From a virus, in IMG/VR virus record IMGVR_UViG_3300010883_027406, positions 1 to 64,000 of that record: a DNA stretch of 64,000 nucleotides; one strand, given 5' to 3'. The notes under the pieces were generated by a model. The model was given only the letters and a program-made list of their open reading frames with translations, searched no databases and had not been told where the DNA came from. Made by a program: the position numbers and the translations under genes. Shown here in pieces: positions 1 to 64,000 of this stretch (position 1 is the first letter of the stretch; each line of letters opens with the position of its first letter).

Positions 1-531
1 GATGAGGAACTTGGCGAGTCTCCGTTGGGTGACATTAGTGACTTGGTGGAAGGTCGTGATTTTAAATTAATTAAGAGAATGAGAAAATCAGGATCTCAAT
101 CTTATCCTAATTATAACGAATCCAAGTTCCTTGAACCTTCCCCTCTTGGCACTAAAGATAGTGCGAAAGAATGGCTTTCGGGACTTCATGACCTTTCTTC
201 TCTTCGAAGCTTAAAGACAGAAGAGGAGCTTAAGCATGAACTTAAGATGTTCCTTGGAGTGGCACAGGAGAACGCTTCTGGCGGGTTTGATCCTTCGGAA
301 TTTAAACTTGAAGGCGCACCGGCTGTTACTCTTCCCATGCCTGATTCAATGAAGTCTCAAGAGGTCGCAGGTGCGGCGAGTGGTGAGACCGCACCTTTTG
401 ATGTAGAAGAGTCTACCACACCAGAAGAGTCTGCCCCGCCAGCAGAAAAGGTAGAAGCGTCATCTGATGACGGGGATGATGAGGTTTTGGCTGATGACGA
501 CTTTCTTAAAGAGTTAAGAAATTTAGGGTAA
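1..531 (+). CDS. 32: gp32-like single-stranded DNA-binding protein, 5' truncated
   Basis: The frame is open from base 1, so the N-terminus lies outside the window; about 176 residues remain. In T4, gp32 coats single-stranded DNA during replication and recombination and recruits partners through an acidic tail. The visible part has the family's core stretch 'YPNYNESKFLEPSPL', comparable to 'FSNYDESKFLNQSAI' in T4 gp32. It is followed by a helical segment ('LHDLSSLRSLKTEEELKHEL') and a Glu/Ala/Pro-rich linker. The C-terminus is acidic ('DDGDDEVLADDDFLKEL'), as in gp32. The next recognisable gene is a UvsX-like recombinase, the natural partner. The assignment rests on motif order and the acidic tail; the N-terminal OB-fold is not visible here. 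Confidence 0.85.
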   Translation, partial: DEELGESPLGDISDLVEGRDFKLIKRMRKSGSQSYPNYNESKFLEPSPLGTKDSAKEWLSGLHDLSSLRSLKTEEELKHELKMFLGVAQENASGGFDPSEFKLEGAPAVTLPMPDSMKSQEVAGAASGETAPFDVEESTTPEESAPPAEKVEASSDDGDDEVLADDDFLKELRNLG

Positions 532-556
532 AAACAAGTTTTTTGACAATCTTGAA

Positions 557-592
557 AACGCCTGAGTGGTTCTGCTGCTCAGGCGTTTTTAT
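557..592 (+). terminator. Rho-independent terminator after the gp32-like gene
   Basis: AACGCCTGAG and CTCAGGCGTT form a perfect stem of about ten base pairs around an 11-base loop, followed by a run of T. It lies 26 bases after the stop of the gp32-like gene and before the next gene, so it probably ends the ssDNA-binding protein transcript. Confidence 0.9.
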
Positions 593-655
593 ATTGTTTT
601 TATTTTTGGATTAAGATATAATTTGAATGTCTTATTGGTAGGGGAATGAATTACA

Positions 656-859
656 ATGGATAAAGATTATCTTATTTTATCAAGGCAAAATGGACTTTGT
701 CTTGTTGAAAAATTTTGTTGTATATGTCAGCATGATAAAACATATTGGATGTTCATAGATGATTTGGGATTTAATCCAATCAAACCTTGCCCTGATTGCA
801 GTCGTTATATTTCTATCATTGATACTTTAGGCGAGATAATAAATGGCGAAGAAGAATAA
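656..859 (+). CDS. Small zinc-ribbon-like protein, 67 aa
   Basis: I do not recognise a family. The 67-residue product has a CxxC pair in 'FCCICQHDK' and a second in 'PCPDCSRY', spaced as in a small zinc ribbon. The last 17 bases overlap the start of the uvsX-like gene, which suggests translational coupling. An AGGGG element lies about 14 bases upstream, a weak ribosome-binding site. It could be a small regulator or a recombination accessory protein, but only the cysteine pattern and the position support that. Confidence 0.55.
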   Translation: MDKDYLILSRQNGLCLVEKFCCICQHDKTYWMFIDDLGFNPIKPCPDCSRYISIIDTLGEIINGEEE

Positions 860-2036
860 AAAAACAACGGCATCCGACGACCCAGTAGCCGATCTGTTCT
901 CGGATCTTGCTGCCGATACGGGGGGCAGCGTCTTAGACGATATAGATAGTATTAAATATTTTGTGGATACTGGGAATCTGGCAGTTAACTTTGTTTGCAG
1001 CGGCAGATATATAAATGGCGGAGTTCCGGGCGGTAGACTTACAGAGATATATGGTCCGGCCTCATCAGGCAAATCTCTTATTGCTACTAATGTTATTCGT
1101 GGCTGCCAGAAGCTTGGTGGGTTCCCAATATATTTAGATTGTGAAAATACTATAAACAAAGATTTTGTTCAATCGGCTAGTCATGTCGATGTATCTAAAG
1201 TTATTAGATACACCCCCCAGACATTGGAGGAGGTGTTTACGAAGGTACACACGGTAATCAAGAAGGTTAGATCGGTTAAAGGCATAGAGGTTCCCATAGT
1301 AATTGTATATGACTCTATTAGTGTGTCGCCTAGTGCTAGAGAATACAGAGAGGTTGACCTTCCTGAAGGCTACACAGATGCTGATTGGAAGAGGATTGTT
1401 GGTGGCAAGGAACAACCTGGCGAGCGTGCCAAGATTTGCAGTCGGGAGTTTAGAAAGTTGACTCCTATATTGGAAGAACAGAATGCAACTATGGTTGTGA
1501 TTAATCAGACTCGTGAAAAAATAGGCGTTATGTTTGGTAGCCCTGAAACGACAGGAGGAGGGGGCAATGCGTTGCCTTTTTATGCTTCATGTCGTATTAG
1601 AACGCAAACTCAAAAGAAAATTGAGAATTCCAAGATCGGGTCTATTGTTGGAATTAATATGAAAATTAAAAATGTGAAAAATAAAACTTTTCGGCCTTTC
1701 ATGGAAACCGAAAATGTTCAACTTTATTTTGATCGTGGTATAAATCCGCTTTCTGGCCTTTTAAATACTTTGATTATGTCTGAGAGAATTGATGTAAGTG
1801 GAAAAGGAAGTTTTACTGTTAAAGAACCTTGGGCCGCTGGCGAGGAGATCAAGTTTAGAAGCAGTATGGCTCGCAATGATGTGCCGGAAGATGTTTTATA
1901 TCGGTGTCCTTCCTTGATTGATGCGGAGTCTAAAGAACAGGTGAAAGATTACTTGTCGGAGTATCAGTTGGCCATTCACAGAGAAGATGCTAAAGATTTA
2001 GAAGAAATAGAATTAAAAAGCGAAGAGGATCTCTAA
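843..2036 (+). CDS. uvsX: UvsX/RecA-like recombinase
   Basis: This 397-residue RecA-family ATPase should form filaments on single-stranded DNA and drive strand exchange in phage recombination-dependent replication. Walker A is 'GPASSGKS' at residues 71-78, and a hydrophobic Walker B strand ends in 'YDS' near 156-158. 'NQTREKIGVMFGSPETTGGGG' (about 221-241) corresponds to the L2 DNA-binding region of RecA/UvsX. The length fits UvsX (about 390) better than bacterial RecA (about 350). The C-terminus is acidic. It lies just downstream of the gp32-like gene, as expected for cooperating proteins. The start overlaps the preceding small gene and the stop overlaps the next ATG (TAATG). Confidence 0.93.
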   Translation: MAKKNKKTTASDDPVADLFSDLAADTGGSVLDDIDSIKYFVDTGNLAVNFVCSGRYINGGVPGGRLTEIYGPASSGKSLIATNVIRGCQKLGGFPIYLDCENTINKDFVQSASHVDVSKVIRYTPQTLEEVFTKVHTVIKKVRSVKGIEVPIVIVYDSISVSPSAREYREVDLPEGYTDADWKRIVGGKEQPGERAKICSREFRKLTPILEEQNATMVVINQTREKIGVMFGSPETTGGGGNALPFYASCRIRTQTQKKIENSKIGSIVGINMKIKNVKNKTFRPFMETENVQLYFDRGINPLSGLLNTLIMSERIDVSGKGSFTVKEPWAAGEEIKFRSSMARNDVPEDVLYRCPSLIDAESKEQVKDYLSEYQLAIHREDAKDLEEIELKSEEDL

Positions 2037-2233
2037 TGTCGGAAGATACATCGGTAAGAAACAGTTGCACGTTGAGTTCGACTAGATACACAGAGTATGA
2101 ATGGAAGGTTATTCGCTCTAGTGTTTTGGATTTAGAAGAGGAATTAAATAATCTTTCTCTTAATGGTCGGTGGGAAGTTTTTAGCGTAGCTCCAGATGGT
2201 CCTGCCTGGTTTGTTATTGTCGCTCGTAGATAA
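2036..2233 (+). CDS. Unknown small protein, 65 aa
   Basis: The ATG overlaps the uvsX stop codon by one base, so it is probably translated from the same message. The product has a predicted helix ('VIRSSVLDLEEELNNLSLNGR') followed by a strand-like hydrophobic end ('WFVIVARR'). I do not recognise a family. The compact composition and coupling support a real gene. Confidence 0.55.
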   Translation: MSEDTSVRNSCTLSSTRYTEYEWKVIRSSVLDLEEELNNLSLNGRWEVFSVAPDGPAWFVIVARR

Positions 2234-2241
2234 AATGCTTT

Positions 2242-2718
2242 TTAAATAATATTATATTCTGATTTATCTTTGTTTATTTTATATCCTTCCGCTTCTAATT
2301 CTTTCCGTATTTTTCTTATGTGGTTGCATAAGCAGGAATCAGTCAGTTCGTATCCTGAAAATCTTCTTTTAAGTTTTTTTAATGATACAATTTTACTTGC
2401 TAAAAATTCTTTCTTTATATATTCATCTAATCTTTCTGAAGTTTTTATAATGTTATTGCGAGGTTTTTTAATTTGAGATATTTTTGTTTCAATTAATTCA
2501 TAAGTTATTTCTTCATTTAAATGATTCGGATTACAGAAAGCAGCGGCAAGTTCGCTTAGTTCTAGGAGTGTTGCTTTTTTTATTTTTACGACAGACACTT
2601 CGAGACTAAATTTTTTAGAAAATTCCAAAAGCAAAGAATAATTGCTTTTCTCAGTTAGGAATTCTCTTTTGTCTTTAGTTTTCAGCAAAAGGCATTGTCT
2701 ATTTTTAATTTTTTTCAT
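2242..2718 (-). CDS. Unknown Lys-rich protein, possible DNA-binding protein, 158 aa
   Basis: This gene is transcribed against its neighbours and converges on the uvsX operon. The product is basic and helical. Its C-terminal part ('KIVSLKKLKRRFSGYELTDSCLCNHIRKIRKELEAEGYKI') has the spacing of a winged helix-turn-helix, where a recognition helix is followed by 'EAEGYKI', a typical wing start. That would fit a transcription factor, but this is a visual impression. A GGTGA element before the ATG could serve as ribosome-binding site. Confidence 0.5.
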   Translation of the reverse strand: MKKIKNRQCLLLKTKDKREFLTEKSNYSLLLEFSKKFSLEVSVVKIKKATLLELSELAAAFCNPNHLNEEITYELIETKISQIKKPRNNIIKTSERLDEYIKKEFLASKIVSLKKLKRRFSGYELTDSCLCNHIRKIRKELEAEGYKINKDKSEYNII

Positions 2719-2788
2719 ATCACCATTTTATTACATTGTAGTTTTAAATCAAGCTTGATTTAAATTTGTAGGTTTTTAAAATAAATTT

Positions 2789-3817
2789 ATGGATATGAGT
2801 GATGATTATTTGGGATTCGATTACAGCAGACGTTTTGGTGTTGAGATTGAATTGAATTCGCTGGACGGACGCAGCAGACCGCTGACAAGGGAGAACCCTG
2901 TTGGTTCTGATTATGTCGCTAATTTAATTTCTAGATCTTTAAGCAAAACTGTAGAAATAGCCAAGTGGCATCATACTCATAATAACGAATTCTGGATTGT
3001 CAAACCTGATTCGAGTTGTGGCATAGAGGTCTGTTCTCCCGTGTCTAAGGGGTGGAAAGGTCTTAAAGACATATGCCGTGTTGTTGAAGGGTTTTCTAAT
3101 GATGAGTCAATTGCGGCGGATGAGAGGTGCTCTTTACACGTTCATGTTGAAGTGGCGGACCTGTCAGAGAGCGAGTTGGCCTCGGTTTTGTATTATTGGA
3201 TCAAATGCGAGCCGGTTTTTTTTGACTCGGTTCCTCACGAGAGAAAGAGCAATCGTTATTGTCAGTTTATAGGTTTGACTGATCTAATTGGACATGATGC
3301 GGAAATGTCCCCATCTCTTCTTATTTCTAGGTTAGGAAATGTAAAATATTATTCTTTAAACACCTATCACCTCAAGAAGGGGAAGCGGGAAACTATAGAG
3401 TTTAGGATTATAGGAAATTCGGGGTGTCTTGACCCATTTTTGGTTAAAAACTGGGTTAGGCTTATTGTCCATTTTATCAATGTCACCAGCAAAATGGGAA
3501 TCCCCGGACATTATGCAGAGGGAGATCCATGGTCGTCTTTTTTATGGCTAGATGCAAAAGACGTTTTTAGATTATTGGGATTTTGGGATAGCAACAAGAC
3601 TCTATCAGAAGGGGTCAAGCAAACTAGGGATTGGTTTTTAGCAAGATTAAAGAAGAATGGTTCTCTATTAGATTGTGATGGGTTTTGGAGTACGCATTCT
3701 AGATTTGTTTCTAATTCTCAAGTTTCTGAGATGTTTTTAATACTAGGATTAGGTGAGATTAATAAATTATTATACCCAGTAGGGGGAGATCTTATTTATT
3801 CTAAGAAATTTATTTAG
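2789..3817 (+). CDS. Amidoligase-family (COOH-NH2 ligase) protein
   Basis: The 342-residue protein matches the amidoligase branch of the glutamine synthetase/ATP-grasp-like COOH-NH2 ligases, which join carboxylates to amines on peptides or small molecules. Visible landmarks are 'FGVEIEL' at residues 16-22 with paired acidic residues, 'WIVKPDSS' with 'GIEVCSP', 'CSLHVHVEV', and 'KYYSLNTYHLKKG' leading to 'TIEFRIIGNSG'. In the family these supply metal- and ATP-binding Glu, Arg and His residues. The downstream 148-residue gene may be a partner. The substrate cannot be read from sequence; virion, peptidoglycan or host-protein modification are all possible. Confidence 0.75.
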   Translation: MDMSDDYLGFDYSRRFGVEIELNSLDGRSRPLTRENPVGSDYVANLISRSLSKTVEIAKWHHTHNNEFWIVKPDSSCGIEVCSPVSKGWKGLKDICRVVEGFSNDESIAADERCSLHVHVEVADLSESELASVLYYWIKCEPVFFDSVPHERKSNRYCQFIGLTDLIGHDAEMSPSLLISRLGNVKYYSLNTYHLKKGKRETIEFRIIGNSGCLDPFLVKNWVRLIVHFINVTSKMGIPGHYAEGDPWSSFLWLDAKDVFRLLGFWDSNKTLSEGVKQTRDWFLARLKKNGSLLDCDGFWSTHSRFVSNSQVSEMFLILGLGEINKLLYPVGGDLIYSKKFI

Positions 3818-3850
3818 CATCTTTTTTTTCATATATAATATGGAGGCATA

Positions 3851-4297
3851 ATGAGAGATAGAAATTTTGATAAAGAAATTATTAACTTAAAACGATTAGG
3901 CGAAAGGTTGATAGTTCATAATTACCCTTTAGGAAGTCGTTCTGAAGAAGATGTCTTAAGCCCATTGAAAACATCATCTTTTTGTGTCGATGGATACGAT
4001 GTTGATATTCACTATAGCAAGGCTGATTATGAAAGTCATTATTTAGAAAGCATTCAAATAATGGGAAGAAACGTTCCGTTTCTTCCGTTCGTTCTTATTT
4101 GCAAAATAGCCAGAAGGGTTTTAGGCGACGAAGCTTTATCGTTTATAGAATTTTTTTCGGACTCAAATAAAGTTTATTGTTGGACACGATCAATTGATAA
4201 AGTCGGTAATTTATTATACCCACCAGAGGATAAGGAGTGTTCTTACGAAGGTTTTAATTATGCCTGTATCAAACCTAGTGAGGTTAATTTTTATTAA
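3851..4297 (+). CDS. Unknown protein following the amidoligase, 148 aa
   Basis: The start has a strong GGAGG element (3841-3845) directly after a TATATAAT-like box near 3831-3840. No known family is apparent. The protein has mixed strand and helix character ('VLICKIARRVLGDEALSFIEFF') and several Tyr and Cys. Its position 33 bases after the amidoligase suggests co-expression, and a role as partner or substrate of that enzyme is possible but only inferred. Confidence 0.55.
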   Translation: MRDRNFDKEIINLKRLGERLIVHNYPLGSRSEEDVLSPLKTSSFCVDGYDVDIHYSKADYESHYLESIQIMGRNVPFLPFVLICKIARRVLGDEALSFIEFFSDSNKVYCWTRSIDKVGNLLYPPEDKECSYEGFNYACIKPSEVNFY

Positions 4298-4348
4298 AGG
4301 CTATATAATTCCAAATCCAGTTATTATAGGTTTTGGAGGCATATAGTC

Positions 4349-4657
4349 ATGGCAAGTTCAAAAGCACAGAGTGCTAAAATTCAAAGATTACTTATTTCTC
4401 AACTTGAAGAACATGGTTCTATAGAGTTGCTTTTGCCTAATCGGGTTGTTCTAGAGATTGGAATTACGCAAGAAGGAAAAAGCGGGACAGTTAAAGCTGA
4501 TGAATACTGTTGGATCACAGCCTGCCAAAATGAGAGAGAGATCAGTTTGGATTCTTATAATCTGGGCTTGAGGTTCTTAGACTATAATAGTATGCTTCTT
4601 GAATCAGATATAATTAATGAAGATGGTGAAAACATTCGTTTGGTAAATGTTGTTTAA
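4349..4657 (+). CDS. Unknown small protein, 102 aa
   Basis: The ATG follows a clear GGAGG site (4334-4338). A TATATAAT-like element near 4303-4310 and a second TTATTATAGG stretch precede it and may act as a promoter. The product begins with a helix ('SAKIQRLLISQLEEHGSIELLLP') followed by strands. No family is recognised. The last bases overlap the convergent gene on the other strand. Confidence 0.55.
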   Translation: MASSKAQSAKIQRLLISQLEEHGSIELLLPNRVVLEIGITQEGKSGTVKADEYCWITACQNEREISLDSYNLGLRFLDYNSMLLESDIINEDGENIRLVNVV

Positions 4658-4980
4658 TTGTTAATAAAGTAAAGGTTGCCTATGGTTTTAATATGACTGA
4701 GATCGCCAGAGGCCAATAATTTTAGTTCGCTGGTTCCTATTGCGATTTTGTTTTCTTCTTTTGGAACCTTAAATTCTACCCATATTAAGAATCCGTTGTG
4801 TGTTAATTCAAACCTGGAGAGGCTAATTTGTATTCCTATTTTTGGAATTGTTGATTGTTCCACTACAGCTAGTTCTGTGTCACGAACTATTTCTAGGATT
4901 TGGGCCATAAGTTTGCTGTAGTTTATGAAGCTGGTCCAATTTGCGATCAGCAATTCTTCAAGTTTTTTGGAGTTTATCAT
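4654..4980 (-). CDS. Unknown small protein, 108 aa
   Basis: A convergent gene whose stop overlaps the end of the preceding plus-strand gene. The protein starts with a helix ('KKLEELLIANWTSFINYSKLMAQILEIVRD') and continues with beta-rich sequence. Layout and size resemble the 102-residue neighbour, so the two could be diverged relatives, but I cannot show homology by eye. Function unknown. Confidence 0.5.
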   Translation of the reverse strand: MINSKKLEELLIANWTSFINYSKLMAQILEIVRDTELAVVEQSTIPKIGIQISLSRFELTHNGFLIWVEFKVPKEENKIAIGTSELKLLASGDLSHIKTIGNLYFINN

Positions 4981-5011
4981 TTAAGTCATTAGTTACGAAC
5001 GAGGTGAAATC

Positions 5012-5278
5012 ATGACAAGTTCAAATAGTGTATTAAAAGAGTATGTGTCATCTTTATCCTATAAGGAACTGCTTTTTTTAAAAACTAGATTTTCTCAAAG
5101 AGTAGGAGGGGATCTTGGAGAAGCTGTTAATTTCGTTTCTAAGAATGAAGAAATGGATAAATGGCTTTCGGTGGCGGAAGGTGCTGAAGATTTTTATCAA
5201 ATGTTAGAGGTTTTATCTATTGAAGTTGGCATAGGATTGAATAGGCTTAAAAGGCCTCAATCTTCTAGAAGATCCTAA
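5012..5278 (+). CDS. Unknown small helical protein, 88 aa
   Basis: A good GAGGTGA ribosome-binding site lies upstream of the ATG. The protein is mostly helical ('SSLSYKELLFLKTRFSQRVG') and ends in a basic, Ser-rich tail. No family is recognised. It precedes the helicase gene by 69 bases and may be co-transcribed with it. Confidence 0.55.
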   Translation: MTSSNSVLKEYVSSLSYKELLFLKTRFSQRVGGDLGEAVNFVSKNEEMDKWLSVAEGAEDFYQMLEVLSIEVGIGLNRLKRPQSSRRS

Positions 5279-5347
5279 TTTGTTATTGTTATTAAAAGCG
5301 GTCGTCCCATTTTGTTTTCAAATGAGGGCGTATAATGAGGGTGTATT

Positions 5348-7369
5348 ATGCCAGCGATTATTAAACTTGGAGACCAAAATGAGTTAATTCCAGCTAGCAG
5401 TTTCCCTGATTATGCTAATTTTTCTTTTGATGAATTTAATCCTGTTCAATCAAGAGCTTATGAGATTTATAATAGGGATTGTAACGCCATAATAGCCTCT
5501 TCAACGTCTTCTGGCAAAACGGCGATAGCGGAGATGTTTCTTAGCAACGAAGTGCGTGAGAGAGGCGGCAAGGGCCTTTATTTGAGTCCTTTGAAGGCAT
5601 TGGCACAAGAAAAGATTGATGATTGGTCGTCTGATGATCACCATTTTAAAGATTTGAAGATTTCTATTTGCACAGGTGATTATCGCATAACTGAAGATCG
5701 CAAAAAAGAGTTGGCTGCGGCAAATTTAATCTTGATGACAAGCGAAATGCTTAGTCATAGATGTCGCAACCATAAATCAGAGGGAAATAGATTTCTTTCT
5801 GAAGTTGGGACTTTGGTTGTTGATGAATTTCATCTTATAGGAGTCGATGGCAGAGGGGATCACTTAGAAGCAGCATTGATGAAATTTACAGAAGTCAATC
5901 CAAACATTAGACTTGTGTTTTTATCTGCTACGATGCCAAATGTGGATCAAATTGGGGAATGGGTAAGTTACGAATTAACAAAAAAAGAAACATATTTAAT
6001 TGAATCTTCCTATCGGCCTTGTCCTTTAACTATCCATTATGAGAAATGCTATGATGGTGATAAAAAATATGAGGACAGAGAGCTTCAGAAGGTCGCTCAT
6101 GCCCTACAGATCGTAGAAGACTACCCAGATGACAAGTTCCTTGTGTTTTCTCATACCAAGCGAACTGGGCGACATATGAAGACGGCTCTTGAGCGTGCAG
6201 GGATTAATTGTGGGTATCATAATGCGGATTTGACAAAAGCTAAAAGACTCAAATTAGAGAGGGACTTTAAGGAAGATCCAGACCTTAGAGTTTTGGTTGC
6301 CACATCAACAGTAGCGTGGGGATTAAACTTACCGGCTCGTCGTGTTGTAATCTTGGGGGTTCATCGTGGTTTGAGCCAAGTAGAAAATTATGACATTCAA
6401 CAAATGTCAGGTCGTGCTGGTCGCCCAAAATATGATCCGTCAGGGGATGTTTATATTTTAATTCCTGAGAGTCAGGCGGATCATTATGTAAAGAAATTAA
6501 ATAGGAAACAAAATATTGAATCACAAATGCTTGACACTTTAGGTGGTCATCATAAAATAATGGCGTTTCATGTAGTAAGTGAAATCCATCATGGAAATAT
6601 AAGAAATAAAGATGATTTTCGTGACTGGTACGCCAGAAGTCTGGCTGCATTTCAGTCGATGCAATTAGATGATGATGTTATTGATCAATTGGTTGATTTG
6701 TTATTAAAAAAAGGAATTATTAGAGAGTATGAAGGAGAATATAAGGTCAATGCGGTAGGAAAGATATCCAGCATGTTTTATTTTGATCCTTTTGACGTTG
6801 CTGATCTTAGAAGGAATTTTTCTAGTATATTTGAAAATAATAGACAGGATAATGATTATGCAATTTCAATGGCTCTTGCTAGTGTGGAATCTTGTAGGCT
6901 TGGCATAGTTAGTAAAAATGAAGAAGAAGAAATGGTTTCTTTTTCTGCTCGTATAAGGAAAATGTTTGGGAACATTAAAAAGCCTGTCATAAAAGCAGCT
7001 TATGCATATCACCTTTTGCTTAAAGGCTTGCCCAGTCAGACCTTTAACCCATATATGAGAGGGCTTCAAATGGATTTTCCTCGTCTGGCAACGGTTTTAA
7101 AGTCGATTGATTCCATGAGTGCAAAATGGGATCAAAAAGAGTGGTTGGGGGATCTTCAAACCAGAGTTGTTTATGGGGTAGACGATTATTTGGTTGGCTT
7201 GTGCAATCTACCTCATATTGGAAAAGTTAGAGCAAATAAACTTTGGAATTCCAACATAAGATCTTATAGAGATATTGTTAATAAATCTTCTCTCGTAAGC
7301 AAAATTCTTAGATTAGATGATGATAAGACCGAAGATGTTATTCGAAAGGCGAAGTCTCTATATAAGTAA
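5348..7369 (+). CDS. Ski2/Hel308-like superfamily 2 DNA/RNA helicase
   Basis: This 673-residue protein has the full SF2 motif set: motif I 'SSTSSGKTAI' (51-60), motif II DEFH (159-162), motif III 'LSATMP', a helicase-C domain with 'VLVATSTVAWGLNLPARRVV', and motif VI 'QMSGRAGRPKYD'. After the core come a winged-helix-like region and a C-terminal helix-hairpin-helix-like segment ('LVGLCNLPHIGKVRANKL'). This order matches Hel308/Ski2-type translocases, which unwind 3'-5' at forks or remodel RNA. Such helicases are mostly archaeal and eukaryotic, with fewer bacterial and phage members. A GAGGGTG site precedes the ATG. It could act in fork restart with UvsX and gp32, or in RNA handling. Confidence 0.88.
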   Translation: MPAIIKLGDQNELIPASSFPDYANFSFDEFNPVQSRAYEIYNRDCNAIIASSTSSGKTAIAEMFLSNEVRERGGKGLYLSPLKALAQEKIDDWSSDDHHFKDLKISICTGDYRITEDRKKELAAANLILMTSEMLSHRCRNHKSEGNRFLSEVGTLVVDEFHLIGVDGRGDHLEAALMKFTEVNPNIRLVFLSATMPNVDQIGEWVSYELTKKETYLIESSYRPCPLTIHYEKCYDGDKKYEDRELQKVAHALQIVEDYPDDKFLVFSHTKRTGRHMKTALERAGINCGYHNADLTKAKRLKLERDFKEDPDLRVLVATSTVAWGLNLPARRVVILGVHRGLSQVENYDIQQMSGRAGRPKYDPSGDVYILIPESQADHYVKKLNRKQNIESQMLDTLGGHHKIMAFHVVSEIHHGNIRNKDDFRDWYARSLAAFQSMQLDDDVIDQLVDLLLKKGIIREYEGEYKVNAVGKISSMFYFDPFDVADLRRNFSSIFENNRQDNDYAISMALASVESCRLGIVSKNEEEEMVSFSARIRKMFGNIKKPVIKAAYAYHLLLKGLPSQTFNPYMRGLQMDFPRLATVLKSIDSMSAKWDQKEWLGDLQTRVVYGVDDYLVGLCNLPHIGKVRANKLWNSNIRSYRDIVNKSSLVSKILRLDDDKTEDVIRKAKSLYK

Positions 7370-7399
7370 TAATACTTCACATATAGATAGAGACTTCAT

Positions 7400-8950
7400 A
7401 TGCCGATTAAGGATTGTTTTAGTTGTTGTGAGTGTGATTGTTGTTCCATCGAATGCGAGGGAGTGTGCACATGGGTTTATCGATGCGAGGAATGTCAGTG
7501 CAACGGTAGTTGCGAATGGGTTTGGACACCATGCGGCGAGCCAATCCCAGAGTCAATCGGACTACTAAGTGAGTGTGAAGATGGCACATGGACACAAAAC
7601 AGTACGTGCTCTCAGTGCCCTGGATGCTCATGTACACCGTTCGACTCATATACATGGGGCACACCTGGCGTTGATGTGCCAGATGCTGCGACCATTCCCC
7701 AGACGTATACCGGAACACCCGGATCAGCCGGTGGTTGTGGTGGTGGATATTACGTAGGCGTGCACGCAACGTCCCACTCTGATCCATACGTTCCCGGTGG
7801 GGAAGAAGATTGCTATTGGGAGCTTACATCTGATTGTGGGGAAAGTAATAATTCCGGTTGCCAATGTGCCAGCAGAACATGCGAATGGACGTGGGAAGTT
7901 TCTGAGGAAGAGTGCCATCAATGCTCATGTACTGTTGCCGAAGAGGTATGGGGCACACCTGGCGTTGATCCTGCACCCATCATCAACAATGAAATCAATG
8001 TTCAGACGTTTACCGGAACATGTGGTGGTGGCGGGGAATGTCAGTGCGACGGTAGTTGCGAATGGGTTTGGACACCATGCTACGGGCGGCCTAATTGTAC
8101 CTATGGCACATGGGCACTCGACAGTACGTGCTATCCAATCATTACTCCTGCAACTTGGACTCAGACAAGTGATTGTGGTTGTGATAATTGTGATTGCCCC
8201 GAACCGTCAGGTCAGGGTTCTCCTATTCCTGGCGGACCTGTCGTGACGATGACAACTCATTGCTCTGGCACAGGTACATCGGGGGGTGCGGGGCCAACGG
8301 TTGATTGCGATTGTGATATTCCGATTGCAGTTCTCGGTTCGTGCGGCACCGGAACATGTGAATATACACACACGACCGACCCCGACACGGCGGTAGTGAC
8401 TTATATCTTAGACAGCGACGACTGTGAACCTGGATGTGGTTGTCCAGATGCTGCCGACGTTTACGACACTAGCGCCCCCTGTCAGGATTCCAATGCTACT
8501 GGTTATGAAGATGGAGAAACAGCGACAACTCCTTGCTATGGTGGCGACTGCGACACATCTAATGCTTCTTGTTGTGGAAGCGGCGATTGCATGTATACCT
8601 GGAGTGGCGGTGCGTGGAATGTTGATACGGACACTTGCAGTGCAGCGTGCGAAGATCCAGATGTGCTATGTGAATGCCACGAGCCAACTTACCCTGGCGG
8701 AGTGGATAACGAAGCAGGCAACGGGACTTGTATGCCTGTCGCTACTACTGCGGCGTTATCTAATAGGACTTTTGGGCTTGTCAATAAGATTCCCCAGATT
8801 AGGAATAGTCGTGAGGGAATCAGGGATTCCTCAGTGGTTAAGGTCACCAGAAAAGGAGTTTCTAAAGTTTATTTGAATGTAAAAGCTATTAAAAGAAAAA
8901 GGCAAGCGATGGCCCGAAATGTAGCCGGTAGAAGACAGAGGATGAGATGA
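7400..8950 (+). CDS. Cysteine-rich repeat protein, probable virion or surface protein
   Basis: The 516-residue product is extraordinarily rich in Cys, Gly and Thr. It is built from variants of a unit with C-x-C-x(2-3)-C-x-W-x-W, for example 'CQCNGSCEWVWTPC' and 'CQCDGSCEWVWTPC', with weaker copies such as 'GDCMYTWSGGAW'. It starts with a Cys cluster ('CFSCCECDCC'). It ends in a Cys-free basic tail of about 70 residues ('KAIKRKRQAMARNVAGRRQRMR'). There is no signal peptide. Dense disulfides or metal binding are plausible. The nearby C39-like peptidase and the 29-residue Cys-rich peptide may belong to the same system. Composition is unlike its neighbours, with higher GC and many ACA/TGC codons. 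Function unknown. Confidence 0.8.
   Translation: MPIKDCFSCCECDCCSIECEGVCTWVYRCEECQCNGSCEWVWTPCGEPIPESIGLLSECEDGTWTQNSTCSQCPGCSCTPFDSYTWGTPGVDVPDAATIPQTYTGTPGSAGGCGGGYYVGVHATSHSDPYVPGGEEDCYWELTSDCGESNNSGCQCASRTCEWTWEVSEEECHQCSCTVAEEVWGTPGVDPAPIINNEINVQTFTGTCGGGGECQCDGSCEWVWTPCYGRPNCTYGTWALDSTCYPIITPATWTQTSDCGCDNCDCPEPSGQGSPIPGGPVVTMTTHCSGTGTSGGAGPTVDCDCDIPIAVLGSCGTGTCEYTHTTDPDTAVVTYILDSDDCEPGCGCPDAADVYDTSAPCQDSNATGYEDGETATTPCYGGDCDTSNASCCGSGDCMYTWSGGAWNVDTDTCSAACEDPDVLCECHEPTYPGGVDNEAGNGTCMPVATTAALSNRTFGLVNKIPQIRNSREGIRDSSVVKVTRKGVSKVYLNVKAIKRKRQAMARNVAGRRQRMR
7489..8080 (+). repeat. Internal duplications inside the cysteine-rich gene
   Basis: A 46-base segment at 7489-7534 recurs at 8035-8080 with a single base difference. 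A 22-base segment at 7654-7675 recurs exactly at 7948-7969. The two offsets differ (546 and 294 bases), so the gene grew by more than one duplication or by recombination between modules. Confidence 0.9.
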
Positions 8951-9591
8951 GTCGAAATATTAGGTGGGCTTATTTTGTTCTTTCTTTAATTTCTGGGATT
9001 GTCATTTATAATGAAATTTCAAAACCTGTTTACCCTGATAAATGTTTTATAAGTAAATTTCCCCTAATAAAACAATTGGATCAAATAAGTTGTGGTCCGG
9101 TTGCTGCTACTATGTTATTGAATTTTTATGGGGAAGAAGTAAAAGTATCTAAAGTTAAAAGCAAGACTAAAACTAAATGGTTTAGTTATAAAGGGGAAGA
9201 AGTTGGAATGACCTCGCCAGACTATATTGCTTCCGCTTTAAGTTATTATGGGGTTTATTCTGTTGTTAGAAAGAGTGATTTGGATCATGTTAAATCATAT
9301 GTGTCGGAGAATCGTCCCCCTATATGTCTGATAAGGAGTTCCAATACTACGTGGCACTATGTTATTGTTGTGGGGTACAACGATGACGATGGTACCATTT
9401 CTTTAGCGGACCCAGCAGGCGGGTACATAATAATGATGTCTCAATATGATTTTGTTGAAGCTTGGAGCTTTAATCGTGATATGTTTGGAAGAAAGATACA
9501 TCCCCCAGATTTTATTGGATGTTTGTTGAGACTGGCAGATGTCAGCAATTATACTTTAATTGTTCCAATGCATGCAAATGCTGCTGGATGA
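8947..9591 (+). CDS. Membrane-anchored C39-like cysteine peptidase
   Basis: The 214-residue protein begins with one hydrophobic segment (about residues 6-22), a signal anchor. It continues with a papain-like C39 domain: 'QLDQISCGPVAATMLLNFYG' with catalytic Cys49, the His segment 'WHYVIVVGYNDDDG', and 'LADPAGG' giving the Asp. C39 peptidases cleave double-glycine leaders or act as stand-alone proteases. The ATG overlaps the stop of the cysteine-rich gene (ATGA), so the two are translationally coupled. Processing or export of the cysteine-rich protein, or of the small Cys-rich peptide downstream, is a natural hypothesis but unproven. Confidence 0.8.
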   Translation: MSRNIRWAYFVLSLISGIVIYNEISKPVYPDKCFISKFPLIKQLDQISCGPVAATMLLNFYGEEVKVSKVKSKTKTKWFSYKGEEVGMTSPDYIASALSYYGVYSVVRKSDLDHVKSYVSENRPPICLIRSSNTTWHYVIVVGYNDDDGTISLADPAGGYIIMMSQYDFVEAWSFNRDMFGRKIHPPDFIGCLLRLADVSNYTLIVPMHANAAG

Positions 9592-10014
9592 AAAGTCCTC
9601 TGAATAAATGCTCCAATTTTTAAATTTGTTTTTCATAAGCATGATGGTTGTTTTCATTAATGGGCTTACTTTCTGATTGTCTTTTATTTCCATCCAACTT
9701 TGCCATGAATGATAATCTTCTGTTGCTTTTTTTTCATTAAAATTTATCACGGGGACGTGGATACAGTGTATTTTTCCCCATGACCCTAATATGACCCCTA
9801 ATTTGATTGCTGGCATGCACGATTCGTGCTTATTTTTTTTGTTATCAATAGTATATGATTTTGCTCGTTGTAGCCCTAATGTCTCCAAGAGGTCTATTGC
9901 ATCTTCTAGTTCGCAATTTTTAATTTCTTTTGTGGGCAGTTCCATGTCCTTATTCATAAAGATTGAGTTTGGACTATTCACAGACTTTGGAAATAAAATA
10001 ATGTATTCGGACAT
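9556..10014 (-). CDS. Unknown protein, 152 aa
   Basis: Convergent to the peptidase gene and overlapping its 3' end by about 36 bases. The protein has an acidic helix ('NCELEDAIDLLETLGLQRAKSY') and a central strand-rich part ('AIKLGVILGSWGKIHCIHVPVINF'). No family is recognised. The absence of a good alternative frame supports it as real. Confidence 0.5.
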   Translation of the reverse strand: MSEYIILFPKSVNSPNSIFMNKDMELPTKEIKNCELEDAIDLLETLGLQRAKSYTIDNKKNKHESCMPAIKLGVILGSWGKIHCIHVPVINFNEKKATEDYHSWQSWMEIKDNQKVSPLMKTTIMLMKNKFKNWSIYSEDFSSSSICMHWNN

Positions 10015-10074
10015 TCTTAAAATCTATATAAAATATTTTTATTATTAATAGATAATTAAAACAAAGGAGGTTTT

Positions 10075-10164
10075 ATGTGTGATTGTAGTTGTGAGCATTG
10101 TGTGGAAGATTGTTGTTTGAATAACGAACACCCATGTTGTGATGAGTGCACTTGTTGCGAATAG
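10075..10164 (+). CDS. 29-residue cysteine-rich peptide
   Basis: A strong ribosome-binding site (AAAGGAGG, ending at 10070) sits four bases before the ATG. The 29-codon frame encodes 11 cysteines (residues 2, 4, 6, 9, 13, 14, 21, 22, 25, 27, 28), two His and many acidic residues; it starts 'MCDCSCEHC' and ends 'CDECTCCE'. The pattern resembles small metal-binding peptides such as metallothioneins. It also echoes the Cys cluster at the start of the 516-residue protein ('CFSCCECDCC'). A TATATAAAATATT stretch upstream could be its promoter. Function unknown; metal binding or a secreted disulfide peptide are the leading ideas. Confidence 0.7.
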   Translation: MCDCSCEHCVEDCCLNNEHPCCDECTCCE

Positions 10165-10196
10165 AATAATTCATTTTTATTTTTATGCAACCCCAT

Positions 10197-10469
10197 TTAA
10201 ATCGGGGTTTCAATAAAAATTGGAGTATGTGTTCCCATATAAGCGGACACAACATTAAACTCCATCCATTCTATAGCCTCTTCATGTGACATGCTTTGGT
10301 TCATTAGTGTTTGGATGCATTTGTCGTAACTATAAGTCACGACTGGCGAGCTTCCTGCTCCTGCTTTTCTGCAAATGCCTATAATGGCATCATCAAATCC
10401 GTCTGCAAATAAGGCTTCTGGATTTTCTTCTTCCATTATTTCTTCCATTATATCTTTTATTTCATTCAT
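10197..10469 (-). CDS. Conserved-looking small phage protein, 90 aa
   Basis: The product begins with an acidic helix ('IKDIMEEIMEEENPEALFADG'). It continues with a compact domain containing 'GAGSSPVVTYSYDKC' and 'MSHEEAIEWMEFNVVSAYMG'. Small proteins of this layout are common in large phages, but I cannot name a function. Its start overlaps the end of the upstream gene on the same strand, indicating an operon with the 88-residue protein. Confidence 0.65.
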   Translation of the reverse strand: MNEIKDIMEEIMEEENPEALFADGFDDAIIGICRKAGAGSSPVVTYSYDKCIQTLMNQSMSHEEAIEWMEFNVVSAYMGTHTPIFIETPI

Positions 10470-10728
10470 TTTTTTCTTCTCCGAAAAATCCTTTGGGGTA
10501 TTCCATTTTTACAACTCCATTATTATTTGTTTTTTCTCCTGTTTCAGCATCTTCCGTCCACCATCTTACTTGTTGAATTTCGATTCCTAATTCCTCCATG
10601 TGACACTTATCTTCGGGAGAGACAGGCATATTATATCGCTCTCCTTCGTGCAAAACGGTTATTTTGCATCTTTGTTCGGAGGATTCGTATAATCTACAAT
10701 TACCGCAAATTTTCTTAATTTTATTCAT
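10462..10728 (-). CDS. Small protein with N-terminal Cys cluster, 88 aa
   Basis: The N-terminus has 'CGNCRLYESSEQRCKI' and a later Cys in 'DKCHMEE', a four-Cys arrangement typical of a small zinc- or iron-sulfur-binding domain. The rest is hydrophilic ('WWTEDAETGEK'). It is the first gene of a two-gene minus-strand operon. No specific function can be assigned. Confidence 0.6.
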   Translation of the reverse strand: MNKIKKICGNCRLYESSEQRCKITVLHEGERYNMPVSPEDKCHMEELGIEIQQVRWWTEDAETGEKTNNNGVVKMEYPKGFFGEEKNE

Positions 10729-10748
10729 CTTGAATAATGATAGTATAT

Positions 10749-10836
10749 TTAATATCCTTTATCAATGGTTTTAATTTTATAGGTAGCAATGACATTAATA
10801 TCCTTTATGGTTTTTGATTTCATAGGGAGCAATGAG
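10749..10836 (+). repeat. Imperfect direct repeat in the leader of the dNMP kinase gene
   Basis: Two copies of about 42 bases (10749-10793 and 10795-10836) share TTAATATCCTTTAT, a GGTTTT block, ATAGG and AGCAATGA. The second copy supplies the AGGGAGC ribosome-binding site of the next gene. The first copy carries its own AGGTAGCAATGA. An 18-residue leader frame starts in copy one at 10789 and ends across the kinase start at 10845. It looks like a local duplication of a translation-initiation region. Confidence 0.7.
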
Positions 10837-10838
10837 TT

Positions 10839-11432
10839 ATGGTAAATATTGTAGGGTTTGCAGGCCAGATGCAGAATGGAAAGGATACAGCGGCAGATTA
10901 TCTGTTTGAAAAAATTAAATTTAAATGGGCGGATGTAGAGCGAGCGTCTTTTGCTGACAATGTTAAACGAATATTTTGTGAGACTTTTAATGTAGATCGC
11001 TCTTTTGTGGAAGAGTGGAAAACAAAGTCAGAAATTCCTGAAGGTTTTGATTTGCCGGTGAGACAGGGCTTGCAGCAGATCGGTGATGGGTTTAGAAAAA
11101 TTCAGGGCAAAATTTGGATAGAACTTGCTTTTAGAGATAGGGTAAGATCTGCAATATTTTCTGATGTAAGATATATTAATGAGCTTAAAAAGATTAAAAA
11201 AGTTGGGGGAACAACGGTGTTGGTGTGGAGGCCAGGTCACGAGAATGAGGACCCTAATGGTTCTGAAGCTCAAATAAGGCCATTGGTAGATTGGTTTGCA
11301 TTACACCCGTGTTCGACCCCTGCCCCCTTTCTGTCGCCAGAGGGTGCTGAGTATGTTGACCATTTTTTAGTAAATGATGGATCGATAGAGGATTTGTATA
11401 GCAAAGTGGACGATATTGTTTTGAGTTTATAA
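10839..11432 (+). CDS. Deoxynucleoside monophosphate kinase-like protein
   Basis: The 197-residue protein opens with a P-loop variant, 'GFAGQMQNGKDTAADYL' (residues 6-22), typical of phage dNMP kinases (T4 gp1 type). These phosphorylate dNMPs, including modified ones, to diphosphates. The stretch 'PVRQGLQQIGDGFRKI' is also characteristic. It would feed dNTP synthesis with the ThyA, DHFR, dCMP deaminase and dUTPase encoded elsewhere in the window. The stop overlaps the start of the next gene (ATG at 11432). Confidence 0.8.
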   Translation: MVNIVGFAGQMQNGKDTAADYLFEKIKFKWADVERASFADNVKRIFCETFNVDRSFVEEWKTKSEIPEGFDLPVRQGLQQIGDGFRKIQGKIWIELAFRDRVRSAIFSDVRYINELKKIKKVGGTTVLVWRPGHENEDPNGSEAQIRPLVDWFALHPCSTPAPFLSPEGAEYVDHFLVNDGSIEDLYSKVDDIVLSL

Positions 11433-12562
11433 TGAAAATCGCTGCAATAATACAAGCACATAATGACGATGATGTCGTCTTGGATACTATAGACTCTGTC
11501 AAGAGGTGGATGACCACGGATATTTTGACGGTGATGGATGGTGTATCTTGGGATGATCTTGATAAAGATAAATTTTCTTCATCTCATCTTGTTAGGGGGC
11601 TTAATCATGGTCTTCCTAATAATCCTTATCGTAATGTTTTTTTTGGTTTGAAACAGGTATATGATAAATGGCCTGATAAGGATTGGTATTGTTATTTAGA
11701 ATATGATTGCTTAGTCACTTCTAATTCTTTTGAATCAGATTTGAAAAAAGCTGAAAAATCGAATTATTGGGTGCTGGGCACAGATCTTAGGATGAAGAAG
11801 TGCAAGTTCCCTTTTGTAGAAAAAATAATTGATAAGAAATTTAATGAAACTTTTTATATTCTTGGATGTTTTTATTTTTTACACAGAGACTATCTTTCTG
11901 CTCTTAATGATTTGAATTTTTTTGATAAATTTTTAAGTTTGACGAACCATTTTTCTAATGGGTTTTTCCCTATGGGTGCAGGAGGAGGACTATCTGGGAA
12001 GCTTGGTCAATTCCCACGACCGCACCCGCATGATGCTCAGAACATGGCAGGTGTCTTTGATCTTTCAGAAGAATTGATACCGACTTTGGCTTATTATTTA
12101 GGGGGCAAAATTGGTTCTTTATCTTTTTGGGGGGATGGATCTACTCATCCCCACAATTCTGTTGCGGGGGTCAATGGAATGCCAACAACCAGTCAGACGG
12201 CAACTCATAATTCTTTGGGATGGTATGGGAATTATAGAAAATACCCAGTTAGGTGGAAACCAGACTTAAATGAGAATGAGAATTTTATTGAGTCTGCAAT
12301 AATGCATCCTTTGAAAACCTATGATCATCCGATACGCCAGTATCATAGACATATGCGAGATTCTGCCTTAGTTGCAGCATGTTCGGAATATGTGGATGCA
12401 AAAATTTATCCTTCTTTAATAGACATTAATTGGTTCCATCAAAATGGTGTTTTTAATGTAAACGTAAAAGATGAAATCGGACGATTGTGGAACATCACAT
12501 CGGATGATGGGAAGGGGGTGACTGGGATTTCAATGTCTGGTCCGTTTGATTTTTCTTTTTAA
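11432..12562 (+). CDS. Glycosyltransferase-like protein (GT-A type)
   Basis: The 376-residue protein starts with a nucleotide-sugar binding strand ('MKIAAIIQAHNDDDVVLDTIDSV'). It has an acidic motif in 'WYCYLEYDCLVTSNS', like the DxD region of GT-A glycosyltransferases. The C-terminal part lists many aromatic and His residues. The acceptor and donor cannot be read. It is coupled to the dNMP kinase. The end overlaps a convergent gene by about 30 bases. Confidence 0.6.
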   Translation: MKIAAIIQAHNDDDVVLDTIDSVKRWMTTDILTVMDGVSWDDLDKDKFSSSHLVRGLNHGLPNNPYRNVFFGLKQVYDKWPDKDWYCYLEYDCLVTSNSFESDLKKAEKSNYWVLGTDLRMKKCKFPFVEKIIDKKFNETFYILGCFYFLHRDYLSALNDLNFFDKFLSLTNHFSNGFFPMGAGGGLSGKLGQFPRPHPHDAQNMAGVFDLSEELIPTLAYYLGGKIGSLSFWGDGSTHPHNSVAGVNGMPTTSQTATHNSLGWYGNYRKYPVRWKPDLNENENFIESAIMHPLKTYDHPIRQYHRHMRDSALVAACSEYVDAKIYPSLIDINWFHQNGVFNVNVKDEIGRLWNITSDDGKGVTGISMSGPFDFSF

Positions 12563-13201
12563 TTTTCCGATTCCCACTTCTGTCATTACAACAAATTCCC
12601 ATCCACGATGTTTGCAATAATCATTGCATGCGGTCCATTTGGAATGATTAACATCTAGCATTGTCTGGGATGCGGGTTTAATTTCCCATATTTCTATTCG
12701 GCCATCGGAAAATTTAACAGATAAATCAGGAGTATACTTTCTTTGTTTTCCTTTATGAACGTATGGAACTTTGAATGGCTCAACATCATATGCTAGAACT
12801 TCTGAGATTAATTCTAGACATCCATACACGTCGCACTCATATCCAGACCTATAGTGCATTTCTTTTCCTCCCATTTTTTTTGAAGTAAAGAAACCTTCTC
12901 TGAACACTGGTTTTCTGGTTTTGGGCTTTGCTCCTTTTTTCTTATGGTCTTTCCATATCATTGCTTTCATTTGGCCTTTTTTGGGCATAGTTTCGTGAGG
13001 ATGTTTTGCTTTGAAATGCATTCTTATATCTCTCACTGGGGCTTTACATCGTTCAAGAGAGCAAATTACATACTCTCTTCCTTCCTCGTGCGATTCTAGT
13101 ATGTGAGTTTTGAATAAATCAAAATCTTGGAACATTATTCCACATACAAAGCACTGGTATTTTCTTTTGTCTTTGTTGGAATTATCGAAGGGGAGGGTCA
13201 T
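12530..13201 (-). CDS. C2H2 zinc-finger plus TnsA-like PD-(D/E)xK nuclease
   Basis: The N-terminus holds a classical C2H2 finger: 'YQCFVCGIMF' followed by 'FKTHILESH', with Cys17, Cys20, His33 and His38. A second Cys/His set is visible at Cys47, Cys52, His62 and His67. The C-terminal half reads as a TnsA-type endonuclease: 'YRSGYECDVYGCLE', 'GKQRKYTPDLSVKF' with Asp159, and 'IEIWEIKP' with Glu173 and Lys175. Similar nucleases act in transposition, homing and phage head or DNA processing. The 4-base overlap with the upstream gene shows an operon. The finger-nuclease fusion is unusual in phages. Confidence 0.75.
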   Translation of the reverse strand: MTLPFDNSNKDKRKYQCFVCGIMFQDFDLFKTHILESHEEGREYVICSLERCKAPVRDIRMHFKAKHPHETMPKKGQMKAMIWKDHKKKGAKPKTRKPVFREGFFTSKKMGGKEMHYRSGYECDVYGCLELISEVLAYDVEPFKVPYVHKGKQRKYTPDLSVKFSDGRIEIWEIKPASQTMLDVNHSKWTACNDYCKHRGWEFVVMTEVGIGKLKRKIKRTRH

Positions 13202-13560
13202 TCGCTGAGTTTTTCTTTTATTTCTTTAATGTCAATTATTTTCATTTTATCAACATCTTCTTCCGAAAATGTCTTTTCTAGTTTTGACGTAGAGTCGTCT
13301 TCCGCATGTCTGTCAATTAGTCTTTTTATGTTAATTGCTGAAAACGTAGGTTTTTCGTCAAGGCTTAATGGAGGGCCTTTATCTGATTTATCTTTCATTC
13401 TTGCAAACATGACACGATTTTCTTCTGTTCCGCCATAGATATTTTTGCCTTTTTTGAAAAAGAATATTAAGTCTTGGCTCTTTACAAGTTCGTCTATTTT
13501 GCTTTCTTTTAGACATATATCCATAAAATTTCTAAAACTATAAAAACGTGTAGACTTCAT
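13198..13560 (-). CDS. Unknown protein, 120 aa
   Basis: First gene of a two-gene minus-strand operon with the zinc-finger nuclease; the ATG follows an AAAGGAAA site. The protein is highly charged, with a C-terminal helix ('EEDVDKMKIIDIKEIKEKL'). No domain is recognised. It could be an accessory factor of the nuclease by position only. Confidence 0.55.
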   Translation of the reverse strand: MKSTRFYSFRNFMDICLKESKIDELVKSQDLIFFFKKGKNIYGGTEENRVMFARMKDKSDKGPPLSLDEKPTFSAINIKRLIDRHAEDDSTSKLEKTFSEEDVDKMKIIDIKEIKEKLSE

Positions 13561-13614
13561 TATGATTTTCCTTTATTAAGATCTGTATAATATATATTTA
13601 GAGCGAGGTAAAAA

Positions 13615-13950
13615 ATGCAATTTAAAGAATGGTTTACAGAAGATGCTGATTTTGTCACATCACTTAGTGATGAGCTTAATATTCGTCCTAAAGATTTAAA
13701 AAATATTATTGTTGCTAATTTCACGTTGAATGGTAAGAGTTATAATTTGGCTTCCATTGATGTTGAATTAGTTAAGAATGGCGCATTGATTAAGATAAAT
13801 AGTGATAAGCATCCTCATTTGGCACAGAAAATAGTGAAAAATGGCAAGCGAACTAGCCAGCCAGATAAAGATACGCACTTTGTTGACAAAGACACCCTCA
13901 CGAAAATTCTTATGCAAGGGTATGAGCAAGCAGGCGAAGCGCCAGTTTGA
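13615..13950 (+). CDS. Protein with capsid-targeting-like N-terminus, 111 aa
   Basis: The product starts 'MQFKEWFTEDADF', matching the M-x-F-K-x-W-[LF] start shared by several unrelated proteins here. It resembles the T4 internal-protein signal 'MKTYQEFIAE', which directs proteins into the prohead and is cut after hydrophobic-x-Glu; 'FTE' could be that site. The rest ('NIIVANFTLNGKSYNLASIDVEL') is beta-rich and of unknown function. A GAGCGAGG ribosome-binding site and a TATAATATATATTTA box lie upstream, in the divergent region shared with the minus-strand operon. Confidence 0.65.
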   Translation: MQFKEWFTEDADFVTSLSDELNIRPKDLKNIIVANFTLNGKSYNLASIDVELVKNGALIKINSDKHPHLAQKIVKNGKRTSQPDKDTHFVDKDTLTKILMQGYEQAGEAPV

Positions 13951-13951
13951 A

Positions 13952-14020
13952 ATGAAATCATTTTCGAATTGGCTGGTAGGAAAAGAAAACATAGGCCCTG
14001 ATAGGCATTGGAGTATTTGA
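13952..14020 (+). CDS. 22-residue peptide carrying the targeting-like motif
   Basis: The short frame begins 'MKSFSNWLVGKEN' and stops after 22 codons, one base after the stop of the 111-residue gene. It sits immediately before another gene with the same N-terminal motif. It may be a real small peptide or the remnant of a duplicated start region. Spacing and the shared motif are the only evidence. Confidence 0.4.
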   Translation: MKSFSNWLVGKENIGPDRHWSI

Positions 14021-14021
14021 A

Positions 14022-14483
14022 ATGAATTTTAAAAAGTGGTTTTGCGACATTGAGGAAGTGGCTACTACTACGGCTAGCGTTGCTGGATTTATGAGAAGAG
14101 TTGGTTCTCCGACAAGACGAAAGTGGCCGGGCCTAACAGAAGATCCTTTTTTTAAGAAAAAGAAGAAAAAAGGATGTAAGTCTTATGGTGCTGAAGCCCC
14201 CGCCAAGGGAATGGGCGGGAGTTGCCAGTTGCAAGAGTTTGATGGAAATTTTGTAAGTAATTCTTATGAGCCTTCTGTAGGGGATGAGATTGTCAATAAC
14301 AACCCTAAATGCAAGCATTATAAAAGTCGGGGAATTGTTTTAAAAATTAATATTCTTCCTAAGGACAATGGTAAAACTGCTACATATTCTTGCACTAATA
14401 ATGGCCCATTGTGGGAAAAAGACGATCTTCTTACTAAAACCATGGATCAATTAATGCCAGCAGAGTCAACTTGCGAAGATTAG
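14022..14483 (+). CDS. Basic protein with capsid-targeting-like N-terminus, 153 aa
   Basis: It starts 'MNFKKWFCDIEEVATTTA'; 'DIEE' could be a processing site for a T4-type prohead protease. A basic stretch follows ('RRVGSPTRRKWPG', then six Lys in 'FFKKKKKKG'), suggesting DNA binding inside the head. The C-terminal half has a small beta domain with 'CKHYKSRGIVLKI' and Cys pairs. This layout would fit an internal head protein packaged with the DNA. Identity unknown. Confidence 0.65.
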   Translation: MNFKKWFCDIEEVATTTASVAGFMRRVGSPTRRKWPGLTEDPFFKKKKKKGCKSYGAEAPAKGMGGSCQLQEFDGNFVSNSYEPSVGDEIVNNNPKCKHYKSRGIVLKINILPKDNGKTATYSCTNNGPLWEKDDLLTKTMDQLMPAESTCED

Positions 14484-14487
14484 TTTA

Positions 14488-14529
14488 ATGAATTTTAAAA
14501 AATGGTTATTTGATATTAATAAAACTTGA
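14488..14529 (+). CDS. 13-residue frame carrying only the targeting-like motif
   Basis: The frame encodes 'MNFKKWLFDINKT' and stops. Its first six codons give the same MNFKKW as the gene starting at 14022. It looks like a duplicated copy of the start region without a body, just before the thyA leader. Whether it is translated is unknown. Confidence 0.3.
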   Translation: MNFKKWLFDINKT

Positions 14530-14585
14530 TCTTATATTTTTATTTTGTTAAAATCATTCAAGGCAATTATAACGGGAGCCTTGAG

Positions 14586-15449
14586 ATGTCTTATATTTTA
14601 AAATCGTATGACGATGCTCTTGAAAACATTTTGAGTAATGGGGTCAAGAAGGTTAACCGTACCGGGATTGAAACAGTCGCAGTGTTTGGCCTGCAATCTC
14701 GTTATTTAATTAAAGACCAATTCCCTCTTTTGACGGGCAGGAAAGTTTGGCCCAAGTCGATATTCGCTGAGTTGCTTTGGTTTCTTTCTGGTTCAACTTT
14801 AAATAGCGATCTACAAAAATTAGAATCTAACATATGGACTCCGTGGGTGGATGAAGATTTTGAAAGAAAAAATGGATATGTTGAAGGAGCATTTGGCCCG
14901 GTGTATGGGTTCCAATTACGTCATTTTGGCGGGGAATATGCCAATGGAGATGTTGGCAATCCTAATTATGGAAAGGGCGGATTCGATCAACTTAGTTGGA
15001 TGGTGAATAGAATAAAAGAAAATCCTGATTGTAGAAGAATATTATTTTCATTATGGAACCCAAGTCAAATGGGCGGAATGAGACTTCCTCCTTGTCATTA
15101 TACATTTCAAATATTTACTCATGAAAACAGAATGAGCGGGATGTTAACTCAAAGGAGTTGTGATTTCCCTGTCGGAGTTCCTGCTAACATTCAATTTTAC
15201 AGTGCTTTAATTTATATGTTGGCACAACAAACAGGATTTGAGCCTTATGAATTTGTCCATTCAACTGTGGACAGTCATATTTATGTAGATCAGATTCCTG
15301 CTGTTGAGGAGTATTTGTCTAGAACCAAACCACATTCTCCTAGGTTGGCGTTGAATAAGGCAAAAGATATTTTTTCCTATTCTTTAGAAGATTTTGGTAT
15401 TGTGGACTATAATCCCGAATCTAAAATCCCAATGCCGGTGGCCGTTTGA
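14586..15449 (+). CDS. thyA: Thymidylate synthase
   Basis: The enzyme converts dUMP and methylene-tetrahydrofolate to dTMP and dihydrofolate. The 287-residue protein has the signature 'LPPCHYTFQIF' with catalytic Cys170, the folate/dUMP region 'RSCDFPVGVPANIQFYSAL', and the C-terminal 'VDSHIYVDQI'. I chose the ATG at 14586 because a GGGAG site lies 9-13 bases upstream and the next 20 residues match the normal ThyA start; an upstream in-frame codon at 14526 would add unrelated sequence. It forms a unit with a small gene and DHFR, which recycles the dihydrofolate. Confidence 0.97.
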   Translation: MSYILKSYDDALENILSNGVKKVNRTGIETVAVFGLQSRYLIKDQFPLLTGRKVWPKSIFAELLWFLSGSTLNSDLQKLESNIWTPWVDEDFERKNGYVEGAFGPVYGFQLRHFGGEYANGDVGNPNYGKGGFDQLSWMVNRIKENPDCRRILFSLWNPSQMGGMRLPPCHYTFQIFTHENRMSGMLTQRSCDFPVGVPANIQFYSALIYMLAQQTGFEPYEFVHSTVDSHIYVDQIPAVEEYLSRTKPHSPRLALNKAKDIFSYSLEDFGIVDYNPESKIPMPVAV

Positions 15450-15730
15450 TGATTTATATTGTAGAAGAAATCGTCCCCGTTAAAAAATTCTATGTTGTTG
15501 AATCTGAAGGAAAACCTGATTTAAGTGATGGCTCAAATAGTGATGAATTTATGTATCTTGATTCATGGGACGAGGAAAATTGGGATAAGGCGAAATATAA
15601 ATCCAGAAAGCCAACGGATAAAGAATTAGATGATTATTCTTTTAAAAAAAGGCTATCTTGGATAGAGCAAATGAAAGCTCCTGCTCCTGAACCCGAACCG
15701 AAAAGAAAACGGAGCCGTCGTAAGAAATGA
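15449..15730 (+). CDS. Unknown acidic protein between thyA and DHFR genes, 93 aa
   Basis: The ATG overlaps the thyA stop (TGATG), and its own end overlaps the DHFR start by four bases, so all three are co-translated. The protein begins with strands ('MIYIVEEIVPVKKFYVVE'), continues as a charged region, and ends in a Lys/Arg tail ('EPKRKRSRRKK'). No family recognised. Confidence 0.65.
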   Translation: MIYIVEEIVPVKKFYVVESEGKPDLSDGSNSDEFMYLDSWDEENWDKAKYKSRKPTDKELDDYSFKKRLSWIEQMKAPAPEPEPKRKRSRRKK

Positions 15731-16254
15731 TAACAATATTAGTTGCATATGATCAAAATAGAGTTATTGGCAACAAAGGGGGAATCCCGTGGGATATTCC
15801 CAGAGACTGGCAGCTTTTTAAAAAAAGAACAGTTAACAATGTGGTTATCATGGGCAGGAAGACATGGGAATCTCTTCCTGTTAGACCATTGCCAGGTCGC
15901 ACTAATATAGTTGTTTCTAAATCTATGGACGCAGGGGATGAAATTAGTTCTGGAGGGGCATTTTTTAATGGAATGCGACCTCTTTATGTTAAACGCAATT
16001 TGGAAGAAGCTGTTTTATTCGCCAGAAATTTAGCGGCGAGATCTGCTCCCCAAAAAGAAGTTTTTGTAATCGGAGGGGGATTTGTTTATAAAGAGTCTCT
16101 TGAAATGGGCATAGTGGATAGGATTATTGCCACTAAGGTGAAAGGGAATTATGAAGGAGACGTATATTTCCCTGAGTTAAACGATAACTGGCAACCAGAA
16201 AATCTGGTTGCCAGTTACAAGGAATTTGATGTTGTTGAATTTAGTAGGATTTAA
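15727..16254 (+). CDS. folA: Dihydrofolate reductase
   Basis: It regenerates tetrahydrofolate from the dihydrofolate made by ThyA. The 175-residue protein has the hallmark 'VIGNKGGIPWDIPRDWQLFK', with the Trp and Asp of the active site, then 'NNVVIMGRKTWESLP', 'PLPGRTNIVVS' and 'VFVIGGGFVYKESL'. Length is typical (about 160-180). It is the last gene of the thyA operon and is followed by a terminator. Confidence 0.96.
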   Translation: MITILVAYDQNRVIGNKGGIPWDIPRDWQLFKKRTVNNVVIMGRKTWESLPVRPLPGRTNIVVSKSMDAGDEISSGGAFFNGMRPLYVKRNLEEAVLFARNLAARSAPQKEVFVIGGGFVYKESLEMGIVDRIIATKVKGNYEGDVYFPELNDNWQPENLVASYKEFDVVEFSRI

Positions 16255-16287
16255 CTATAATAATGTAACACCATTTCTTTTCTCCGG

Positions 16288-16323
16288 GACCGGCATCTCT
16301 AATGTTTAGATGTCGGTCTTTTT
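16288..16323 (+). terminator. Terminator after the DHFR gene
   Basis: GACCGGCATCT and AGATGTCGGTC form an 11-bp stem (with G-U pairs) around a nine-base loop, followed by a T run. It lies between the end of the DHFR gene and the end of the convergent HAD gene. Confidence 0.88.
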
Positions 16324-16720
16324 ATATATCTACATATGGGTCGATTTTTATGAAGGCAATTGGTTTGTTGAATAATTCTTTTTCCACACTGTTGCTGTCG
16401 TCGTAGTGTTTTTTGGAATTAAGTTTTTTTAAGGTGGGCCATTTTGGTTTCATGTTTGTGCAAATTATTTTTTCTACTGGGAGGTTAAATTTTGTTATAA
16501 ATTTTTCAATATGTGGTTTATGTTTTTGATATCTTTTTGTAACTATTATTATTCTATTTTTTTTAGAATCGTCTCTTAGACATTGATGCATTTCTTTGAA
16601 AGGAATCCATTCATCCCATTTTGTGTAGCTAATTGGACCAGTTTGCTTGACCGGCTTCATGCTTTTGTGTAGAACGCCATCAAAGTCATATGTTATTGTT
16701 GGTTTTAATTTCATCATCAT
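16322..16720 (-). CDS. HAD-superfamily phosphatase-like protein
   Basis: The 132-residue protein has HAD motif I 'TYDFDGVLHKS', motif II 'RIIIVTKR' and a late acidic pair 'YDDSNSV' as motif IV. It is short for a HAD phosphatase, with little cap. Substrate unknown; nucleotide or sugar phosphates are possible. The start has three successive ATG codons (16720, 16717, 16714). An exact TATAAATA box (16723-16730, minus strand), the T4 late-promoter consensus, lies just upstream. Confidence 0.75.
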   Translation of the reverse strand: MMMKLKPTITYDFDGVLHKSMKPVKQTGPISYTKWDEWIPFKEMHQCLRDDSKKNRIIIVTKRYQKHKPHIEKFITKFNLPVEKIICTNMKPKWPTLKKLNSKKHYDDSNSVEKELFNKPIAFIKIDPYVDI

Positions 16721-16722
16721 TT

Positions 16723-16730
16723 TATTTATA
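16723..16730 (-). promoter_or_regulatory. Putative T4-type late promoter box TATAAATA
   Basis: Read on the minus strand, TATAAATA lies two bases before the first ATG of the HAD gene. It is identical to the T4 late promoter -10 consensus. No -35 element is evident, as in T4 late promoters. Confidence 0.5.
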
Positions 16731-16746
16731 TTACTAACTTATTTTT

Positions 16747-18129
16747 ATGAACATTATTGATTTTATCTCATTGGTTGAAAAGAAGAAACCAAGAATTTCT
16801 GTAGTTGGAGATTCTATTGTAGATGAGTATTATCAGGTGCAAGCGGACAGGATAAGTCCTGAATTCCCAATACCAGTCATGACATCCCCTGATTCTAATT
16901 CTTTTAAGAGTTTGCCTGGGGGAGCAGCAAATGTAGTTTATCAATTTAGTCATTTTAATGTAGATGTAAAATTTTTCAGTTTAGTTGGAAGATATTCTAA
17001 GGAAATATTTAGGGATTATAATATTGATATGTCGTATTGTATTGAATTTGACGACCAATCAGTTGAAGTCCCTATAAAAAGAAGATTTTATGATGGGGAT
17101 TTTCCTTTAAGTAGATGGGATGTAGAATCTGAAAATTATAGTTTGGCAGGTTCAGAGTTGGTTGATCACCAAAATAGAATCTTTCATCATGTTTGTAATT
17201 CTAATAGAGGCGTGCCAAAGTCGGTGGTGATTTTTTCAGATTATGACAAAGGGGTTTTTAGTGGTGTGGAGGAGAGTTTTGTTCCTCTTGATGTGGGGAT
17301 CACTATTGTTGATCCTAAAAAAGGCCCAATAGAAAAGTGGATTGGGTGTTCTATTTTTAAGCCCAATGCTAAGGAGGCTTTTAATTTAAGTGGGATTCGT
17401 GATTGGAAGGAACAATGTAAATGGTTTCAGGATATTCTTGGGTGCGAGAGTGTTGTGATTACTCATGGTGGCGATGGGGTTAAGGGTTTGGTGGGTAAAG
17501 ATTATTTTGATATTGTTGGAAAATGTTCATTGGTCAATAGTGTTATAGGAGCAGGCGATTGTTTCACGGCTTTTTTAGCTATGGGGATTTCATGCGGACT
17601 AAGTGTTATAGAATCATCATCTATCGCTTATGAGGCCAGTACTTTTTATGTTTCTAGGAAGTATAATGAGCCACTTTCTAGGTTCGATTTTTGTGGCAAA
17701 TTTGTTAATATTGAAGAGTTGAATGATAGAAATTTTAAATTGGTATTTACTAATGGGTGCTTTGATTTAATCCACAGAGGCCATTTAGAGCTTTTAAAAT
17801 ATGCTAAGTCTTTGGGAGATAAATTGGTTGTTGCTGTGAACAGTGACTCAAGTGTTAAGAAGTTAAAGGGAAACTCTCGTCCGATTAACAATTTAATTGA
17901 TAGAATGGAAGTGTTATCTGGCTTGGAAGTAGTAGATTATGTTGTATCATTTGATGACATTACGCCTTATGGGGTCATTAAGGAAATATCTCCTGATATT
18001 CTCGTAAAGGGGTCAGACTGGTCTGGAAATATAGTAGGTTCGGATCTGGTCTCAGAGGTTAAGGAATTTAAGTTGGTGGAAGATTTATCGACAACTTTAG
18101 TTATAGATAGAATAAAGAAAAGCTCTTGA
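16747..18129 (+). CDS. hldE: HldE-like heptose kinase/adenylyltransferase
   Basis: This is a full-length bifunctional enzyme (460 residues) with a ribokinase-type kinase and a nucleotidyltransferase. Host HldE makes the ADP-heptose precursor of LPS core. The kinase part has 'GGAANVVYQFSHF' and 'GAGDCFTAFLAMG' (about 268). The transferase part has 'TNGCFDLIHRGHLELL' (about 335) with the HxGH motif and 'DRMEVLSGLEVVDYVVSF'. The N-terminal kinase domain looks somewhat reduced. Glycosyl- and methyltransferase genes follow. It may supply heptose for virion glycosylation or for altering the host surface; ADP-heptose signalling is another possibility. Confidence 0.88.
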   Translation: MNIIDFISLVEKKKPRISVVGDSIVDEYYQVQADRISPEFPIPVMTSPDSNSFKSLPGGAANVVYQFSHFNVDVKFFSLVGRYSKEIFRDYNIDMSYCIEFDDQSVEVPIKRRFYDGDFPLSRWDVESENYSLAGSELVDHQNRIFHHVCNSNRGVPKSVVIFSDYDKGVFSGVEESFVPLDVGITIVDPKKGPIEKWIGCSIFKPNAKEAFNLSGIRDWKEQCKWFQDILGCESVVITHGGDGVKGLVGKDYFDIVGKCSLVNSVIGAGDCFTAFLAMGISCGLSVIESSSIAYEASTFYVSRKYNEPLSRFDFCGKFVNIEELNDRNFKLVFTNGCFDLIHRGHLELLKYAKSLGDKLVVAVNSDSSVKKLKGNSRPINNLIDRMEVLSGLEVVDYVVSFDDITPYGVIKEISPDILVKGSDWSGNIVGSDLVSEVKEFKLVEDLSTTLVIDRIKKSS

Positions 18130-18142
18130 AAAAGGAAGAATA

Positions 18143-19015
18143 ATGAAATTAAATGAAATTAAAAGTGCTGTTGATGGTCTTTCTTTAGATGAAATTAATG
18201 AATTAAAAGCTCATATGGATTTTTCTGAGATTAAAGAATTAGTTAAATCTCCGCTTTGGCCTTCTGCCGTACCTGAGGAGTTAATATGTAAAGCGGAGTC
18301 GGAAGAGGACAAACAGGAGAGAGCAGAGGGTATAATTTATTTAATGATTAATGAGGACTTAAGTAATAAAAGGTTTCTTGACTTTGGATGTGGTGAAGGC
18401 CATGTCGTGTTTCAAGCTGCTAAAAACAATGTTGAGAAATCAGTTGGATATGATCCCCATTCTTCTTTGCCTGACTCAGACGATAAATGTTATTTTTCTA
18501 ATGACTTTGAAAAAGTTCGTGAGCAAGGGCCTTTTGATATTGTTCTTATGTATGATGTTTTGGACCATTTAGACGGGATTGATAGTAGTGTTGACGATGC
18601 TGAGATGGGTCATCGCATGGCGAAAGTTTTATCTCAAGTCAAGTTGGTTACCCATGAAAATTCTAAGATATATTTAAGATGTCATCCTTGGTGTTCTCGT
18701 CATGGTGGGCATTTGTACAATTCTTTAAATAAGGCTTTTGCTCATGTTGTTTTCTCTAAATCCGAGTTAGAGGATATGGGATATGAAGTTGAAGGTGTTG
18801 CCAAAGTTACTTTCCCACGAGCCACGTATGACGCAGCGATTGAAAATGCTGGGCTGAAGGCTATTTCTCAAGATATAATTCAAACTAAAGCAGAAGGTTT
18901 TTTCAAGGAAGGTTTGATTGCGGAAAGAATTGTTTCACATTGGCCAGAAGACAAGAATAAATTCCCAGATTATCAAGTTTCGCAAGATTTTTTAGATTAT
19001 ATTTTGAGTCATTGA
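18143..19015 (+). CDS. SAM-dependent class I methyltransferase
   Basis: The 290-residue protein has the SAM-binding motif 'FLDFGCGEGHVVFQAA', an acidic residue after the second strand ('SVGYDPHS') and 'FDIVLMYDVLDHLDG' as motif IV. The N-terminus is a separate helical segment ('DEINELKAHMDFSEIKEL'). The ATG is 13 bases after the hldE stop with a GGAAG site, so it is in the same operon. A sugar or lipid acceptor is plausible from context, not shown. Confidence 0.78.
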   Translation: MKLNEIKSAVDGLSLDEINELKAHMDFSEIKELVKSPLWPSAVPEELICKAESEEDKQERAEGIIYLMINEDLSNKRFLDFGCGEGHVVFQAAKNNVEKSVGYDPHSSLPDSDDKCYFSNDFEKVREQGPFDIVLMYDVLDHLDGIDSSVDDAEMGHRMAKVLSQVKLVTHENSKIYLRCHPWCSRHGGHLYNSLNKAFAHVVFSKSELEDMGYEVEGVAKVTFPRATYDAAIENAGLKAISQDIIQTKAEGFFKEGLIAERIVSHWPEDKNKFPDYQVSQDFLDYILSH

Positions 19016-20145
19016 TCTCCTGTCGATCCTGTTGGTTTGTCCTCTTCGATTCCTGTGAGTTTATAGACATTAAATCCTTCCCATAGAGTTCCTAACCATT
19101 CCCCTTGTTTGGTTTTTGTAAATTGTCCAAGGGGAATGCCGCACTCATCAACTAACATTAGTTCTTTTAATTCTTTATTGTACATCCAATTGCAAAACCA
19201 TGTATTTATTGCTGACATTCTTTCGGCACTTGGTGTGGCTGTCATCCTGGCAGAATATTCGTCATTAAATTTTAATTCATTTGAGTTTAAGTCTAATGTT
19301 CCGATTTCAAATGGTGCGGTGTATCCCATCCCTAGCAGTCCTGATTGTTGTATTACTTTATGCTTCATGTGTGGTGGATTATCATATGCTTTTAATTTTT
19401 CTCTCATAAAGCTATACGAAGCTTCATTTTTATCATAAGCAACTTCATGTACGTGATGTATGTCTCCTCCAAAGCACGACAATCTACATACCTTAGCTTC
19501 TCTGTCTAACCAGGGGACATCCCGTGGACGTTCTCCGGCAATGTGTGCGCCACATCCAAAACATCTGTCGCACACCTCTACTGGGTAGCTTGCCCTGCTT
19601 TCAAATATTGTTTTTGATTCTTTATTTGATAATATTTTATTCATCGTTGCATGAGAAACTACACAGCATTCGTGTTCATGTCTTATTTCTTCTATTACGT
19701 TTGGGGGGTATTTTAAATCTGCTAATATTTTTCTTTCAATGATACCATCCCAGAGGTGGTGCAAATATGTTGTAAAATAATTACTTTTGGACACGTCGAA
19801 TTTTGATAGTTCAGCCATAAGACCTTCAATGTTTGTAATACTATCATCGTCTATTCTCATGTACCAATCTGCATTTAACTCATTTGGATCTTGCTTTGCA
19901 AAGAAATTATATATTTTCGAGGCAGGATGGTCGTTGAAATGCCGCACAGTGGTTATGTCTATATTTTCGGCCCATCCCTCTTTTATATCTGGTATTTGTT
20001 CCGTTCCAGTTAAGAGGATCAACTTTATTTTTACATTTTCGGAGTTTAAAAGACCATACTTTTTGAAGTGAAACAATCTTCCGCCAAATATTCCCTTGCC
20101 GGAAATTGGCATTAATACTTCTAAATCATATTTGTTTTTTGGCAT
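19009..20145 (-). CDS. Glycosyltransferase-like protein (GT-A type)
   Basis: The 378-residue protein begins with strand-helix units ('YDLEVLMPISGKGIF') and has 'WYMRIDDDSITN', an acidic DDD motif typical of GT-A metal binding. A Cys/His-rich segment follows ('VEVCDRCFGCGAH'), possibly a zinc site. The gene is second in a minus-strand pair after the sulfotransferase. The acceptor is unknown. It overlaps the end of the methyltransferase gene by seven bases. Confidence 0.65.
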   Translation of the reverse strand: MPKNKYDLEVLMPISGKGIFGGRLFHFKKYGLLNSENVKIKLILLTGTEQIPDIKEGWAENIDITTVRHFNDHPASKIYNFFAKQDPNELNADWYMRIDDDSITNIEGLMAELSKFDVSKSNYFTTYLHHLWDGIIERKILADLKYPPNVIEEIRHEHECCVVSHATMNKILSNKESKTIFESRASYPVEVCDRCFGCGAHIAGERPRDVPWLDREAKVCRLSCFGGDIHHVHEVAYDKNEASYSFMREKLKAYDNPPHMKHKVIQQSGLLGMGYTAPFEIGTLDLNSNELKFNDEYSARMTATPSAERMSAINTWFCNWMYNKELKELMLVDECGIPLGQFTKTKQGEWLGTLWEGFNVYKLTGIEEDKPTGSTGDQ

Positions 20146-20159
20146 TTCATTTCTTTCTA

Positions 20160-20936
20160 TTATGTTTGTTTTAGGAAATATCCGTATTGAGTTCCTATTT
20201 TAATTAATTCTTTTTTTATGCTTGGGTGGAAGTCATTTAATTGGATTTTTATATCTTTCCTTTTTCTTGAATTTCTTTTTGTATTATCATAATAGGATTT
20301 ATTTTTTGTGTTTAAAAAATTCATTAAAACTTCTGGAGATTTTTCTACTTGTACAAATAAATCTATTTTATTGGATTTTTCTATCATTCTGTTCCATTCA
20401 ATATAATACACTGCCCCTCGATCTATTGGGTTTAATTTTTTTGAGAGGAGAGGTAGGTTTTTATATATGAATTGTTGAGGTGCGTCTATTGCATCGCTCT
20501 TTGTGGGAGCGGAAGTTTTATGAAAATAATTAAAGTCTTCCACAAAGGACGATATGACGTTTAAGGGGTGCCGGACAACATGGATTATTTTTGTGTTTTT
20601 TAATAGATTATGATTTAAAAATGGTGCTGAAAAGTAACTAGAATCTGCGATGATTTCTGATTCTTCAACCCATGGCGGGTGTTTAGCAGGCTTTCCCTTG
20701 GTATCTCTTGATGGCTGCATTGACACTTTGCTGAGTTGTGGTTTGATTCTTTTTGTTATTACTTTTTCAAATGTTTTTTCTACATGAGAAGCTTCTTTTG
20801 AGTTTTCTGGCATTTGAAAGAAGCTTTCGTGTCCGCATGGAATTCCTAGACTGGTCAGCAGTTCGGCCATATAGACGGTTCCACATCGCCCTGTTCCGGT
20901 TACTAAAAAATCAAGTTTTTGTTTATCGGTTTTCAT
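20160..20936 (-). CDS. Sulfotransferase-family protein
   Basis: Sulfotransferases move sulfate from PAPS to sugar or other hydroxyls, leaving PAP. The 258-residue protein has the 5'-phosphosulfate loop 'GTGRCGTVYMAELL' (14-27) and the 3'-phosphate region 'IIHVVRHPLNVISSF' with Arg122. It lies just upstream of a glycosyltransferase on the same strand, so a sulfated glycan is a reasonable guess. A DHH phosphoesterase encoded at 37676 could in principle remove the PAP by-product. Confidence 0.82.
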   Translation of the reverse strand: MKTDKQKLDFLVTGTGRCGTVYMAELLTSLGIPCGHESFFQMPENSKEASHVEKTFEKVITKRIKPQLSKVSMQPSRDTKGKPAKHPPWVEESEIIADSSYFSAPFLNHNLLKNTKIIHVVRHPLNVISSFVEDFNYFHKTSAPTKSDAIDAPQQFIYKNLPLLSKKLNPIDRGAVYYIEWNRMIEKSNKIDLFVQVEKSPEVLMNFLNTKNKSYYDNTKRNSRKRKDIKIQLNDFHPSIKKELIKIGTQYGYFLKQT

Positions 20937-20959
20937 AAGTAGCTTTCTCTCTTTAGTAT

Positions 20960-21235
20960 ATGACTAAGAAGTACTCCAAAAAAATGATTAAAAAGCTCTT
21001 TGATGGGAAATGTTATTTTTGTGAGGAAGATGATTATGACCTTCTTGACACACATAGAATTGTGCCAGGATCTGAGGGAGGGAGATATACTCGCCACAAC
21101 TCGCTCACAGTTTGTTGCAAATGCCATAGGAAAATACATAGTGATAAGATAAAAATTGTTGGCAAGCACTTTTCTACAACTGGGCAACATGTTTTGAATT
21201 TTATTGATGAAAATGATGTTGAGAGATGGAAGTAG
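20960..21235 (+). CDS. HNH endonuclease
   Basis: The 91-residue protein is a compact HNH nuclease: a zinc pair 'CYFC' (18 and 21), the catalytic region 'LLDTHRIVPGSEGG' with His32, 'RHNSLTVCCKCH' with Asn47, the second zinc pair Cys52/Cys55, and 'HRKIH'. Stand-alone HNH proteins of this size are common in phages as homing enzymes or packaging partners. Here there is no adjacent terminase or intron, so a homing role is possible. Confidence 0.85.
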   Translation: MTKKYSKKMIKKLFDGKCYFCEEDDYDLLDTHRIVPGSEGGRYTRHNSLTVCCKCHRKIHSDKIKIVGKHFSTTGQHVLNFIDENDVERWK

Positions 21236-21236
21236 T

Positions 21237-21428
21237 ATGAAGTCTTATACTTTGCACAATAAAGATTTAGGAATTAATTTAGAACACCCCAGTGTTGGTT
21301 TGTGGTTTACTACTGATATTAATGAGGCAAATGAAATGCTTGAAGCTTGCCATGAATACTTAGTTTCTATAAACGCTTCTGAAATGACTGAAAACTTTAT
21401 AATAGTTGAAGTAGAAACTGAAAAATAA
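21237..21428 (+). CDS. Unknown small protein, 63 aa
   Basis: I start the gene at the ATG at 21237, one base after the HNH stop, with GGAAG upstream; the longer frame from 21204 would overlap the HNH gene. The product has 'SVGLWFTTDINEANEMLEACHEYL', a strand followed by a helix. Family unknown. Confidence 0.55.
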   Translation: MKSYTLHNKDLGINLEHPSVGLWFTTDINEANEMLEACHEYLVSINASEMTENFIIVEVETEK

Positions 21429-21448
21429 GTAAAAATCTAATTGCTTTC

Positions 21449-21456
21449 TATAATAA
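21449..21456 (+). promoter_or_regulatory. Putative late promoter box three bases before the 21460 start
   Basis: TATAATAA is followed by GGC and then the ATG. The same A/T octamer-plus-three-bases arrangement recurs before six other starts in the window. Confidence 0.5.
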
Positions 21457-21459
21457 GGC

Positions 21460-22086
21460 ATGGTTACTTCGACTGGAAAGGGTTTGAATGTTCTGATTAG
21501 GGCTGAATATTCTTTTTCTTCAAATTGGATGTCTTTTGGAAGTTGGTATTCTGTTCAAAAGAATTTACCTGATGCCAATGTTGCGATTGTTTGCGATGGG
21601 GTTTCTGAGTTGAATAATATCAGCGGTTGTTTTGTGTGGACTGGTAAGTTTGGCGTAAATGTTTTTAAGTGTGAGAATTTTGATGATTTTTTTATTAAGT
21701 TGTTCGATAGAAAGAATTGTAACTTATTTGATCTTCCTCTTTTGATTTTAGATAAGGGGGTTATAGTTGTAGACGAACTTTCTAGTTCTGTTTTAGATTG
21801 TTTTAATGAGGAAAACATTTTGTCTGATGATTTTGTTATGTTTTTAAAAGATAAAAGTTTGAAAAAAGATTTTTTAAATAGAAAATTTAAAGATTTTAGG
21901 TTTTCCGCAGATGTGGAAAGCGATGTGGATTCTTGTTTCGTTTCTTTTGGAGAAAATTTTGTTCCGCACGAATGGATACATAGTAATAAAGTAGGGTTTT
22001 ATGAAGATGTTTGCCCCAGCAACTTTAATGAAACGAAAGTTTGGGACATTTGGAGCCAAGCAAGAGGGGCCTTCTCGGTTGTTTAG
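21460..22086 (+). CDS. Unknown protein, 208 aa
   Basis: No Shine-Dalgarno site is visible; an A/T-rich box ends three bases before the ATG instead. The product alternates strands and acidic helices ('DANVAIVCDGVSELNNISG', 'DLPLLILDKGVIVVDEL') and ends in an amphipathic segment. I do not recognise it. Confidence 0.55.
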   Translation: MVTSTGKGLNVLIRAEYSFSSNWMSFGSWYSVQKNLPDANVAIVCDGVSELNNISGCFVWTGKFGVNVFKCENFDDFFIKLFDRKNCNLFDLPLLILDKGVIVVDELSSSVLDCFNEENILSDDFVMFLKDKSLKKDFLNRKFKDFRFSADVESDVDSCFVSFGENFVPHEWIHSNKVGFYEDVCPSNFNETKVWDIWSQARGAFSVV

Positions 22087-22091
22087 GATAA

Positions 22092-22382
22092 ATGATGCGT
22101 AATTTTTTTAACGATTTTGACAATGATAATGACGAAGATGAATTGGAGTTTTTTATCCCACAAGGAGAAGAAGGCATTCCTTTAGATAGGTTGGTTGTGG
22201 ACTTGTTTCAAAATGGTTTAGATACTTATAATTTGAAGATGCTGGAGTTATCTGTTGAAATATCCAGCAAGTCGTTTTTCTGGAGATTTAAATCTGTAGA
22301 AAAAAAGCTTAAAATGATTATCACGATTTACAAAAGTTTAAGTTTTATCATGAATGAGGATTCTATTGAGAATGAGGAGTAA
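22092..22382 (+). CDS. Unknown acidic protein, 96 aa
   Basis: The N-terminus is a run of Asp/Glu/Asn ('FDNDNDEDELEFF') and the rest is helical ('LEISSKSFF'-like segments around residues 50-70). It starts six bases after the previous stop. Function unknown. Confidence 0.5.
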   Translation: MMRNFFNDFDNDNDEDELEFFIPQGEEGIPLDRLVVDLFQNGLDTYNLKMLELSVEISSKSFFWRFKSVEKKLKMIITIYKSLSFIMNEDSIENEE

Positions 22383-22384
22383 TA

Positions 22385-22714
22385 ATGCCACTTTATGAAT
22401 TTAAGTGTGACAAGTGTGATGTTGTTTATGAAGAGTTGACTAGTTATGATAAAACGGAAAAGTATGATGGAATTTCGTGCCCGGATTGTGGTTCTAAAAG
22501 TAAAATAAAATTAATTTCTGGTTGCGGAGTCGCTTTTGGCAATCCTAAGGACACCAGCAAGTGGGATAGTCGTTCTTATCGTGCTGGCCACAATCATGAG
22601 CGGGCAAAGGGCGAGCGAAGACACGCAGAGGCTAACTCTCATATGGGCACCAATCCTTATGGAAAGTCAGGAGATAATCTTAATGTTAGCGGTAGCGAAC
22701 ACATTGATCTTTAA
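22385..22714 (+). CDS. FmdB-like zinc-ribbon protein
   Basis: The start 'MPLYEFKCDKCDVVYEEL' and the second pair 'ISCPDCGSKSKIKLISG' match the FmdB family of small zinc-ribbon proteins, found as putative regulators in bacteria and phages. The C-terminal half is hydrophilic with many His, Gly and Asn. It is the last gene before the PrkA operon. A regulatory role is suggested by the family, not shown. Confidence 0.8.
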   Translation: MPLYEFKCDKCDVVYEELTSYDKTEKYDGISCPDCGSKSKIKLISGCGVAFGNPKDTSKWDSRSYRAGHNHERAKGERRHAEANSHMGTNPYGKSGDNLNVSGSEHIDL

Positions 22715-22801
22715 AATGATTGATTTTCAGTATTGATTATTAATTAAATTGAAAATATACTTATTAAATTGTCGTGGATTTGTTTTTAAAAGGAACTCCT
22801 A

Positions 22802-24898
22802 ATGCCATCGAAAACGGTTAAAAATTCAAAATTGGATAAAGTTGCGAAGAGCTTTGATATAGAAGAATTTAAGGTTCTTCATGAAGAGATGACTTTTTCT
22901 GAATATCTAGAAAAGATACATGAAAATCCACTTCTCATTAGAACAGCATATCAAAGATTGTATGATATGATCATGGAGAAGGGATTCACGGAGTTTGAGC
23001 GGTATAGAAAAAAGCTTAATCGTTATCATTTTTTTGAAAATGAAAAAATTCCTATTTTTGGGTTAGAAGAAACACTTGATAACTTTGTTAAATTTGTCAG
23101 AGGGGCCGCAGGCGGGTACGGGACTGAAAAACGTGTTTTATTGTTTCATGGGCCTGTGGGATCTGCTAAGTCTACTATTTGCCGAGCGATAAAAACAGGT
23201 TTAGAGGCATACTCCAAAACGGACGCTGGTGCGTGGTATTCATATAAGTGGATTAATTTGCCTACTGGACAAGATGGAATTTATACGCATGACGAAGACG
23301 ACTGTCCGATGCACGAAGATCCCATCAAGCTTATCCCTGATAAAATAAGGTCTAAAGTTGTTGAAGATCTCAATGTGATTTTAAGAGAAAATTGTCCTGA
23401 AGATAAGAGATCGACTTTATATTCTTTAAAATGTGATGGGAATCTTAATCCACGGTGCAAACTGTTTCTTGCCGAGATGCTGGACAGATATGATGGAGAT
23501 TGGAAAAAAGTTGTTAACGAACACATTGTTGTCGTTAGAAAAGTATATTCCGAGGCGGATCGTATGGGAATTGCAACTTTTCAGCCTAAAGACGAAAAAA
23601 ATCAGGATGCAACTGAATTGACTGGTGATATTAATTATGCCAAGTTGCCTCACTTCGGATCTGATTCTGATCCTAGAGCATTTAATTTTGATGGCGAGTT
23701 TTGTGTGGGTAATCGAGGTGTTGTTGAATTTATAGAGATGCTTAAGTTGGCGCAAGAGTTTCTTTATGATTTGTTGGGGGCATCACAAGAACGTCAGATT
23801 AAACCCAAGAAGTTTGCCCAAATATCTGTTGACACGGTTTTAATAGGTCATACTAACAACCCAGAATACGAGAAGCTTAAGAGCAATCAGTATATGGAAG
23901 CTTTGAGAGATAGAACATATAAAATTGATGTGCCTTATCTTCTTAAGTGGTCTGAAGAGGTTAAGGTTTTAGAGCAGGATTATGGTGAGGGTCAGGTGCA
24001 GCAGCATGTTGCTCCTCATACTTTGGAGATTGCGGCTCTTTGGGCAGTTTTGACCAGATTGCATGAAGATAAAGATGGAAAATTATCTTTGGTTGATAAA
24101 GCTAAACTTTACGATGGCCGAGCTTTGCCAGGGTGGACTGATGATTCTGTTAAAGAGCTTAGAGATAAATATCCTGGTGAGGGCATGAGTGGTGGCGTTA
24201 GTGCAAGATACGTTCAAGACAAAGTTTCTAATTGCTTGAGTGATAATCATGCCTATATAAATCCATTTATGGTTCTTAACGAGCTTAAAGCTGGGCTAGA
24301 TCATTCTTCCTTGTTTACCAACAAAGAAGATGTTGCAAGGTATTTGAGTGCTGTGGATTTGACGATTAAGGAATATGACGAAATTGTTAAATCGGAGGTT
24401 CAAAAGGCTTTGGTTGGAGACGAAGATTCAGTTATTAGACTTTGCTCTAATTACATTGATAACGTGATGGCTTACATCAATAAGTCTAAGGTTAAAAATC
24501 CGTATACGGGACAAGACCAAGAGGCAGATGAAAGATTGATGAGAAGTATAGAAGAAAAAATTGATGTCCCTGAACAAGCGGCAGATGATTTCAGACGTTC
24601 GTTGGCAGCTTTTATTGGCGATTTGGCTCATAAGGGGAAAGAATTCCAATGGGATTCTAATCCTCAATTAAAGAAGGCTCTTGAGGCCAAATTGTTTGAA
24701 GATACTAAAGATCACATTAAGCTTTCTGCTCTTAATGTAAAGGGGGCAACGGTGGTGGATCAAGATCTTCAAGATAAGATAGATGCTATTAAGACGAGAC
24801 TTGTTAAGCAGTGTGGATATAATGATCAATCGGCTACTGATGTGTTAGATTATGTTGGTAGCATATTTGCTCGTGGCGACTTGGCCGGAAACGAATAA
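22802..24898 (+). CDS. prkA: PrkA-like serine protein kinase (AAA+ domain)
   Basis: The 698-residue protein matches PrkA/YeaG: an N-terminal AAA+ domain with Walker A 'GPVGSAKS' (117-124) and a long C-terminal part of the kinase-like region. The internal sequence 'VDTVLIGHTNNPEYEKLKSNQYMEALRDR' is characteristic of the family. In bacteria PrkA works with YeaH and SpoVR/YcgB during stress, stationary phase or sporulation. Here the same three genes lie in the same order, which supports all three calls. An AAGGA site lies upstream. Confidence 0.92.
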   Translation: MPSKTVKNSKLDKVAKSFDIEEFKVLHEEMTFSEYLEKIHENPLLIRTAYQRLYDMIMEKGFTEFERYRKKLNRYHFFENEKIPIFGLEETLDNFVKFVRGAAGGYGTEKRVLLFHGPVGSAKSTICRAIKTGLEAYSKTDAGAWYSYKWINLPTGQDGIYTHDEDDCPMHEDPIKLIPDKIRSKVVEDLNVILRENCPEDKRSTLYSLKCDGNLNPRCKLFLAEMLDRYDGDWKKVVNEHIVVVRKVYSEADRMGIATFQPKDEKNQDATELTGDINYAKLPHFGSDSDPRAFNFDGEFCVGNRGVVEFIEMLKLAQEFLYDLLGASQERQIKPKKFAQISVDTVLIGHTNNPEYEKLKSNQYMEALRDRTYKIDVPYLLKWSEEVKVLEQDYGEGQVQQHVAPHTLEIAALWAVLTRLHEDKDGKLSLVDKAKLYDGRALPGWTDDSVKELRDKYPGEGMSGGVSARYVQDKVSNCLSDNHAYINPFMVLNELKAGLDHSSLFTNKEDVARYLSAVDLTIKEYDEIVKSEVQKALVGDEDSVIRLCSNYIDNVMAYINKSKVKNPYTGQDQEADERLMRSIEEKIDVPEQAADDFRRSLAAFIGDLAHKGKEFQWDSNPQLKKALEAKLFEDTKDHIKLSALNVKGATVVDQDLQDKIDAIKTRLVKQCGYNDQSATDVLDYVGSIFARGDLAGNE

Positions 24899-24912
24899 AA
24901 AGGAGCATTGTC

Positions 24913-26139
24913 ATGCCACGTCGAATCGAATCTGATCATAAAGACTTTAGGGACGTTGTCTCTGGCCGTATAAGAAAATCTCTTAAAAAGTATATTAATA
25001 CGGGCAAGGTTTTTAGAAGAAGATCTAAAAACGGAAAAGTAACAATATCCATTCCTAGAATTGATATTCCTAGACTTGTTTTTGGAGACAATGGGGATGG
25101 GGTAGGTCGTGGCGAAGGAAAGGAAGGGGACGTTGTAGGCAGAGACCCGCAAAAAGGCAAAGGGAATAAGGCGGGAGATCAAGAAGGAGAAGGGATATTA
25201 ATTAATTTAGATCTGGAGGATGTCCTTTATTTCTTGCAGGACGAATTAAAGCTTCCTAACATTAAACCCAAGCCTAATGAAACTTTTCAAGAAGTTAAAC
25301 TAAAATATAACAATATTGCTTTGACCGGACCTGAGTCTCTTCGTCATAATCGTCGAACTATGTTGCAGGCGTTAAAGCGAATGGCCGCAGGCGGCGAGTT
25401 AGACAAATTGCATTATATACCTGGGTATTCTGACCCGGTGCGATTAATCACTCCAATCAATTCTGACCGTCGTTATAAGCAATATACTGAGATTAAAGTT
25501 CCTGCTAGCAATGCTGTGATTTTCTTTGCTAGAGATGGTTCGGCTTCAATGGATCAATATAAATGTGATATTGTTTCTGATATGTCTTGGTGGATTGATG
25601 CTTGGATTAGACATTTTTATGAAAGAGTGGAAAGATGTTATATTTGGCATGACACAGTGGCCCAAGAGGTAGACGAGGAAACATTTTATAGATATCGTTA
25701 TGGTGGTGGGACAAAGTGTTCTTCTGCCATGAAACTTATTGGTAAGCAATTTGAGAATAGATTTCCTCCCAACAAATGGAACATCTATGTGATATATTTT
25801 ACTGACGGAGAAAATTGGCAAGAAGACAATGCTTCGTTTATAAAGTCCATACAGGATTTAACTAATGGTGGGGATGTTAATTTTGTGGGAATCTCACAGG
25901 TGATGGCTTATAACTATGAACAAAGTTTAAAAAATACCGTAGACGAATCTTTATCAAAAGGCGTTCTTGATAAAGATCTGGTGAGGACGACAGATATCTC
26001 TCCTGCTGATGGGTTATCGGCTCTTAGTGACGATGAGCGAGACGAGGCTATTAAAAATTCTATTATAGATTTGCTGGGTGATGCATCGAAACCTGTTGCA
26101 AAGCCTGTTGCTGTTGATCCATCTGCTGGGGGAATTTAA
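24913..26139 (+). CDS. yeaH: YeaH/YhbH-like protein (DUF444, von Willebrand A-like)
   Basis: The 408-residue protein has a Gly/Lys-rich disordered N-terminal region and then a vWA-like domain. The MIDAS metal motif is visible: 'FFARDGSASMDQYK' (about 204-217) with DxSxS, a Thr in 'GGGTKCSSAM', and an Asp in 'YFTDGENW'. The family accompanies PrkA. It starts 15 bases after the prkA stop with an AAGGAG site, and its stop overlaps the ATG of the SpoVR-like gene, so the operon is tightly coupled. Confidence 0.9.
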   Translation: MPRRIESDHKDFRDVVSGRIRKSLKKYINTGKVFRRRSKNGKVTISIPRIDIPRLVFGDNGDGVGRGEGKEGDVVGRDPQKGKGNKAGDQEGEGILINLDLEDVLYFLQDELKLPNIKPKPNETFQEVKLKYNNIALTGPESLRHNRRTMLQALKRMAAGGELDKLHYIPGYSDPVRLITPINSDRRYKQYTEIKVPASNAVIFFARDGSASMDQYKCDIVSDMSWWIDAWIRHFYERVERCYIWHDTVAQEVDEETFYRYRYGGGTKCSSAMKLIGKQFENRFPPNKWNIYVIYFTDGENWQEDNASFIKSIQDLTNGGDVNFVGISQVMAYNYEQSLKNTVDESLSKGVLDKDLVRTTDISPADGLSALSDDERDEAIKNSIIDLLGDASKPVAKPVAVDPSAGGI

Positions 26140-27740
26140 TGAGCAAGTTTATGCATGGTTCCTCGGTTTTATTGGGGAACAATACTATTCCAGGTGTTTC
26201 AATACCTGCGGAGTTAGAAGTTCTTATCCCTACGATATTGCAGGAATGTCGAGATTTTGGATTAGACTTTTATCCTACTGTGGTTCAAATGCTCACTTAT
26301 GACGAGATGAGCGAAATTGCTAGCTATGGAGGATTTCCTGTTAGGTATCCTCATTGGAAATGGGGAATGGAATACGAGGAGTTGCAGCGTGGTTATGAAT
26401 ATGGGATGCATCGGATATATGAACTTGTCATTAACACATCTCCATGTTACTTATATTGTTTGAATTCCAATACTTTAGTTGACAACATCACTGTTATCGC
26501 CCATGCGACTGGGCATAATGACTTTTTTAAGAATAATATATTCTTTGCTCCCACTAGTCAAAATATGATGAATCGTTTGGCAAACAATGGAACACGCATT
26601 AGAAGATATATGAATCGTTGGGGGAAAGAAAAAGTTACTGAATTCATTGATCATGTGCTTAGATTGGATACGTTGGTCGATCCTGTTAATGCTTGGTCTA
26701 AAAAAGAAATTAAAGATCCTGTAATTAGAGATTCAAGAGTATACAATCACCCTAAACGGTTAAAAGTCGAACATGGTTATATGGAGCCATGGGTTAATAC
26801 CGAGAAATGGATTTCCCGCCAGCATGAGGATATTCAAAGAGGAGAGACAGCCGCAGAGTTAGGGCTGTTCACAGAGCCGCAGAGAGACATCTTGGGGTAT
26901 TTAAGAGATTATGCTCCTTTAAAACCCTGGCAGGCTGATATAGTCGCTATGTTGTATGAGGAAGCTATGTATTTTGCCCCTCAAAGGGCGACAAAGGTTT
27001 TGAATGAAGGTTGGGCGAGTACGATTGATTTTGAAATTATGGCCAAGAGAGGCTTTGTGGGATTGGGCCAAGCAACTCATGATTGTGGAATTATTGATTA
27101 TGCTCGGCATAAAACTGGAGTGTTGGGCGGAAAATATAGCATGAACCCTTATAAGTTAGGGTTTTATCTTTTCATGGATATTGAAGAAAGATGGAATAAG
27201 GGGAGATTCGGAGCCGATTACGAAAATTGTCAGAATATGAAGCAAAAGGAAAATTGGGATGAAGGTGTTGGATTAGGCAAAGACAAAATGTTTGAGGTAA
27301 GAAAGTATTATGATGATGTAAATGCTATTATGGAATTTTTTACGGAAGACTTTTGTAATAAATATGAGTTTTTTGAATGGGAAAAATTTCCTAATGGGGA
27401 ATACAAGATAAAGAGTCGTGATCATAAATCTATTAAATCTAAATTAGTTCGCCGCCACTTAAACGGCGGATTGCCAGCGATACAATTAGTTGATCCTAAT
27501 TATCAAAACAAACGACGGTTTTTACTCCAGCATCAGTGGGATGGTCGGGAGCTTTATCTTCCATATGTTAAGGCCACATTAACATCCATTTATGCTTTGT
27601 GGCAAAGTGATATATTATTAGCTACTAGGAATCGAGACAACGAGGAGATTGTTTATTTTTGTAATGGCGTTAATGAAGAGGATGTTTTTGTGCTTACTAG
27701 AGAAGAGTGCGAGGGATTATCGTCTGAGTTGGAAGAATAG
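26139..27740 (+). CDS. spoVR: SpoVR/YcgB-like protein
   Basis: The 533-residue length is typical of SpoVR. Recognisable features are 'FDFYPTVVQMLTYDEM'-like start (reading GLDFYPTVVQMLTYDEMSEIA), 'YPHWKWGMEYEELQRGYEYG', 'VIAHATGHNDFFKNN', and 'GWASTIDFEIMAKRGFVG'. SpoVR is needed for spore cortex formation in Bacillus and works with PrkA/YeaH in other bacteria. The ATG overlaps the yeaH stop. A complete PrkA-YeaH-SpoVR set in a phage suggests takeover of this host stress pathway. Confidence 0.92.
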   Translation: MSKFMHGSSVLLGNNTIPGVSIPAELEVLIPTILQECRDFGLDFYPTVVQMLTYDEMSEIASYGGFPVRYPHWKWGMEYEELQRGYEYGMHRIYELVINTSPCYLYCLNSNTLVDNITVIAHATGHNDFFKNNIFFAPTSQNMMNRLANNGTRIRRYMNRWGKEKVTEFIDHVLRLDTLVDPVNAWSKKEIKDPVIRDSRVYNHPKRLKVEHGYMEPWVNTEKWISRQHEDIQRGETAAELGLFTEPQRDILGYLRDYAPLKPWQADIVAMLYEEAMYFAPQRATKVLNEGWASTIDFEIMAKRGFVGLGQATHDCGIIDYARHKTGVLGGKYSMNPYKLGFYLFMDIEERWNKGRFGADYENCQNMKQKENWDEGVGLGKDKMFEVRKYYDDVNAIMEFFTEDFCNKYEFFEWEKFPNGEYKIKSRDHKSIKSKLVRRHLNGGLPAIQLVDPNYQNKRRFLLQHQWDGRELYLPYVKATLTSIYALWQSDILLATRNRDNEEIVYFCNGVNEEDVFVLTREECEGLSSELEE

Positions 27741-27867
27741 TGTGATTTCATAACTTCTTTCATTACTAACGCCTTATAATTGTTTTTTTAATTATTTTTT
27801 ATTCAATTTTTGATACATTATCGAAAATTAAATTTGGTTATCTAAGGTAATTGAGGATGATTATCTG

Positions 27868-28554
27868 ATGGTCTATAAGAAAGACGACAAGACTAAAAAG
27901 CCGGACATAACGCAAACTCTTAGTGATGTTCATGCCCATTGTGTTAATTTGCATAGTAGGGAAATATATTTACATCCTAGGTACTCTGACGATGAAGGTG
28001 GCATCGAATATAAGATGGCCACAACCTTCATAAAAAATCTTCATTTGTTGAACCATGGAAGTAGAAAAAATATTTTGGTTCACATGCAAACGGATGGTGG
28101 CTCTTGGGCAGATGGAATGGCAATGTTTAATGCCATCAAATTCTCCAAGTCGCCGGTAACAATTCTTGCCTACGCTCAGGCGTCATCAATGAGCGGAATA
28201 TTATTACAGGCAGCGGACAAAAGAGTTTTAATGCCTGATTGTTATTATATGATTCATCATGGATCAGTTTATATTGATGATAATTCCATGGCTGCAAGTT
28301 CGGCGGTCGAGGTTAATAATAGCCAGTGTAAAAGGATGTTGCAAATATTTTCTGAAAGAGCTATAAATGGAGAGCATTTTAAGGATTCGTCTGAACCTCA
28401 AGTTACAAAATTTATAGATAAAAAAATTAAGGAAAATAGTGATTGGTATTTAGCTCCTGATGATGCTGTTTATTATGGTTTTGCTGACGGAGTTTTGGGG
28501 GACGATGGAGTGGAAACATTAGAAAAAATAAGGATTGGTAGAAAAATAAAATAA
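27868..28554 (+). CDS. clpP: ClpP-like serine protease
   Basis: The 228-residue protein has the ClpP fold signatures: 'ILVHMQTDGGSWADGMAMFNAI', the nucleophile in 'AYAQASSMSGILL' (Ser107) and 'YYMIHHGS' (His130). A late 'DDAVYYGFADGVL' offers the Asp. Similar ClpP-like enzymes in phages act as prohead or maturation proteases, or join host Clp ATPases. No scaffold or capsid gene is adjacent, so a role in protein turnover, possibly of tmRNA-tagged proteins, is also open. Confidence 0.88.
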   Translation: MVYKKDDKTKKPDITQTLSDVHAHCVNLHSREIYLHPRYSDDEGGIEYKMATTFIKNLHLLNHGSRKNILVHMQTDGGSWADGMAMFNAIKFSKSPVTILAYAQASSMSGILLQAADKRVLMPDCYYMIHHGSVYIDDNSMAASSAVEVNNSQCKRMLQIFSERAINGEHFKDSSEPQVTKFIDKKIKENSDWYLAPDDAVYYGFADGVLGDDGVETLEKIRIGRKIK

Positions 28555-29115
28555 ATGTCAAAAACAAAAATTCCTATTAACGAAAAACCTCCCCATGAAC
28601 GAGTTAAAGTTGGGAAGAAGAATGAAAAGAGAGTTATAAATTGTCTCAACAAGCATCATAATTGGAATCTTGAGGAGGCAACAAGAGAAGAAGACAGAAT
28701 AGAAAAAGTGGATTGTTATGAGGTTTCAAAAACGGGCAAGAGATTAGCTGCCCAAGTGAAAACTCGTGTTAGTGGAGATGATATATTAGTTGATATTTTT
28801 GAGCCTTATTACGGTATAGATGATGATAGAACCAAAAAAGGCCGTGATACATGTAGAGATTATGATCTTTATATTTGCCTTTCTAAGGACGGCAAAACTA
28901 TAAGAGTTGTTAATGGGAAGGCTCTTAAAAGAATGCTTAGAAAGTTGGCTAATAAATGGAAGAGTGAAAACTGCCGACTTCCATTTACGTTTGATAATGA
29001 TTGTGAATTTAAATGGCACAGAGACAGGTGGAGTGGCGTTCCTAAATTGTTATGCTTCATTCCTCCTGAAGTTTTTAAAACCGGCACAGAGATTACTTTT
29101 TTTGACATGAAGTGA
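28555..29115 (+). CDS. PD-(D/E)xK nuclease-like protein, 186 aa
   Basis: The start directly abuts the clpP stop. The segment 'EKVDCYEVSKTGKRLAAQVKTR' has the Asp, then Gln-x-Lys, of a restriction-endonuclease-like fold. Later there is 'YDLYICLSKDGKTIRVV', another strand pair of such folds. The family is diverse and the Gln variant reduces certainty of activity. Role unknown. Confidence 0.6.
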   Translation: MSKTKIPINEKPPHERVKVGKKNEKRVINCLNKHHNWNLEEATREEDRIEKVDCYEVSKTGKRLAAQVKTRVSGDDILVDIFEPYYGIDDDRTKKGRDTCRDYDLYICLSKDGKTIRVVNGKALKRMLRKLANKWKSENCRLPFTFDNDCEFKWHRDRWSGVPKLLCFIPPEVFKTGTEITFFDMK

Positions 29116-29119
29116 AATT

Positions 29120-29275
29120 ATGGATATCAATAAATTTTTGTTCTCTCCTTGGACAATGATTCGGGTTAACAAGGAAACGTTTTTTAAACAGCACCCAATG
29201 AATGATGAGACTAGTTTTGTTTTAATTGAATCTCGTAGTTATATTTACACTCAAAAAGAACAGCTTTTAAAGTAA
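29120..29275 (+). CDS. Small protein, 51 aa
   Basis: The frame begins 'MDINKFLFSPWTMIRVNKE' and ends with 'SYIYTQKEQLLK'. It fills the gap before the polymerase gene and has ordinary codon use, with no known domain. No Shine-Dalgarno site is obvious (GTGAAATT before the ATG). Confidence 0.55.
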   Translation: MDINKFLFSPWTMIRVNKETFFKQHPMNDETSFVLIESRSYIYTQKEQLLK

Positions 29276-29287
29276 GAAGTTTGATCT

Positions 29288-30634
29288 ATGAAACACGAAG
29301 TTTGTGGATTTGAACATTTGCATTTGCACACGGATTTCAGCCTCCTAGATGGATTTGGGAAAGTTGAAGAATATGCTGCTCGTGCCCCAGAGATAAATCA
29401 GCAATTTCTCTGCGTAACAGATCATGGGATGCTAGGGGCTGTTCCTCGCCAAATAAAATCTTGTGAAGAAAATGGCATTAAGCCCATATTTGGCTGTGAG
29501 CTTTACGTGAACCCCATGCAGCCTGAGGCAAAAGATTTGTCTGAGTTGCATGCTGTCACTTCTGAATTTGGCCCAGAGGAAAAAGAAAAGCTTAGAAAGT
29601 CTTATCATCTTTTAGCCATTGCATATAATGATGTTGGATATAGCAATTTGGTTAATCTTTGTTCATGGGCGTGGCTCAATGGGTATTATTACCGGCCCAG
29701 AGTTAATCATGAAATGCTGATGAAACATAAAGAAGGTCTTATTTTTACTTCTTGTTGTATCAACAGCGAAATCGGGCAGGCGTTTCTTAAGGAAGGGGAA
29801 GAATCTGCCTTTGCTATGGTTGAAAAATATATGGCCATGTTTGGTGAAAATTTTTATCTTGAACTTATGATGTTAGATTTTGATAAGCAAAAGCCATATG
29901 ATAAGTTTATTATAAAAGCTCATGATAAGTATGGGATTCCTATAGAACTTACTCAAGATTGTCATTATTGTTATAAAGAAGATTCACACTACCAAAGATT
30001 GACCCTGATGATACAGGGGAATAAGACAGTTGAGGATGTTCGAAAAGCAGAAGAGCAAGGGACTGCGGGAGACATGTTTGAGTTGCAAGATAAGAATCTT
30101 TGGATGAAATCTGAGGATGAGCTTAATGAAAAATGGGAAAGCGATTATTCAGATGTTATTGATTATGATTTGTTCAAACAGGCTAAAAAAACTACTGTAG
30201 ACGTTTGCAATAAAGCTAAGGGAGTTGAGTTAGATAGGTCTATTAAATTGCCGCAAATACCTGACGCAAATGAAAAGCTTATGGAAGCCATCATCGTTGG
30301 ATTTAAAAGCAGGAACCTTCCTAAGACTAATAAGTATTTAAGTCGCATTAAGGAAGAGTATGAATTAATTTCCAAAAAAGAATTTTCTAGTTATTTCCTT
30401 ATACAAAAGATGATGACGGATGAGGCCCGTAGGGTGTGCCCCAAGCTTTTGGGCTGGGGGGACGGGTCAGAGGCAGTTGGTGCAGGTAGAGGGAGTGCTG
30501 TAGGGAGTTTGATTTGTTATTGTCTTTATATAACGGACGTAGACCCAGTCCACCATGATCTTTTGTTTTCTAGATTTATGAGTGAGGCTCGTGGCGGTAA
30601 ATCTATGAAGCTTAGATTTTCTAAGGTCGGCTGA
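29288..30634 (+). CDS. dnaE: DNA polymerase III alpha subunit, N-terminal part (PHP to pre-palm)
   Basis: The 448-residue product has the PHP domain: 'FEHLHLHTDFSLLDGFG' (metal His), 'VTDHGMLGAV', 'FGCELYV' and 'LTQDCHYCYKED'. It continues to the start of the polymerase core, 'GAGRGSAVGSLICYCLYITD' and 'DPVHHDLLFSRFM', where bacterial DnaE reads 'RGSGAGSLVAY' and 'DLLFERFLNPERVS'. It then ends about six residues before the position of the catalytic DxD, with a short unique tail. The rest is in a second gene at 33551. The PHP metal ligands look intact, so it may proofread. The next gene overlaps the stop. Confidence 0.9.
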   Translation: MKHEVCGFEHLHLHTDFSLLDGFGKVEEYAARAPEINQQFLCVTDHGMLGAVPRQIKSCEENGIKPIFGCELYVNPMQPEAKDLSELHAVTSEFGPEEKEKLRKSYHLLAIAYNDVGYSNLVNLCSWAWLNGYYYRPRVNHEMLMKHKEGLIFTSCCINSEIGQAFLKEGEESAFAMVEKYMAMFGENFYLELMMLDFDKQKPYDKFIIKAHDKYGIPIELTQDCHYCYKEDSHYQRLTLMIQGNKTVEDVRKAEEQGTAGDMFELQDKNLWMKSEDELNEKWESDYSDVIDYDLFKQAKKTTVDVCNKAKGVELDRSIKLPQIPDANEKLMEAIIVGFKSRNLPKTNKYLSRIKEEYELISKKEFSSYFLIQKMMTDEARRVCPKLLGWGDGSEAVGAGRGSAVGSLICYCLYITDVDPVHHDLLFSRFMSEARGGKSMKLRFSKVG

Positions 30635-31125
30635 TGAAAATAGTGCTAACAGGCGGTACTTTTTGCAAATCATATTGCCCTCATCAAGGCTCCATGATAT
30701 TTGATCGTGACAAGGCTCTGGCTGCATTTTATGATATTGTCAAATTTGTTAGATTCATTAATAAACCAAAAATTGCTGTATGGGATTTAGTAGATTCTCG
30801 TGAAATGCAGACTTCTGATCGAGAAGATCTTTATTGTTTTTGTGAATCATTGGATGATGATAAAATTGTTATTGTTCACGGCACAGATATGATGCAATAC
30901 ACGCTGGAACATTTCTCCCAGAAGAAAGATCTGTCAAAAACATTTGTTTTTACAGGATCTTGGGTTCCTTGGGCACATGACAAATCAGATGCAGTGTTTA
31001 ATTTGGGCTATGCGATGGCTTGTGCTGATTATAAGAAAAAGGGCGCATACATAGCTATGAATGGACATTGTTTTGCTGATGATGTTAAGAAAAATTGGAA
31101 AGCACTAAAGTATTATAAGGATTGA
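30634..31125 (+). CDS. Asparaginase-like N-terminal domain protein, 163 aa
   Basis: The start 'MKIVLTGGTF' has the TGGT motif of L-asparaginases (nucleophile Thr). 'IVIVHGTDMMQYTLEHF' (about 80-96) matches the second catalytic HGTDT-type motif, with Met in place of the second Thr. 'FVFTGSWVPWAHDKSDAVFNLGYAMACA' matches the following strand-helix. The C-terminal domain of a normal 330-residue enzyme is missing. It could be a reduced amidohydrolase or a binding protein. The ATG overlaps the stop of the polymerase N-half. Confidence 0.78.
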   Translation: MKIVLTGGTFCKSYCPHQGSMIFDRDKALAAFYDIVKFVRFINKPKIAVWDLVDSREMQTSDREDLYCFCESLDDDKIVIVHGTDMMQYTLEHFSQKKDLSKTFVFTGSWVPWAHDKSDAVFNLGYAMACADYKKKGAYIAMNGHCFADDVKKNWKALKYYKD

Positions 31126-31129
31126 AGTT

Positions 31130-31321
31130 ATGAAAATAACAATAGAATCTCGTGGAGAGTTGCCCAATAACTGTAAGGGTTGGGTTGTTAAGATAGAAGA
31201 TGGAGAATATGTGCAAGAGACGGCGTTTTCTTTGTTTGAAGAAGTATCTGCTTTTCTTGAAGATGGTTTTTGCGTGGACGACCCTGATCGATGGATGGAA
31301 GGTTTGGCCGGTAAGCCTTAA
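31130..31321 (+). CDS. Unknown small protein, 63 aa
   Basis: Starts four bases after the asparaginase-like gene with a GAAGTT leader. The product alternates strands and acidic segments ('WVVKIEDGEYVQETAFSLFE') and ends 'WMEGLAGKP'. No family recognised. Confidence 0.55.
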   Translation: MKITIESRGELPNNCKGWVVKIEDGEYVQETAFSLFEEVSAFLEDGFCVDDPDRWMEGLAGKP

Positions 31322-31465
31322 TTAATTATCTTCTTTTTTAAAAGAGACTGACTCAAGCCTCTGTTTCTCGGCGTTCCATTTACACTCGTAGATCTTTTGG
31401 GGCTTGCGCCCTCCTTCCTCTTCAATCTTATCTTTTTCTTTTTTAAATGATAATATTTTAGTCAT
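31322..31465 (-). CDS. Small Lys/Glu-rich protein, 47 aa
   Basis: The frame begins 'MTKILSFKKEKDKIEEEGG' and ends 'SVSFKKEDN'. Its ATG overlaps the end of the 396-residue gene by eight bases, so it would be the last gene of the PspC operon. The composition is plausible for a real small protein, but no ribosome-binding site is clear. Confidence 0.45.
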   Translation of the reverse strand: MTKILSFKKEKDKIEEEGGRKPQKIYECKWNAEKQRLESVSFKKEDN

Positions 31466-32648
31466 CAGATTTTTTAGATTTCTTCCATTCTTCATGAGTT
31501 TTGTTTTTGTGAACTGAATTGCAAGATTTGAAAGGGTGATCCTTCATCATGTCAAATTTGGACTTTCCCTTATCCTTGGATTCTTCCTTATCATCCTTGG
31601 ATTCTTCCTTATCATCATCCTTGGATTCTTCCTTATCAGATTTTTTAGATTTTTTCCATTCTTCATGAGTTTTGCCAGGATGAGCTTTCTTGCATGATTT
31701 GCCAGGATGATCCTGCATCATTTTAAAAGCATCTTTTGATTCAACGTATTTTCCGAATGCGCTTTCGTCCACGCCAGCATCCCAACTGCCAGCTTTTTGT
31801 TCGTCTTCATGATCATGATCATGATCATAATCATCATCGTGTCGGTGCCATCGTGGTGAACCAGACCCTTGATCAATGTCATGTTTTTTTAACATTTCTA
31901 CTATTTTGGGGAAATGTTCATCTAAAAGCTCTTCAATATCTTCTCTTTCTACTTCAAGGTCGGATGCAACTTGATGAAGTATTTCTTTTGATGATTTGTG
32001 TTTGTATTCTGGGCTGTGCATAATTGACATTATTTTAGCATTCACCATGTCCCCGAATTTAGGATCGGCAGAATGACCGTGTCCTACTGATTTTTGCTCG
32101 ATGGCAAACATGCCTTTAGCGTGTTTTGAGTTGACCAGAGGAGCGTCCATGTCGTCTAGACCTGCATCTTTGTACATTTGAATGATTTGATCTGCGGTTG
32201 CCTTATCAACTTCTGAACCTTTGGGATGTTTGGCGTATATTTGTTTATCTAGCTGATTGCTGTCGTGCAACCCTTTCTCATTCTGTTGGCGTTGCGTCCT
32301 GATCAACGTCCTACCACTTCCGTCCGGGGCGGGGTTTTTTCCGCCCTGCGAAAGTTGAGCAAAATAATTATCAGTGGAACCAAGCGATTTCGCCTGCTCG
32401 TCTAAGACATCAACTATTTTTTTTTTGGAGGAAGGAACTTCAGTATCGGGTTCCCAAACCATGTTTTTATCGCCAACGTCGCCTAAACCTTGATCACCTT
32501 TAACTTTAATTCCTTTGCCCACATAGGGAGCCTTGTGGCCTTTAGGAGCCTTTGGAATGCTGTCGTGGTAGTCTGCCTTTAGTTCTTCTCTAGGTTTGAC
32601 TAGTTTGCCTTTTTTATTAACGTATTCTTTGAATGATTTAAATTTCAT
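31458..32648 (-). CDS. Large charged protein with capsid-targeting-like N-terminus, 396 aa
   Basis: I take the ATG at 32648 (after GAGGAAGAACT) rather than a longer frame from 32678; it starts 'MKFKSFKEYVNKKGKLVKP', matching the motif family. The body contains a middle domain ('GKNPAPDGSGRTLIRTQRQ') and a His/Asp-rich stretch ('RHDDDYDHDHDHEDE'). The C-terminus has repeated Lys/Ser/Asp/Glu segments such as 'KSDKEESKDDDKEESK', and two copies of a 'DHPxKSCxxxHxxKTHEEWKKSKKS' unit. It looks like an internal or packaged protein. The ATG overlaps the pspC stop (ATGA). Confidence 0.65.
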   Translation of the reverse strand: MKFKSFKEYVNKKGKLVKPREELKADYHDSIPKAPKGHKAPYVGKGIKVKGDQGLGDVGDKNMVWEPDTEVPSSKKKIVDVLDEQAKSLGSTDNYFAQLSQGGKNPAPDGSGRTLIRTQRQQNEKGLHDSNQLDKQIYAKHPKGSEVDKATADQIIQMYKDAGLDDMDAPLVNSKHAKGMFAIEQKSVGHGHSADPKFGDMVNAKIMSIMHSPEYKHKSSKEILHQVASDLEVEREDIEELLDEHFPKIVEMLKKHDIDQGSGSPRWHRHDDDYDHDHDHEDEQKAGSWDAGVDESAFGKYVESKDAFKMMQDHPGKSCKKAHPGKTHEEWKKSKKSDKEESKDDDKEESKDDKEESKDKGKSKFDMMKDHPFKSCNSVHKNKTHEEWKKSKKSDD

Positions 32649-32827
32649 AGTTCTTCCTCTTTGGGCATTAGTAACCAAAGTAATAAGTAGATAATTGGCC
32701 CGACGCCAAAAGCCAAAAAACCTACAACAAATACAAGCCTCATTATTATAGGGTCAATTTCTAAGGATTTTGCTAGTCCTGAGCATATCCCTGCGATTAC
32801 TTTATTGTTTGAATCTCTCTTAACCAT
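32645..32827 (-). CDS. pspC: PspC-domain membrane protein, 60 aa
   Basis: The whole protein is a PspC domain: 'NKVIAGICSGLAKSLEIDP' followed by a hydrophobic segment ('LVFVVGFLAFGVGPIIYLLLWLLMP'). PspC is a membrane partner in the phage-shock response, which counters envelope stress. A phage copy could blunt or trigger that response. It is the first gene of a minus-strand unit. A TATATAC box (about 32839) and an AAAGGG site precede it. Confidence 0.88.
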   Translation of the reverse strand: MVKRDSNNKVIAGICSGLAKSLEIDPIIMRLVFVVGFLAFGVGPIIYLLLWLLMPKEEEL

Positions 32828-32876
32828 ATTGGCCCTTTCGTATATACTATTTATGTATTAATTTCTTATTTTAAAC

Positions 32877-32884
32877 TAAATATA
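32877..32884 (+). promoter_or_regulatory. Putative late promoter box three bases before the 32888 start
   Basis: TAAATATA is followed by CAC and the ATG, the same octamer-plus-three spacing as at six other starts. Confidence 0.45.
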
Positions 32885-32887
32885 CAC

Positions 32888-33070
32888 ATGAAAAACATAG
32901 AAGGTTTAGACCTTAAAAAGGCTGAGACATTATTAGAAAAAGAAAACAAGGTTATTCGTGTAGCTAAGTTGGATGGCGAACCGCTCATTTTGACTTGTGA
33001 CTATATGCTTGGCAGAGTTAATGTTGAAGTTGAAAACGATAAGGTTGTTTCCATAATTGGAGAATTTTAG
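32888..33070 (+). CDS. Small protein resembling peptidase inhibitor I78, 60 aa
   Basis: The sequence 'KVIRVAKLDGEPLILTCDYMLGRVNVEVENDKVVSI' follows the I78/potato-inhibitor-like pattern of an Arg in a strand, a loop, 'DY-x(3)-R-[LV]-N-V' and a closing strand. The family binds serine proteases. The match is by pattern only. There is no Shine-Dalgarno site, and a late-promoter-like box sits just upstream. Confidence 0.5.
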   Translation: MKNIEGLDLKKAETLLEKENKVIRVAKLDGEPLILTCDYMLGRVNVEVENDKVVSIIGEF

Positions 33071-33098
33071 TTTACAATTTTCTTTTTTGAAGTATAAT

Positions 33099-33104
33099 TA
33101 TAAT
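33099..33104 (+). promoter_or_regulatory. -10 element of the tmRNA promoter
   Basis: TATAAT ends seven bases before the mature 5' end of the tmRNA, the normal distance for a sigma70-type transcription start. A second TATAAT lies at 33093-33098. A TTTACA at 33071 could be a -35 for that upstream box (16-base spacer). Confidence 0.6.
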
Positions 33105-33111
33105 AGACTTA

Positions 33112-33467
33112 GGGCTGGAAATGGTATCGATTGGCTGTTGAGTTCTTGAGTTGCCTGTAGGAGTTGATCGGAAGGCTCCTTAAAAATCCGATTAAAAATT
33201 TAGTTGACAAAACTAATTTCGCTATGGCTGCTTAATTATAAGCAACCCAAGTTTCAAAGGTCTGCCAGTGACGTTTGACAACTTGCCGCAATACTGGCTG
33301 CGTTCAAAACAAATCAAACTACTTTTGAACTAAGATTCGTTGTTTGATAGTTGATTTAAACCTTTGTTTGTTGTGGTTTAATGATGCGAAACTCAAACAT
33401 CAAACTATACAGGTAGACGCTTTTGAATAGGTAGTGCAAGACACGGGTTCGACTCCCGTCCGGTCCA
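33112..33467 (+). ncRNA. ssrA: Transfer-messenger RNA (tmRNA), one-piece
   Basis: The 5' end GGGCTGG pairs with CCGGTCC at 33460-33466, giving a seven-pair acceptor stem with the G3-U pair that marks alanine tRNAs. The T arm reads ACGGG-TTCGACT-CCCGT, and the discriminator A is at 33467; CCA is not encoded. Inside lies a tag frame after TAGTT: codons from 33206 give D-K-T-N-F-A-M-A-A and a TAA at 33233. With the charged Ala the tag would be ADKTNFAMAA, similar to bacterial degradation tags. The RNA would rescue stalled ribosomes and mark proteins for proteolysis. It is flanked by a promoter and a strong terminator. Confidence 0.93.
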
Positions 33468-33471
33468 CTGA

Positions 33472-33505
33472 AGCTCCCCTCGCATTGCGAGGGGAGCTTT
33501 TTTTG
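33472..33505 (+). terminator. Strong Rho-independent terminator after the tmRNA
   Basis: AGCTCCCCTCGC and GCGAGGGGAGCT form a perfect 12-bp stem with a three-base ATT loop, followed by seven T. It directly follows the tmRNA 3' end and is among the clearest terminators in the window. Confidence 0.96.
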
Positions 33506-33550
33506 TTATGATGTTGTTTTTTCAATTTATATGCATTAAACTTGATTTTC

Positions 33551-36052
33551 ATGGATTCTAAAGAAAAATTGATTGGTTTGTGCGCTCAATTTCTTAAAAA
33601 GAAGGGGCTTGATGATGATGCGCATAAGAACAGATTAAAAGAAGAATTAAAAGAAATTGAGATTCAAAACGAATACGATTATTTTGTAGATCTTTATGAA
33701 GAAGGAATCAAAGCTAGCAATAATGAAAATAATTTGCTTATTCCTTATCTTTTGGGCATGGTAGATGAGTTTGATATAAATTCTAGTTATGGTTTTGTTT
33801 ATGGCGATTTCCCTGATGTCGATATAGATTATCTTCCCACGGTGCGAGATTATTTAAAAAATGAATGGGCACCGAAGTTTTTTGGAGAAGACAAGGTTTG
33901 TAATATTGGAAATTATACTACTTTTGGAATTAAGAGTGCTTTAATTGACATGGTTCGGGTGCATTGTGGCAACAGGGAAGAGATGCTTAATATGACAACC
34001 CAGCTTGGGATTAAGGATAGTGCTGGTAATAATTTAACTTGGGAAAAAGCTTTAGAGGAAAATCCATTATTATTTAAATATTGTGAAGAGAATCCTGATA
34101 TATCAATTGCCGCACAAAAAATGATTGGAAGAAATCGTGGCATGGGGATGCATGCTGGTGGTTTAATCGTGTCTAGTTCTCGGATTGACAATCTTGTCCC
34201 TCTTGTTAGGGGAAAAGATAAAACTCAAGTTTCTGCGTGGGTAGAGGGGTTGAGCGGTCAGGACTTACAGCCTGTTGGGTTGGTGAAGTTTGATCTTTTG
34301 GTTATTACAAATAACCTTCAGGTGGCCAAGTGTTGTAAACTAATTAAAGAGCGACACGGTGTTGAACATATTAATGCCCTGCCAGGTCAGTCAGATTGGT
34401 CTGATATAGCTTATTTGAATGATCCCAAAGCGTTGGAAATGGCTAATCGTGGAGATCTTAAATGTGTTTTTCAATTTGATAGTGATGGAATTCGTCAACT
34501 TGCAAAAATGGGAGGCGTAACATCATTTGATGATTTGGTTGCTTATACTTCTCTCTATCGACCTGGCCCGTTGCAAGAGAAAATGCATGACACTTATACG
34601 AATAGGAAAAGAGGAATAGAAGAATATGAAATGAATCCTTTGATAGAGCCTGTTTTGGGTGTTACTTATGGCGTAATGGTCTATCAGGAACAGATAATGC
34701 AGATGTTAAATGTGGTGGGAAATATTCCGCTTAGAGATTGTGAGATTGTTAGGAAGGCAATCTCTAAGAAGCAAGTAGAAAAATTTACTAAATATAAGGA
34801 AATGTTTGTTGAGAATGGGCAATTTAATTTAGATGAATCTAAAGAGAATGTAGAAGAGTTGTGGAAGCAAATAGAAGCATTTGCTGGTTATGGTTTTAAT
34901 AAAAGCCATGCTTGTGCTTATACTTATTTGTCATCTCGTTTGTTGTGGTTAAAGGCTCATTACCCGATTGAGTTTTTTGCGTCTATTTTAAGCTGTGAGG
35001 GAAATTCGGATAAAATTAGAGAATATAAAATTGAATCATCGCAACATGGTGTAGAGGTTTGTCCTTTGGACATTAATAAGTCTAATGTTGAGTTTAGTAT
35101 AGTTGATGATAAGATATTTTTTGGGATATCAAATATAAAAGGAATTGGAGAAGTTCCCGCTGCGAAAATTGCTTCCGGTGGGCCTTATAATTCGTTTAAG
35201 GAATTTCTTAATTCCTTTGGCACGGATGCGAATGTGATAAAGCCGTTTGTGTGTTTGAAAGTTTTTGAAGATGCCGAACCAGTTAAGCTTTATAAGTACT
35301 ATGAGTTTTATAAGTCCCAAAGAAAGAAGATAGAGGACCGTAGGAAAAGATTTCAAAAGTCAATGGAAAAGTATCAAGAAAAATTGCGGGATCTTTTGCC
35401 GGGTTTAGAAGAATTTGCTGTTTTCGATGACAGGTATTTTGATAAGTGGGAGGAAAAGTTTAATGTTGATCGTTGGAAGGAATTGGACAAATTAAGAAAA
35501 AGACGTAATCGTTCTATTGTAAATTTCAATGAAAAGGAAAAGCTGGGATCAGATATTGTGGATGTTTCTGAGTTTGAAGATGAGGGATATGAAATATATG
35601 ATGATGATCTTTTGGAATTGTTAAATAATGAACAGTTGGCTGAGTATAAGTTTTATGGATTTGGCTGGATTCATCCTTTGCAAAATAGTCCTGATTTTGA
35701 TGGCAACAAAACGTTTGATCATTTTAGAGCGGAACATAATGTTTCTACTTGGGGCGTGGAAGTTGTAGTTGTTAAAGTAGAGCAAAAACTTTCAAAGAAT
35801 AAAAAAACCAAGTATTGGTTGATAGAGGTAGAAGATGCAAATTGGGAAAGGAATAGGGTGATTTTTTGGTCGGATGATTGGGTTCGTTGGAAGGAGGATG
35901 TGCAGGTGGGGAATATTTTAAAAATGAGAATGTCAAAACCTGATCCTCCTTTTAAGAGCTACAAGTTTGACTCTCAGCCGAGACATAAAAGGCATTTAAT
36001 TCCTAAAGAAAAATCTAATGACTTTAGAATACTAATGATGAACAAAGGATAA
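33551..36052 (+). CDS. dnaE: DNA polymerase III alpha subunit, C-terminal part (palm to OB fold)
   Basis: The product is about 833 residues from the ATG at 33551. After roughly 90 unique residues it resumes the DnaE core with the catalytic pair in 'YGDFPDVDIDYLP', then the fingers region 'GRNRGMGMHAGGLIVS', the third acidic residue in 'GLVKFDLLV', and 'VFQFDSDGIRQLAKMG', 'YRPGPLQEKM', 'YQEQIMQML' and 'GFNKSHACAYTYLSSRLLWLKAHYP'. It ends with an OB-like domain ('YWLIEVEDANWERNRVIFW'). Together with the N-half at 29288 it covers a complete alpha chain. There is no sign of intein sequence at the break. The two polypeptides probably assemble. Confidence 0.92.
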   Translation: MDSKEKLIGLCAQFLKKKGLDDDAHKNRLKEELKEIEIQNEYDYFVDLYEEGIKASNNENNLLIPYLLGMVDEFDINSSYGFVYGDFPDVDIDYLPTVRDYLKNEWAPKFFGEDKVCNIGNYTTFGIKSALIDMVRVHCGNREEMLNMTTQLGIKDSAGNNLTWEKALEENPLLFKYCEENPDISIAAQKMIGRNRGMGMHAGGLIVSSSRIDNLVPLVRGKDKTQVSAWVEGLSGQDLQPVGLVKFDLLVITNNLQVAKCCKLIKERHGVEHINALPGQSDWSDIAYLNDPKALEMANRGDLKCVFQFDSDGIRQLAKMGGVTSFDDLVAYTSLYRPGPLQEKMHDTYTNRKRGIEEYEMNPLIEPVLGVTYGVMVYQEQIMQMLNVVGNIPLRDCEIVRKAISKKQVEKFTKYKEMFVENGQFNLDESKENVEELWKQIEAFAGYGFNKSHACAYTYLSSRLLWLKAHYPIEFFASILSCEGNSDKIREYKIESSQHGVEVCPLDINKSNVEFSIVDDKIFFGISNIKGIGEVPAAKIASGGPYNSFKEFLNSFGTDANVIKPFVCLKVFEDAEPVKLYKYYEFYKSQRKKIEDRRKRFQKSMEKYQEKLRDLLPGLEEFAVFDDRYFDKWEEKFNVDRWKELDKLRKRRNRSIVNFNEKEKLGSDIVDVSEFEDEGYEIYDDDLLELLNNEQLAEYKFYGFGWIHPLQNSPDFDGNKTFDHFRAEHNVSTWGVEVVVVKVEQKLSKNKKTKYWLIEVEDANWERNRVIFWSDDWVRWKEDVQVGNILKMRMSKPDPPFKSYKFDSQPRHKRHLIPKEKSNDFRILMMNKG

Positions 36053-36099
36053 ATGTAAACTATATTATAAAGTGATCAATACTTATTGAGGTTTAACTT

Positions 36100-36636
36100 A
36101 TGATTGATAATGAAACAAAAGAAGAAATTGAAATAACAGAGGATAATTTTGAGGAGTATTTTTTTGATGTTCGAAAGCATGATCCTGAACGTGGTCAAAT
36201 TCTAGCTAGGTATATGACCAAAGCTGAATTTATAGATGGTTTCATGAAAAGAAACGTGATTTCGCTTCTTACGACACATAAAAATGCTGGTAATACTGCG
36301 CCTCAGGTCATGAGGAAGTTAGGACTTGCTCAAGAAGAGGACTCTATTAGTATATGTCGAGAAATAGCGGAGGATTTAATGAGTGGGATGTCTGAAGATG
36401 AGGTGGCTGAGAAGGCATACCCCTTTACGTTGGAATGTTTTTTTTATGCGGAAAAAGAGAATGTGCCCACAGATGATCCTCATTGGGACATTGTTTCTAT
36501 AAATAATTTGGATGAATTTTTGGAAGAAAATGAAGTTGAATCTAGCGAAATTGTGGACGATGTGGAAATTAGAACTAAGATAGTTTTTTCAGAAGATGAG
36601 GAAAAAGATAATATCGAGGATGATTCTGATAAGTAG
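36100..36636 (+). CDS. Unknown acidic protein, 178 aa
   Basis: Starts after a GAGG site. It is mostly helical and acidic ('MSGMSEDEVAEKAYPF'), with a highly charged C-terminus ('EDEEKDNIEDDSDK'). No domain recognised. It may be co-transcribed with the polymerase C-half. Confidence 0.55.
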   Translation: MIDNETKEEIEITEDNFEEYFFDVRKHDPERGQILARYMTKAEFIDGFMKRNVISLLTTHKNAGNTAPQVMRKLGLAQEEDSISICREIAEDLMSGMSEDEVAEKAYPFTLECFFYAEKENVPTDDPHWDIVSINNLDEFLEENEVESSEIVDDVEIRTKIVFSEDEEKDNIEDDSDK

Positions 36637-36708
36637 TTGTAGGAATACTATAAACAAAAAATAAGGAAACTGTTGCTTGTGCCTTTGGTAAAAATGGTCT
36701 GACAACAA

Positions 36709-36716
36709 TATATAAT
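36709..36716 (+). promoter_or_regulatory. Putative late promoter box three bases before the 36720 start
   Basis: TATATAAT, then TAC, then ATG. It is the same box and spacing as before the virion gene at 46688. Confidence 0.55.
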
Positions 36717-36719
36717 TAC

Positions 36720-37322
36720 ATGAGTAATGAAAATGAAAACAACCATACGTTCGGCCACGCAGTTGGCAAATCCTTGTCCGATGAGAATTTTGGAAAGTGG
36801 TGTGACCAATGGGACAAAGCGTTAGACGATGGCTTGTTTGATGATGCTCCTAATCCCAACACTCCGTCATCTCCTCCTGATTTAAGTAGTTATGATGCTG
36901 AATCGCTGCCGGATAATAGCAAACCTGCTGATGGAGTGCTGAACGAGTCTGATGCCGAGTATTGGAAGTCAGTTTATAATCTTTCATCCAATCAAGGTGA
37001 TGCACCTGATGTGATTAAAGAAGCTTCTCCCAATGCCAAGGACTTGGGCAAAAGAGCCATGGTTGTGGCTAATGAGCCTAATCCTGTTAGAATTAATACT
37101 GTTGGTAAGGATCAAAATGCTCGTTCTGATTCATCCACATCAGACGCATTCCATAAATTAAGTGAACTTAAAAAGGAACTGCATTCAATTGGCGATCAAC
37201 TTGCTGAGATGGGAGATTCTAATTTGGATGTAATTTATTCAAAAATTGATAAGATTCAAAGCAAGATTGATGAGTTGAGTGATTCACTTGTTCCAAATTA
37301 TGTTTCTGATTCTGAGTCTTAA
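36720..37322 (+). CDS. Unknown protein with C-terminal coiled coil, 200 aa
   Basis: The N-terminal two thirds are hydrophilic and Pro/Asp/Ser-rich, likely disordered. The end ('FHKLSELKKELHSIGDQLAEMG', 'IDKIQSKIDELSDSL') has heptad hydrophobics of a coiled coil. It has no Shine-Dalgarno site, only the late-type box. This fits a structural or scaffold-like protein, but that is inference. Confidence 0.6.
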   Translation: MSNENENNHTFGHAVGKSLSDENFGKWCDQWDKALDDGLFDDAPNPNTPSSPPDLSSYDAESLPDNSKPADGVLNESDAEYWKSVYNLSSNQGDAPDVIKEASPNAKDLGKRAMVVANEPNPVRINTVGKDQNARSDSSTSDAFHKLSELKKELHSIGDQLAEMGDSNLDVIYSKIDKIQSKIDELSDSLVPNYVSDSES

Positions 37323-37325
37323 ATT

Positions 37326-37709
37326 ATGAGCCGTAGATTTTTTTTGATAATTGCCAATTTGCTATTGGCAATTTTTTTTATATTCGCTATTAATAATAGG
37401 TCTGAGGATCTAATTGTTAGCCCTTCTATACCTGAACATTATCCGATTTCTAGAATCAGGGTTATACAAGGTCACGATTTTGATATAACTTTAAAAAATG
37501 GCGATAGGATCAGGGCCAATCTTCGTTATGCTACTGCTCCTGAGGCACAGCAAGAGGTGGTGGCATTTTTCAATAGTTCGTTAAATCCTAATGTTGTTTT
37601 GTATGAAAAATTAGATCATATATGGATTGTAGATATTAAAGCTGTACATAGTGGTAAGGAAATGGAACTGTTAGAATGGCTCAGAGCAAAAAACTTAGTG
37701 TGGGACTGA
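37326..37709 (+). CDS. Membrane-anchored SNase-like protein
   Basis: One N-terminal hydrophobic segment (about residues 5-22) is followed by a staphylococcal-nuclease-like fold. 'FDITLKNGDRIRANLRYATAPEA' matches the DGDTI...IRLxxIDAPE stretch, 'VVLYEKLDHIWIVDI' the next strands, and 'LLEWLRAKNLVWD' the final helix. The catalytic Arg/Glu set is not fully conserved, so nuclease activity is uncertain. It overlaps the DHH gene by 34 bases. Confidence 0.68.
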   Translation: MSRRFFLIIANLLLAIFFIFAINNRSEDLIVSPSIPEHYPISRIRVIQGHDFDITLKNGDRIRANLRYATAPEAQQEVVAFFNSSLNPNVVLYEKLDHIWIVDIKAVHSGKEMELLEWLRAKNLVWD

Positions 37710-38860
37710 CAGATGGTAGTGATAAAAAATCTGAAAAAAACAATCCCACGGAAGCTAAAAAAAACAATAAGCCTGCGGGCAAAAGAAGTAATGTAGATTC
37801 TAATAAAAATAGAATTAATATATCTGATTTCAAAAAGATTATCCTTGATAAAACAAAGGATAAATCTAAAGTAGCAATTTTTACCCACGCTAGTCCCGAT
37901 CCTGATGCCATAGGGTCAATGATGGGGATGGTGTGGTTTCTTAAAAAGGAATTTGGTTTAGACTCTGATTGCTTTTATGGCGGCGGGATTTCTCATCCTC
38001 AAAATATGGCAATGTGCAACTTGCTGGACCCAGGGCTTAGATTGTTTGAGGAATATAAAGAAAATGATTATGGCATTAAAGTCCTAGTTGACACAGTTCC
38101 TTCAAATGCGGACGTAGGCGATAGCCAAGTAGAATTTGATATAGTTGTCGATCACCACAAAGAGAACCCAAGCGGAAGTTTTAAAGGTTTATATATAAAC
38201 TTGGCGGCGGGCAGTGCTTGTGGAACTGTTTTTGAGATAATAAAAGAATTTCAAAATTCATTTGATTCAAATAGTGATTATGATACTAGAGTGGCCACTG
38301 CTTTGATGGTGGGCATAATCACTGACACGGAAAACATGATGTCTGATGATACAACGGAATATGAATTTAATGCTTATTGGAAGTTGTTTGAATTTCGTGA
38401 TTCCATATCTCTTAAACAAATTGTTAAATTTAAGAGACCCAAAGCATGGATTGACGCTAAGGCCGCTGCGTCTGCGACTGCAATTGTAGATTCGGATGGG
38501 GTTGCTGTTGTTGGCATGGGGGTTATTCCGACCAAACAAAGAGATCTTATATCTGATATGGCAGACGAAATGGTGCAATGGTCTAGTGTCGAAACAAGCA
38601 TTTCATTTGCGTTAATAGATGGGGATAGAATCGAAGGATCTGTTAGGACTAATAATGCATCTATATCGGTTCCAGAATTATGTAAAATTTTAGGTGGGAA
38701 ATATGGAACTGGTGGGGGGAAGCTGGGTAAGGGAGCTTATAAGTATGATTTGGGCGGGCTGTCTATAGAAGAGGATGACGAGGATAATACTAAAATAAAA
38801 GCTTGGGAGTTCATTAATGAAAAAGAAACAAAAAGAATTTTTAGAAGTATAAAGAAATAG
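37676..38860 (+). CDS. nrnA: DHH-family phosphoesterase (NrnA-like)
   Basis: The 394-residue protein has a disordered Lys/Asn-rich N-terminus and then the DHH core: 'IFTHASPDPDAIGSMMG' (His71, Asp75, Asp77), 'VLVDTVPSN', 'FDIVVDHHKENPSG' and 'LMVGIITDTENM'. It ends with a DHHA1 domain containing 'GGKYGTGGGKLGKGAYKYDLGG'. NrnA-type enzymes degrade nano-RNAs and can dephosphorylate PAP. That second activity would suit the sulfotransferase encoded at 20160. The gene overlaps the SNase-like gene. Confidence 0.87.
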   Translation: MAQSKKLSVGLTDGSDKKSEKNNPTEAKKNNKPAGKRSNVDSNKNRINISDFKKIILDKTKDKSKVAIFTHASPDPDAIGSMMGMVWFLKKEFGLDSDCFYGGGISHPQNMAMCNLLDPGLRLFEEYKENDYGIKVLVDTVPSNADVGDSQVEFDIVVDHHKENPSGSFKGLYINLAAGSACGTVFEIIKEFQNSFDSNSDYDTRVATALMVGIITDTENMMSDDTTEYEFNAYWKLFEFRDSISLKQIVKFKRPKAWIDAKAAASATAIVDSDGVAVVGMGVIPTKQRDLISDMADEMVQWSSVETSISFALIDGDRIEGSVRTNNASISVPELCKILGGKYGTGGGKLGKGAYKYDLGGLSIEEDDEDNTKIKAWEFINEKETKRIFRSIKK

Positions 38861-38875
38861 AACTCTATTTTTAAT

Positions 38876-40030
38876 ATGGTTACAAAGACTTTTATTGGTG
38901 TTGAAAATACTTCTAGAGAAATTTTAGAAGAAATAAAGTTTACTATTCATAAGCTTACTAATAGGCCACGTCCTCAAGACATCAATAGGCGGCTTATAAT
39001 TTGCTGTTTTAGCGAGTTTGGATGCGAGACAGTAGGAAGCATGTATTGCGTCCCCAAACTCGCCAGGCAGCACCCTGGGGACTATAAGATCGTTATTGGT
39101 TGGTATGGTAGGAAGTATTTATATCAACATTTAGTTGATGAATTTTGGGAGTTGGATGAAGATCATCAACACTTGCGAGAATATACTAGGGCTTTTCATC
39201 ATGAGTCAAAGAATTTATCTCAATTAGAGTCTAGGTTGGCTCAGTATGGCAAAGTAGTTCCTTCTGATTATTTAGGTAAAATTGTTATAGGTAATATGTG
39301 TAGAGATTGCCGTAATTTTTGGGGAGGGTATGAGGATATTGTTTCTTGTCCTAATTGTGAAAGTCTTAATTTAGATAAATCTTTATTCTCAGACATAAAA
39401 ACCGCTAGGGAGAAGTCAACCTCGATTCCTAGGCCTTCTGTTGAAAAATTGAAAATTGCTGGCGGTATTGTAGGCAAAAATGCCGTTGCGATTACAGGGA
39501 GGGGCAGGAAGACTTACGGTAGAAATCTCCAGCCAGAATTTTATGTAAAATTAATTTCTATGTTGAGGGAGAAGGGATATGATCCCATTTGGATTGGAGA
39601 AAAGCAGAGCACCCAAGAGTGTCCCGTCAAAGATGTCATAGATTTTTCACGAGATGAAAGATCTAGAGATTTAGAGCTTACTCTTGCTATTATAAGTAAA
39701 TGCGAGTTTACGATTCAGTTCTGGACTGCATCTACTCGTTTGGCGGCAATGGTTGGCGTGCCATATGTTTTGGTTGAAAGCCCTGATCAAATAATAGGCA
39801 ACGGGCAGGAGGGGTATAGGATTGCTTTGATAGGAGGGAAAAGAAAAGTTATTTTTTCTCATTATCTTAGTGTTTTTAATAATCATAAAGATTCTATTAA
39901 ATTAATAGAACAAGCTATGAGTGAAATGAATGAAGATAATTGGGATTGTTTAGTTGGTTTAGTAGAAGACAAAGAGCATATCGGCAATTTGTCTAATTCT
40001 AATTTGAGACGAATTGGGTGGATGGAATGA
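38876..40030 (+). CDS. Glycosyltransferase family 9-like protein with zinc-ribbon insert
   Basis: The 384-residue protein has two Rossmann-like halves. The second, with 'AVAITGRGRKTYGRNLQPEFYVKLI', 'YDPIWIGEKQST' and 'FTIQFWTASTRLAAMVGVPYVLVESPDQ', looks like the donor-binding half of ADP-heptose-type transferases (GT9, GT-B fold). A Cys4 insert ('NMCRDCRNF' plus 'VSCPNCESL') is in the middle. The next gene is similar. With HldE in the same genome a heptose donor is conceivable. Confidence 0.6.
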   Translation: MVTKTFIGVENTSREILEEIKFTIHKLTNRPRPQDINRRLIICCFSEFGCETVGSMYCVPKLARQHPGDYKIVIGWYGRKYLYQHLVDEFWELDEDHQHLREYTRAFHHESKNLSQLESRLAQYGKVVPSDYLGKIVIGNMCRDCRNFWGGYEDIVSCPNCESLNLDKSLFSDIKTAREKSTSIPRPSVEKLKIAGGIVGKNAVAITGRGRKTYGRNLQPEFYVKLISMLREKGYDPIWIGEKQSTQECPVKDVIDFSRDERSRDLELTLAIISKCEFTIQFWTASTRLAAMVGVPYVLVESPDQIIGNGQEGYRIALIGGKRKVIFSHYLSVFNNHKDSIKLIEQAMSEMNEDNWDCLVGLVEDKEHIGNLSNSNLRRIGWME

Positions 40031-41166
40031 TTGATGTTAATTCTCTTGTAAAGAGGGCAGCGGAGAAATCTAATTTTAATAGAGTTAGGTTTCAAGAGGC
40101 CAATATGCCTACCACAGTTTCTAATATTACGGCGATGCCTTTCTTTGGAGATATTAGATCTATTTTTATATTGTCGTCTATGCTTCTTCATCGCTATAAA
40201 GAAGAAAAGAAAAGTTCTAAGTATTTTATTCTTTGTTCTTGGCCAGGGTTTGAAAGTTTATTTCCTTATGTAGATGAATATTGGTCTGTTGAAGGAGGGA
40301 ATGATCTTTCTTTTTATGGGTCTTCTTTAGATTTTTCTAACACCAATAAATTAGCTGTTATGCATCATCGTAATTTGAATATGTATTTTGAAGATGTAGT
40401 TGATCACAAAGAGTTTGACCCATTTTATTCTTCTGGATTAAAACCAGAATTTTTTGACACATTTAAAAATTTTAAAAGATTTCTACCTTTAGTTCCATCG
40501 TCTGGAATGTTGAGCGCATCTTTTAATAAAGAAATGGTTAGTCGCTCTGGATATAAGGTGTTTGTTTATCCGTCTGTTTATATCAAAAGATGGAAAGGCG
40601 GTAGGTCTGTTAGCCATAAGACTAAAAAGTTGTTTTGGGTTGGCTTTATTAAGAAACTGATTGACGCTGGGTATGTTCCTGTCGTGTACAACAGCGTGTG
40701 GACTCATAATGTATCAGATGAATTCACAAACGAATGTATCTTTGTAAAGGATGAGGGCGTAGACAAGATGATGTCCTGCATGAGGGCGGTTGGTTGTGTT
40801 ATAGACCTTTTTAGTGACATTTCAATGATGGCGATTGCTGCTAGAACTCCTTATTTGGCTGTTGATGAAAGAATGAGGTGTAATAATTGTAATACTAAAG
40901 AGATAGAAGGTCTGTGTGCTAATTCGCTTCCTAAGCAGCATATTTATACTTTTGCTACTATAATAGATAGTGACGTTAAGGATATACAAGATAAATCTAT
41001 TTTTGACTTAGTGATAGCCAGGTTGGATTCATTTTTGCCTAGTTTGAATAGAGACTCTTGGCCATCTACGTCGGAAACAATTGAAGTAGTTCCTTACAAA
41101 ACTGTGAGGGCAAAAAAAACAAAACGAATCGGAACAAGGTTCATAAAAATACCTAAGGATTTATAA
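40027..41166 (+). CDS. Second glycosyltransferase-like protein (GT-B type)
   Basis: The ATG at 40027 overlaps the stop of the previous gene; an in-frame GTG at 40018 is a weaker alternative. The 379-residue product shows a similar order: an N-terminal half with 'FFGDIRSIFILSSMLLHRY', a hinge, then 'KKLFWVGFIKKLIDAGYVPVVYN', 'MMSCMRAVGCVIDLFSDISMMAIAARTPYLAVD', the pattern of a GT9 donor domain. It also has a Cys pair ('CNNCNTKEIEGLC'). The two genes may be old duplicates. Confidence 0.55.
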   Translation: MIDVNSLVKRAAEKSNFNRVRFQEANMPTTVSNITAMPFFGDIRSIFILSSMLLHRYKEEKKSSKYFILCSWPGFESLFPYVDEYWSVEGGNDLSFYGSSLDFSNTNKLAVMHHRNLNMYFEDVVDHKEFDPFYSSGLKPEFFDTFKNFKRFLPLVPSSGMLSASFNKEMVSRSGYKVFVYPSVYIKRWKGGRSVSHKTKKLFWVGFIKKLIDAGYVPVVYNSVWTHNVSDEFTNECIFVKDEGVDKMMSCMRAVGCVIDLFSDISMMAIAARTPYLAVDERMRCNNCNTKEIEGLCANSLPKQHIYTFATIIDSDVKDIQDKSIFDLVIARLDSFLPSLNRDSWPSTSETIEVVPYKTVRAKKTKRIGTRFIKIPKDL

Positions 41167-41402
41167 TGGCAACGAATGTTAGGGTCACGGCAAGGAAGAA
41201 TCGCAGCGGCAGGAATGAAGATAAAGATCGGACGTTTAAAACTTTACTTTCAGATTTCAAAAGAGCTTGCAATGACGCAAATATATTGCAAGAGTTAAAA
41301 CGAAGACAGTATTTTGAAAGCAAGTCCGATAAAAAAAGAAGAAAAAAACGTGAGGCTATTGCCGAAGCGAGACGACAGGGAAGAAAAGAATATAGAGGTT
41401 AA
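41166..41402 (+). CDS. rpsU: Ribosomal protein bS21 homologue
   Basis: The 78-residue basic protein follows the bS21 pattern: a short strand ('NVRVTARKN'), a helix 'FKTLLSDFKRACNDANILQELKRRQYFES' and a Lys/Arg tail 'KSDKKRRKKREAIAEARRQ'. bS21 sits near the anti-Shine-Dalgarno region of the 30S subunit, and phage copies are known from large phages, where they may favour phage mRNAs. A peptide deformylase lies two genes downstream, and the tmRNA is in the same genome. The ATG overlaps the previous stop. Confidence 0.85.
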   Translation: MATNVRVTARKNRSGRNEDKDRTFKTLLSDFKRACNDANILQELKRRQYFESKSDKKRRKKREAIAEARRQGRKEYRG

Positions 41403-41408
41403 AAACTG

Positions 41409-41663
41409 ATGGCTAAAAATGTGAGTATTGTCAGCCTTTCTCTGAATCCAGAGATGCACCAAAGGCTCAAGCGTTGCGCTAAACAAAAAGGCGATTCTGT
41501 CTCTAAAGTTGTTAGAGACTTAATTGATAAGTATTTGATAAGCGATGACGATGTTATTCCGGTTATTTTAAAAATACCTGTGGAATTTAAAGGTGACAGT
41601 AAAGAGCTTGAGAAGTGGCTTGACATTAAGGTCAATGCTATTTTGCAGGTGTTGGGTAAATGA
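41409..41663 (+). CDS. Ribbon-helix-helix (CopG-like) protein, 84 aa
   Basis: The N-terminus 'VSIVSLSLNPEMHQRLKRCAKQKGDSVSKVVRDLIDKYL' is a strand-helix-helix as in CopG/Arc regulators. The rest forms a small separate segment. It lies between bS21 and deformylase and is preceded by GAGGT, so it is in the same operon. A DNA-binding regulator is likely. Confidence 0.7.
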   Translation: MAKNVSIVSLSLNPEMHQRLKRCAKQKGDSVSKVVRDLIDKYLISDDDVIPVILKIPVEFKGDSKELEKWLDIKVNAILQVLGK

Positions 41664-42154
41664 AGTTAGTTGAAATTGATGAGATCCCAACCACATGTGA
41701 TGAAATTCCGCTTGATGATTTGTTAAAAGTTTATGCATCATGTTTAATGATGTTGTCAATCTGCAAAGAAAGCAACGGGGTTGGTCTTTCTGCTTTTCAA
41801 GTTGGAATTCCGTGGAAGTTGTTTGTTGTCAATTATGCTGGACTTGAAGGGTTTTATATTGATTGTGAGTATGAGGCTCTTGAAGATGAAAAAATAAGCT
41901 CTATTGAAGGGTGTCTGTCCCTTCTTAATGAAGATGGTTCTTGTAAGAGATTTAAAGTTGAGCGGGATCGGCGTGTTAGAATAATTGGTAAAAAATTGGT
42001 TTTATCTGATGGATCTGTTGGTTTGGCTGTTCATGATGTTGATATGGACTTGGATGGTGCGATAAGTATAATATTTCAACATGAGATTGACCATCATCAT
42101 GGAATATTAATTAGTGATCATGGTGACGAATATTACATTCATGGGGTGAGCTAA
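41660..42154 (+). CDS. def: Peptide deformylase
   Basis: The enzyme removes N-formyl groups from new proteins. All three motifs are present: 'GVGLSAFQ' (40-47), 'EGCLS' (83-87, metal Cys) and 'HEIDH' (141-145). It has 164 residues, near the short phage/organellar type, with the C-terminus trimmed. Its ATG overlaps the stop of the CopG-like gene. Phage deformylases are known from cyanophages. It groups with bS21 as a translation module. Confidence 0.92.
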   Translation: MKLVEIDEIPTTCDEIPLDDLLKVYASCLMMLSICKESNGVGLSAFQVGIPWKLFVVNYAGLEGFYIDCEYEALEDEKISSIEGCLSLLNEDGSCKRFKVERDRRVRIIGKKLVLSDGSVGLAVHDVDMDLDGAISIIFQHEIDHHHGILISDHGDEYYIHGVS

Positions 42155-42155
42155 T

Positions 42156-42434
42156 ATGCCTTTGTCTAAAGACCAAGTTTCAGATGTGTGCTTATTAGGT
42201 CAAGGAACTCAGCAGTGTAGGTACTTGGCGGAAGATGATGTAGTTAGAAATATGTTTTATTGTTTGAAAAAGTCAAAAGATAAGAAGGACAAGATAGATG
42301 TGGAAGTTTCATCTCTTGTTAAAGATTTGAAAAGAAAAGGCAAAGACATCGACGCCCAGAATATTCCGGTAGGAAATAATTGTAGTGGATATATCATATT
42401 AAAGCATATAGAACAAGGGTACGATGTTAAATGA
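42156..42434 (+). CDS. Conserved-looking protein with 'CLLGQGxxxCRYL' motif, 92 aa
   Basis: The N-terminus 'VCLLGQGTQQCRYLAEDD' has two Cys around GxG; 'MFYCLKKSKDK' adds another. Proteins of this form occur in phages but I cannot assign a role. A GGTGAG site precedes the ATG. Confidence 0.6.
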   Translation: MPLSKDQVSDVCLLGQGTQQCRYLAEDDVVRNMFYCLKKSKDKKDKIDVEVSSLVKDLKRKGKDIDAQNIPVGNNCSGYIILKHIEQGYDVK

Positions 42435-42588
42435 AACTTTATTTAATTTAGTCACATTTAATTTAGCCATGGCTTTTTTAAATGAAATTTTATATAGATT
42501 TTTTCATAATAAGATAAATCTTTGGTGTGTGTATTGTTCTTTGGGAACATCTATTATTTGTTTAATTTATTTATTTATTTTAGGTTGA
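42424..42588 (+). CDS. Small membrane protein, 54 aa
   Basis: The frame begins 'MLNETLFNLVTFNLAMAF' and ends 'SLGTSIICLIYLFILG', two hydrophobic stretches joined by a basic loop. It overlaps the preceding gene by 11 bases. Hydrophobicity and placement support a small membrane peptide; a holin-like role is possible. Confidence 0.45.
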   Translation: MLNETLFNLVTFNLAMAFLNEILYRFFHNKINLWCVYCSLGTSIICLIYLFILG

Positions 42589-42593
42589 ATGAA

Positions 42594-42698
42594 ATGGAAA
42601 AGTTGACTGTTTTGATGTGTGACATCTATTTGCTTGGCGCCATAATCGGCCTCGCAATCCCGGTACTTTTGAGTGTCTTCGGGGAAAAACAAGTTTAG
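42594..42698 (+). CDS. Small single-span membrane peptide, 34 aa
   Basis: The frame encodes 'MEKLTVLMCDIYLLGAIIGL' followed by a hydrophobic run and ends 'FGEKQV'. One membrane span is evident. It overlaps the convergent lipoprotein gene by four bases. Short, so certainty is limited. Confidence 0.4.
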   Translation: MEKLTVLMCDIYLLGAIIGLAIPVLLSVFGEKQV

Positions 42699-43201
42699 TT
42701 GTCTTTCTTTTGAGCTTTAACCATCAAGTGATATACTTTGGCTTCTACATTGGTATGCCTAGCGGCCAAGAACACTTTGTCTTCAAGTGCGGGATCTTTT
42801 TTTCCGACTATTTCTTGAGCTAGAATTTCGGCAACCTTTTCTGATTTTTTAGCTTTATCTCTATAGTGCCAAAGCAACATGCCTACAATGGAAAGGGAAA
42901 ACACCATTATAAGCGCCCCATCTCCTTGTAGTATTTGAATGCCGGAATTGTTATTAGATGATAATCTGGCATTTAAGTTAACCCATCCTTGTTGCAAGGC
43001 TTCTAATTCGCTATCAGTGATGGTGTTTTCTGCTCTTAAGTTGCCTAATTCGGTTGATATTCCGTTTTGAATGCTTCTTATTTCATCTATTTTTCCATTT
43101 TGATTATCAATATGTTCTTCCTGTCGAGGGGATAGATTGTTGCATCCGCTCACCGCCACTAGTGAAATTACAAATATTAATGATAAAATGATTTTTTGCA
43201 T
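42695..43201 (-). CDS. Lipoprotein with coiled coil and membrane span
   Basis: The 168-residue protein has a lipoprotein signal ending in 'VAVSGCN' (lipobox Cys20), a helical segment ('IDEIRSIQNGISTELGNLRAE') and a transmembrane stretch ('GALIMVFSLSIVGMLLWHY'). A cytoplasmic tail follows. The combination of lipobox and internal span resembles some spanin or envelope proteins. A TAGGAGC site lies before the ATG. Confidence 0.7.
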   Translation of the reverse strand: MQKIILSLIFVISLVAVSGCNNLSPRQEEHIDNQNGKIDEIRSIQNGISTELGNLRAENTITDSELEALQQGWVNLNARLSSNNNSGIQILQGDGALIMVFSLSIVGMLLWHYRDKAKKSEKVAEILAQEIVGKKDPALEDKVFLAARHTNVEAKVYHLMVKAQKKDN

Positions 43202-43293
43202 GTTTGCTCCTACATTTATGTATTGACTTGAGTCTTAATTTGCATTTTAATTGCAAAATGTTTCAACAGTGATAAAATTTAGGAGAAGTTTAA

Positions 43294-43683
43294 ATGGATT
43301 TGCAACCTGCTGTTTACGAAAGTAGTTTTTTAAAAAATAACGCTCTTGATTTTGCTGAAGACATTAGGAATTTGTCTAAAGAGTATATTGCTAATTTCTT
43401 CAAGTATGAAGAAATACATTTGGGTGGTAAAATTCCTAATGAAATTATGCATTCTTCTAATTATATTGATCTTGTAATTAATGCCGATATTACTTCTGGG
43501 GTAGCTGCGATTTATAAGGCATTAGAGAAATATGAATTAGATGAGGAAGAACAAATTAAATTAGTTTTAGGCATTTTGAATAAGTGTGCCAGTCGAGGGG
43601 TGCCTAAATTTTTTGCCGCAGGGGTAACAATTATGTACATGGAGATTTGTAAGGGTGTTGAAGTTTCTGAATTAGTAGAATAA
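43294..43683 (+). CDS. Unknown protein, 129 aa
   Basis: A TTAGGAG site precedes the ATG. The protein is helical ('NALDFAEDIRNLSKEYIANFFK') with 'EEEQIKLVLGILNKCASRG' and ends acidic. It is the first gene of a three-gene unit leading to the IDO-like gene. Function unknown. Confidence 0.6.
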   Translation: MDLQPAVYESSFLKNNALDFAEDIRNLSKEYIANFFKYEEIHLGGKIPNEIMHSSNYIDLVINADITSGVAAIYKALEKYELDEEEQIKLVLGILNKCASRGVPKFFAAGVTIMYMEICKGVEVSELVE

Positions 43684-43684
43684 A

Positions 43685-43993
43685 ATGAGTTCTGATCATA
43701 ATTTATTATTTTTGTCTGGTAGGTTTTTAGAGATCAATTTATCAAAAGACAAAATGTATTTATTTAAATATTTTAAAGCCGATGCGCAAAAGCAGTTTGT
43801 GGTTTATTATTTAGAATTTGGAGAATTGACTCATTTTGTTGATCACACTGGTTATAAGATTACAAAGAGATGGCTGTTTAAATTACAGTCCAAACTTTTG
43901 AAGCTTTTAGAAGTTCATAATAAATTTAAACAAGAAATGGACACAGAAAACTTGGCTTTGTTAAAGATGGGCAAATATGACTTGGGAAATTAA
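43685..43993 (+). CDS. Unknown protein, 102 aa
   Basis: Starts one base after the previous stop. It has strands ('NLLFLSGRFLEINLS', 'FVVYYLEFGELTHFVDH') and a terminal helix. It overlaps the IDO-like gene by 17 bases. Family unknown. Confidence 0.55.
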   Translation: MSSDHNLLFLSGRFLEINLSKDKMYLFKYFKADAQKQFVVYYLEFGELTHFVDHTGYKITKRWLFKLQSKLLKLLEVHNKFKQEMDTENLALLKMGKYDLGN

Positions 43994-45068
43994 AAGAGGG
44001 TTTCTTCCTGGCAATGATCCTTTAATTAGTTCCGATGATCTTAAAGATTTGGATGAATTGGGGAAGAACATCCCTGAGTGGATGAGCCAAAGGAGAGTTA
44101 GGGAAGAGTTGGTGCATGGGTTAAGAGAAGCGATTGATCTCAGCCGAGGGTCGTGGCGAAGTGGTGATGAATTAGAACATGCAATGCGACTTTATTCGTA
44201 TTTTGCTAGTTCTTACGTTTTTGCAACTAATGAAGAACCGGCATCCAGAATCCCTAAGGAGATATCAGTTCCTTTGGTCGATCTTGCAGGCGTAGTTGGA
44301 CGAAAGCCAATTCTTTCTTATGCTTCCTATTGTCTTTATAATTGGAAAAAACTTGATCCCAACAAAGATATAGTTGTAGATAATTTAGATTTAATTCAAT
44401 ATTTTACACATGGAGATAATTCAAGTCATGAGGCGTGGTTTATATTAGTTCATGTAGATATTGAGGCTCGTGCGGCTGAAGGCATTGGTGCCATAATAGA
44501 TTATTTTTCTGATCCCACCGAAGTTCTTTCTGATTGTTTATCTAAGTTGAAATTGAGTTTTCAAAAAGTAAACGCAACTATGTTGCGGATGGCAGAGGGG
44601 TGTTCTCCTGATTTTTATTATAATAAGGTTAGACCTTATATTTTCAGTTTTGAGAATGTAGTTTATGAAGATTGCTTTGATAATAAGCCTCAAACATTTC
44701 GTGGAGAAACGGGGGCACAAAGTTCTATTGTTCCGGCTGTAATTGCTGCATTAGGAATTAAACACAAAGAATCTATTTTGACAAAACATCTTGATGTAAT
44801 GAGAGATTATATGCCTCCATTTCATCGTAATTTTATTTTAGAGCAAGAAAACGACAGGAATTTAAGAGATTTTGTAAAAACTGATGAGGAAAAACATCTT
44901 TATAATGATTGCGTACAGGAGGTATTAGATTTTAGGAAGACACATTTAGAGTATGCCATAAATTATATTCATAAAAAAGTTGATAATCCGAAAGGGACGG
45001 GAGGAACTCCTTATATGGAGTGGCTTTCTAAGCTAGTTGATGAGACTGAAAATTTTTTAATTGAATAA
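43977..45068 (+). CDS. Indoleamine 2,3-dioxygenase-like haem enzyme
   Basis: The 363-residue protein reads as IDO, which opens the indole ring of tryptophan to N-formylkynurenine using haem and oxygen. Landmarks: 'GRKPILSYASYCLYNWKKLD' (108-127), 'VDNLDLIQYFTHGDNSSHEAW', 'WFILVHVDIEA', 'FYYNKVRPYIFSFENVVYE' with Arg219 at the substrate-binding position, 'FRGETGAQSSIVPAV' (241-255) and 'MRDYMPPFHRNFI'. The haem ligand is His323 in 'RKTHLEYAINY', the equivalent of His346 in human IDO1, and 'GTGGT' (340-344) is the conserved C-terminal loop. Length is slightly under bacterial IDO. I know of no established role for IDO in phages. Confidence 0.88.
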   Translation: MTWEIKRGFLPGNDPLISSDDLKDLDELGKNIPEWMSQRRVREELVHGLREAIDLSRGSWRSGDELEHAMRLYSYFASSYVFATNEEPASRIPKEISVPLVDLAGVVGRKPILSYASYCLYNWKKLDPNKDIVVDNLDLIQYFTHGDNSSHEAWFILVHVDIEARAAEGIGAIIDYFSDPTEVLSDCLSKLKLSFQKVNATMLRMAEGCSPDFYYNKVRPYIFSFENVVYEDCFDNKPQTFRGETGAQSSIVPAVIAALGIKHKESILTKHLDVMRDYMPPFHRNFILEQENDRNLRDFVKTDEEKHLYNDCVQEVLDFRKTHLEYAINYIHKKVDNPKGTGGTPYMEWLSKLVDETENFLIE

Positions 45069-45071
45069 CAA

Positions 45072-45079
45072 TATATATT
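45072..45079 (+). promoter_or_regulatory. Putative late promoter box three bases before the 45083 start
   Basis: TATATATT, then TTT, then ATG, the recurring octamer-plus-three arrangement. It precedes a gene of the targeting-motif family. Confidence 0.45.
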
Positions 45080-45082
45080 TTT

Positions 45083-45292
45083 ATGGATATAATTAGTTTT
45101 AAAGATTGGATTTTGGCACAAGAATCCAGTCCTTTCACCAGACGAAGACGTGCAGCGGCTTTGGGATTGGCTCCGCCAATACCAGCGGCGTCGGTGCATA
45201 GTCATGGAACCGCACACCCTTTTGAGGTTGAAATGCTTGTAAAAGCAAATAAAAAGCCAAAGAAGAAGAGGAACAAAAAAAAGAATAAATAA
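45083..45292 (+). CDS. Small basic protein with capsid-targeting-like N-terminus, 69 aa
   Basis: It starts 'MDIISFKDWILAQESS' and then runs into an Arg cluster ('FTRRRRAAALG') and a Lys/Asn tail ('KKPKKKRNKKKNK'). Size and charge fit a DNA-condensing or internal head protein. It follows the IDO-like gene but probably has its own late promoter. Confidence 0.65.
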   Translation: MDIISFKDWILAQESSPFTRRRRAAALGLAPPIPAASVHSHGTAHPFEVEMLVKANKKPKKKRNKKKNK

Positions 45293-45313
45293 GAAGGCTT
45301 TCTCTCTTATTGG

Positions 45314-45673
45314 GTGAAAAATATAAAAGGTAAAAATAGTGTTGTGAGCCGTATAGTATTTTACATACAGTTAGTTTTTATTTCCTTGGTTGCATCATAT
45401 GACTCATATCTTGCCGTCAAGCTTAGAGATACTCTATATAGTGCAGAACTTAACCCGTTAGGTCGGATGCTTATTAGGATGGACAATGGAGATGTTGCTC
45501 TCTTTATGGGGGCAAAGATGTTGGGAACGATTTTTGTCTTGGGTATTCTTCTTTTTTTATATTATTATAAAGAAAGTTGGGCTGGCGCACACAAGGTGAG
45601 AAATTGGGCCTTGCCAGTCACTGCTTTTGTTACGCTAGTTCAAGTAATGGTTTTATGTTTTTTATGTTCTTAA
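45314..45673 (+). CDS. Membrane protein with three predicted spans, 119 aa
   Basis: Starts at a GTG. Hydrophobic segments are at about residues 13-30, 60-84 and 96-118. A short soluble loop ('SAELNPLGRMLIRMDNGD') lies between. No family recognised; an envelope role is likely. Confidence 0.65.
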   Translation: MKNIKGKNSVVSRIVFYIQLVFISLVASYDSYLAVKLRDTLYSAELNPLGRMLIRMDNGDVALFMGAKMLGTIFVLGILLFLYYYKESWAGAHKVRNWALPVTAFVTLVQVMVLCFLCS

Positions 45674-45674
45674 A

Positions 45675-46091
45675 ATGAAATTAAGCGGAAATAACAAAAA
45701 CGTAAGAGATGTAAAATCTTCTATAGAAGTTTTTCTTGAGGAAGAAGAAACTCTGGTTGTTGCTGTGGCAGTTAGTGAAAATGAAGACGATAATAAAGTT
45801 TGTCGTATAAAGTGCGATGGGATAGCAATTGGGGGATATGCTTATGATTCATCTTCTGATGTGTGCTATGTGGAAGGTTGCGACCACATATTGTTGGGCT
45901 TAATACCTATTTCATTTACTATGAAAATTAAGGGTGTTTCTAGATACCAAATTTCCATTCCTCTTCCTGAGCCTGTTGTCAAAAGGCATCTTGATGCCGG
46001 TCAAAAGAGATTGCTGAAAAACTTTTCTTCTAGATTTAGTCAAGATAAATATAAAATAGATTTTTTTCAGATGACAGGGGTTAATTCGTGA
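45675..46091 (+). CDS. Unknown beta-rich protein, 138 aa
   Basis: Starts one base after the membrane protein stop. Strands alternate with acidic loops ('VFLEEEETLVVAVAVSENEDDNK'). It ends overlapping the deaminase start (GTGA). Function unknown. Confidence 0.55.
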   Translation: MKLSGNNKNVRDVKSSIEVFLEEEETLVVAVAVSENEDDNKVCRIKCDGIAIGGYAYDSSSDVCYVEGCDHILLGLIPISFTMKIKGVSRYQISIPLPEPVVKRHLDAGQKRLLKNFSSRFSQDKYKIDFFQMTGVNS

Positions 46092-46660
46092 CAAAAAAAA
46101 TTGTTCATCCTAGAAATGTCCCCTCGAAGCATGACTACTATATGGGACAGGCTTTTTGGGCTTCATCTAGATCAAAAGATCCTCGGACTCAATGTGGGGC
46201 GGTAATAGTTAGTGATGAAAATCGTCCTCTGGGTATGGGATATAATGGCCCGCCTAAAAAAATTGATGATTCTAAAATGGATTGGGGACGAAAAAACGAG
46301 ACAAAACATACTGCTTTGGATCGTGCGGGAAAGTACCCATTGATTAAGCACGCAGAAGAGAATGCCATTAAATATTCGTCCGAATGCCTTTCAGGGGCGA
46401 CGTTATATGTTACTGGTCCACCGTGTTCTAATTGTATGTTAAGTATTGTTGACGAGGAAATTTCAAAAGTGATTTATTTTCCTTATTTGTCCTCAGATTC
46501 GGGTTCTATGTTGGCCGATAGTGATGACTGGGAGATATGTCAAGATATTGCTCGGTTGGGGCATGTTGGGATTGTTGCTTTTGAAGGCAATTTAAATTGG
46601 ATGCGGGATCAAATGGAAATGTTCAACAACATGGGCATATTTAAGAGTCTTAAAAATTAG
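46088..46660 (+). CDS. dcd: dCMP deaminase
   Basis: The zinc enzyme deaminates dCMP to dUMP for ThyA. The 190-residue protein has the His-Ala-Glu motif in 'LIKHAEENAI' (His88, Glu90) and 'GPPCSNCM' (Cys113, Cys116). It starts at a GTG coupled to the previous gene. Together with dUTPase and ThyA it channels pyrimidines to dTMP. Confidence 0.93.
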   Translation: MTKKIVHPRNVPSKHDYYMGQAFWASSRSKDPRTQCGAVIVSDENRPLGMGYNGPPKKIDDSKMDWGRKNETKHTALDRAGKYPLIKHAEENAIKYSSECLSGATLYVTGPPCSNCMLSIVDEEISKVIYFPYLSSDSGSMLADSDDWEICQDIARLGHVGIVAFEGNLNWMRDQMEMFNNMGIFKSLKN

Positions 46661-46676
46661 AAGTTATTCATTGCTA

Positions 46677-46684
46677 TATATAAT
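46677..46684 (+). promoter_or_regulatory. Putative late promoter box three bases before the 46688 start
   Basis: TATATAAT, then AGC, then ATG. No Shine-Dalgarno site is present, so the message may be leaderless or the motif may have a different role. Confidence 0.55.
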
Positions 46685-46687
46685 AGC

Positions 46688-48052
46688 ATGATTAACTATC
46701 CATCGAATACCTCTGGTAGCTGCAATAATAAAACGGGTTGTCCTACAACTTCGTATTGCCCTGATTTTCAAATTAAAAGGTTTGATACCAAGCCTTCATT
46801 CAAGGTGTCTCTTGTAGACTGTAAAGGCCCTTTGAACATTCATGGGCTTATCGCAGAAGCCAATATGTGGGCTGAGGCCAAGTTAAAGAGCGCACTCACA
46901 GCAGGCACCCAAGCGACAGGCACAGTCACTATTGTTGAAGAAGCAAATTTGGTTGCAACCACTCATTATATTACCATTACTACGACTGACGGAACTGTAA
47001 TAACGGCAACAGTTACAGCAAATGGAGGAGCTACCACAACCACTAATACAAATTCTCCAACTTGGGCAATAGTGGATGCCAGCGAAGCCTCTACTGCTGT
47101 TAATTTGGCAACTTGTTTAAATGCCAATTCTAAATTGATTGCTACTGCCAGCAATGGAGTGGTGACAATAACACAACTTGCTTCTGGTACTGCTGGAAAT
47201 GCAGCTATTGCTTTGACCGATCCTGCTGCTGGTATGTCTAAAGTTGATTTTACAGGAGGAGTAGATCCTAGTCTTTCTTTAAGTTTGGCTGATAATATTG
47301 GTTTTGAACAGGTAATGGTTGGCGATGTCATAATTATGGAACGTGCTCGACGGCCTGAGCACATGTTGGTAAAGGCCTTTGATGAAACAAATAGTTTGAT
47401 TAGCGTCCAAAGGTCTTATAACGACACAGAGGCTTTTGCATGGAAGAAGGGTTCCAAATTAAAAATATTTAGAGTTTTAAATTCTTCTGCTGATGTTGAG
47501 TTGGTTTTTGAAGATGTTATTCAAGTAGATGGAACTTCAAAAAGCACTCTTGTTGAGGCCGATGTCCTTTATGATTGGAAAGCCAATGACACTTGCTTGT
47601 CTGGTTGCTATTTATTTGAATTTAAATTGATTAAAATGCAGGAGATATTATACTTTTTGCAAGGAGGAAGTTGGGCGGGAGAAACTCATCAAGTATCCGG
47701 TGTATATTATACGGGTACCTCCGCAACAGATAGTTCTGTTCCGTTGTCGTATGATCCTGAAACGGGAACTTTTTTGCTTCCTTCTACTCAATGGACTGGA
47801 AACAATCATGTGGTTGATCCAGATTATAAGACGGGCACATCAGAAAATGATGGATCGGTCGTATTAAACACGACTGGAGTTGAATCTGATAATTCTGTAG
47901 TATATGGCCAAGCCTTTACTGATTCGTCATTTGCGGTGACTGATTTTGGCTGTGGTCTTTCGGATGGGGTAGAATGGGTGCGCAGTTACCCCAAAAATAA
48001 GGAAGGTTTTTTTGTTGAAATAACAAGTTCGCCAATTTCGGAGAACTATTAA
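46688..48052 (+). CDS. Probable virion protein with Thr-rich beta domain, 454 aa
   Basis: The protein has an N-terminal Cys-containing stretch. A Thr/Ala-rich region follows ('ITTTDGTVITATVTANGG'). The module ending 'VVTITQLASGTAGN' and 'GMSKVDFTGGVDP' also occurs in three copies in the protein at 62367. The C-terminal half has 'DVIIMERARRPEHMLVKAFDE'. Such modules are typical of tail or adhesin-like proteins. There is a TATATAAT box and no Shine-Dalgarno site. It is one of several virion genes, and probably late-expressed. Confidence 0.75.
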   Translation: MINYPSNTSGSCNNKTGCPTTSYCPDFQIKRFDTKPSFKVSLVDCKGPLNIHGLIAEANMWAEAKLKSALTAGTQATGTVTIVEEANLVATTHYITITTTDGTVITATVTANGGATTTTNTNSPTWAIVDASEASTAVNLATCLNANSKLIATASNGVVTITQLASGTAGNAAIALTDPAAGMSKVDFTGGVDPSLSLSLADNIGFEQVMVGDVIIMERARRPEHMLVKAFDETNSLISVQRSYNDTEAFAWKKGSKLKIFRVLNSSADVELVFEDVIQVDGTSKSTLVEADVLYDWKANDTCLSGCYLFEFKLIKMQEILYFLQGGSWAGETHQVSGVYYTGTSATDSSVPLSYDPETGTFLLPSTQWTGNNHVVDPDYKTGTSENDGSVVLNTTGVESDNSVVYGQAFTDSSFAVTDFGCGLSDGVEWVRSYPKNKEGFFVEITSSPISENY

Positions 48053-48070
48053 TATTAACTTGGAGGATAG

Positions 48071-49696
48071 ATGCCTTCCGTATCTGATTTTTTAATCGAG
48101 CGGCTAGAGAACGCTAAGGTCGGGCATGTCTTTGGTCTGCCTGGGGATTATGTATTAAATTTTTACAATAAGCTTTCCAAGTCTAAAGATATAAATCTTA
48201 TAAATACAACCGATGAAAGCCATGCTGGATTTGCTGCTGACGCTTATTCTCGGATTAAAGGAATTGGCTGTGTTTGTGTGACTTATAGCGTTGGTGGATT
48301 GAAGGTAGTTAACGCCACCGCTTGTGCCTTTGCTGAGAAATCTCCATTGATAGTTATATGTGGGTCTCCTGGGGTTAAGGAGCGTGAGAGCGGAGTTCTT
48401 TTGCATCATATGGTTAGAAGTTTTGAGAGTCAAAAAGAAGTATTTGACAACATAACATGTGCAAGTGTAGTTCTAGACAATCCTGCGACTGCTGGTTACG
48501 AAATTGATAGGGTTTTCGAGGCTCTTCATTATTACAAGCAACCAATATACATTGAGCTTCCACGAGATATAGCCGACAAGCCAATTGGGTATGATGTCAA
48601 GCTTGGAACTCCTAAATCCCCTGAAAGTGATGTTCAGAATTTAAATGAATCTCTTGAGGAGGTTGTTGATTGGATTGAGGGTGCTGAAAATCCTGTTATT
48701 TTAGCCGGTGTTGAACTTGCTCGTTTTGGCCTTGGAAAGGAATTGGTTCGATTCGCAGAGAAGACCAATATACCCATCGCAAGCACATTATTGAGCAAGT
48801 CAGTAATAAGTGAAACTCACCCTTTGTTTTTAGGAGTTTATGCAGGCAACACTAGTGAACAATTGGTTAAAGAGTCCGTTGAAAATTCTGATTGTCTTTT
48901 AATGTTTGGAGCAATGTTGACTGATATGACGCTTGGTTTTATGCCATCCAAGTTCAAAAAAAGGAGAACGGTTTCTTGCTCTATTGATTCTTTGAAAGTT
49001 AAAAATCATGTTTATACAGATGTTGTTTTTGAGGATTTTGTTTGTGGTTTGTTTAAATCTGAAATAACTAAAAAGCCCAACCCTGACGTTCCTAAGATTA
49101 AAGTTAAAAAATATAAATCTGTGAAAAACAATGCTTTGACTTCAACTAGAATTTTTGAAAAAATAGGTTCTATTCTTGACGAAAACATGGCAATAGTTTG
49201 CGATATAGGCAATTCTTTGTTTGGTGCAATTGATTTAAGAGTCCACCACAGCAATCAATTTCTTTCACCTGCTTTTTATACTTCTATGGGATTTGCCATA
49301 CCTGGCATTCTTGGACTGGGGATGGCTGCTCCTAATTATAGGGCAATTGCGATATTGGGGGACGGTGCATTTCAAATGTCATGCACAGAGTTGAGTACTT
49401 GTATTGACAATGATCTTAATCCTATTATTATCGTTCTTAATAATGGGGGGTATACAACAGAAAGATTTTTGTTGGACGGTCCTTTTAATGACATTAGAAA
49501 TTGGGAATATCATAAAATAACTGAAATGTTAAATGGTGGCGATGGAGTAAAGATAGAGACGGAAGGTGACTTGGACAAAGCGTTTGAGCAAGCTTTGGCA
49601 AGCAAAGAGCTTTTTATAATTAATGCTATTGTTGACCCTAAAGATATTTCCCCTGCCTTAGAAAGAATGGCAAAAGGTTTATCTAAGAGGGTGTGA
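48071..49696 (+). CDS. Thiamine-diphosphate 2-oxoacid decarboxylase (PDC/IPDC type)
   Basis: The 541-residue enzyme should decarboxylate a 2-oxo acid (pyruvate, indolepyruvate or phenylpyruvate) to an aldehyde. It has the catalytic Glu49 in 'TTDESHAGFAADAYSRI', the twin His112-His113 in 'GVLLHHMV' that mark the decarboxylase rather than the synthase branch, and the cofactor motif 'AILGDGAFQMSCTELS' with 'VLNNGGYTTERFL' (about 430-465). Aldehyde dehydrogenase lies two genes on. A GGAGG site precedes the ATG. Substrate choice cannot be settled by eye. Confidence 0.9.
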   Translation: MPSVSDFLIERLENAKVGHVFGLPGDYVLNFYNKLSKSKDINLINTTDESHAGFAADAYSRIKGIGCVCVTYSVGGLKVVNATACAFAEKSPLIVICGSPGVKERESGVLLHHMVRSFESQKEVFDNITCASVVLDNPATAGYEIDRVFEALHYYKQPIYIELPRDIADKPIGYDVKLGTPKSPESDVQNLNESLEEVVDWIEGAENPVILAGVELARFGLGKELVRFAEKTNIPIASTLLSKSVISETHPLFLGVYAGNTSEQLVKESVENSDCLLMFGAMLTDMTLGFMPSKFKKRRTVSCSIDSLKVKNHVYTDVVFEDFVCGLFKSEITKKPNPDVPKIKVKKYKSVKNNALTSTRIFEKIGSILDENMAIVCDIGNSLFGAIDLRVHHSNQFLSPAFYTSMGFAIPGILGLGMAAPNYRAIAILGDGAFQMSCTELSTCIDNDLNPIIIVLNNGGYTTERFLLDGPFNDIRNWEYHKITEMLNGGDGVKIETEGDLDKAFEQALASKELFIINAIVDPKDISPALERMAKGLSKRV

Positions 49697-49713
49697 ATTA
49701 ATGGAGATTTACG

Positions 49714-50979
49714 ATGCAGTTTATTAAGCTGTATAATAAAATAACCTCATCAACTAAAAAGTCTAAGAAAATCAAAAAAAATGTTTTTTTAAATATTTTA
49801 GATGATTTTAATTATTCTTTTTATGAGAAGATTTTAAGTAAAGAAGAATTTCTTAGATTTTATAATTTTTTTTCTGAAATTGATGTAGATCATCCCCATT
49901 TAGAGGAATTGTTCTCACCAGTTTTGGATGATTTAAATCGAATGCACGATCTTTATGTTGCATTAAACGAACTGAATAAATGTCGCCCAACTGACTTAGA
50001 TTTGTTTTTTGAATTTTGTCGGTATATTAAAACCAAAAATCGTTGGTTTGAAGTTTTAAAAAAAATAGATTCTCCATCTGTTAATCTTCTCAATATGCGA
50101 TTTGTTTCGTGTAATAAAAAAAGAAATAATCTGAGACAAAATAAAAAGGTTCAAAGCATATCTTTATCAACATTGCTTTCAAGAGATTTTAGCGAATGGC
50201 AGAGTGTCTCCTCTAATTTTGATTTTTTTCATATTAATGGAAAACATTATGAGATGTATTTGTCTAAAGCCAAATCAAAAGCAAGTGTCTACGACAGGTT
50301 GGGATGTCAGTTTCTAGGGGATGAGGTAAGGAAAAATGCTAAAACTTTTGAAAACTTATATGGAGTTACAAATCATGGTTTTAGAAGAATAACTATGACT
50401 TCGGCAGCGGCTATATTGGCAAAAACTCATTCTTATGAATACGCTCCTTTTAAATCGTCAAACACAGAGTTGACGAACGCCTTGTCGTCCAGCGAAATGA
50501 TTGCTTCGATTAATGTATTTAAGTCTAAGCGATTTTTAGAAATCTTAAACAATATAGTTAATTTATATTGTTCTCAAGTTGCTGCCAATGACGGAGTGAT
50601 CGACCATAGCCTATTAAAACCTTTATCTTACTTAGAATCTGAACTCTATACGACAACCTTAGAATCTGAACTCTATCCGACAACCGAAAGCTGCGAGTAT
50701 AGCCCCAGATCGTATCCTTTGCATGATTTTTGGCCGTTGGCTAGCAAGAAAGTTAAAAATATCATAAATCTTTTAGAATCTCATCCCGCTACGGGGGGTA
50801 GGGCTATTTTTGATAGTTATCGTGTTATAACTCCTAGTTTTTTTTTGAAATTTCCTGGATCGCACGCTCAGTTAAGTAAGAAGTTAACGGATTTCGTTTT
50901 AACCATAAGTGAAATTATAAATCCTATAATTCTTGGTGAAAAAAATGGGAAATGTTACTTTGTAAGTTATTGGCATTGA
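49714..50979 (+). CDS. Unknown protein between decarboxylase and Fe-S carrier, 421 aa
   Basis: Starts 17 bases after the decarboxylase stop. It is helical with many Lys/Asn/Phe ('FNYSFYEKILSKEEFLRFYNFF'). Repeated 'LESELY' segments (see repeat at 50632) sit in the C-terminal third. It lacks a recognised domain. By position it may act with the decarboxylase or simply be co-expressed. Confidence 0.6.
   Translation: MQFIKLYNKITSSTKKSKKIKKNVFLNILDDFNYSFYEKILSKEEFLRFYNFFSEIDVDHPHLEELFSPVLDDLNRMHDLYVALNELNKCRPTDLDLFFEFCRYIKTKNRWFEVLKKIDSPSVNLLNMRFVSCNKKRNNLRQNKKVQSISLSTLLSRDFSEWQSVSSNFDFFHINGKHYEMYLSKAKSKASVYDRLGCQFLGDEVRKNAKTFENLYGVTNHGFRRITMTSAAAILAKTHSYEYAPFKSSNTELTNALSSSEMIASINVFKSKRFLEILNNIVNLYCSQVAANDGVIDHSLLKPLSYLESELYTTTLESELYPTTESCEYSPRSYPLHDFWPLASKKVKNIINLLESHPATGGRAIFDSYRVITPSFFLKFPGSHAQLSKKLTDFVLTISEIINPIILGEKNGKCYFVSYWH
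50632..50685 (+). repeat. Tandem 27-base repeat
   Basis: Two copies of TTAGAATCTGAACTCTAT followed by nCGACAACC lie head to tail and differ at one base. They add a duplicated nine-residue unit to the protein. Confidence 0.9.
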
Positions 50980-50998
50980 TAAAAATTAGGGGTTAAAT

Positions 50999-51415
50999 AT
51001 GTTTCCTGTAGAAATATCCGAGAAGGCTGCATCTGAAATAAAAAAAGTAATGGAAGAGCAATCTTTAGAAAATTCTGCCCTTCGTATCGGACTTCAAGGT
51101 GGCGGCTGCTCTGGATTTCAGTATCTTCTTAATTTTATAAAAGAAGAAGAGGCGTCTGAGGATGAAGATTATGTTGATCAACAAGGAGATATTAAAGTTG
51201 TTGTCGATAAAAAGAGTGCAACCTATTTGCAAGGGACAGTCATAGACTTTTATAGCGGAATTGATAAGCGTGGGTTTGTTTTTAACAATCCAGGCGCTGC
51301 CAAGTCTTGCGGATGTGGGTCAAGTTTTTCTCCTAAGGAGTCTGGTGATGGTAGTGATGGTGCTGAGTCTGGCGGTTGTGGAACCGGCGGTTGTAGCACA
51401 GGTGGTTGCGGATGA
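50999..51415 (+). CDS. erpA: A-type iron-sulfur carrier (IscA/ErpA-like) with Cys tail
   Basis: The core 'SALRIGLQGGGCSGFQYLLNF' carries the first conserved Cys and 'AAKSCGCGSSFS' the C-terminal CxC pair, as in IscA/ErpA/HesB. These deliver Fe-S clusters to enzymes. The extra tail 'GGCGTGGCSTGGCG' is Gly/Cys-rich and not usual in the family. Phage copies are known. The gene sits between the decarboxylase and aldehyde dehydrogenase genes, but neither enzyme needs an Fe-S cluster by family knowledge. Confidence 0.88.
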   Translation: MFPVEISEKAASEIKKVMEEQSLENSALRIGLQGGGCSGFQYLLNFIKEEEASEDEDYVDQQGDIKVVVDKKSATYLQGTVIDFYSGIDKRGFVFNNPGAAKSCGCGSSFSPKESGDGSDGAESGGCGTGGCSTGGCG

Positions 51416-51452
51416 TGGTAAAACGAATCGTTTGAATGTTGAGGATTAAAAA

Positions 51453-52976
51453 ATGTATATCGGTATGAATTATGTTAATGGCGAATTTTTGCCAAATCGT
51501 TCTGACTTTTCTGTCAGTAGCCCAGCCAATGGAAGTCATTTAGGTGAATTTCCTTTAACTAGGAAAGGTGAAGTTTCTGATGCCGTAGCTGTTGCGAAAC
51601 AGTCTTTTAAAAGTTGGAAACATGTCAGTAGAGTTAATCGGGCTGATCTTTTTGATAGATTATCTCAATTGATTAAGAGAGATACTTCTGCGTTGGCGGA
51701 TGTTATTTCCTATGAAACAGGTAAAAACAGAAATGAATCATATGCCGAAGTGATAGAGTCCTTGCATATGTGTCAGTATGTTGCGGGATCAGGGAGACTT
51801 CCATATGGAAAGTTGGTTGGTTCCGAGTTGGCAAGTAAATCAGCAAGGGTTTTTCGCAAGCCCAAAGGTGTTGTGGCAGTAATTTCTCCATGGAATTTTC
51901 CATTGGCCATTGGTTCTTTTTGGTCTGCGGCACCTGCAATTGCAGAGGGCAATTGTGTGGTACACAAGCCTAGCGAATTAACGCCAATGACATCGCAAAT
52001 GGCGGCCAAATTGTATGGTGAAGCTGGGTTCCCTGATGGGGTTTATAATTTGATACACGGTGCGGAAGAAACAGGTAAAAATTTAGTTTCTAATCATGAT
52101 GTCTCTTGCATATTATTCACAGGCAGTGCGGAAGTAGGACAGGAGATAAGAAAACATTGTGCGACAACATGGCATAAGACCTGTTCTTGTGAGATGGGCA
52201 GCAAATCAGCCACGATGGTTTTTGAAGATGGGAATTTTGATCTTGCCACAGAAGTTTCTGTAGCCAGTGCATTTAAATTGTCGGGACAAAGATGTGTTTC
52301 TTCAAGCAGAATATTAATTCAAAGAAGTATTTATGATAAGTTTTGTTCTGCCTTTGCTAAGGCAGCATCTCAACTCCGCACAGGAGATGTGTTTTTAGAT
52401 GATGATGTATATTATGGGCCTTTAATTTCTCATGATGCTTTGGAGAAAGTTGAAAGTTATAATTCTCAAGTTAGATCTGCAAGTGAATCTAGTGAAGATG
52501 TTAATGTTCTTTTGGACAGCCGAGACGGTCACTTTCAAACATCCGATGGTAATTTCTTGTCGCCATTCGTTTATCAAGCAGAATGGTGGAATGATGTTGA
52601 TGAATTAGGATGCAAGGCGTGCACAAGATCTTATTTGAAAGAAGAGGTGTTTGGGCCTCATGTGGCGTTGGTTCCTTTTGATGATTTGAATGATGCCATT
52701 AAAATTTATAATGACACCCCATATGGATTGGCTTTGGGGGCTGTCACCGACGATTTTAGAAAACATCGCATTCTTGAGGAAGAATGTAATACTGGCATGT
52801 TGTACATCAATGGTGGTAGCATTGCCGCAGAGAGTCATTTGCCGTTTGGAGGTATTGGAAAAAGCGGCAATGGCTGGAAGTCTGCCGCAGGTACATATCA
52901 GGCGGTCACAGAAGAAATATCTGTTACTACTAACTATGAAAAAGAAGTTGAGTGGGCACAGGGGATGAAAAGCTAA
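51453..52976 (+). CDS. NAD(P)-dependent aldehyde dehydrogenase
   Basis: The 507-residue enzyme oxidises an aldehyde to the acid. It has 'VAVISPWNFPLAIG' (catalytic Asn), 'HKPSELTPMTS', 'ILFTGSAEVGQEI', the Glu in 'CEMGSKSATMVF', and the nucleophile in 'GQRCVSSSRILI' (about Cys279). With the decarboxylase upstream it could turn a 2-oxo acid into an acid one carbon shorter, for example pyruvate to acetate or indolepyruvate to indoleacetate. The stop overlaps the next ATG. Confidence 0.93.
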   Translation: MYIGMNYVNGEFLPNRSDFSVSSPANGSHLGEFPLTRKGEVSDAVAVAKQSFKSWKHVSRVNRADLFDRLSQLIKRDTSALADVISYETGKNRNESYAEVIESLHMCQYVAGSGRLPYGKLVGSELASKSARVFRKPKGVVAVISPWNFPLAIGSFWSAAPAIAEGNCVVHKPSELTPMTSQMAAKLYGEAGFPDGVYNLIHGAEETGKNLVSNHDVSCILFTGSAEVGQEIRKHCATTWHKTCSCEMGSKSATMVFEDGNFDLATEVSVASAFKLSGQRCVSSSRILIQRSIYDKFCSAFAKAASQLRTGDVFLDDDVYYGPLISHDALEKVESYNSQVRSASESSEDVNVLLDSRDGHFQTSDGNFLSPFVYQAEWWNDVDELGCKACTRSYLKEEVFGPHVALVPFDDLNDAIKIYNDTPYGLALGAVTDDFRKHRILEEECNTGMLYINGGSIAAESHLPFGGIGKSGNGWKSAAGTYQAVTEEISVTTNYEKEVEWAQGMKS

Positions 52977-53908
52977 TGAAAAATATTGGTATAATTGGGC
53001 AAGGATTTGTTGGCACGGCGATTCGTGATGGATTGGTGCATGCTTTTGATGTAGTGACTTATGATAAAAAATATCCTGATCCTACTGTAAGGGTTTGGCC
53101 AAAAAAACAGACTGTTGTTCATTATGAAGAAGATGTTGAATCTTATTCGTGTCCAACTAAAGATAAAAACCCTATAAAGAAAATCGTTGAAGATGTTGAT
53201 GGGCCAATTTTCGTTGCGGTACCAACTCCTATGAAGAAGGATGCTACTTGTGACTTAAGCATTGTTGAATCTGTTGTTTCTGAGTTAGATAGCCTTGGCG
53301 AGTCTGTTGGCAAGAAAATTGTTGTTGTAATTAAATCTACGGTCATTCCAGGCACGACCGAGGCGTTTAATAAAAAATATAAAAATGTTTATGTTTGTTA
53401 CAACCCAGAGTTCCTAGTTGAAAAAACAGCGTTAGAAGATTTTAAATCACAGGATAGAATCATTGTCGGTGGGCCTAGGAAGGCAACAAAAGTCATAAAG
53501 CAATTGTATGCAACTGCTTATCCCAATGTTCCGGTGACCAAGACTAGTTCCACAATAGCAGAGCTAGTCAAATATACTACAAATTGTTTTTTAGCAACTA
53601 AGGTTTCTTTTGCTAATGAAATTAAGCAAGTTTGTGATTCTTTGGATGTAGATTATGACAAGGTAGTAGAATATGCAGTCAAAGATAAAAGATTGGGTAG
53701 CTCTCATTGGTCTGTGCCTGGTCCTGATGGAAAAATGGGTTTTGGGGGGTCTTGTTTTCCGAAAGATTTAAATGCCTTATTGTCTAAGGCATATGAACTT
53801 GATGTAAAATGCAACACACTTTATGGCGCATGGTTAACTAATTTAGAAGTACGTCCTGAAAAGGATTGGGAAAACTTGATTGGCCGTGCAGTTTCAGAAA
53901 GAGATTAG
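52976..53908 (+). CDS. ugd: UDP-glucose 6-dehydrogenase-like protein (short)
   Basis: The ATG at 52976 overlaps the aldehyde dehydrogenase stop. The 310-residue product has 'IGIIGQGFVGTAIRDGL' (NAD site), 'VIKSTVIPGTTEAF', 'NPEFLVEKTALEDF' and the catalytic Cys in 'FGGSCFPKDLNAL'. It lacks most of the C-terminal UDP-binding domain of the usual 390-450-residue enzymes, so the substrate may differ. Function within sugar-nucleotide metabolism fits the RmlA-like and glycosyltransferase genes. Confidence 0.85.
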   Translation: MKNIGIIGQGFVGTAIRDGLVHAFDVVTYDKKYPDPTVRVWPKKQTVVHYEEDVESYSCPTKDKNPIKKIVEDVDGPIFVAVPTPMKKDATCDLSIVESVVSELDSLGESVGKKIVVVIKSTVIPGTTEAFNKKYKNVYVCYNPEFLVEKTALEDFKSQDRIIVGGPRKATKVIKQLYATAYPNVPVTKTSSTIAELVKYTTNCFLATKVSFANEIKQVCDSLDVDYDKVVEYAVKDKRLGSSHWSVPGPDGKMGFGGSCFPKDLNALLSKAYELDVKCNTLYGAWLTNLEVRPEKDWENLIGRAVSERD

Positions 53909-53910
53909 TT

Positions 53911-54357
53911 ATGCCTAATAAATTTTATTATTTTGAAGAGAAGGATTTAGTGGATATTCTTGACAAGGTTTATGAAGAGGGGTGGAGTGGCTCGTTGGAA
54001 CTTAAAGAATCTTTTATTTCCGACATATTAAAAGAGCATTGCAAAGAACCAGAGGTTTCTATAAAATCAAATGTCATCGAGGACGGTGAAACTAGAATTT
54101 ACGAGACGACTTCGATAACAACTGAATATTTTAATAATCCACAAATGTTACTTAATTTTGAAGATGTGGATTATAGAAGTAATGACATTCGAATGGATGC
54201 GAAAGACATTAATCAGTTTACCGCCATAGCAGGTTCTTGGCCTACGGATACGTTCTGGACTGATACTAAGACTGATACTATGAAACCGCAGTCTTCTTGG
54301 GAAGAGTTTCATTCTGACGGAATTAACAACTTAAACAATCAATGGAGAATAAAATGA
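53911..54357 (+). CDS. Unknown protein, 148 aa
   Basis: I start at 53911, two bases after the previous stop, rather than at the longer frame that would overlap the dehydrogenase. The product is hydrophilic and acidic with a helix ('LVDILDKVYEEGWSG'). Its end overlaps the GroES start by four bases (ATGA). Confidence 0.55.
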   Translation: MPNKFYYFEEKDLVDILDKVYEEGWSGSLELKESFISDILKEHCKEPEVSIKSNVIEDGETRIYETTSITTEYFNNPQMLLNFEDVDYRSNDIRMDAKDINQFTAIAGSWPTDTFWTDTKTDTMKPQSSWEEFHSDGINNLNNQWRIK

Positions 54358-54689
54358 GTAATCTGACGGATGCTGAAGGCAATGTGTTGAGTAACGTTCC
54401 TTCAATTAAGAATATTGTACCAACGGGGAGAGGCGTTTTAGTGGAGATGCTTACGGCGCAAGAGGCGTTAGGAACATCTTTGGTTGTTCAAGACGATGTG
54501 CAACTGGGCGCTCCTCAGGCGTACATTTTGCATATGGGGCCACATGTTGAAGGTAAAGACTTTGGCATGAAGGTTGGTGATCGTGTCCTCTTGCAGGGAA
54601 CTTTTGTGCCTCTTCCTGAGTATGATGATAGTCATCGTCCTAAAGGCATTGTGCAGCCTGAGAACATTAAGGCTATTATTGAAGAATAA
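54354..54689 (+). CDS. groES: GroES-like co-chaperonin
   Basis: The 111-residue protein has the Cpn10 pattern 'VPTGRGVLVEMLTAQEALGTSLVV', a mobile loop position, and 'MKVGDRVLLQGTFVPL'. T4-type phages use such a cap (gp31) to fold the capsid protein in host GroEL. I start at the ATG at 54354, after a GGAG site and overlapping the previous stop. DnaJ follows, forming a chaperone pair. Confidence 0.8.
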   Translation: MSNLTDAEGNVLSNVPSIKNIVPTGRGVLVEMLTAQEALGTSLVVQDDVQLGAPQAYILHMGPHVEGKDFGMKVGDRVLLQGTFVPLPEYDDSHRPKGIVQPENIKAIIEE

Positions 54690-55636
54690 TGGATCATTAT
54701 GAAGTTCTTGGGGTTTCAAAAGAAGCAACTTTTGATGAAATCAAGTCTGCGTATCGCACGTTAGCAAGAAAGTATCATCCTGATACAAATAAAGATTTTG
54801 ATGCTGTTGATCAATTCAAGCAAGTAAATGAAGCGCATCATGTTTTGGGCGACCCGGACAGGCGGTTGAAATATGATAAAAGGGGTTCCCATGTTGGGAA
54901 TCCCTTTTATTCTTCGTGGAGTGATATTAGTGTTCGTGGTAGAGATGTTTCTTCTGAAATCACCATTTCTTTAAATGATGTTTTTTTTGGATGTAAAAAA
55001 GAAGTAACTTATAAGAGAGCAAATTTTTGTGATAAGTGTAACGGACATGGTGCGGAGGAATGTTTGGCGTGTTTTTCTTGCAAAGGAAAAGGGCTGGTAC
55101 AGGTATCGAATCCGCCATTTTTAATGCAGGTTACTTGCCCTGATTGTGTGGGCGTAGGGGTTATGAGAAAAGGGGTTTGTTCTAAATGCGACTCTAAAGG
55201 TGAATTTTTATTAGATGATCGCTCAATTAGTGTCAGTATCCCTAAAGGAATTCTGGAAGGGTCTAAACTTAAGGTTAAGGGTCAAGGAAATATTGGGAAA
55301 GAAACAAATGGCGATCTCTATTTAACTGTTAATGTAGAAAATCATCCTATTTTTTTTAGAGATAATAAGAATTTGATTTTGGATGTACCTGTTTCTTACA
55401 CTCAATTGGTATTAGGAGACAAATTAGAAATCCCCACATTGAATAGCGGAAAGGTGTCCATCAATGTTCCTGCCGGGACTGCGAATAGAACTAAATTTAG
55501 ACTCAAGGGTCTTGGTTTTCCTGATGCTCGTCATGGGGGAGTGGGAGATCTTATAGTAGACGTTGTTTTGGAGGTTCCTAAAAAAATAAATGAAAAGTAT
55601 GAGAAGATTTTGATTGAACTTTCTAAATTAGAATAA
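54689..55636 (+). CDS. dnaJ: DnaJ co-chaperone
   Basis: The 315-residue protein has the J domain with HPD (30-32) in 'LARKYHPDTNKDF', a four-repeat zinc domain ('CDKCNGHG', 'CFSCKGKG', 'CPDCVGVG', 'CSKCDSKG') and the C-terminal substrate-binding part ('ISVSIPKGILEGSKLKVKGQG'). The Gly/Phe linker is short. It would stimulate host DnaK. The start overlaps the GroES-like stop by one base. Confidence 0.93.
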   Translation: MDHYEVLGVSKEATFDEIKSAYRTLARKYHPDTNKDFDAVDQFKQVNEAHHVLGDPDRRLKYDKRGSHVGNPFYSSWSDISVRGRDVSSEITISLNDVFFGCKKEVTYKRANFCDKCNGHGAEECLACFSCKGKGLVQVSNPPFLMQVTCPDCVGVGVMRKGVCSKCDSKGEFLLDDRSISVSIPKGILEGSKLKVKGQGNIGKETNGDLYLTVNVENHPIFFRDNKNLILDVPVSYTQLVLGDKLEIPTLNSGKVSINVPAGTANRTKFRLKGLGFPDARHGGVGDLIVDVVLEVPKKINEKYEKILIELSKLE

Positions 55637-55647
55637 AAGGTAAAAAA

Positions 55648-55860
55648 ATGAAGATTTTAAAATTGAGCGTTGTTTTTCTGTACTTGGTGCTGATATCAGG
55701 AGTATTACTTTATCCAAGACTTGTAGATAAAATCCAATCAGATGCTGTTAGAGGGACGATTGAAGAGATCAAACGAAGTTATTCTCCATCTCCTTATGGC
55801 CCAGGACTTGATCCTGATAAAGTTGATGTAATTAGAATCAAAGAAGGGACTGATGATTAA
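55648..55860 (+). CDS. Small membrane-anchored protein, 70 aa
   Basis: An N-terminal hydrophobic segment ('LSVVFLYLVLISGVLLYP') is followed by a hydrophilic tail ending 'VIRIKEGTDD'. AAAGG precedes the ATG. It converges on the gene on the other strand and overlaps it by four bases. Function unknown. Confidence 0.6.
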   Translation: MKILKLSVVFLYLVLISGVLLYPRLVDKIQSDAVRGTIEEIKRSYSPSPYGPGLDPDKVDVIRIKEGTDD

Positions 55861-56462
55861 TGGTAGGTTTTTTTAAATATGGCGTTGCCAACAACTCCGT
55901 AGTCTCCAACGCCATATTGAACTAGAACGTCATTGATTTTACCTTGCAATAAGTTATTTGACCAAGAAACTTTAACTTGGAATGGCTCATTCATTATTTT
56001 TGCAAAAACAGGAATGTTTTTCTTCGCAGCGATTCCTGTTTTTAAAACATCGTAAGTTTGTTTAAATCTATCGGCAGGAATTGGCCATTGTTCGCCTTCC
56101 GTACCTGTCATGATGGCGTCTCCAACTTTTGAATTAACAGGCCCTTCTTTTGTCTGAATTGTTGCGTCCGCTTCTGCTGTTCTAAAATTTAATGGAATTG
56201 GTTTCTTTGATGTTTTAAAACCATTTGGGTCTTTTGATAGGTCAGGATTTTCATCTAGTCCAATTGTTTTGGCTGGCACTGCTGGCTTCGCTCCTGGCAC
56301 TGCTGGCTTCGCTCCTGGCACTGCTGGCTTCGCTCCTGGCACTGCTGGCTTCACCACTGGCTTCGCTGCTGTGACTGCTGGCCTTGTCGTTGCTCGACGA
56401 ATGTCGGCTTGCTCCGACACTTTGCTTTGCTCAATGATTTGATTTAGATTATAAAAGTTCAT
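55857..56462 (-). CDS. Repeat protein with capsid-targeting-like N-terminus, 201 aa
   Basis: I start at the ATG at 56462, after AAGGATAAGTTT; it begins 'MNFYNLNQIIEQSKVSEQ', where 'IIE' resembles a T4-type processing site. Next is an Ala/Pro/Lys linker made of 'KPAVPGA' copies, and then a C-terminal domain ('VKVSWSNNLLQGKINDVLVQYGVGDYG'). It is downstream of another gene of the motif family, which suggests an operon of packaged proteins. Confidence 0.65.
   Translation of the reverse strand: MNFYNLNQIIEQSKVSEQADIRRATTRPAVTAAKPVVKPAVPGAKPAVPGAKPAVPGAKPAVPAKTIGLDENPDLSKDPNGFKTSKKPIPLNFRTAEADATIQTKEGPVNSKVGDAIMTGTEGEQWPIPADRFKQTYDVLKTGIAAKKNIPVFAKIMNEPFQVKVSWSNNLLQGKINDVLVQYGVGDYGVVGNAIFKKTYH
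56270..56350 (-). repeat. 21-base repeats encoding the KPAVPGA linker
   Basis: Three nearly exact copies of a 21-base unit (ACTGCTGGCTTCGCTCCTGGC on the plus strand, seven codons) with partial units on the flanks. They code for a flexible linker and could change length by slippage. Confidence 0.9.
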
Positions 56463-56472
56463 AAACTTATCC

Positions 56473-56859
56473 TTAAAGGACAGTGATATCAATTATTTTA
56501 GATAATGAATCTGTTAGATCATCAGGTCTTCTTTGGAATATTACGTTCATAATTCTTCCCGTTTGCGGTGTTCTTCCTTTAATTTTTTTGAATTCATCCC
56601 AAGATAAATAAAGTTGTGTGCCGTCTTTTAGTTTTATAGATATTGGGGTCTTTTTTTCTTGGATGATTATTATTTCACTTGTTTTTACGACAGATGGCAA
56701 TACTAAGTCTGTACTGGGGAGGTGCAGAGGTCTCCCTGTCATGGAAAAAGTACTGCTTTGTTCACTTCCTGACATATCGCTAGAAACGAATGCCCCTCCT
56801 GACAAAGATGCGCCAGGGACATTTGTTTCATTAATGAATTCTTTGAAATTTAGTTTCAT
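56473..56859 (-). CDS. Protein with capsid-targeting-like N-terminus, 128 aa
   Basis: It starts 'MKLNFKEFINETNVPGASLSGG', where 'INE' is a plausible prohead protease site. The rest includes 'DGTQLYLSWDEFKKIKG' and 'RIMNVIFQRRPDDL', a small beta domain. It is the first of two minus-strand genes of this family. Function unknown. Confidence 0.6.
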   Translation of the reverse strand: MKLNFKEFINETNVPGASLSGGAFVSSDMSGSEQSSTFSMTGRPLHLPSTDLVLPSVVKTSEIIIIQEKKTPISIKLKDGTQLYLSWDEFKKIKGRTPQTGRIMNVIFQRRPDDLTDSLSKIIDITVL

Positions 56860-56903
56860 TACTCTACTAACTTATAATTAAACACTAACATATTTATGGT
56901 TTC

Positions 56904-57416
56904 ATGGACAATAAAGAAAAAAAAGTTGATAGTAAGGAAGATGTTGATAGTAAGGAAGATGTTGATAGTAAGGAAGATGTTGATAGTAAGGAAGATGTTG
57001 ATAGTAAGGAAGATGTTTGGAAAAATGCTTTTAGATATTCCAGCGAGGTGCATTTGGGCGAGTCTAGTAAGCCCATAGTTCGTCCTGGAGATTTAAAAAT
57101 TAAAAAGGTGGATAATGTAATACCTTTATTTATTGAGTGTGAAAAGGATGGTGTGGATTTTACAGTATTTGCTTATATGGATTATTCTACTAGTACACTA
57201 AAAGTTACTGATGAGTCTTTTTTTTCTTCTGAAGAAGAGATTAAGCTTTTTAAAGAAGCTGTGATTAGTTATTTAATGAATAGGCAACATGGGTTTGAGT
57301 CCCCGCAAGTTCCGCAAGAAATAATTGATGAAGTGAAACAAAGACAAAATGATGTAGAGTCTAGCATTAATTACACTGATTTTTTTGGGAGTGAAAAAGA
57401 TGGCGGAAGCAAATAG
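56904..57416 (+). CDS. Repeat-bearing acidic protein, 170 aa
   Basis: The N-terminus consists of five exact VDSKED units after 'MDNKEKK'. A domain of unknown type follows ('DNVIPLFIECEKDGVDFTVFAY'), with a helical end. The repeat region may vary in copy number. No function can be named. Confidence 0.6.
   Translation: MDNKEKKVDSKEDVDSKEDVDSKEDVDSKEDVDSKEDVWKNAFRYSSEVHLGESSKPIVRPGDLKIKKVDNVIPLFIECEKDGVDFTVFAYMDYSTSTLKVTDESFFSSEEEIKLFKEAVISYLMNRQHGFESPQVPQEIIDEVKQRQNDVESSINYTDFFGSEKDGGSK
56925..57014 (+). repeat. Five tandem 18-base units
   Basis: GTTGATAGTAAGGAAGAT is repeated five times without change, coding VDSKED. The identity between copies points to recent expansion. Confidence 0.97.
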
Positions 57417-57651
57417 AATGAATTTCGGTATGGGGGTTATTGGAGAAGAGGGAAAGTCCCCTTTTTTTGATAAGCCATTGACACTGGAACGAGTGCATAA
57501 TTGGATTAGAAAAAATGGAGATATAGAAGAGCCTGTTAAGGAGGAGTTGGTTTTATTGGTCAATAAATATCCTAATTCTGCTTTAAGTTCGTTTGTTAAA
57601 AACTTTGATACTCATTTAGTCAAAGCACGAGAAAATGCCACAAAGAGATAA
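57400..57651 (+). CDS. Unknown small protein, 83 aa
   Basis: I use the ATG at 57400, after GGGAGTG, rather than the TTG at 57385. The start overlaps the previous gene by 17 bases and the end overlaps the dUTPase start. The helix 'VKEELVLLVNKYPNSALSSF' is visible. No family recognised. Confidence 0.55.
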   Translation: MAEANRMNFGMGVIGEEGKSPFFDKPLTLERVHNWIRKNGDIEEPVKEELVLLVNKYPNSALSSFVKNFDTHLVKARENATKR

Positions 57652-58117
57652 AGAAGATTCTTTTGTAACGGCGATTCCCAAAATGCCTAAGTCCCCTATA
57701 GCTGACTTCGACATCAATTTTAATTCATTTGTAGATACTGTTTTAAAAGTTGAAAACAAGGAGTTTGTTCCGTCTTATCAAAATCAAAATTCCGCCGCAG
57801 CGGATTTGTTTGCGGATTTGGAAGATGATGTTACCATTGAAGTTGGGAAGGTTTCTTCTATTAAATGTGGTTTTTCAATGGACATCCCATTTGGTTATAA
57901 AGTAATAATCAATCCAAATGCAGAGTTAGCAAATAAAGGGTTCGTAACTTTGAATGGACCGATAGGGTCTTCTGAAAATGGAGAGTTAAATGTTATTGTT
58001 GGCAATTTAGGAGATGAATCCATTGCGATTTGTCGTGGGGACAAGTTTGCGCAAATGATGATTGAACCTACTATTTTTTTTAAATTTGTACAAAAAGACG
58101 ATTATTTGCTTCACTAA
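57635..58117 (+). CDS. dut: dUTPase
   Basis: It hydrolyses dUTP to dUMP, preventing uracil in DNA and feeding ThyA. Motif 1 'SAAADLFADLE', motif 3 'NPNAELANKGFVTLNGPIG' and motif 4 'RGDKFAQMMIEP' are visible; the motif with the catalytic region is slightly unusual (NPNAEL in place of RSxL). The Gly-rich C-terminal arm seems missing. Its start overlaps the preceding gene by 17 bases. Confidence 0.85.
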   Translation: MPQRDKEDSFVTAIPKMPKSPIADFDINFNSFVDTVLKVENKEFVPSYQNQNSAAADLFADLEDDVTIEVGKVSSIKCGFSMDIPFGYKVIINPNAELANKGFVTLNGPIGSSENGELNVIVGNLGDESIAICRGDKFAQMMIEPTIFFKFVQKDDYLLH

Positions 58118-58133
58118 AATAAGGTGTAATAAA

Positions 58134-58331
58134 ATGAAGATATTTGCTATAATAACAGTAGCCAGACAGGTTGATGGAGACTATGTTTTTATTAAACCTG
58201 AAAAAGCTTTTAAAGAATCAACCGAGGCAGAGTCTTTCGTTAAAACAATTGCCGCACAACGGGCTGAGACAATATCTGGTGTTGAATGCCTTTGTGAAAG
58301 AGGCGTTTTTGAAATAGAAGTTGAAGAATAA
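58134..58331 (+). CDS. Unknown small protein, 65 aa
   Basis: The ATG at 58134 follows an AAGGTG site; a longer frame from 58062 overlaps dUTPase and is unlikely. The product has strands 'IFAIITVARQVDGDYVFI' and a helix. Ends at a run of short repeats. Confidence 0.5.
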   Translation: MKIFAIITVARQVDGDYVFIKPEKAFKESTEAESFVKTIAAQRAETISGVECLCERGVFEIEVEE

Positions 58332-58358
58332 AGAATAAAGAATAAAGAATAAAGAATA
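58325..58358 (+). repeat. Tandem AGAATAAA octamers
   Basis: Four copies of an eight-base AGAATAAA-type unit, including the stop of the preceding gene, precede the ribosome-binding site of the next. Looks like slippage. Confidence 0.9.
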
Positions 58359-58373
58359 AAGGAAAAAGTTATA

Positions 58374-59108
58374 ATGTCAGAAATTACTCCACATAATCCC
58401 TTGGAAGGGGAGCGTCCCGAACTAACATTAGATTTAAATGATGGTAGTGAGGAACACATCTCTATTGTTATAGTGCATAAAGATCGACCTGAATATTTAA
58501 ATATTTGTTTGCAATCTATAGCTGTTACTAGTTTCAATAATAATTATGAAATTATTGTTGTAGACAATAATTCTGGAAAAGAAAGCCAAGAATTTCTAGA
58601 TGATATTGAGGACGAGGTAACAGTTGTAAGAAACAAGGAGAATCTGTACTGGGGTCCGGCAGCGAATAAAGGTTTTAAAGAAATATCTGAGTCTTCTAAG
58701 TATGTTGTTTTTATGCACTGTGATGTTGTCATAACTAATCCAGCATGGTTGGATCTTCTTGTCAACGTCTCAGAATCTCAGAACGCTGGATTGGTTGGAA
58801 CAGAACTTCAGTCTTACTATATGCAGAATCAAAAAGTAGATTTTATTCAAGAGTGGTTGGTTTTGGTAACAAAGGAGTGTTTTGAGGCTTGTGGGCCTTT
58901 TGAGGCATCAGTTCCTCAAGTAGGTTGTCCGTTCATACTTACCATGCAGTGCCAACGCAAAGGGTTTAATCCTCAAGTTATGAGAAATCCCATTGCTCAT
59001 CATTATCGTATTTTTAGTTTAGATATTAATGATTATGAAAGATTGACTGAACAAGCCACTGTAACTTTGCCTAAGTTAATTCAGGACATTCAGAGTGAAT
59101 CCGTTTAA
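58374..59108 (+). CDS. Family 2 glycosyltransferase
   Basis: The 244-residue protein has the GT2 pattern: 'ISIVIVHKDRPEYLNICLQSI', 'YEIIVVDNNSGKESQEF', 'AANKGFKEISES' and an acidic metal site in 'YVVFMHCDVVITN'. AAGGA precedes the ATG. It may act on the same glycan as the other transferases; the acceptor is unknown. Confidence 0.88.
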   Translation: MSEITPHNPLEGERPELTLDLNDGSEEHISIVIVHKDRPEYLNICLQSIAVTSFNNNYEIIVVDNNSGKESQEFLDDIEDEVTVVRNKENLYWGPAANKGFKEISESSKYVVFMHCDVVITNPAWLDLLVNVSESQNAGLVGTELQSYYMQNQKVDFIQEWLVLVTKECFEACGPFEASVPQVGCPFILTMQCQRKGFNPQVMRNPIAHHYRIFSLDINDYERLTEQATVTLPKLIQDIQSESV

Positions 59109-59129
59109 ATCGAAGGGTGGCGATTGATC

Positions 59130-59366
59130 ATGAGCTTTGCTGAACAAGAAAATATTGTGGTTTGGAAAGCATATTACAATAAAGAAGAAGATTTATGTTA
59201 TCTTCTAAATACTGATTCGGAAGATTGGTTTGAGTGGCAGGACGAGTATGATGAATGGAGTACTGTTTTTGTTGATTCGATGGACAGGCTTACTTTTGAT
59301 CACGAATTTTCTGATGACACGGAAGCTGATGGCTGGATTATTCCAGATTCGGGTTGGACTTGTTGA
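59130..59366 (+). CDS. Unknown acidic, Trp-rich protein, 78 aa
   Basis: I favour the ATG at 59130 over the TTG at 59124; both follow an AAGGGTGG site. The product is very acidic with six Trp ('DSEDWFEWQDEYDEWS'). It converges on the nucleotidyltransferase gene and overlaps it by 29 bases. Function unknown. Confidence 0.5.
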   Translation: MSFAEQENIVVWKAYYNKEEDLCYLLNTDSEDWFEWQDEYDEWSTVFVDSMDRLTFDHEFSDDTEADGWIIPDSGWTC

Positions 59367-60090
59367 GTTCAAATTCTCTCACTTTGATACATGTATCAAG
59401 ATAGGTGTCAATGCTTTCTCCCGCATCTTGCCACCAACCTTTAACCATATTGGCTTTTAGCTTTCCTTCTGAAAGATATTGATTGTTAACATCCGTGATT
59501 TCAAATTCGCCTCGCCAAGAAGGGGTTAGGGAATCAATATGCTCCCAAATGTATTTGTCATATAAATAAAGTCCAACCACTGCTAAGTTTGATTTGGGGG
59601 ATTTTGGTTTTTCCACTATAGAAACAACCTCGTTATTTTCGTTTACCTCTGCTACTCCATAGAATTTTGGATTTTTTGTTTTATATGTGAAAACTCGTGC
59701 GCCTGTGGGGTCTTTTGCGAAAGATTGGATTCCCTCAGGAACGGGGCATTCGAATATGTTGTCTCCTAATATCACACAAACGGGGGAATCCCCAGCCCAT
59801 TCTTTAGCCAAGCTGAGAGCGTCGGCTACCCCATTTGGTTCTTTTTGGTAGGCATAGTTTAGAGTTCTTAAACCAAGTGCCTTGCCGTCTTCGAGAACGT
59901 TTAGGAAACTACCTGCATTATTCCCTCCTGACACTAGCAGGACATCTTTTATGCCGCTTTCTACTAGAGTTTTTATAGGCCAATATATCATTGGCTTATT
60001 GTAGATGGGCAAGAGGTTTTTATTGGTTACTTTGGTGAGCGGGTGTAGTCGTGTCCCCATTCCTCCCGCTAATATTATTCCTTTTATCAT
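59338..60090 (-). CDS. rmlA: RmlA-like sugar-1-phosphate nucleotidyltransferase
   Basis: The enzyme makes dTDP- or UDP-sugars from sugar-1-phosphates. The 250-residue protein has 'GIILAGGMGTRLHPLTKVTNK', 'PIYNKPMIYWPI', 'CVILGDNIFECPV' and 'VVSIVEKPKSPKSN'. It is shorter than typical RmlA (about 290), mainly at the C-terminus. It could supply dTDP-glucose for the glycosyltransferases here. No ribosome-binding site is obvious before the ATG. Confidence 0.9.
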   Translation of the reverse strand: MIKGIILAGGMGTRLHPLTKVTNKNLLPIYNKPMIYWPIKTLVESGIKDVLLVSGGNNAGSFLNVLEDGKALGLRTLNYAYQKEPNGVADALSLAKEWAGDSPVCVILGDNIFECPVPEGIQSFAKDPTGARVFTYKTKNPKFYGVAEVNENNEVVSIVEKPKSPKSNLAVVGLYLYDKYIWEHIDSLTPSWRGEFEITDVNNQYLSEGKLKANMVKGWWQDAGESIDTYLDTCIKVREFELNKSNPNLE

Positions 60091-60130
60091 ATTGTAATTT
60101 TAGCGACATGATGGATTAAATCAATGTGTG

Positions 60131-60562
60131 TTAAACACCATGTTCTTCCACTCGCTCTAGTGCTTCATCGTGTAAATGGGCATCAAAATATTTAAGAAGA
60201 ACTTCTTTCAAGTTGTCTAGAGTGATATGAAAGGTTTTTAATATTGGATGGTTTTTATCAAGTTTTTCATGATTAACTTCTATCGGATCATTGTGGGTTA
60301 TTTCATATTCGTTTGGATCATCGGGAGTCATTTGAACTCCAAAGTCTGCCTTTGATGTATGTCCTTTCATTCCTGGTGTCATTTCATAACTAAGATCATA
60401 CACTACTTGATATACTTCCTTGTCCTCTCCTTGAGAGGGCAGACCTATGATTGCTGGTCTATTATCGGCATATCCAATTTCTTCAACTTCAAACTTATAA
60501 GAACCGCCAGGTATATCATCCCGTGGATCATAATCTTCTAACCAAGTTTTGAATGATTTCAT
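60131..60562 (-). CDS. Protein with capsid-targeting-like N-terminus, 143 aa
   Basis: It starts 'MKSFKTWLEDYDPRDDIPGG'; 'WLED' could be the processing site. The body is beta-rich ('YKFEVEEIGYADNRPAIIGL') with 'ALERVEEHG' at the end. The leader AAGGAAGAACT-ATG resembles the leader of the 32648 gene. The ATG overlaps the stop of the metallopeptidase gene upstream. Confidence 0.65.
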   Translation of the reverse strand: MKSFKTWLEDYDPRDDIPGGSYKFEVEEIGYADNRPAIIGLPSQGEDKEVYQVVYDLSYEMTPGMKGHTSKADFGVQMTPDDPNEYEITHNDPIEVNHEKLDKNHPILKTFHITLDNLKEVLLKYFDAHLHDEALERVEEHGV

Positions 60563-60984
60563 AGTTCTTCCTTTATAAATTTATTCCATTCTTCGTGGTC
60601 ATGAATGGTAATTTTATTTTTTGAATAATAATTTGCGTAGGCCATGCAGAATAGTTCTTCGGAATTTTGATTTTGCTTGTTTTTAGTTTTTTTAACTATT
60701 TTTTTCCATTTGGCTTTTAGATCTTTATTTAATAATTCGCCCCATATCAAATGACCTATTTCATGCAGTATTGTAAATTCTCTTCCATAGTTCCAAGGCG
60801 CTGCTATTATTATTTCTTTGTCGTCTATGGAACCAATGTGTTTTGGGTCGTTTTTTAGTGTGCTCTTAGGAGTGAACTTTATTTTATAGTTTTTCACAAG
60901 CTCTTTGTGTGCTTTAGGTAGTTTCCCTAAAGTCTTTTCTACTTGATCTTGTTCTTTTGATTCTATAAATGTTTTAAAGTTCAT
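60559..60984 (-). CDS. Zinc metallopeptidase with capsid-targeting-like N-terminus
   Basis: The 141-residue protein starts 'MNFKTFIESKEQDQVEKT', in the targeting-motif family. Its core has 'FTILHEIGHLIWGELL' with His74, Glu75 and His78, the HExxH zinc site, and a downstream 'SEELFCMAYANYY' whose Glu could be the third ligand (as in M78/ImmA-type enzymes). If packaged and injected, it could cut host proteins early in infection. A TATATAAC box lies three bases before the ATG. Confidence 0.78.
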   Translation of the reverse strand: MNFKTFIESKEQDQVEKTLGKLPKAHKELVKNYKIKFTPKSTLKNDPKHIGSIDDKEIIIAAPWNYGREFTILHEIGHLIWGELLNKDLKAKWKKIVKKTKNKQNQNSEELFCMAYANYYSKNKITIHDHEEWNKFIKEEL

Positions 60985-60987
60985 AGA

Positions 60988-60995
60988 GTTATATA
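60988..60995 (-). promoter_or_regulatory. Putative late promoter box of the metallopeptidase gene
   Basis: On the minus strand TATATAAC is followed by TCT and the ATG, identical in box and spacing to the one before phoH on the other strand. Confidence 0.55.
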
Positions 60996-61102
60996 TTGAA
61001 AAAGGTTATCGTTTTTAATAACACAAGCTCTATTTAGAGCCAAAATTTGTGATGTATGGTTTAGCCTTAATTTATTTGGGGCTAAACTTTTTTATTATAT
61101 CA

Positions 61103-61110
61103 TATATAAC
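61103..61110 (+). promoter_or_regulatory. Putative late promoter box of the phoH gene
   Basis: TATATAAC, then TTG, then ATG at 61114. The pair with the box at 60988 makes this a divergent promoter region. Confidence 0.55.
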
Positions 61111-61113
61111 TTG

Positions 61114-61767
61114 ATGGCAAGAAAACCAACTACCAAAAAAAGTCCTCGTAAAACTTTTCATATAGACTTCCTTAATCCTGCACAAAAGGAAGCTTATGAT
61201 TGTTTTTGCGAGAATGATGTTACATTTTTATTAGGACCCGCAGGAGTGGGTAAGTCATATTTGGCAACAGCTTTTGCTATAAACGAAGTTCTTTCTAAGA
61301 GAAAAAAAAGAATTATATTGACTCGCCCTATAGTTGAGGCTGGTGAAAGCTTAGGATTTTTGCCTGGCACTTTTGATGAAAAAGTCAATCCATATATGCT
61401 TCCTTTATTTGACGCAATAACCAAATTGACTGGTTCTGAATCCCAAAAAGAGGCTATAGAGAAAGCTATTGAAGTAGCTCCTTTAGCATATATGAGGGGA
61501 AGGTCTTTTGATGATTCTGTTTGTATATTTGATGAAGCTCAGAACGCTACTAAACAACAATTGAAGCTTTTTTTAAGTCGTTTTAATGATAATAGTAAAG
61601 TAATTGTTACTGGCGATCCACGACAAAGTGATTTGTTGGGCGATGTAGCATTAACATATGTTGTTTCTAGACTAGAGAGTATCGACGGCATTGGCGTTAT
61701 TGAATTTGGCTCAGATTCTATTGTTCGGCATCCTTTAGTCTCTGCAATTCTTGAAAGACTAGAGTAA
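61114..61767 (+). CDS. phoH: PhoH-like ATPase
   Basis: The protein has Walker A 'GPAGVGKS' (41-48) and the PhoH signature 'LTRPIVEAGESLGFLPGTFDEKVNPY', then 'CIFDEAQNATKQQLKLFLSR' (Walker B) and 'VIVTGDPRQSDL'. PhoH proteins are common phage genes of uncertain role, linked to RNA handling and phosphate stress. I use the ATG at 61114; a TTG at 61111 is in frame. Confidence 0.95.
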   Translation: MARKPTTKKSPRKTFHIDFLNPAQKEAYDCFCENDVTFLLGPAGVGKSYLATAFAINEVLSKRKKRIILTRPIVEAGESLGFLPGTFDEKVNPYMLPLFDAITKLTGSESQKEAIEKAIEVAPLAYMRGRSFDDSVCIFDEAQNATKQQLKLFLSRFNDNSKVIVTGDPRQSDLLGDVALTYVVSRLESIDGIGVIEFGSDSIVRHPLVSAILERLE

Positions 61768-61806
61768 ATAATACATACTATTAGTCTTTTTTTATGGAGT
61801 TGTTTG

Positions 61807-62367
61807 ATGGCAGTGGTTAGCGAACTTTCCTTGAAGTGGAATGTAGGTAAACTTCCCCTTAAGAATTATCGTGTTGAGGGGTGTTGTATTGTGCCCGGCC
61901 AGAATACTACTGGATTTGACACTGGTCAAACCACTCCTGACACAGGAGCGCCCAATCCTAATGCTGGCCTTAAGTGCGAGTCTAGATTTGTTGTTAATAT
62001 ATTAGCAAGAGATCTGGGTGATTTGTGCCTTCAGTTAAGAAAGAGGGAATTTTATTGGCCTATCTGCAAAATACAGGTTTTTAACCAACCGGCACAGGGG
62101 GCAAACCTTAAAGGATTTGGTAATCCATTGGGACCACCCAACACCGATTGCTGTTCTGACATATATGGAGACCCCACAGAAGCAGCGCCATCTGGTCCTA
62201 ATGTGCCTAATGCAAATGAAGTGGAATTTCAAACTTTAACTGACATTCCACATGTCGTATGGGCTAATGTTCCTGAATGTATAGACTATAATGTTACCCA
62301 TATATACAAAAAGTTAAATTTTTCAATTGCAGTTGAAAGGGTGTTTGTTTTTGGGGGCGGTGAATAA
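61807..62367 (+). CDS. Probable virion protein, 186 aa
   Basis: The product is beta-rich with Asn/Pro/Gly loops and scattered Cys ('PPNTDCCSDIYGDP'), typical of a structural phage protein. It starts at the ATG at 61807 after GGAG. Its stop overlaps the start of the next repeat-rich gene (TAATG). Its exact role is unknown. Confidence 0.65.
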   Translation: MAVVSELSLKWNVGKLPLKNYRVEGCCIVPGQNTTGFDTGQTTPDTGAPNPNAGLKCESRFVVNILARDLGDLCLQLRKREFYWPICKIQVFNQPAQGANLKGFGNPLGPPNTDCCSDIYGDPTEAAPSGPNVPNANEVEFQTLTDIPHVVWANVPECIDYNVTHIYKKLNFSIAVERVFVFGGGE

Positions 62368-64000
62368 TGGCGCATATGAATTTAGGAGGCAGCGCCGTTG
62401 CTGTAATTGCCCGTCCTCATGGTAACTATGTTGGGATTGATGGAGTTGTTGTAGAAGGACAGGCGACAATAGTTTCGTCGGCACAATCGTACCAGGGCAC
62501 TGCGTCTCCGGTTATTTCTGGGGAATCCATCGTAGTATCCAGTTTTACTCCAAGATATTATTCTCCACGCCCAGCAACCACCACAGTTACTATAATTGAT
62601 AAGATTGAACTTGGCACTGGAGATAAGGTCACTTTACGATCAGCAAGTGCCCCAAGTATAGATATTGATTTTGCTGTAGATCTCGATACCTCAGCCACAT
62701 CCACAGTCACTATAACTGACTATGCCGAACTGAATGATGGAGATAAGGTCGCTTTACGATCAACAAGTGCTCCGAGCACAGACATTGATTTTGCTGTAGA
62801 TTCTGATGTTGCTGCAACCGCCACAGTCACAATAACCGATTATGCTGAACTTAATGCTGGAGACAAGGTGACTTTGCGAGCGACAAACGCTCCAAGCGTA
62901 GATATTGATTTTGATATTGCCTGGGGCACACATGCTGAGAGCTACATCGCTTCTGCGTTGGCAAATCTTATTAATGCAAATTCTAATTTCTCAGCTTCAG
63001 CAAATAATACGGTTGTAACAATCACGCAATCTATTGAAGGAGCAGCGGGGAACACTACGGTTGTTTTAACAGATAGTGGTAACTCTGGTATGTCTAAAAC
63101 GGACTTTACTGGTGGTGTTGACGGGGACTGGGATGTTGGTAGTTCAAACGCTGATGCCGCTGCTGCTTTAGCGATCTTTATTAATGCAAATTCTAATTTC
63201 TCAGCTTCAGCAAATAATGCGGTCGTAACAATCACACAATCTATTGGCAGCGTAGCGGGGAACACTACTGTTTCTTTGACAGACAGTGGTGACGCTGGTA
63301 TGTCTAAAACAGATTTTACTGGTGGTTCTGATGGAAGTTGGGATTTAGGTGCTTCAAATAATGAAGCTGCTTCTGCTTTGGCAATTTTTATTAATGCAAA
63401 CGCCAATTTTTCAGCGGCAGCAAATAATGCCGTTGTAACAATCACACAATCTACTAAAGGAACAGTGGGCAACACTACTGTTTCTTTGACAGATAGTGGT
63501 GACGTTGGTATGTCGAAAACAGATTTTAGTGGTGGTGTAGACAACCCAATTGAAGGAGGTATGGCACTAGGAGGGGTGTATGATGTGGTATCTACTGCAT
63601 ATTCTTTTTCTGGTTCGGGCGGCATTCAGTCTTCTGGGTCGCTTGATGAACATTGGACTGCCAATCCTCGCATTTTGCTTCGTATCATACCAAGTGGAGG
63701 AATTAGTCTTGGCGGCTTGGCCGGTGCTTTTATATCAAATTATGTTGGCCTTGTGCCACTAGAGTTGGGAGGCACTTCTCTTCCATTTAATTCAACTGTT
63801 TATTTATATGCGGGAGTTGGCGGACCCGTTATGTCGGGAGAAGTATACGTAGCCTCGCCATCATGGACATATTCCGCCACTGGCGGGATTTCTTTAGGGG
63901 GAGAGTATTATCCAAGGTTTAATGTTATAGGAAATGATGTTACTACATCTGTTGAATCTGCTTCTACATTTGTTAGTGACGCAACTGTGGGAACCGTTGA
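62367..64000 (+). CDS. Repeat-rich virion protein, 3' truncated
   Basis: The frame is open for about 544 codons to the window edge. After an N-terminal segment it has three 40-residue units ('TVTIxDxxELxxGDKVxLR'), then three 70-residue units containing 'FINANxNFSAxANN', 'VVTITQS' and 'GMSKTDFxGG'. It ends in Gly/Ser-rich beta sequence. The 70-residue unit also occurs once in the 46688 protein. Tail-fibre or adhesin function is likely. The large open frame on the opposite strand (62942-63625) is a by-product of the repeats. Confidence 0.85.
   Translation, partial: MAHMNLGGSAVAVIARPHGNYVGIDGVVVEGQATIVSSAQSYQGTASPVISGESIVVSSFTPRYYSPRPATTTVTIIDKIELGTGDKVTLRSASAPSIDIDFAVDLDTSATSTVTITDYAELNDGDKVALRSTSAPSTDIDFAVDSDVAATATVTITDYAELNAGDKVTLRATNAPSVDIDFDIAWGTHAESYIASALANLINANSNFSASANNTVVTITQSIEGAAGNTTVVLTDSGNSGMSKTDFTGGVDGDWDVGSSNADAAAALAIFINANSNFSASANNAVVTITQSIGSVAGNTTVSLTDSGDAGMSKTDFTGGSDGSWDLGASNNEAASALAIFINANANFSAAANNAVVTITQSTKGTVGNTTVSLTDSGDVGMSKTDFSGGVDNPIEGGMALGGVYDVVSTAYSFSGSGGIQSSGSLDEHWTANPRILLRIIPSGGISLGGLAGAFISNYVGLVPLELGGTSLPFNSTVYLYAGVGGPVMSGEVYVASPSWTYSATGGISLGGEYYPRFNVIGNDVTTSVESASTFVSDATVGTV
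62581..62920 (+). repeat. 120-base tandem repeats in the virion gene
   Basis: Units start at 62581, 62701 and 62821; the third is incomplete. Each opens with CCACAGTnACTATAA. Confidence 0.93.
62971..63546 (+). repeat. 210-base repeats in the virion gene
   Basis: Units start at 62971, 63181 and 63391, each opening with TTAATGCAAA and each coding the 70-residue module that ends 'TDFxGG'. The exact 210-base period with scattered silent changes points to old tandem duplication. Confidence 0.93.

Follow-up and report, generated by a model that had tools for sequence, protein, structure and literature searches.

The window analysed here, a stretch of 64,000 nucleotides from the virus record IMGVR_UViG_3300010883_027406, encodes a protein which, as surely as its sequence and predicted fold allow, is a phage-borne member of the indoleamine 2,3-dioxygenase (IDO) family (Table 1). 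The open reading frame starts with ATG and comprises 363 codons without internal stop, while the opposite strand is dense in stop codons. PF01231 is the one Pfam family matched by the protein (E=3e-62; 211 bits versus a cut-off of 26; residues 6-336), and a genome-level search of the complete virus record of 85,364 bases finds a single IDO copy. The DNA pattern encoding GTGGTP occurs once in the window, compared to an expectation of 0 after shuffling. A sequence search of the PDB returned 25 matches, all of them IDO1 or IDO2 entries, which include the solved human IDO1 and IDO2 structures. An AlphaFold2 model built from 46 aligned relatives reaches a mean pLDDT of 91 and a pTM of 0.91, and among solved structures it agrees best with human IDO1 in complex with L-Trp (7p0r; TM 0.89). 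The first-pass annotation, made from the letters alone, had described an intact gene carrying the IDO landmarks in order, including the haem ligand His323 and the GTGGT loop, and had proposed a PF01231 profile search and a structure prediction as checks; the frame is indeed uninterrupted, the landmarks are present in the alignment described below, and the strong profile match and the IDO1-like fold agree with that description.

Table 1. Genes of the window discussed in the text.
Feature	Position	Strand	Basis or remark
UvsX-like recombinase	843..2036	+	marks contig as phage
Phage DNA polymerase (phrog_405)	33542..36052	+	start of block collinear with 340-kb contig
Two conserved hypothetical proteins, 384 and 382 aa	38876..41166	+	kept in block; no Pfam match
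Peptide deformylase	41660..42154	+	kept in block
Putative lipoprotein	42695..43201	-	kept in block
Conserved hypothetical 129-aa protein	43294..43683	+	same operon-like run as IDO
Hypothetical 102-aa protein	43685..43993	+	end overlaps IDO start by 17 bases
IDO family protein, 363 aa	43977..45068	+	ORF, PF01231, alignment, AlphaFold2 model
dCMP deaminase-like protein	46088..46660	+	kept in block
Thiamine-diphosphate (TPP) 2-keto-acid decarboxylase	48071..49696	+	best model TIGR03394
Aldehyde dehydrogenase (PF00171)	51453..52976	+	also in collinear block of 340-kb relative
PhoH-like protein	61111..61767	+	inside collinear block

Alignment of 92 IDOs, in which the window protein is set against 91 prokaryotic and viral relatives, reveals invariant pocket residues (His323, Arg320, Arg219, Tyr115, Trp154, Phe155, His159, Thr341, and Thr344 in the numbering of the phage protein). 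His323, the predicted proximal haem ligand, aligns with human His346, Arg219 as predicted partner of the substrate carboxylate with human Arg231, and Arg320 as predicted propionate arginine with human Arg343. The GTGGT loop occupies residues 340-344 and contains Thr341 and Thr344, and the distal aromatic pocket is kept (Tyr115, Trp154, Phe155, and Tyr214). Human Ser167 is replaced by His159, and a histidine is likewise found in all prokaryotic relatives aligned. Arg219, His323, Arg320, Tyr115, Trp154, Phe155, and His159 are kept in every viral copy tested, and in seven viral copies 96 residues are invariant, about half of the positions otherwise differing. With human IDO1 and IDO2 the phage protein has in common the fold, the proximal haem histidine, the substrate arginine, and the GTGGT loop, whereas identity in the structural match is about 25%, several loops are shorter, and Ser167 and Asp274 are replaced by His159 and Ile256, respectively.

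The second of these replacements, which goes beyond the first-pass annotation, leaves the phage protein without an equivalent of an acid that in human IDO1 forms a salt bridge to Arg343 and whose change to alanine harmed activity (PMC6072487). All seven members of the viral clade tested carry Leu, Gln, or Ile at this position. Of 64 sequences compared, 44 carry Asp here, whereas neither Asp nor Glu is present in 19, which include nine of the nine members of the clade of the window IDO as well as cellular IDOs from Methylocystis, most Planctomycetota relatives, and gammaproteobacteria. Because some cellular IDOs also lack the acid, which therefore does not define the family, we regard its loss as a trait of a subclade and not as proof of a dead enzyme. 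A scan for an acid gained in compensation yielded weak candidates only (positions 38, 138, 226, and 336-337 of the window IDO). The acid-less clade offers a natural test of why human IDO1 needs Asp274.

IDO lies within a viral genome and is flanked by viral genes. The window phage encodes UvsX, a gp32-like single-strand binding protein, a DnaB-type helicase, DNA polymerase, and PhoH, and a second IMG/VR record of the same phage (G001; 95,283 bases) carries IDO in place, the overlap of the two records being 99.8-99.99% identical (99.98% over 17 kb around IDO and its flanks). Together both records amount to about 123 kb and do not close. Neither gp23 nor, in five records including this phage, the Terminase_6C profile found a match in the available sequence of the window phage, and therefore its head genes probably lie on missing sequence. 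Two further features of the window were noted: three consecutive genes at 22802-27740 match PrkA serine protein kinase, YeaH/YhbH, and SpoVR/YcgB with scores below the equivalog cut-offs, forming a whole bacterial module of the stress/sporulation type in a phage, and a phage-encoded tmRNA with the tag DKTNFAMAA is situated at 33112-33468.

A collinear block of some 20-30 genes including IDO is common to the window and four large phage contigs of 134, 340, 436, and 511 kb (L110, L108, L116, and L109, respectively), all four of which have a match to the T4-type gp23 major capsid protein. This conservation, like the missing acid, was not part of the first-pass annotation. Around IDO, most of the gene order agrees: two conserved hypothetical proteins come first, followed by peptide deformylase, the lipoprotein, small genes, and IDO, and then by a structural-looking gene and the TPP decarboxylase. 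In the comparison with the 340-kb contig, collinearity extends from the DNA polymerase to about 70.8 kb. The dCMP deaminase is found in three of the four other contigs, with no match in the flank of G009. Relatives of the 102-aa protein lie directly upstream of, and overlap, IDO in three of the four (G006, G008, and G009), and the ORF at this place in G007 has no BLAST match to the 102-aa protein of the window; in all four the upstream ORF overlaps the IDO start by 4 bases. Because of this overlap, translation of the upstream gene and IDO may be coupled. The TPP decarboxylase is present in five of five large phages with the block and is 56-62% identical to that of the window among those aligned. 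It scores 360 bits against the indolepyruvate/phenylpyruvate decarboxylase model, below the equivalog cut-off of 554.5, and for this reason is called indolepyruvate/phenylpyruvate-decarboxylase-like only; that it might use an indole substrate is no more than a lead.

The first-pass annotation had also considered that the segment might be a host contaminant and had proposed a search in other large phage genomes. Such a search finds IDO at the same locus in four of them. Contamination, a chimeric assembly, or a decaying passenger gene might be imagined, given that many bacteria carry IDO, with 456 confirmed stretches in the genome collection, and that the contig of the window is not complete. 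However, a second assembly with identical flanks and the location of IDO at the same place in the four other large phages rule out contamination or a chimera, and every complete viral copy is full-length with intact pocket residues, which speaks against decay, so that this explanation is extremely improbable. As IDO is fixed at one locus in phage contigs of 134-511 kb and its pocket is kept at about 50% overall identity, cleaving tryptophan, or binding of O2 at the haem, seems to pay for the infecting phage.

Searches with single sequences retrieve the same phage or nothing, and alignments are needed in order to find relatives of the phage IDO. Searched with profiles, a set of 2.9 million viral contigs yields IDO in 12 records beyond that of the window (G001, L016, L017, L018, L108, L109, L110, L116, L112, L113, L114, and L121), corresponding to about 11 distinct viruses if the window is counted; L121 is a partial copy and was left out of the tree. 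The L017 contig carries gp23 and portal genes and the L016 contig a terminase. With the available sequence of the window phage, the L017 phage shares IDO only and the L016 phage a handful of genes. A second IDO tree of 64 rows places the window protein, L016, L017, L108, L109, L110, L116, and two Planctomycetota sequences in one clade (support 100/97). Within it L109 branches first (95/88), and therefore the Planctomycetota copies (L019/L020) nest inside the viral ones. This hints at a transfer of IDO from phage to bacterium, although the end branches are long and inner support is mixed. A separate clade next to SAR86 (100/98) comprises L018, L112, and L113, and the existence of two separate viral clades indicates that phages acquired IDO at least twice. 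The second, SAR86-related set of phage IDOs consists of L112, L113, L114, L018, and L121; in L113 and L114 IDO adjoins an ORF of 904 amino acids which, from reading its sequence, we take to resemble a T4-type DNA polymerase.

Compact PF01231 proteins of Bacteria and Archaea (Planctomycetota, Methylocystis, and haloarchaeal plasmids) have the same family, length, and pocket residues as the phage IDO and are 34-48% identical to it, those of Methylocystis and most Planctomycetota likewise lacking the Asp274 equivalent. In contrast to these cellular proteins, some of which are encoded beside kynureninase on haloarchaeal plasmids, the phage IDOs reside in a phage block without pathway partners. Known auxiliary metabolic genes of phages similarly represent host-type metabolic enzymes in a phage genome, but the phage IDO differs from them in that neither PHROGs nor a GenBank phage collection of 50,697 records contains a match. 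Nothing relevant on IDO of phages or giant viruses was found in the literature either, and the phage IDO is provisionally regarded as undescribed, because most papers in subscription journals and bioRxiv were beyond the scope of the literature search.

Tryptophan dioxygenases have been studied mainly as immune or metabolic enzymes of animals. Based on the observed family, fold, pocket residues, viral location, and conservation of position and pocket, our preferred reading, to which we assign a probability of about 0.6, is that the protein is a haem-dependent L-tryptophan 2,3-dioxygenase belonging to the IDO family and encoded by a lineage-conserved auxiliary metabolic gene of large T4-like phages. 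Taken for itself, activity as a tryptophan dioxygenase is quite probable in view of sequence and model. Haem made by the host would be bound at His323, Arg219 would hold the carboxylate of tryptophan, and O2 would be inserted into tryptophan, yielding N-formylkynurenine in the infected cell. Profile searches of the phage records, which for formamidase covered the PF04199 (cyclase) type, gave no match for this type or for kynureninase (TIGR01814), and on this basis the idea that the phage encodes more of the kynurenine pathway was rejected. Because no enzyme for the next step was found in the phages, N-formylkynurenine might feed host enzymes leading to kynurenine, anthranilate, and NAD, or else the removal of free tryptophan might itself be the point. 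Feeding of host kynurenine/NAD metabolism and tryptophan depletion are about equally plausible roles, neither being favoured by more than a minority share, and oxygen or haem chemistry or another indole substrate share what is left. These candidate roles include those put forward in the first-pass annotation (tryptophan drain, kynurenine production, and oxygen consumption). The phage IDO connects the study of phages with that of kynurenine/NAD metabolism and of tryptophan starvation.

Tryptophan as substrate of the family is supported by the kynureninase gene (kynU) adjoining some haloarchaeal plasmid IDOs. Beside the acid-less IDOs no kynureninase was found in the flanks examined, those of the large-phage copies by profile, so that tryptophan as substrate of the acid-less IDOs rests on fold and pocket. 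The IDO family includes a non-enzymatic myoglobin of abalone (PMC4191572). By this precedent, the phage protein could, like the IDO-derived myoglobins of molluscs, be a haem protein that binds O2 and has lost dioxygenase activity, or could act on another indole, and the absence of an Asp274 equivalent from the whole clade agrees with such ideas, as the co-conserved decarboxylase-like gene would with another indole route. However, Arg219 and other residues of the substrate pocket are kept in every copy, the substrates of IDO and of the keto-acid decarboxylase are not the same, and the score of the latter falls below its equivalog cut-off, which makes this a rather unlikely explanation.

Auxiliary genes of phages usually contribute one limiting step. 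The phage might accordingly add the first, rate-limiting step of a route to kynurenine and anthranilate or of de novo NAD+ synthesis that the host completes, for example against NAD+-depleting defences. Besides this general precedent, the kynU neighbours of the haloarchaeal plasmid IDOs would fit such a supply, and so would a gene of the nicotinate/nicotinamide phosphoribosyltransferase family in one relative. However, that gene was found in only one of six records, so that an NAD salvage partner of IDO was discarded, and the nearest bacterial relatives have no kynU nearby. As an account of the gene in competition with the preferred reading, supply of kynurenine or NAD+ is possible but not favoured.

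To a similar degree one may consider IDO as a tool for depleting tryptophan, by which the free tryptophan pool would be emptied and translation of the host or of rivals stalled, the phage itself keeping a supply of Trp-tRNA. IDO stands alone in the phages, later genes of the pathway not having been found, and a lone tryptophan dioxygenase (TDO) exists in obligate predatory bacteria as well (PMC4646340); there, the same reaction is inferred and the rest of the pathway is also missing, although TDO is a family separate from IDO and serves as an analogy only. Three large IDO-carrying relatives encode short TrpRS-like proteins (L122, G006 76429-77010; L123, G008 128274-128858; L124, G007 152847-153257) with a KMSKS motif and apparently without the C-terminal anticodon-binding part, L124 having 245 amino acids, and the 340-kb relative possesses a tRNA-Trp. 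In this 340-kb phage, however, TrpRS is nothing special, being accompanied by other synthetase-like genes and about 50 tRNA genes, and in the window phage neither TrpRS nor tRNA-Trp was found; a specific pairing of IDO and TrpRS is suggestive at most. A further point against depletion is that a Trp-poor phage proteome is not seen, the Trp content of phage proteins being 1.4-1.7% without matched control. In BFVD, a library of viral structures, a single IDO fold was found, and it forms one half of a 768-aa protein of Harvfovirus (A0A3G5A0E3; TMq 0.88, 24% identity to the phage IDO) which is named tryptophan--tRNA ligase. Judged by this name, IDO and TrpRS are apparently fused in this protein, unlike in the phages, which adds to the hint of an IDO-TrpRS pairing; Harvfovirus is a giant virus of eukaryotes.

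Interferon-treated human cells employ an IDO/TrpRS pair. A more far-reaching version of depletion parallels this pair and the apparent giant-virus fusion: IDO would be a core weapon of a lineage of huge phages, destroying free host tryptophan (and O2) while the TrpRS-like protein and tRNA-Trp of the phage supply its own translation, and Planctomycetota would have obtained their nearest IDOs from phages. We consider this combination improbable.

Several further features were observed in the window phage and its relatives. The 340-kb phage has two tRNA genes with a CTA anticodon (called Pyl; L139:2011-2084 and 2708-2778, i.e., G006 ~182011 and ~182708), which may represent amber suppressors and may indicate stop-codon recoding. 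Other sequence of the window phage encodes a CrtO/CrtI-like oxidoreductase (L011:17662-19248), an arginine dihydrolase/dimethylargininase-like protein (L014:4009-4797), and a dehydrogenase of the sulfolactate/malate type (L013:17829-18857). Many proteins begin with N-termini similar to MKTFSQWLE or MNFKKWF (window positions 13615, 14022, 56473, 60131, and 60559; L014:2156, 2758, and 13542), which presumably resemble the capsid-targeting sequences of T4.
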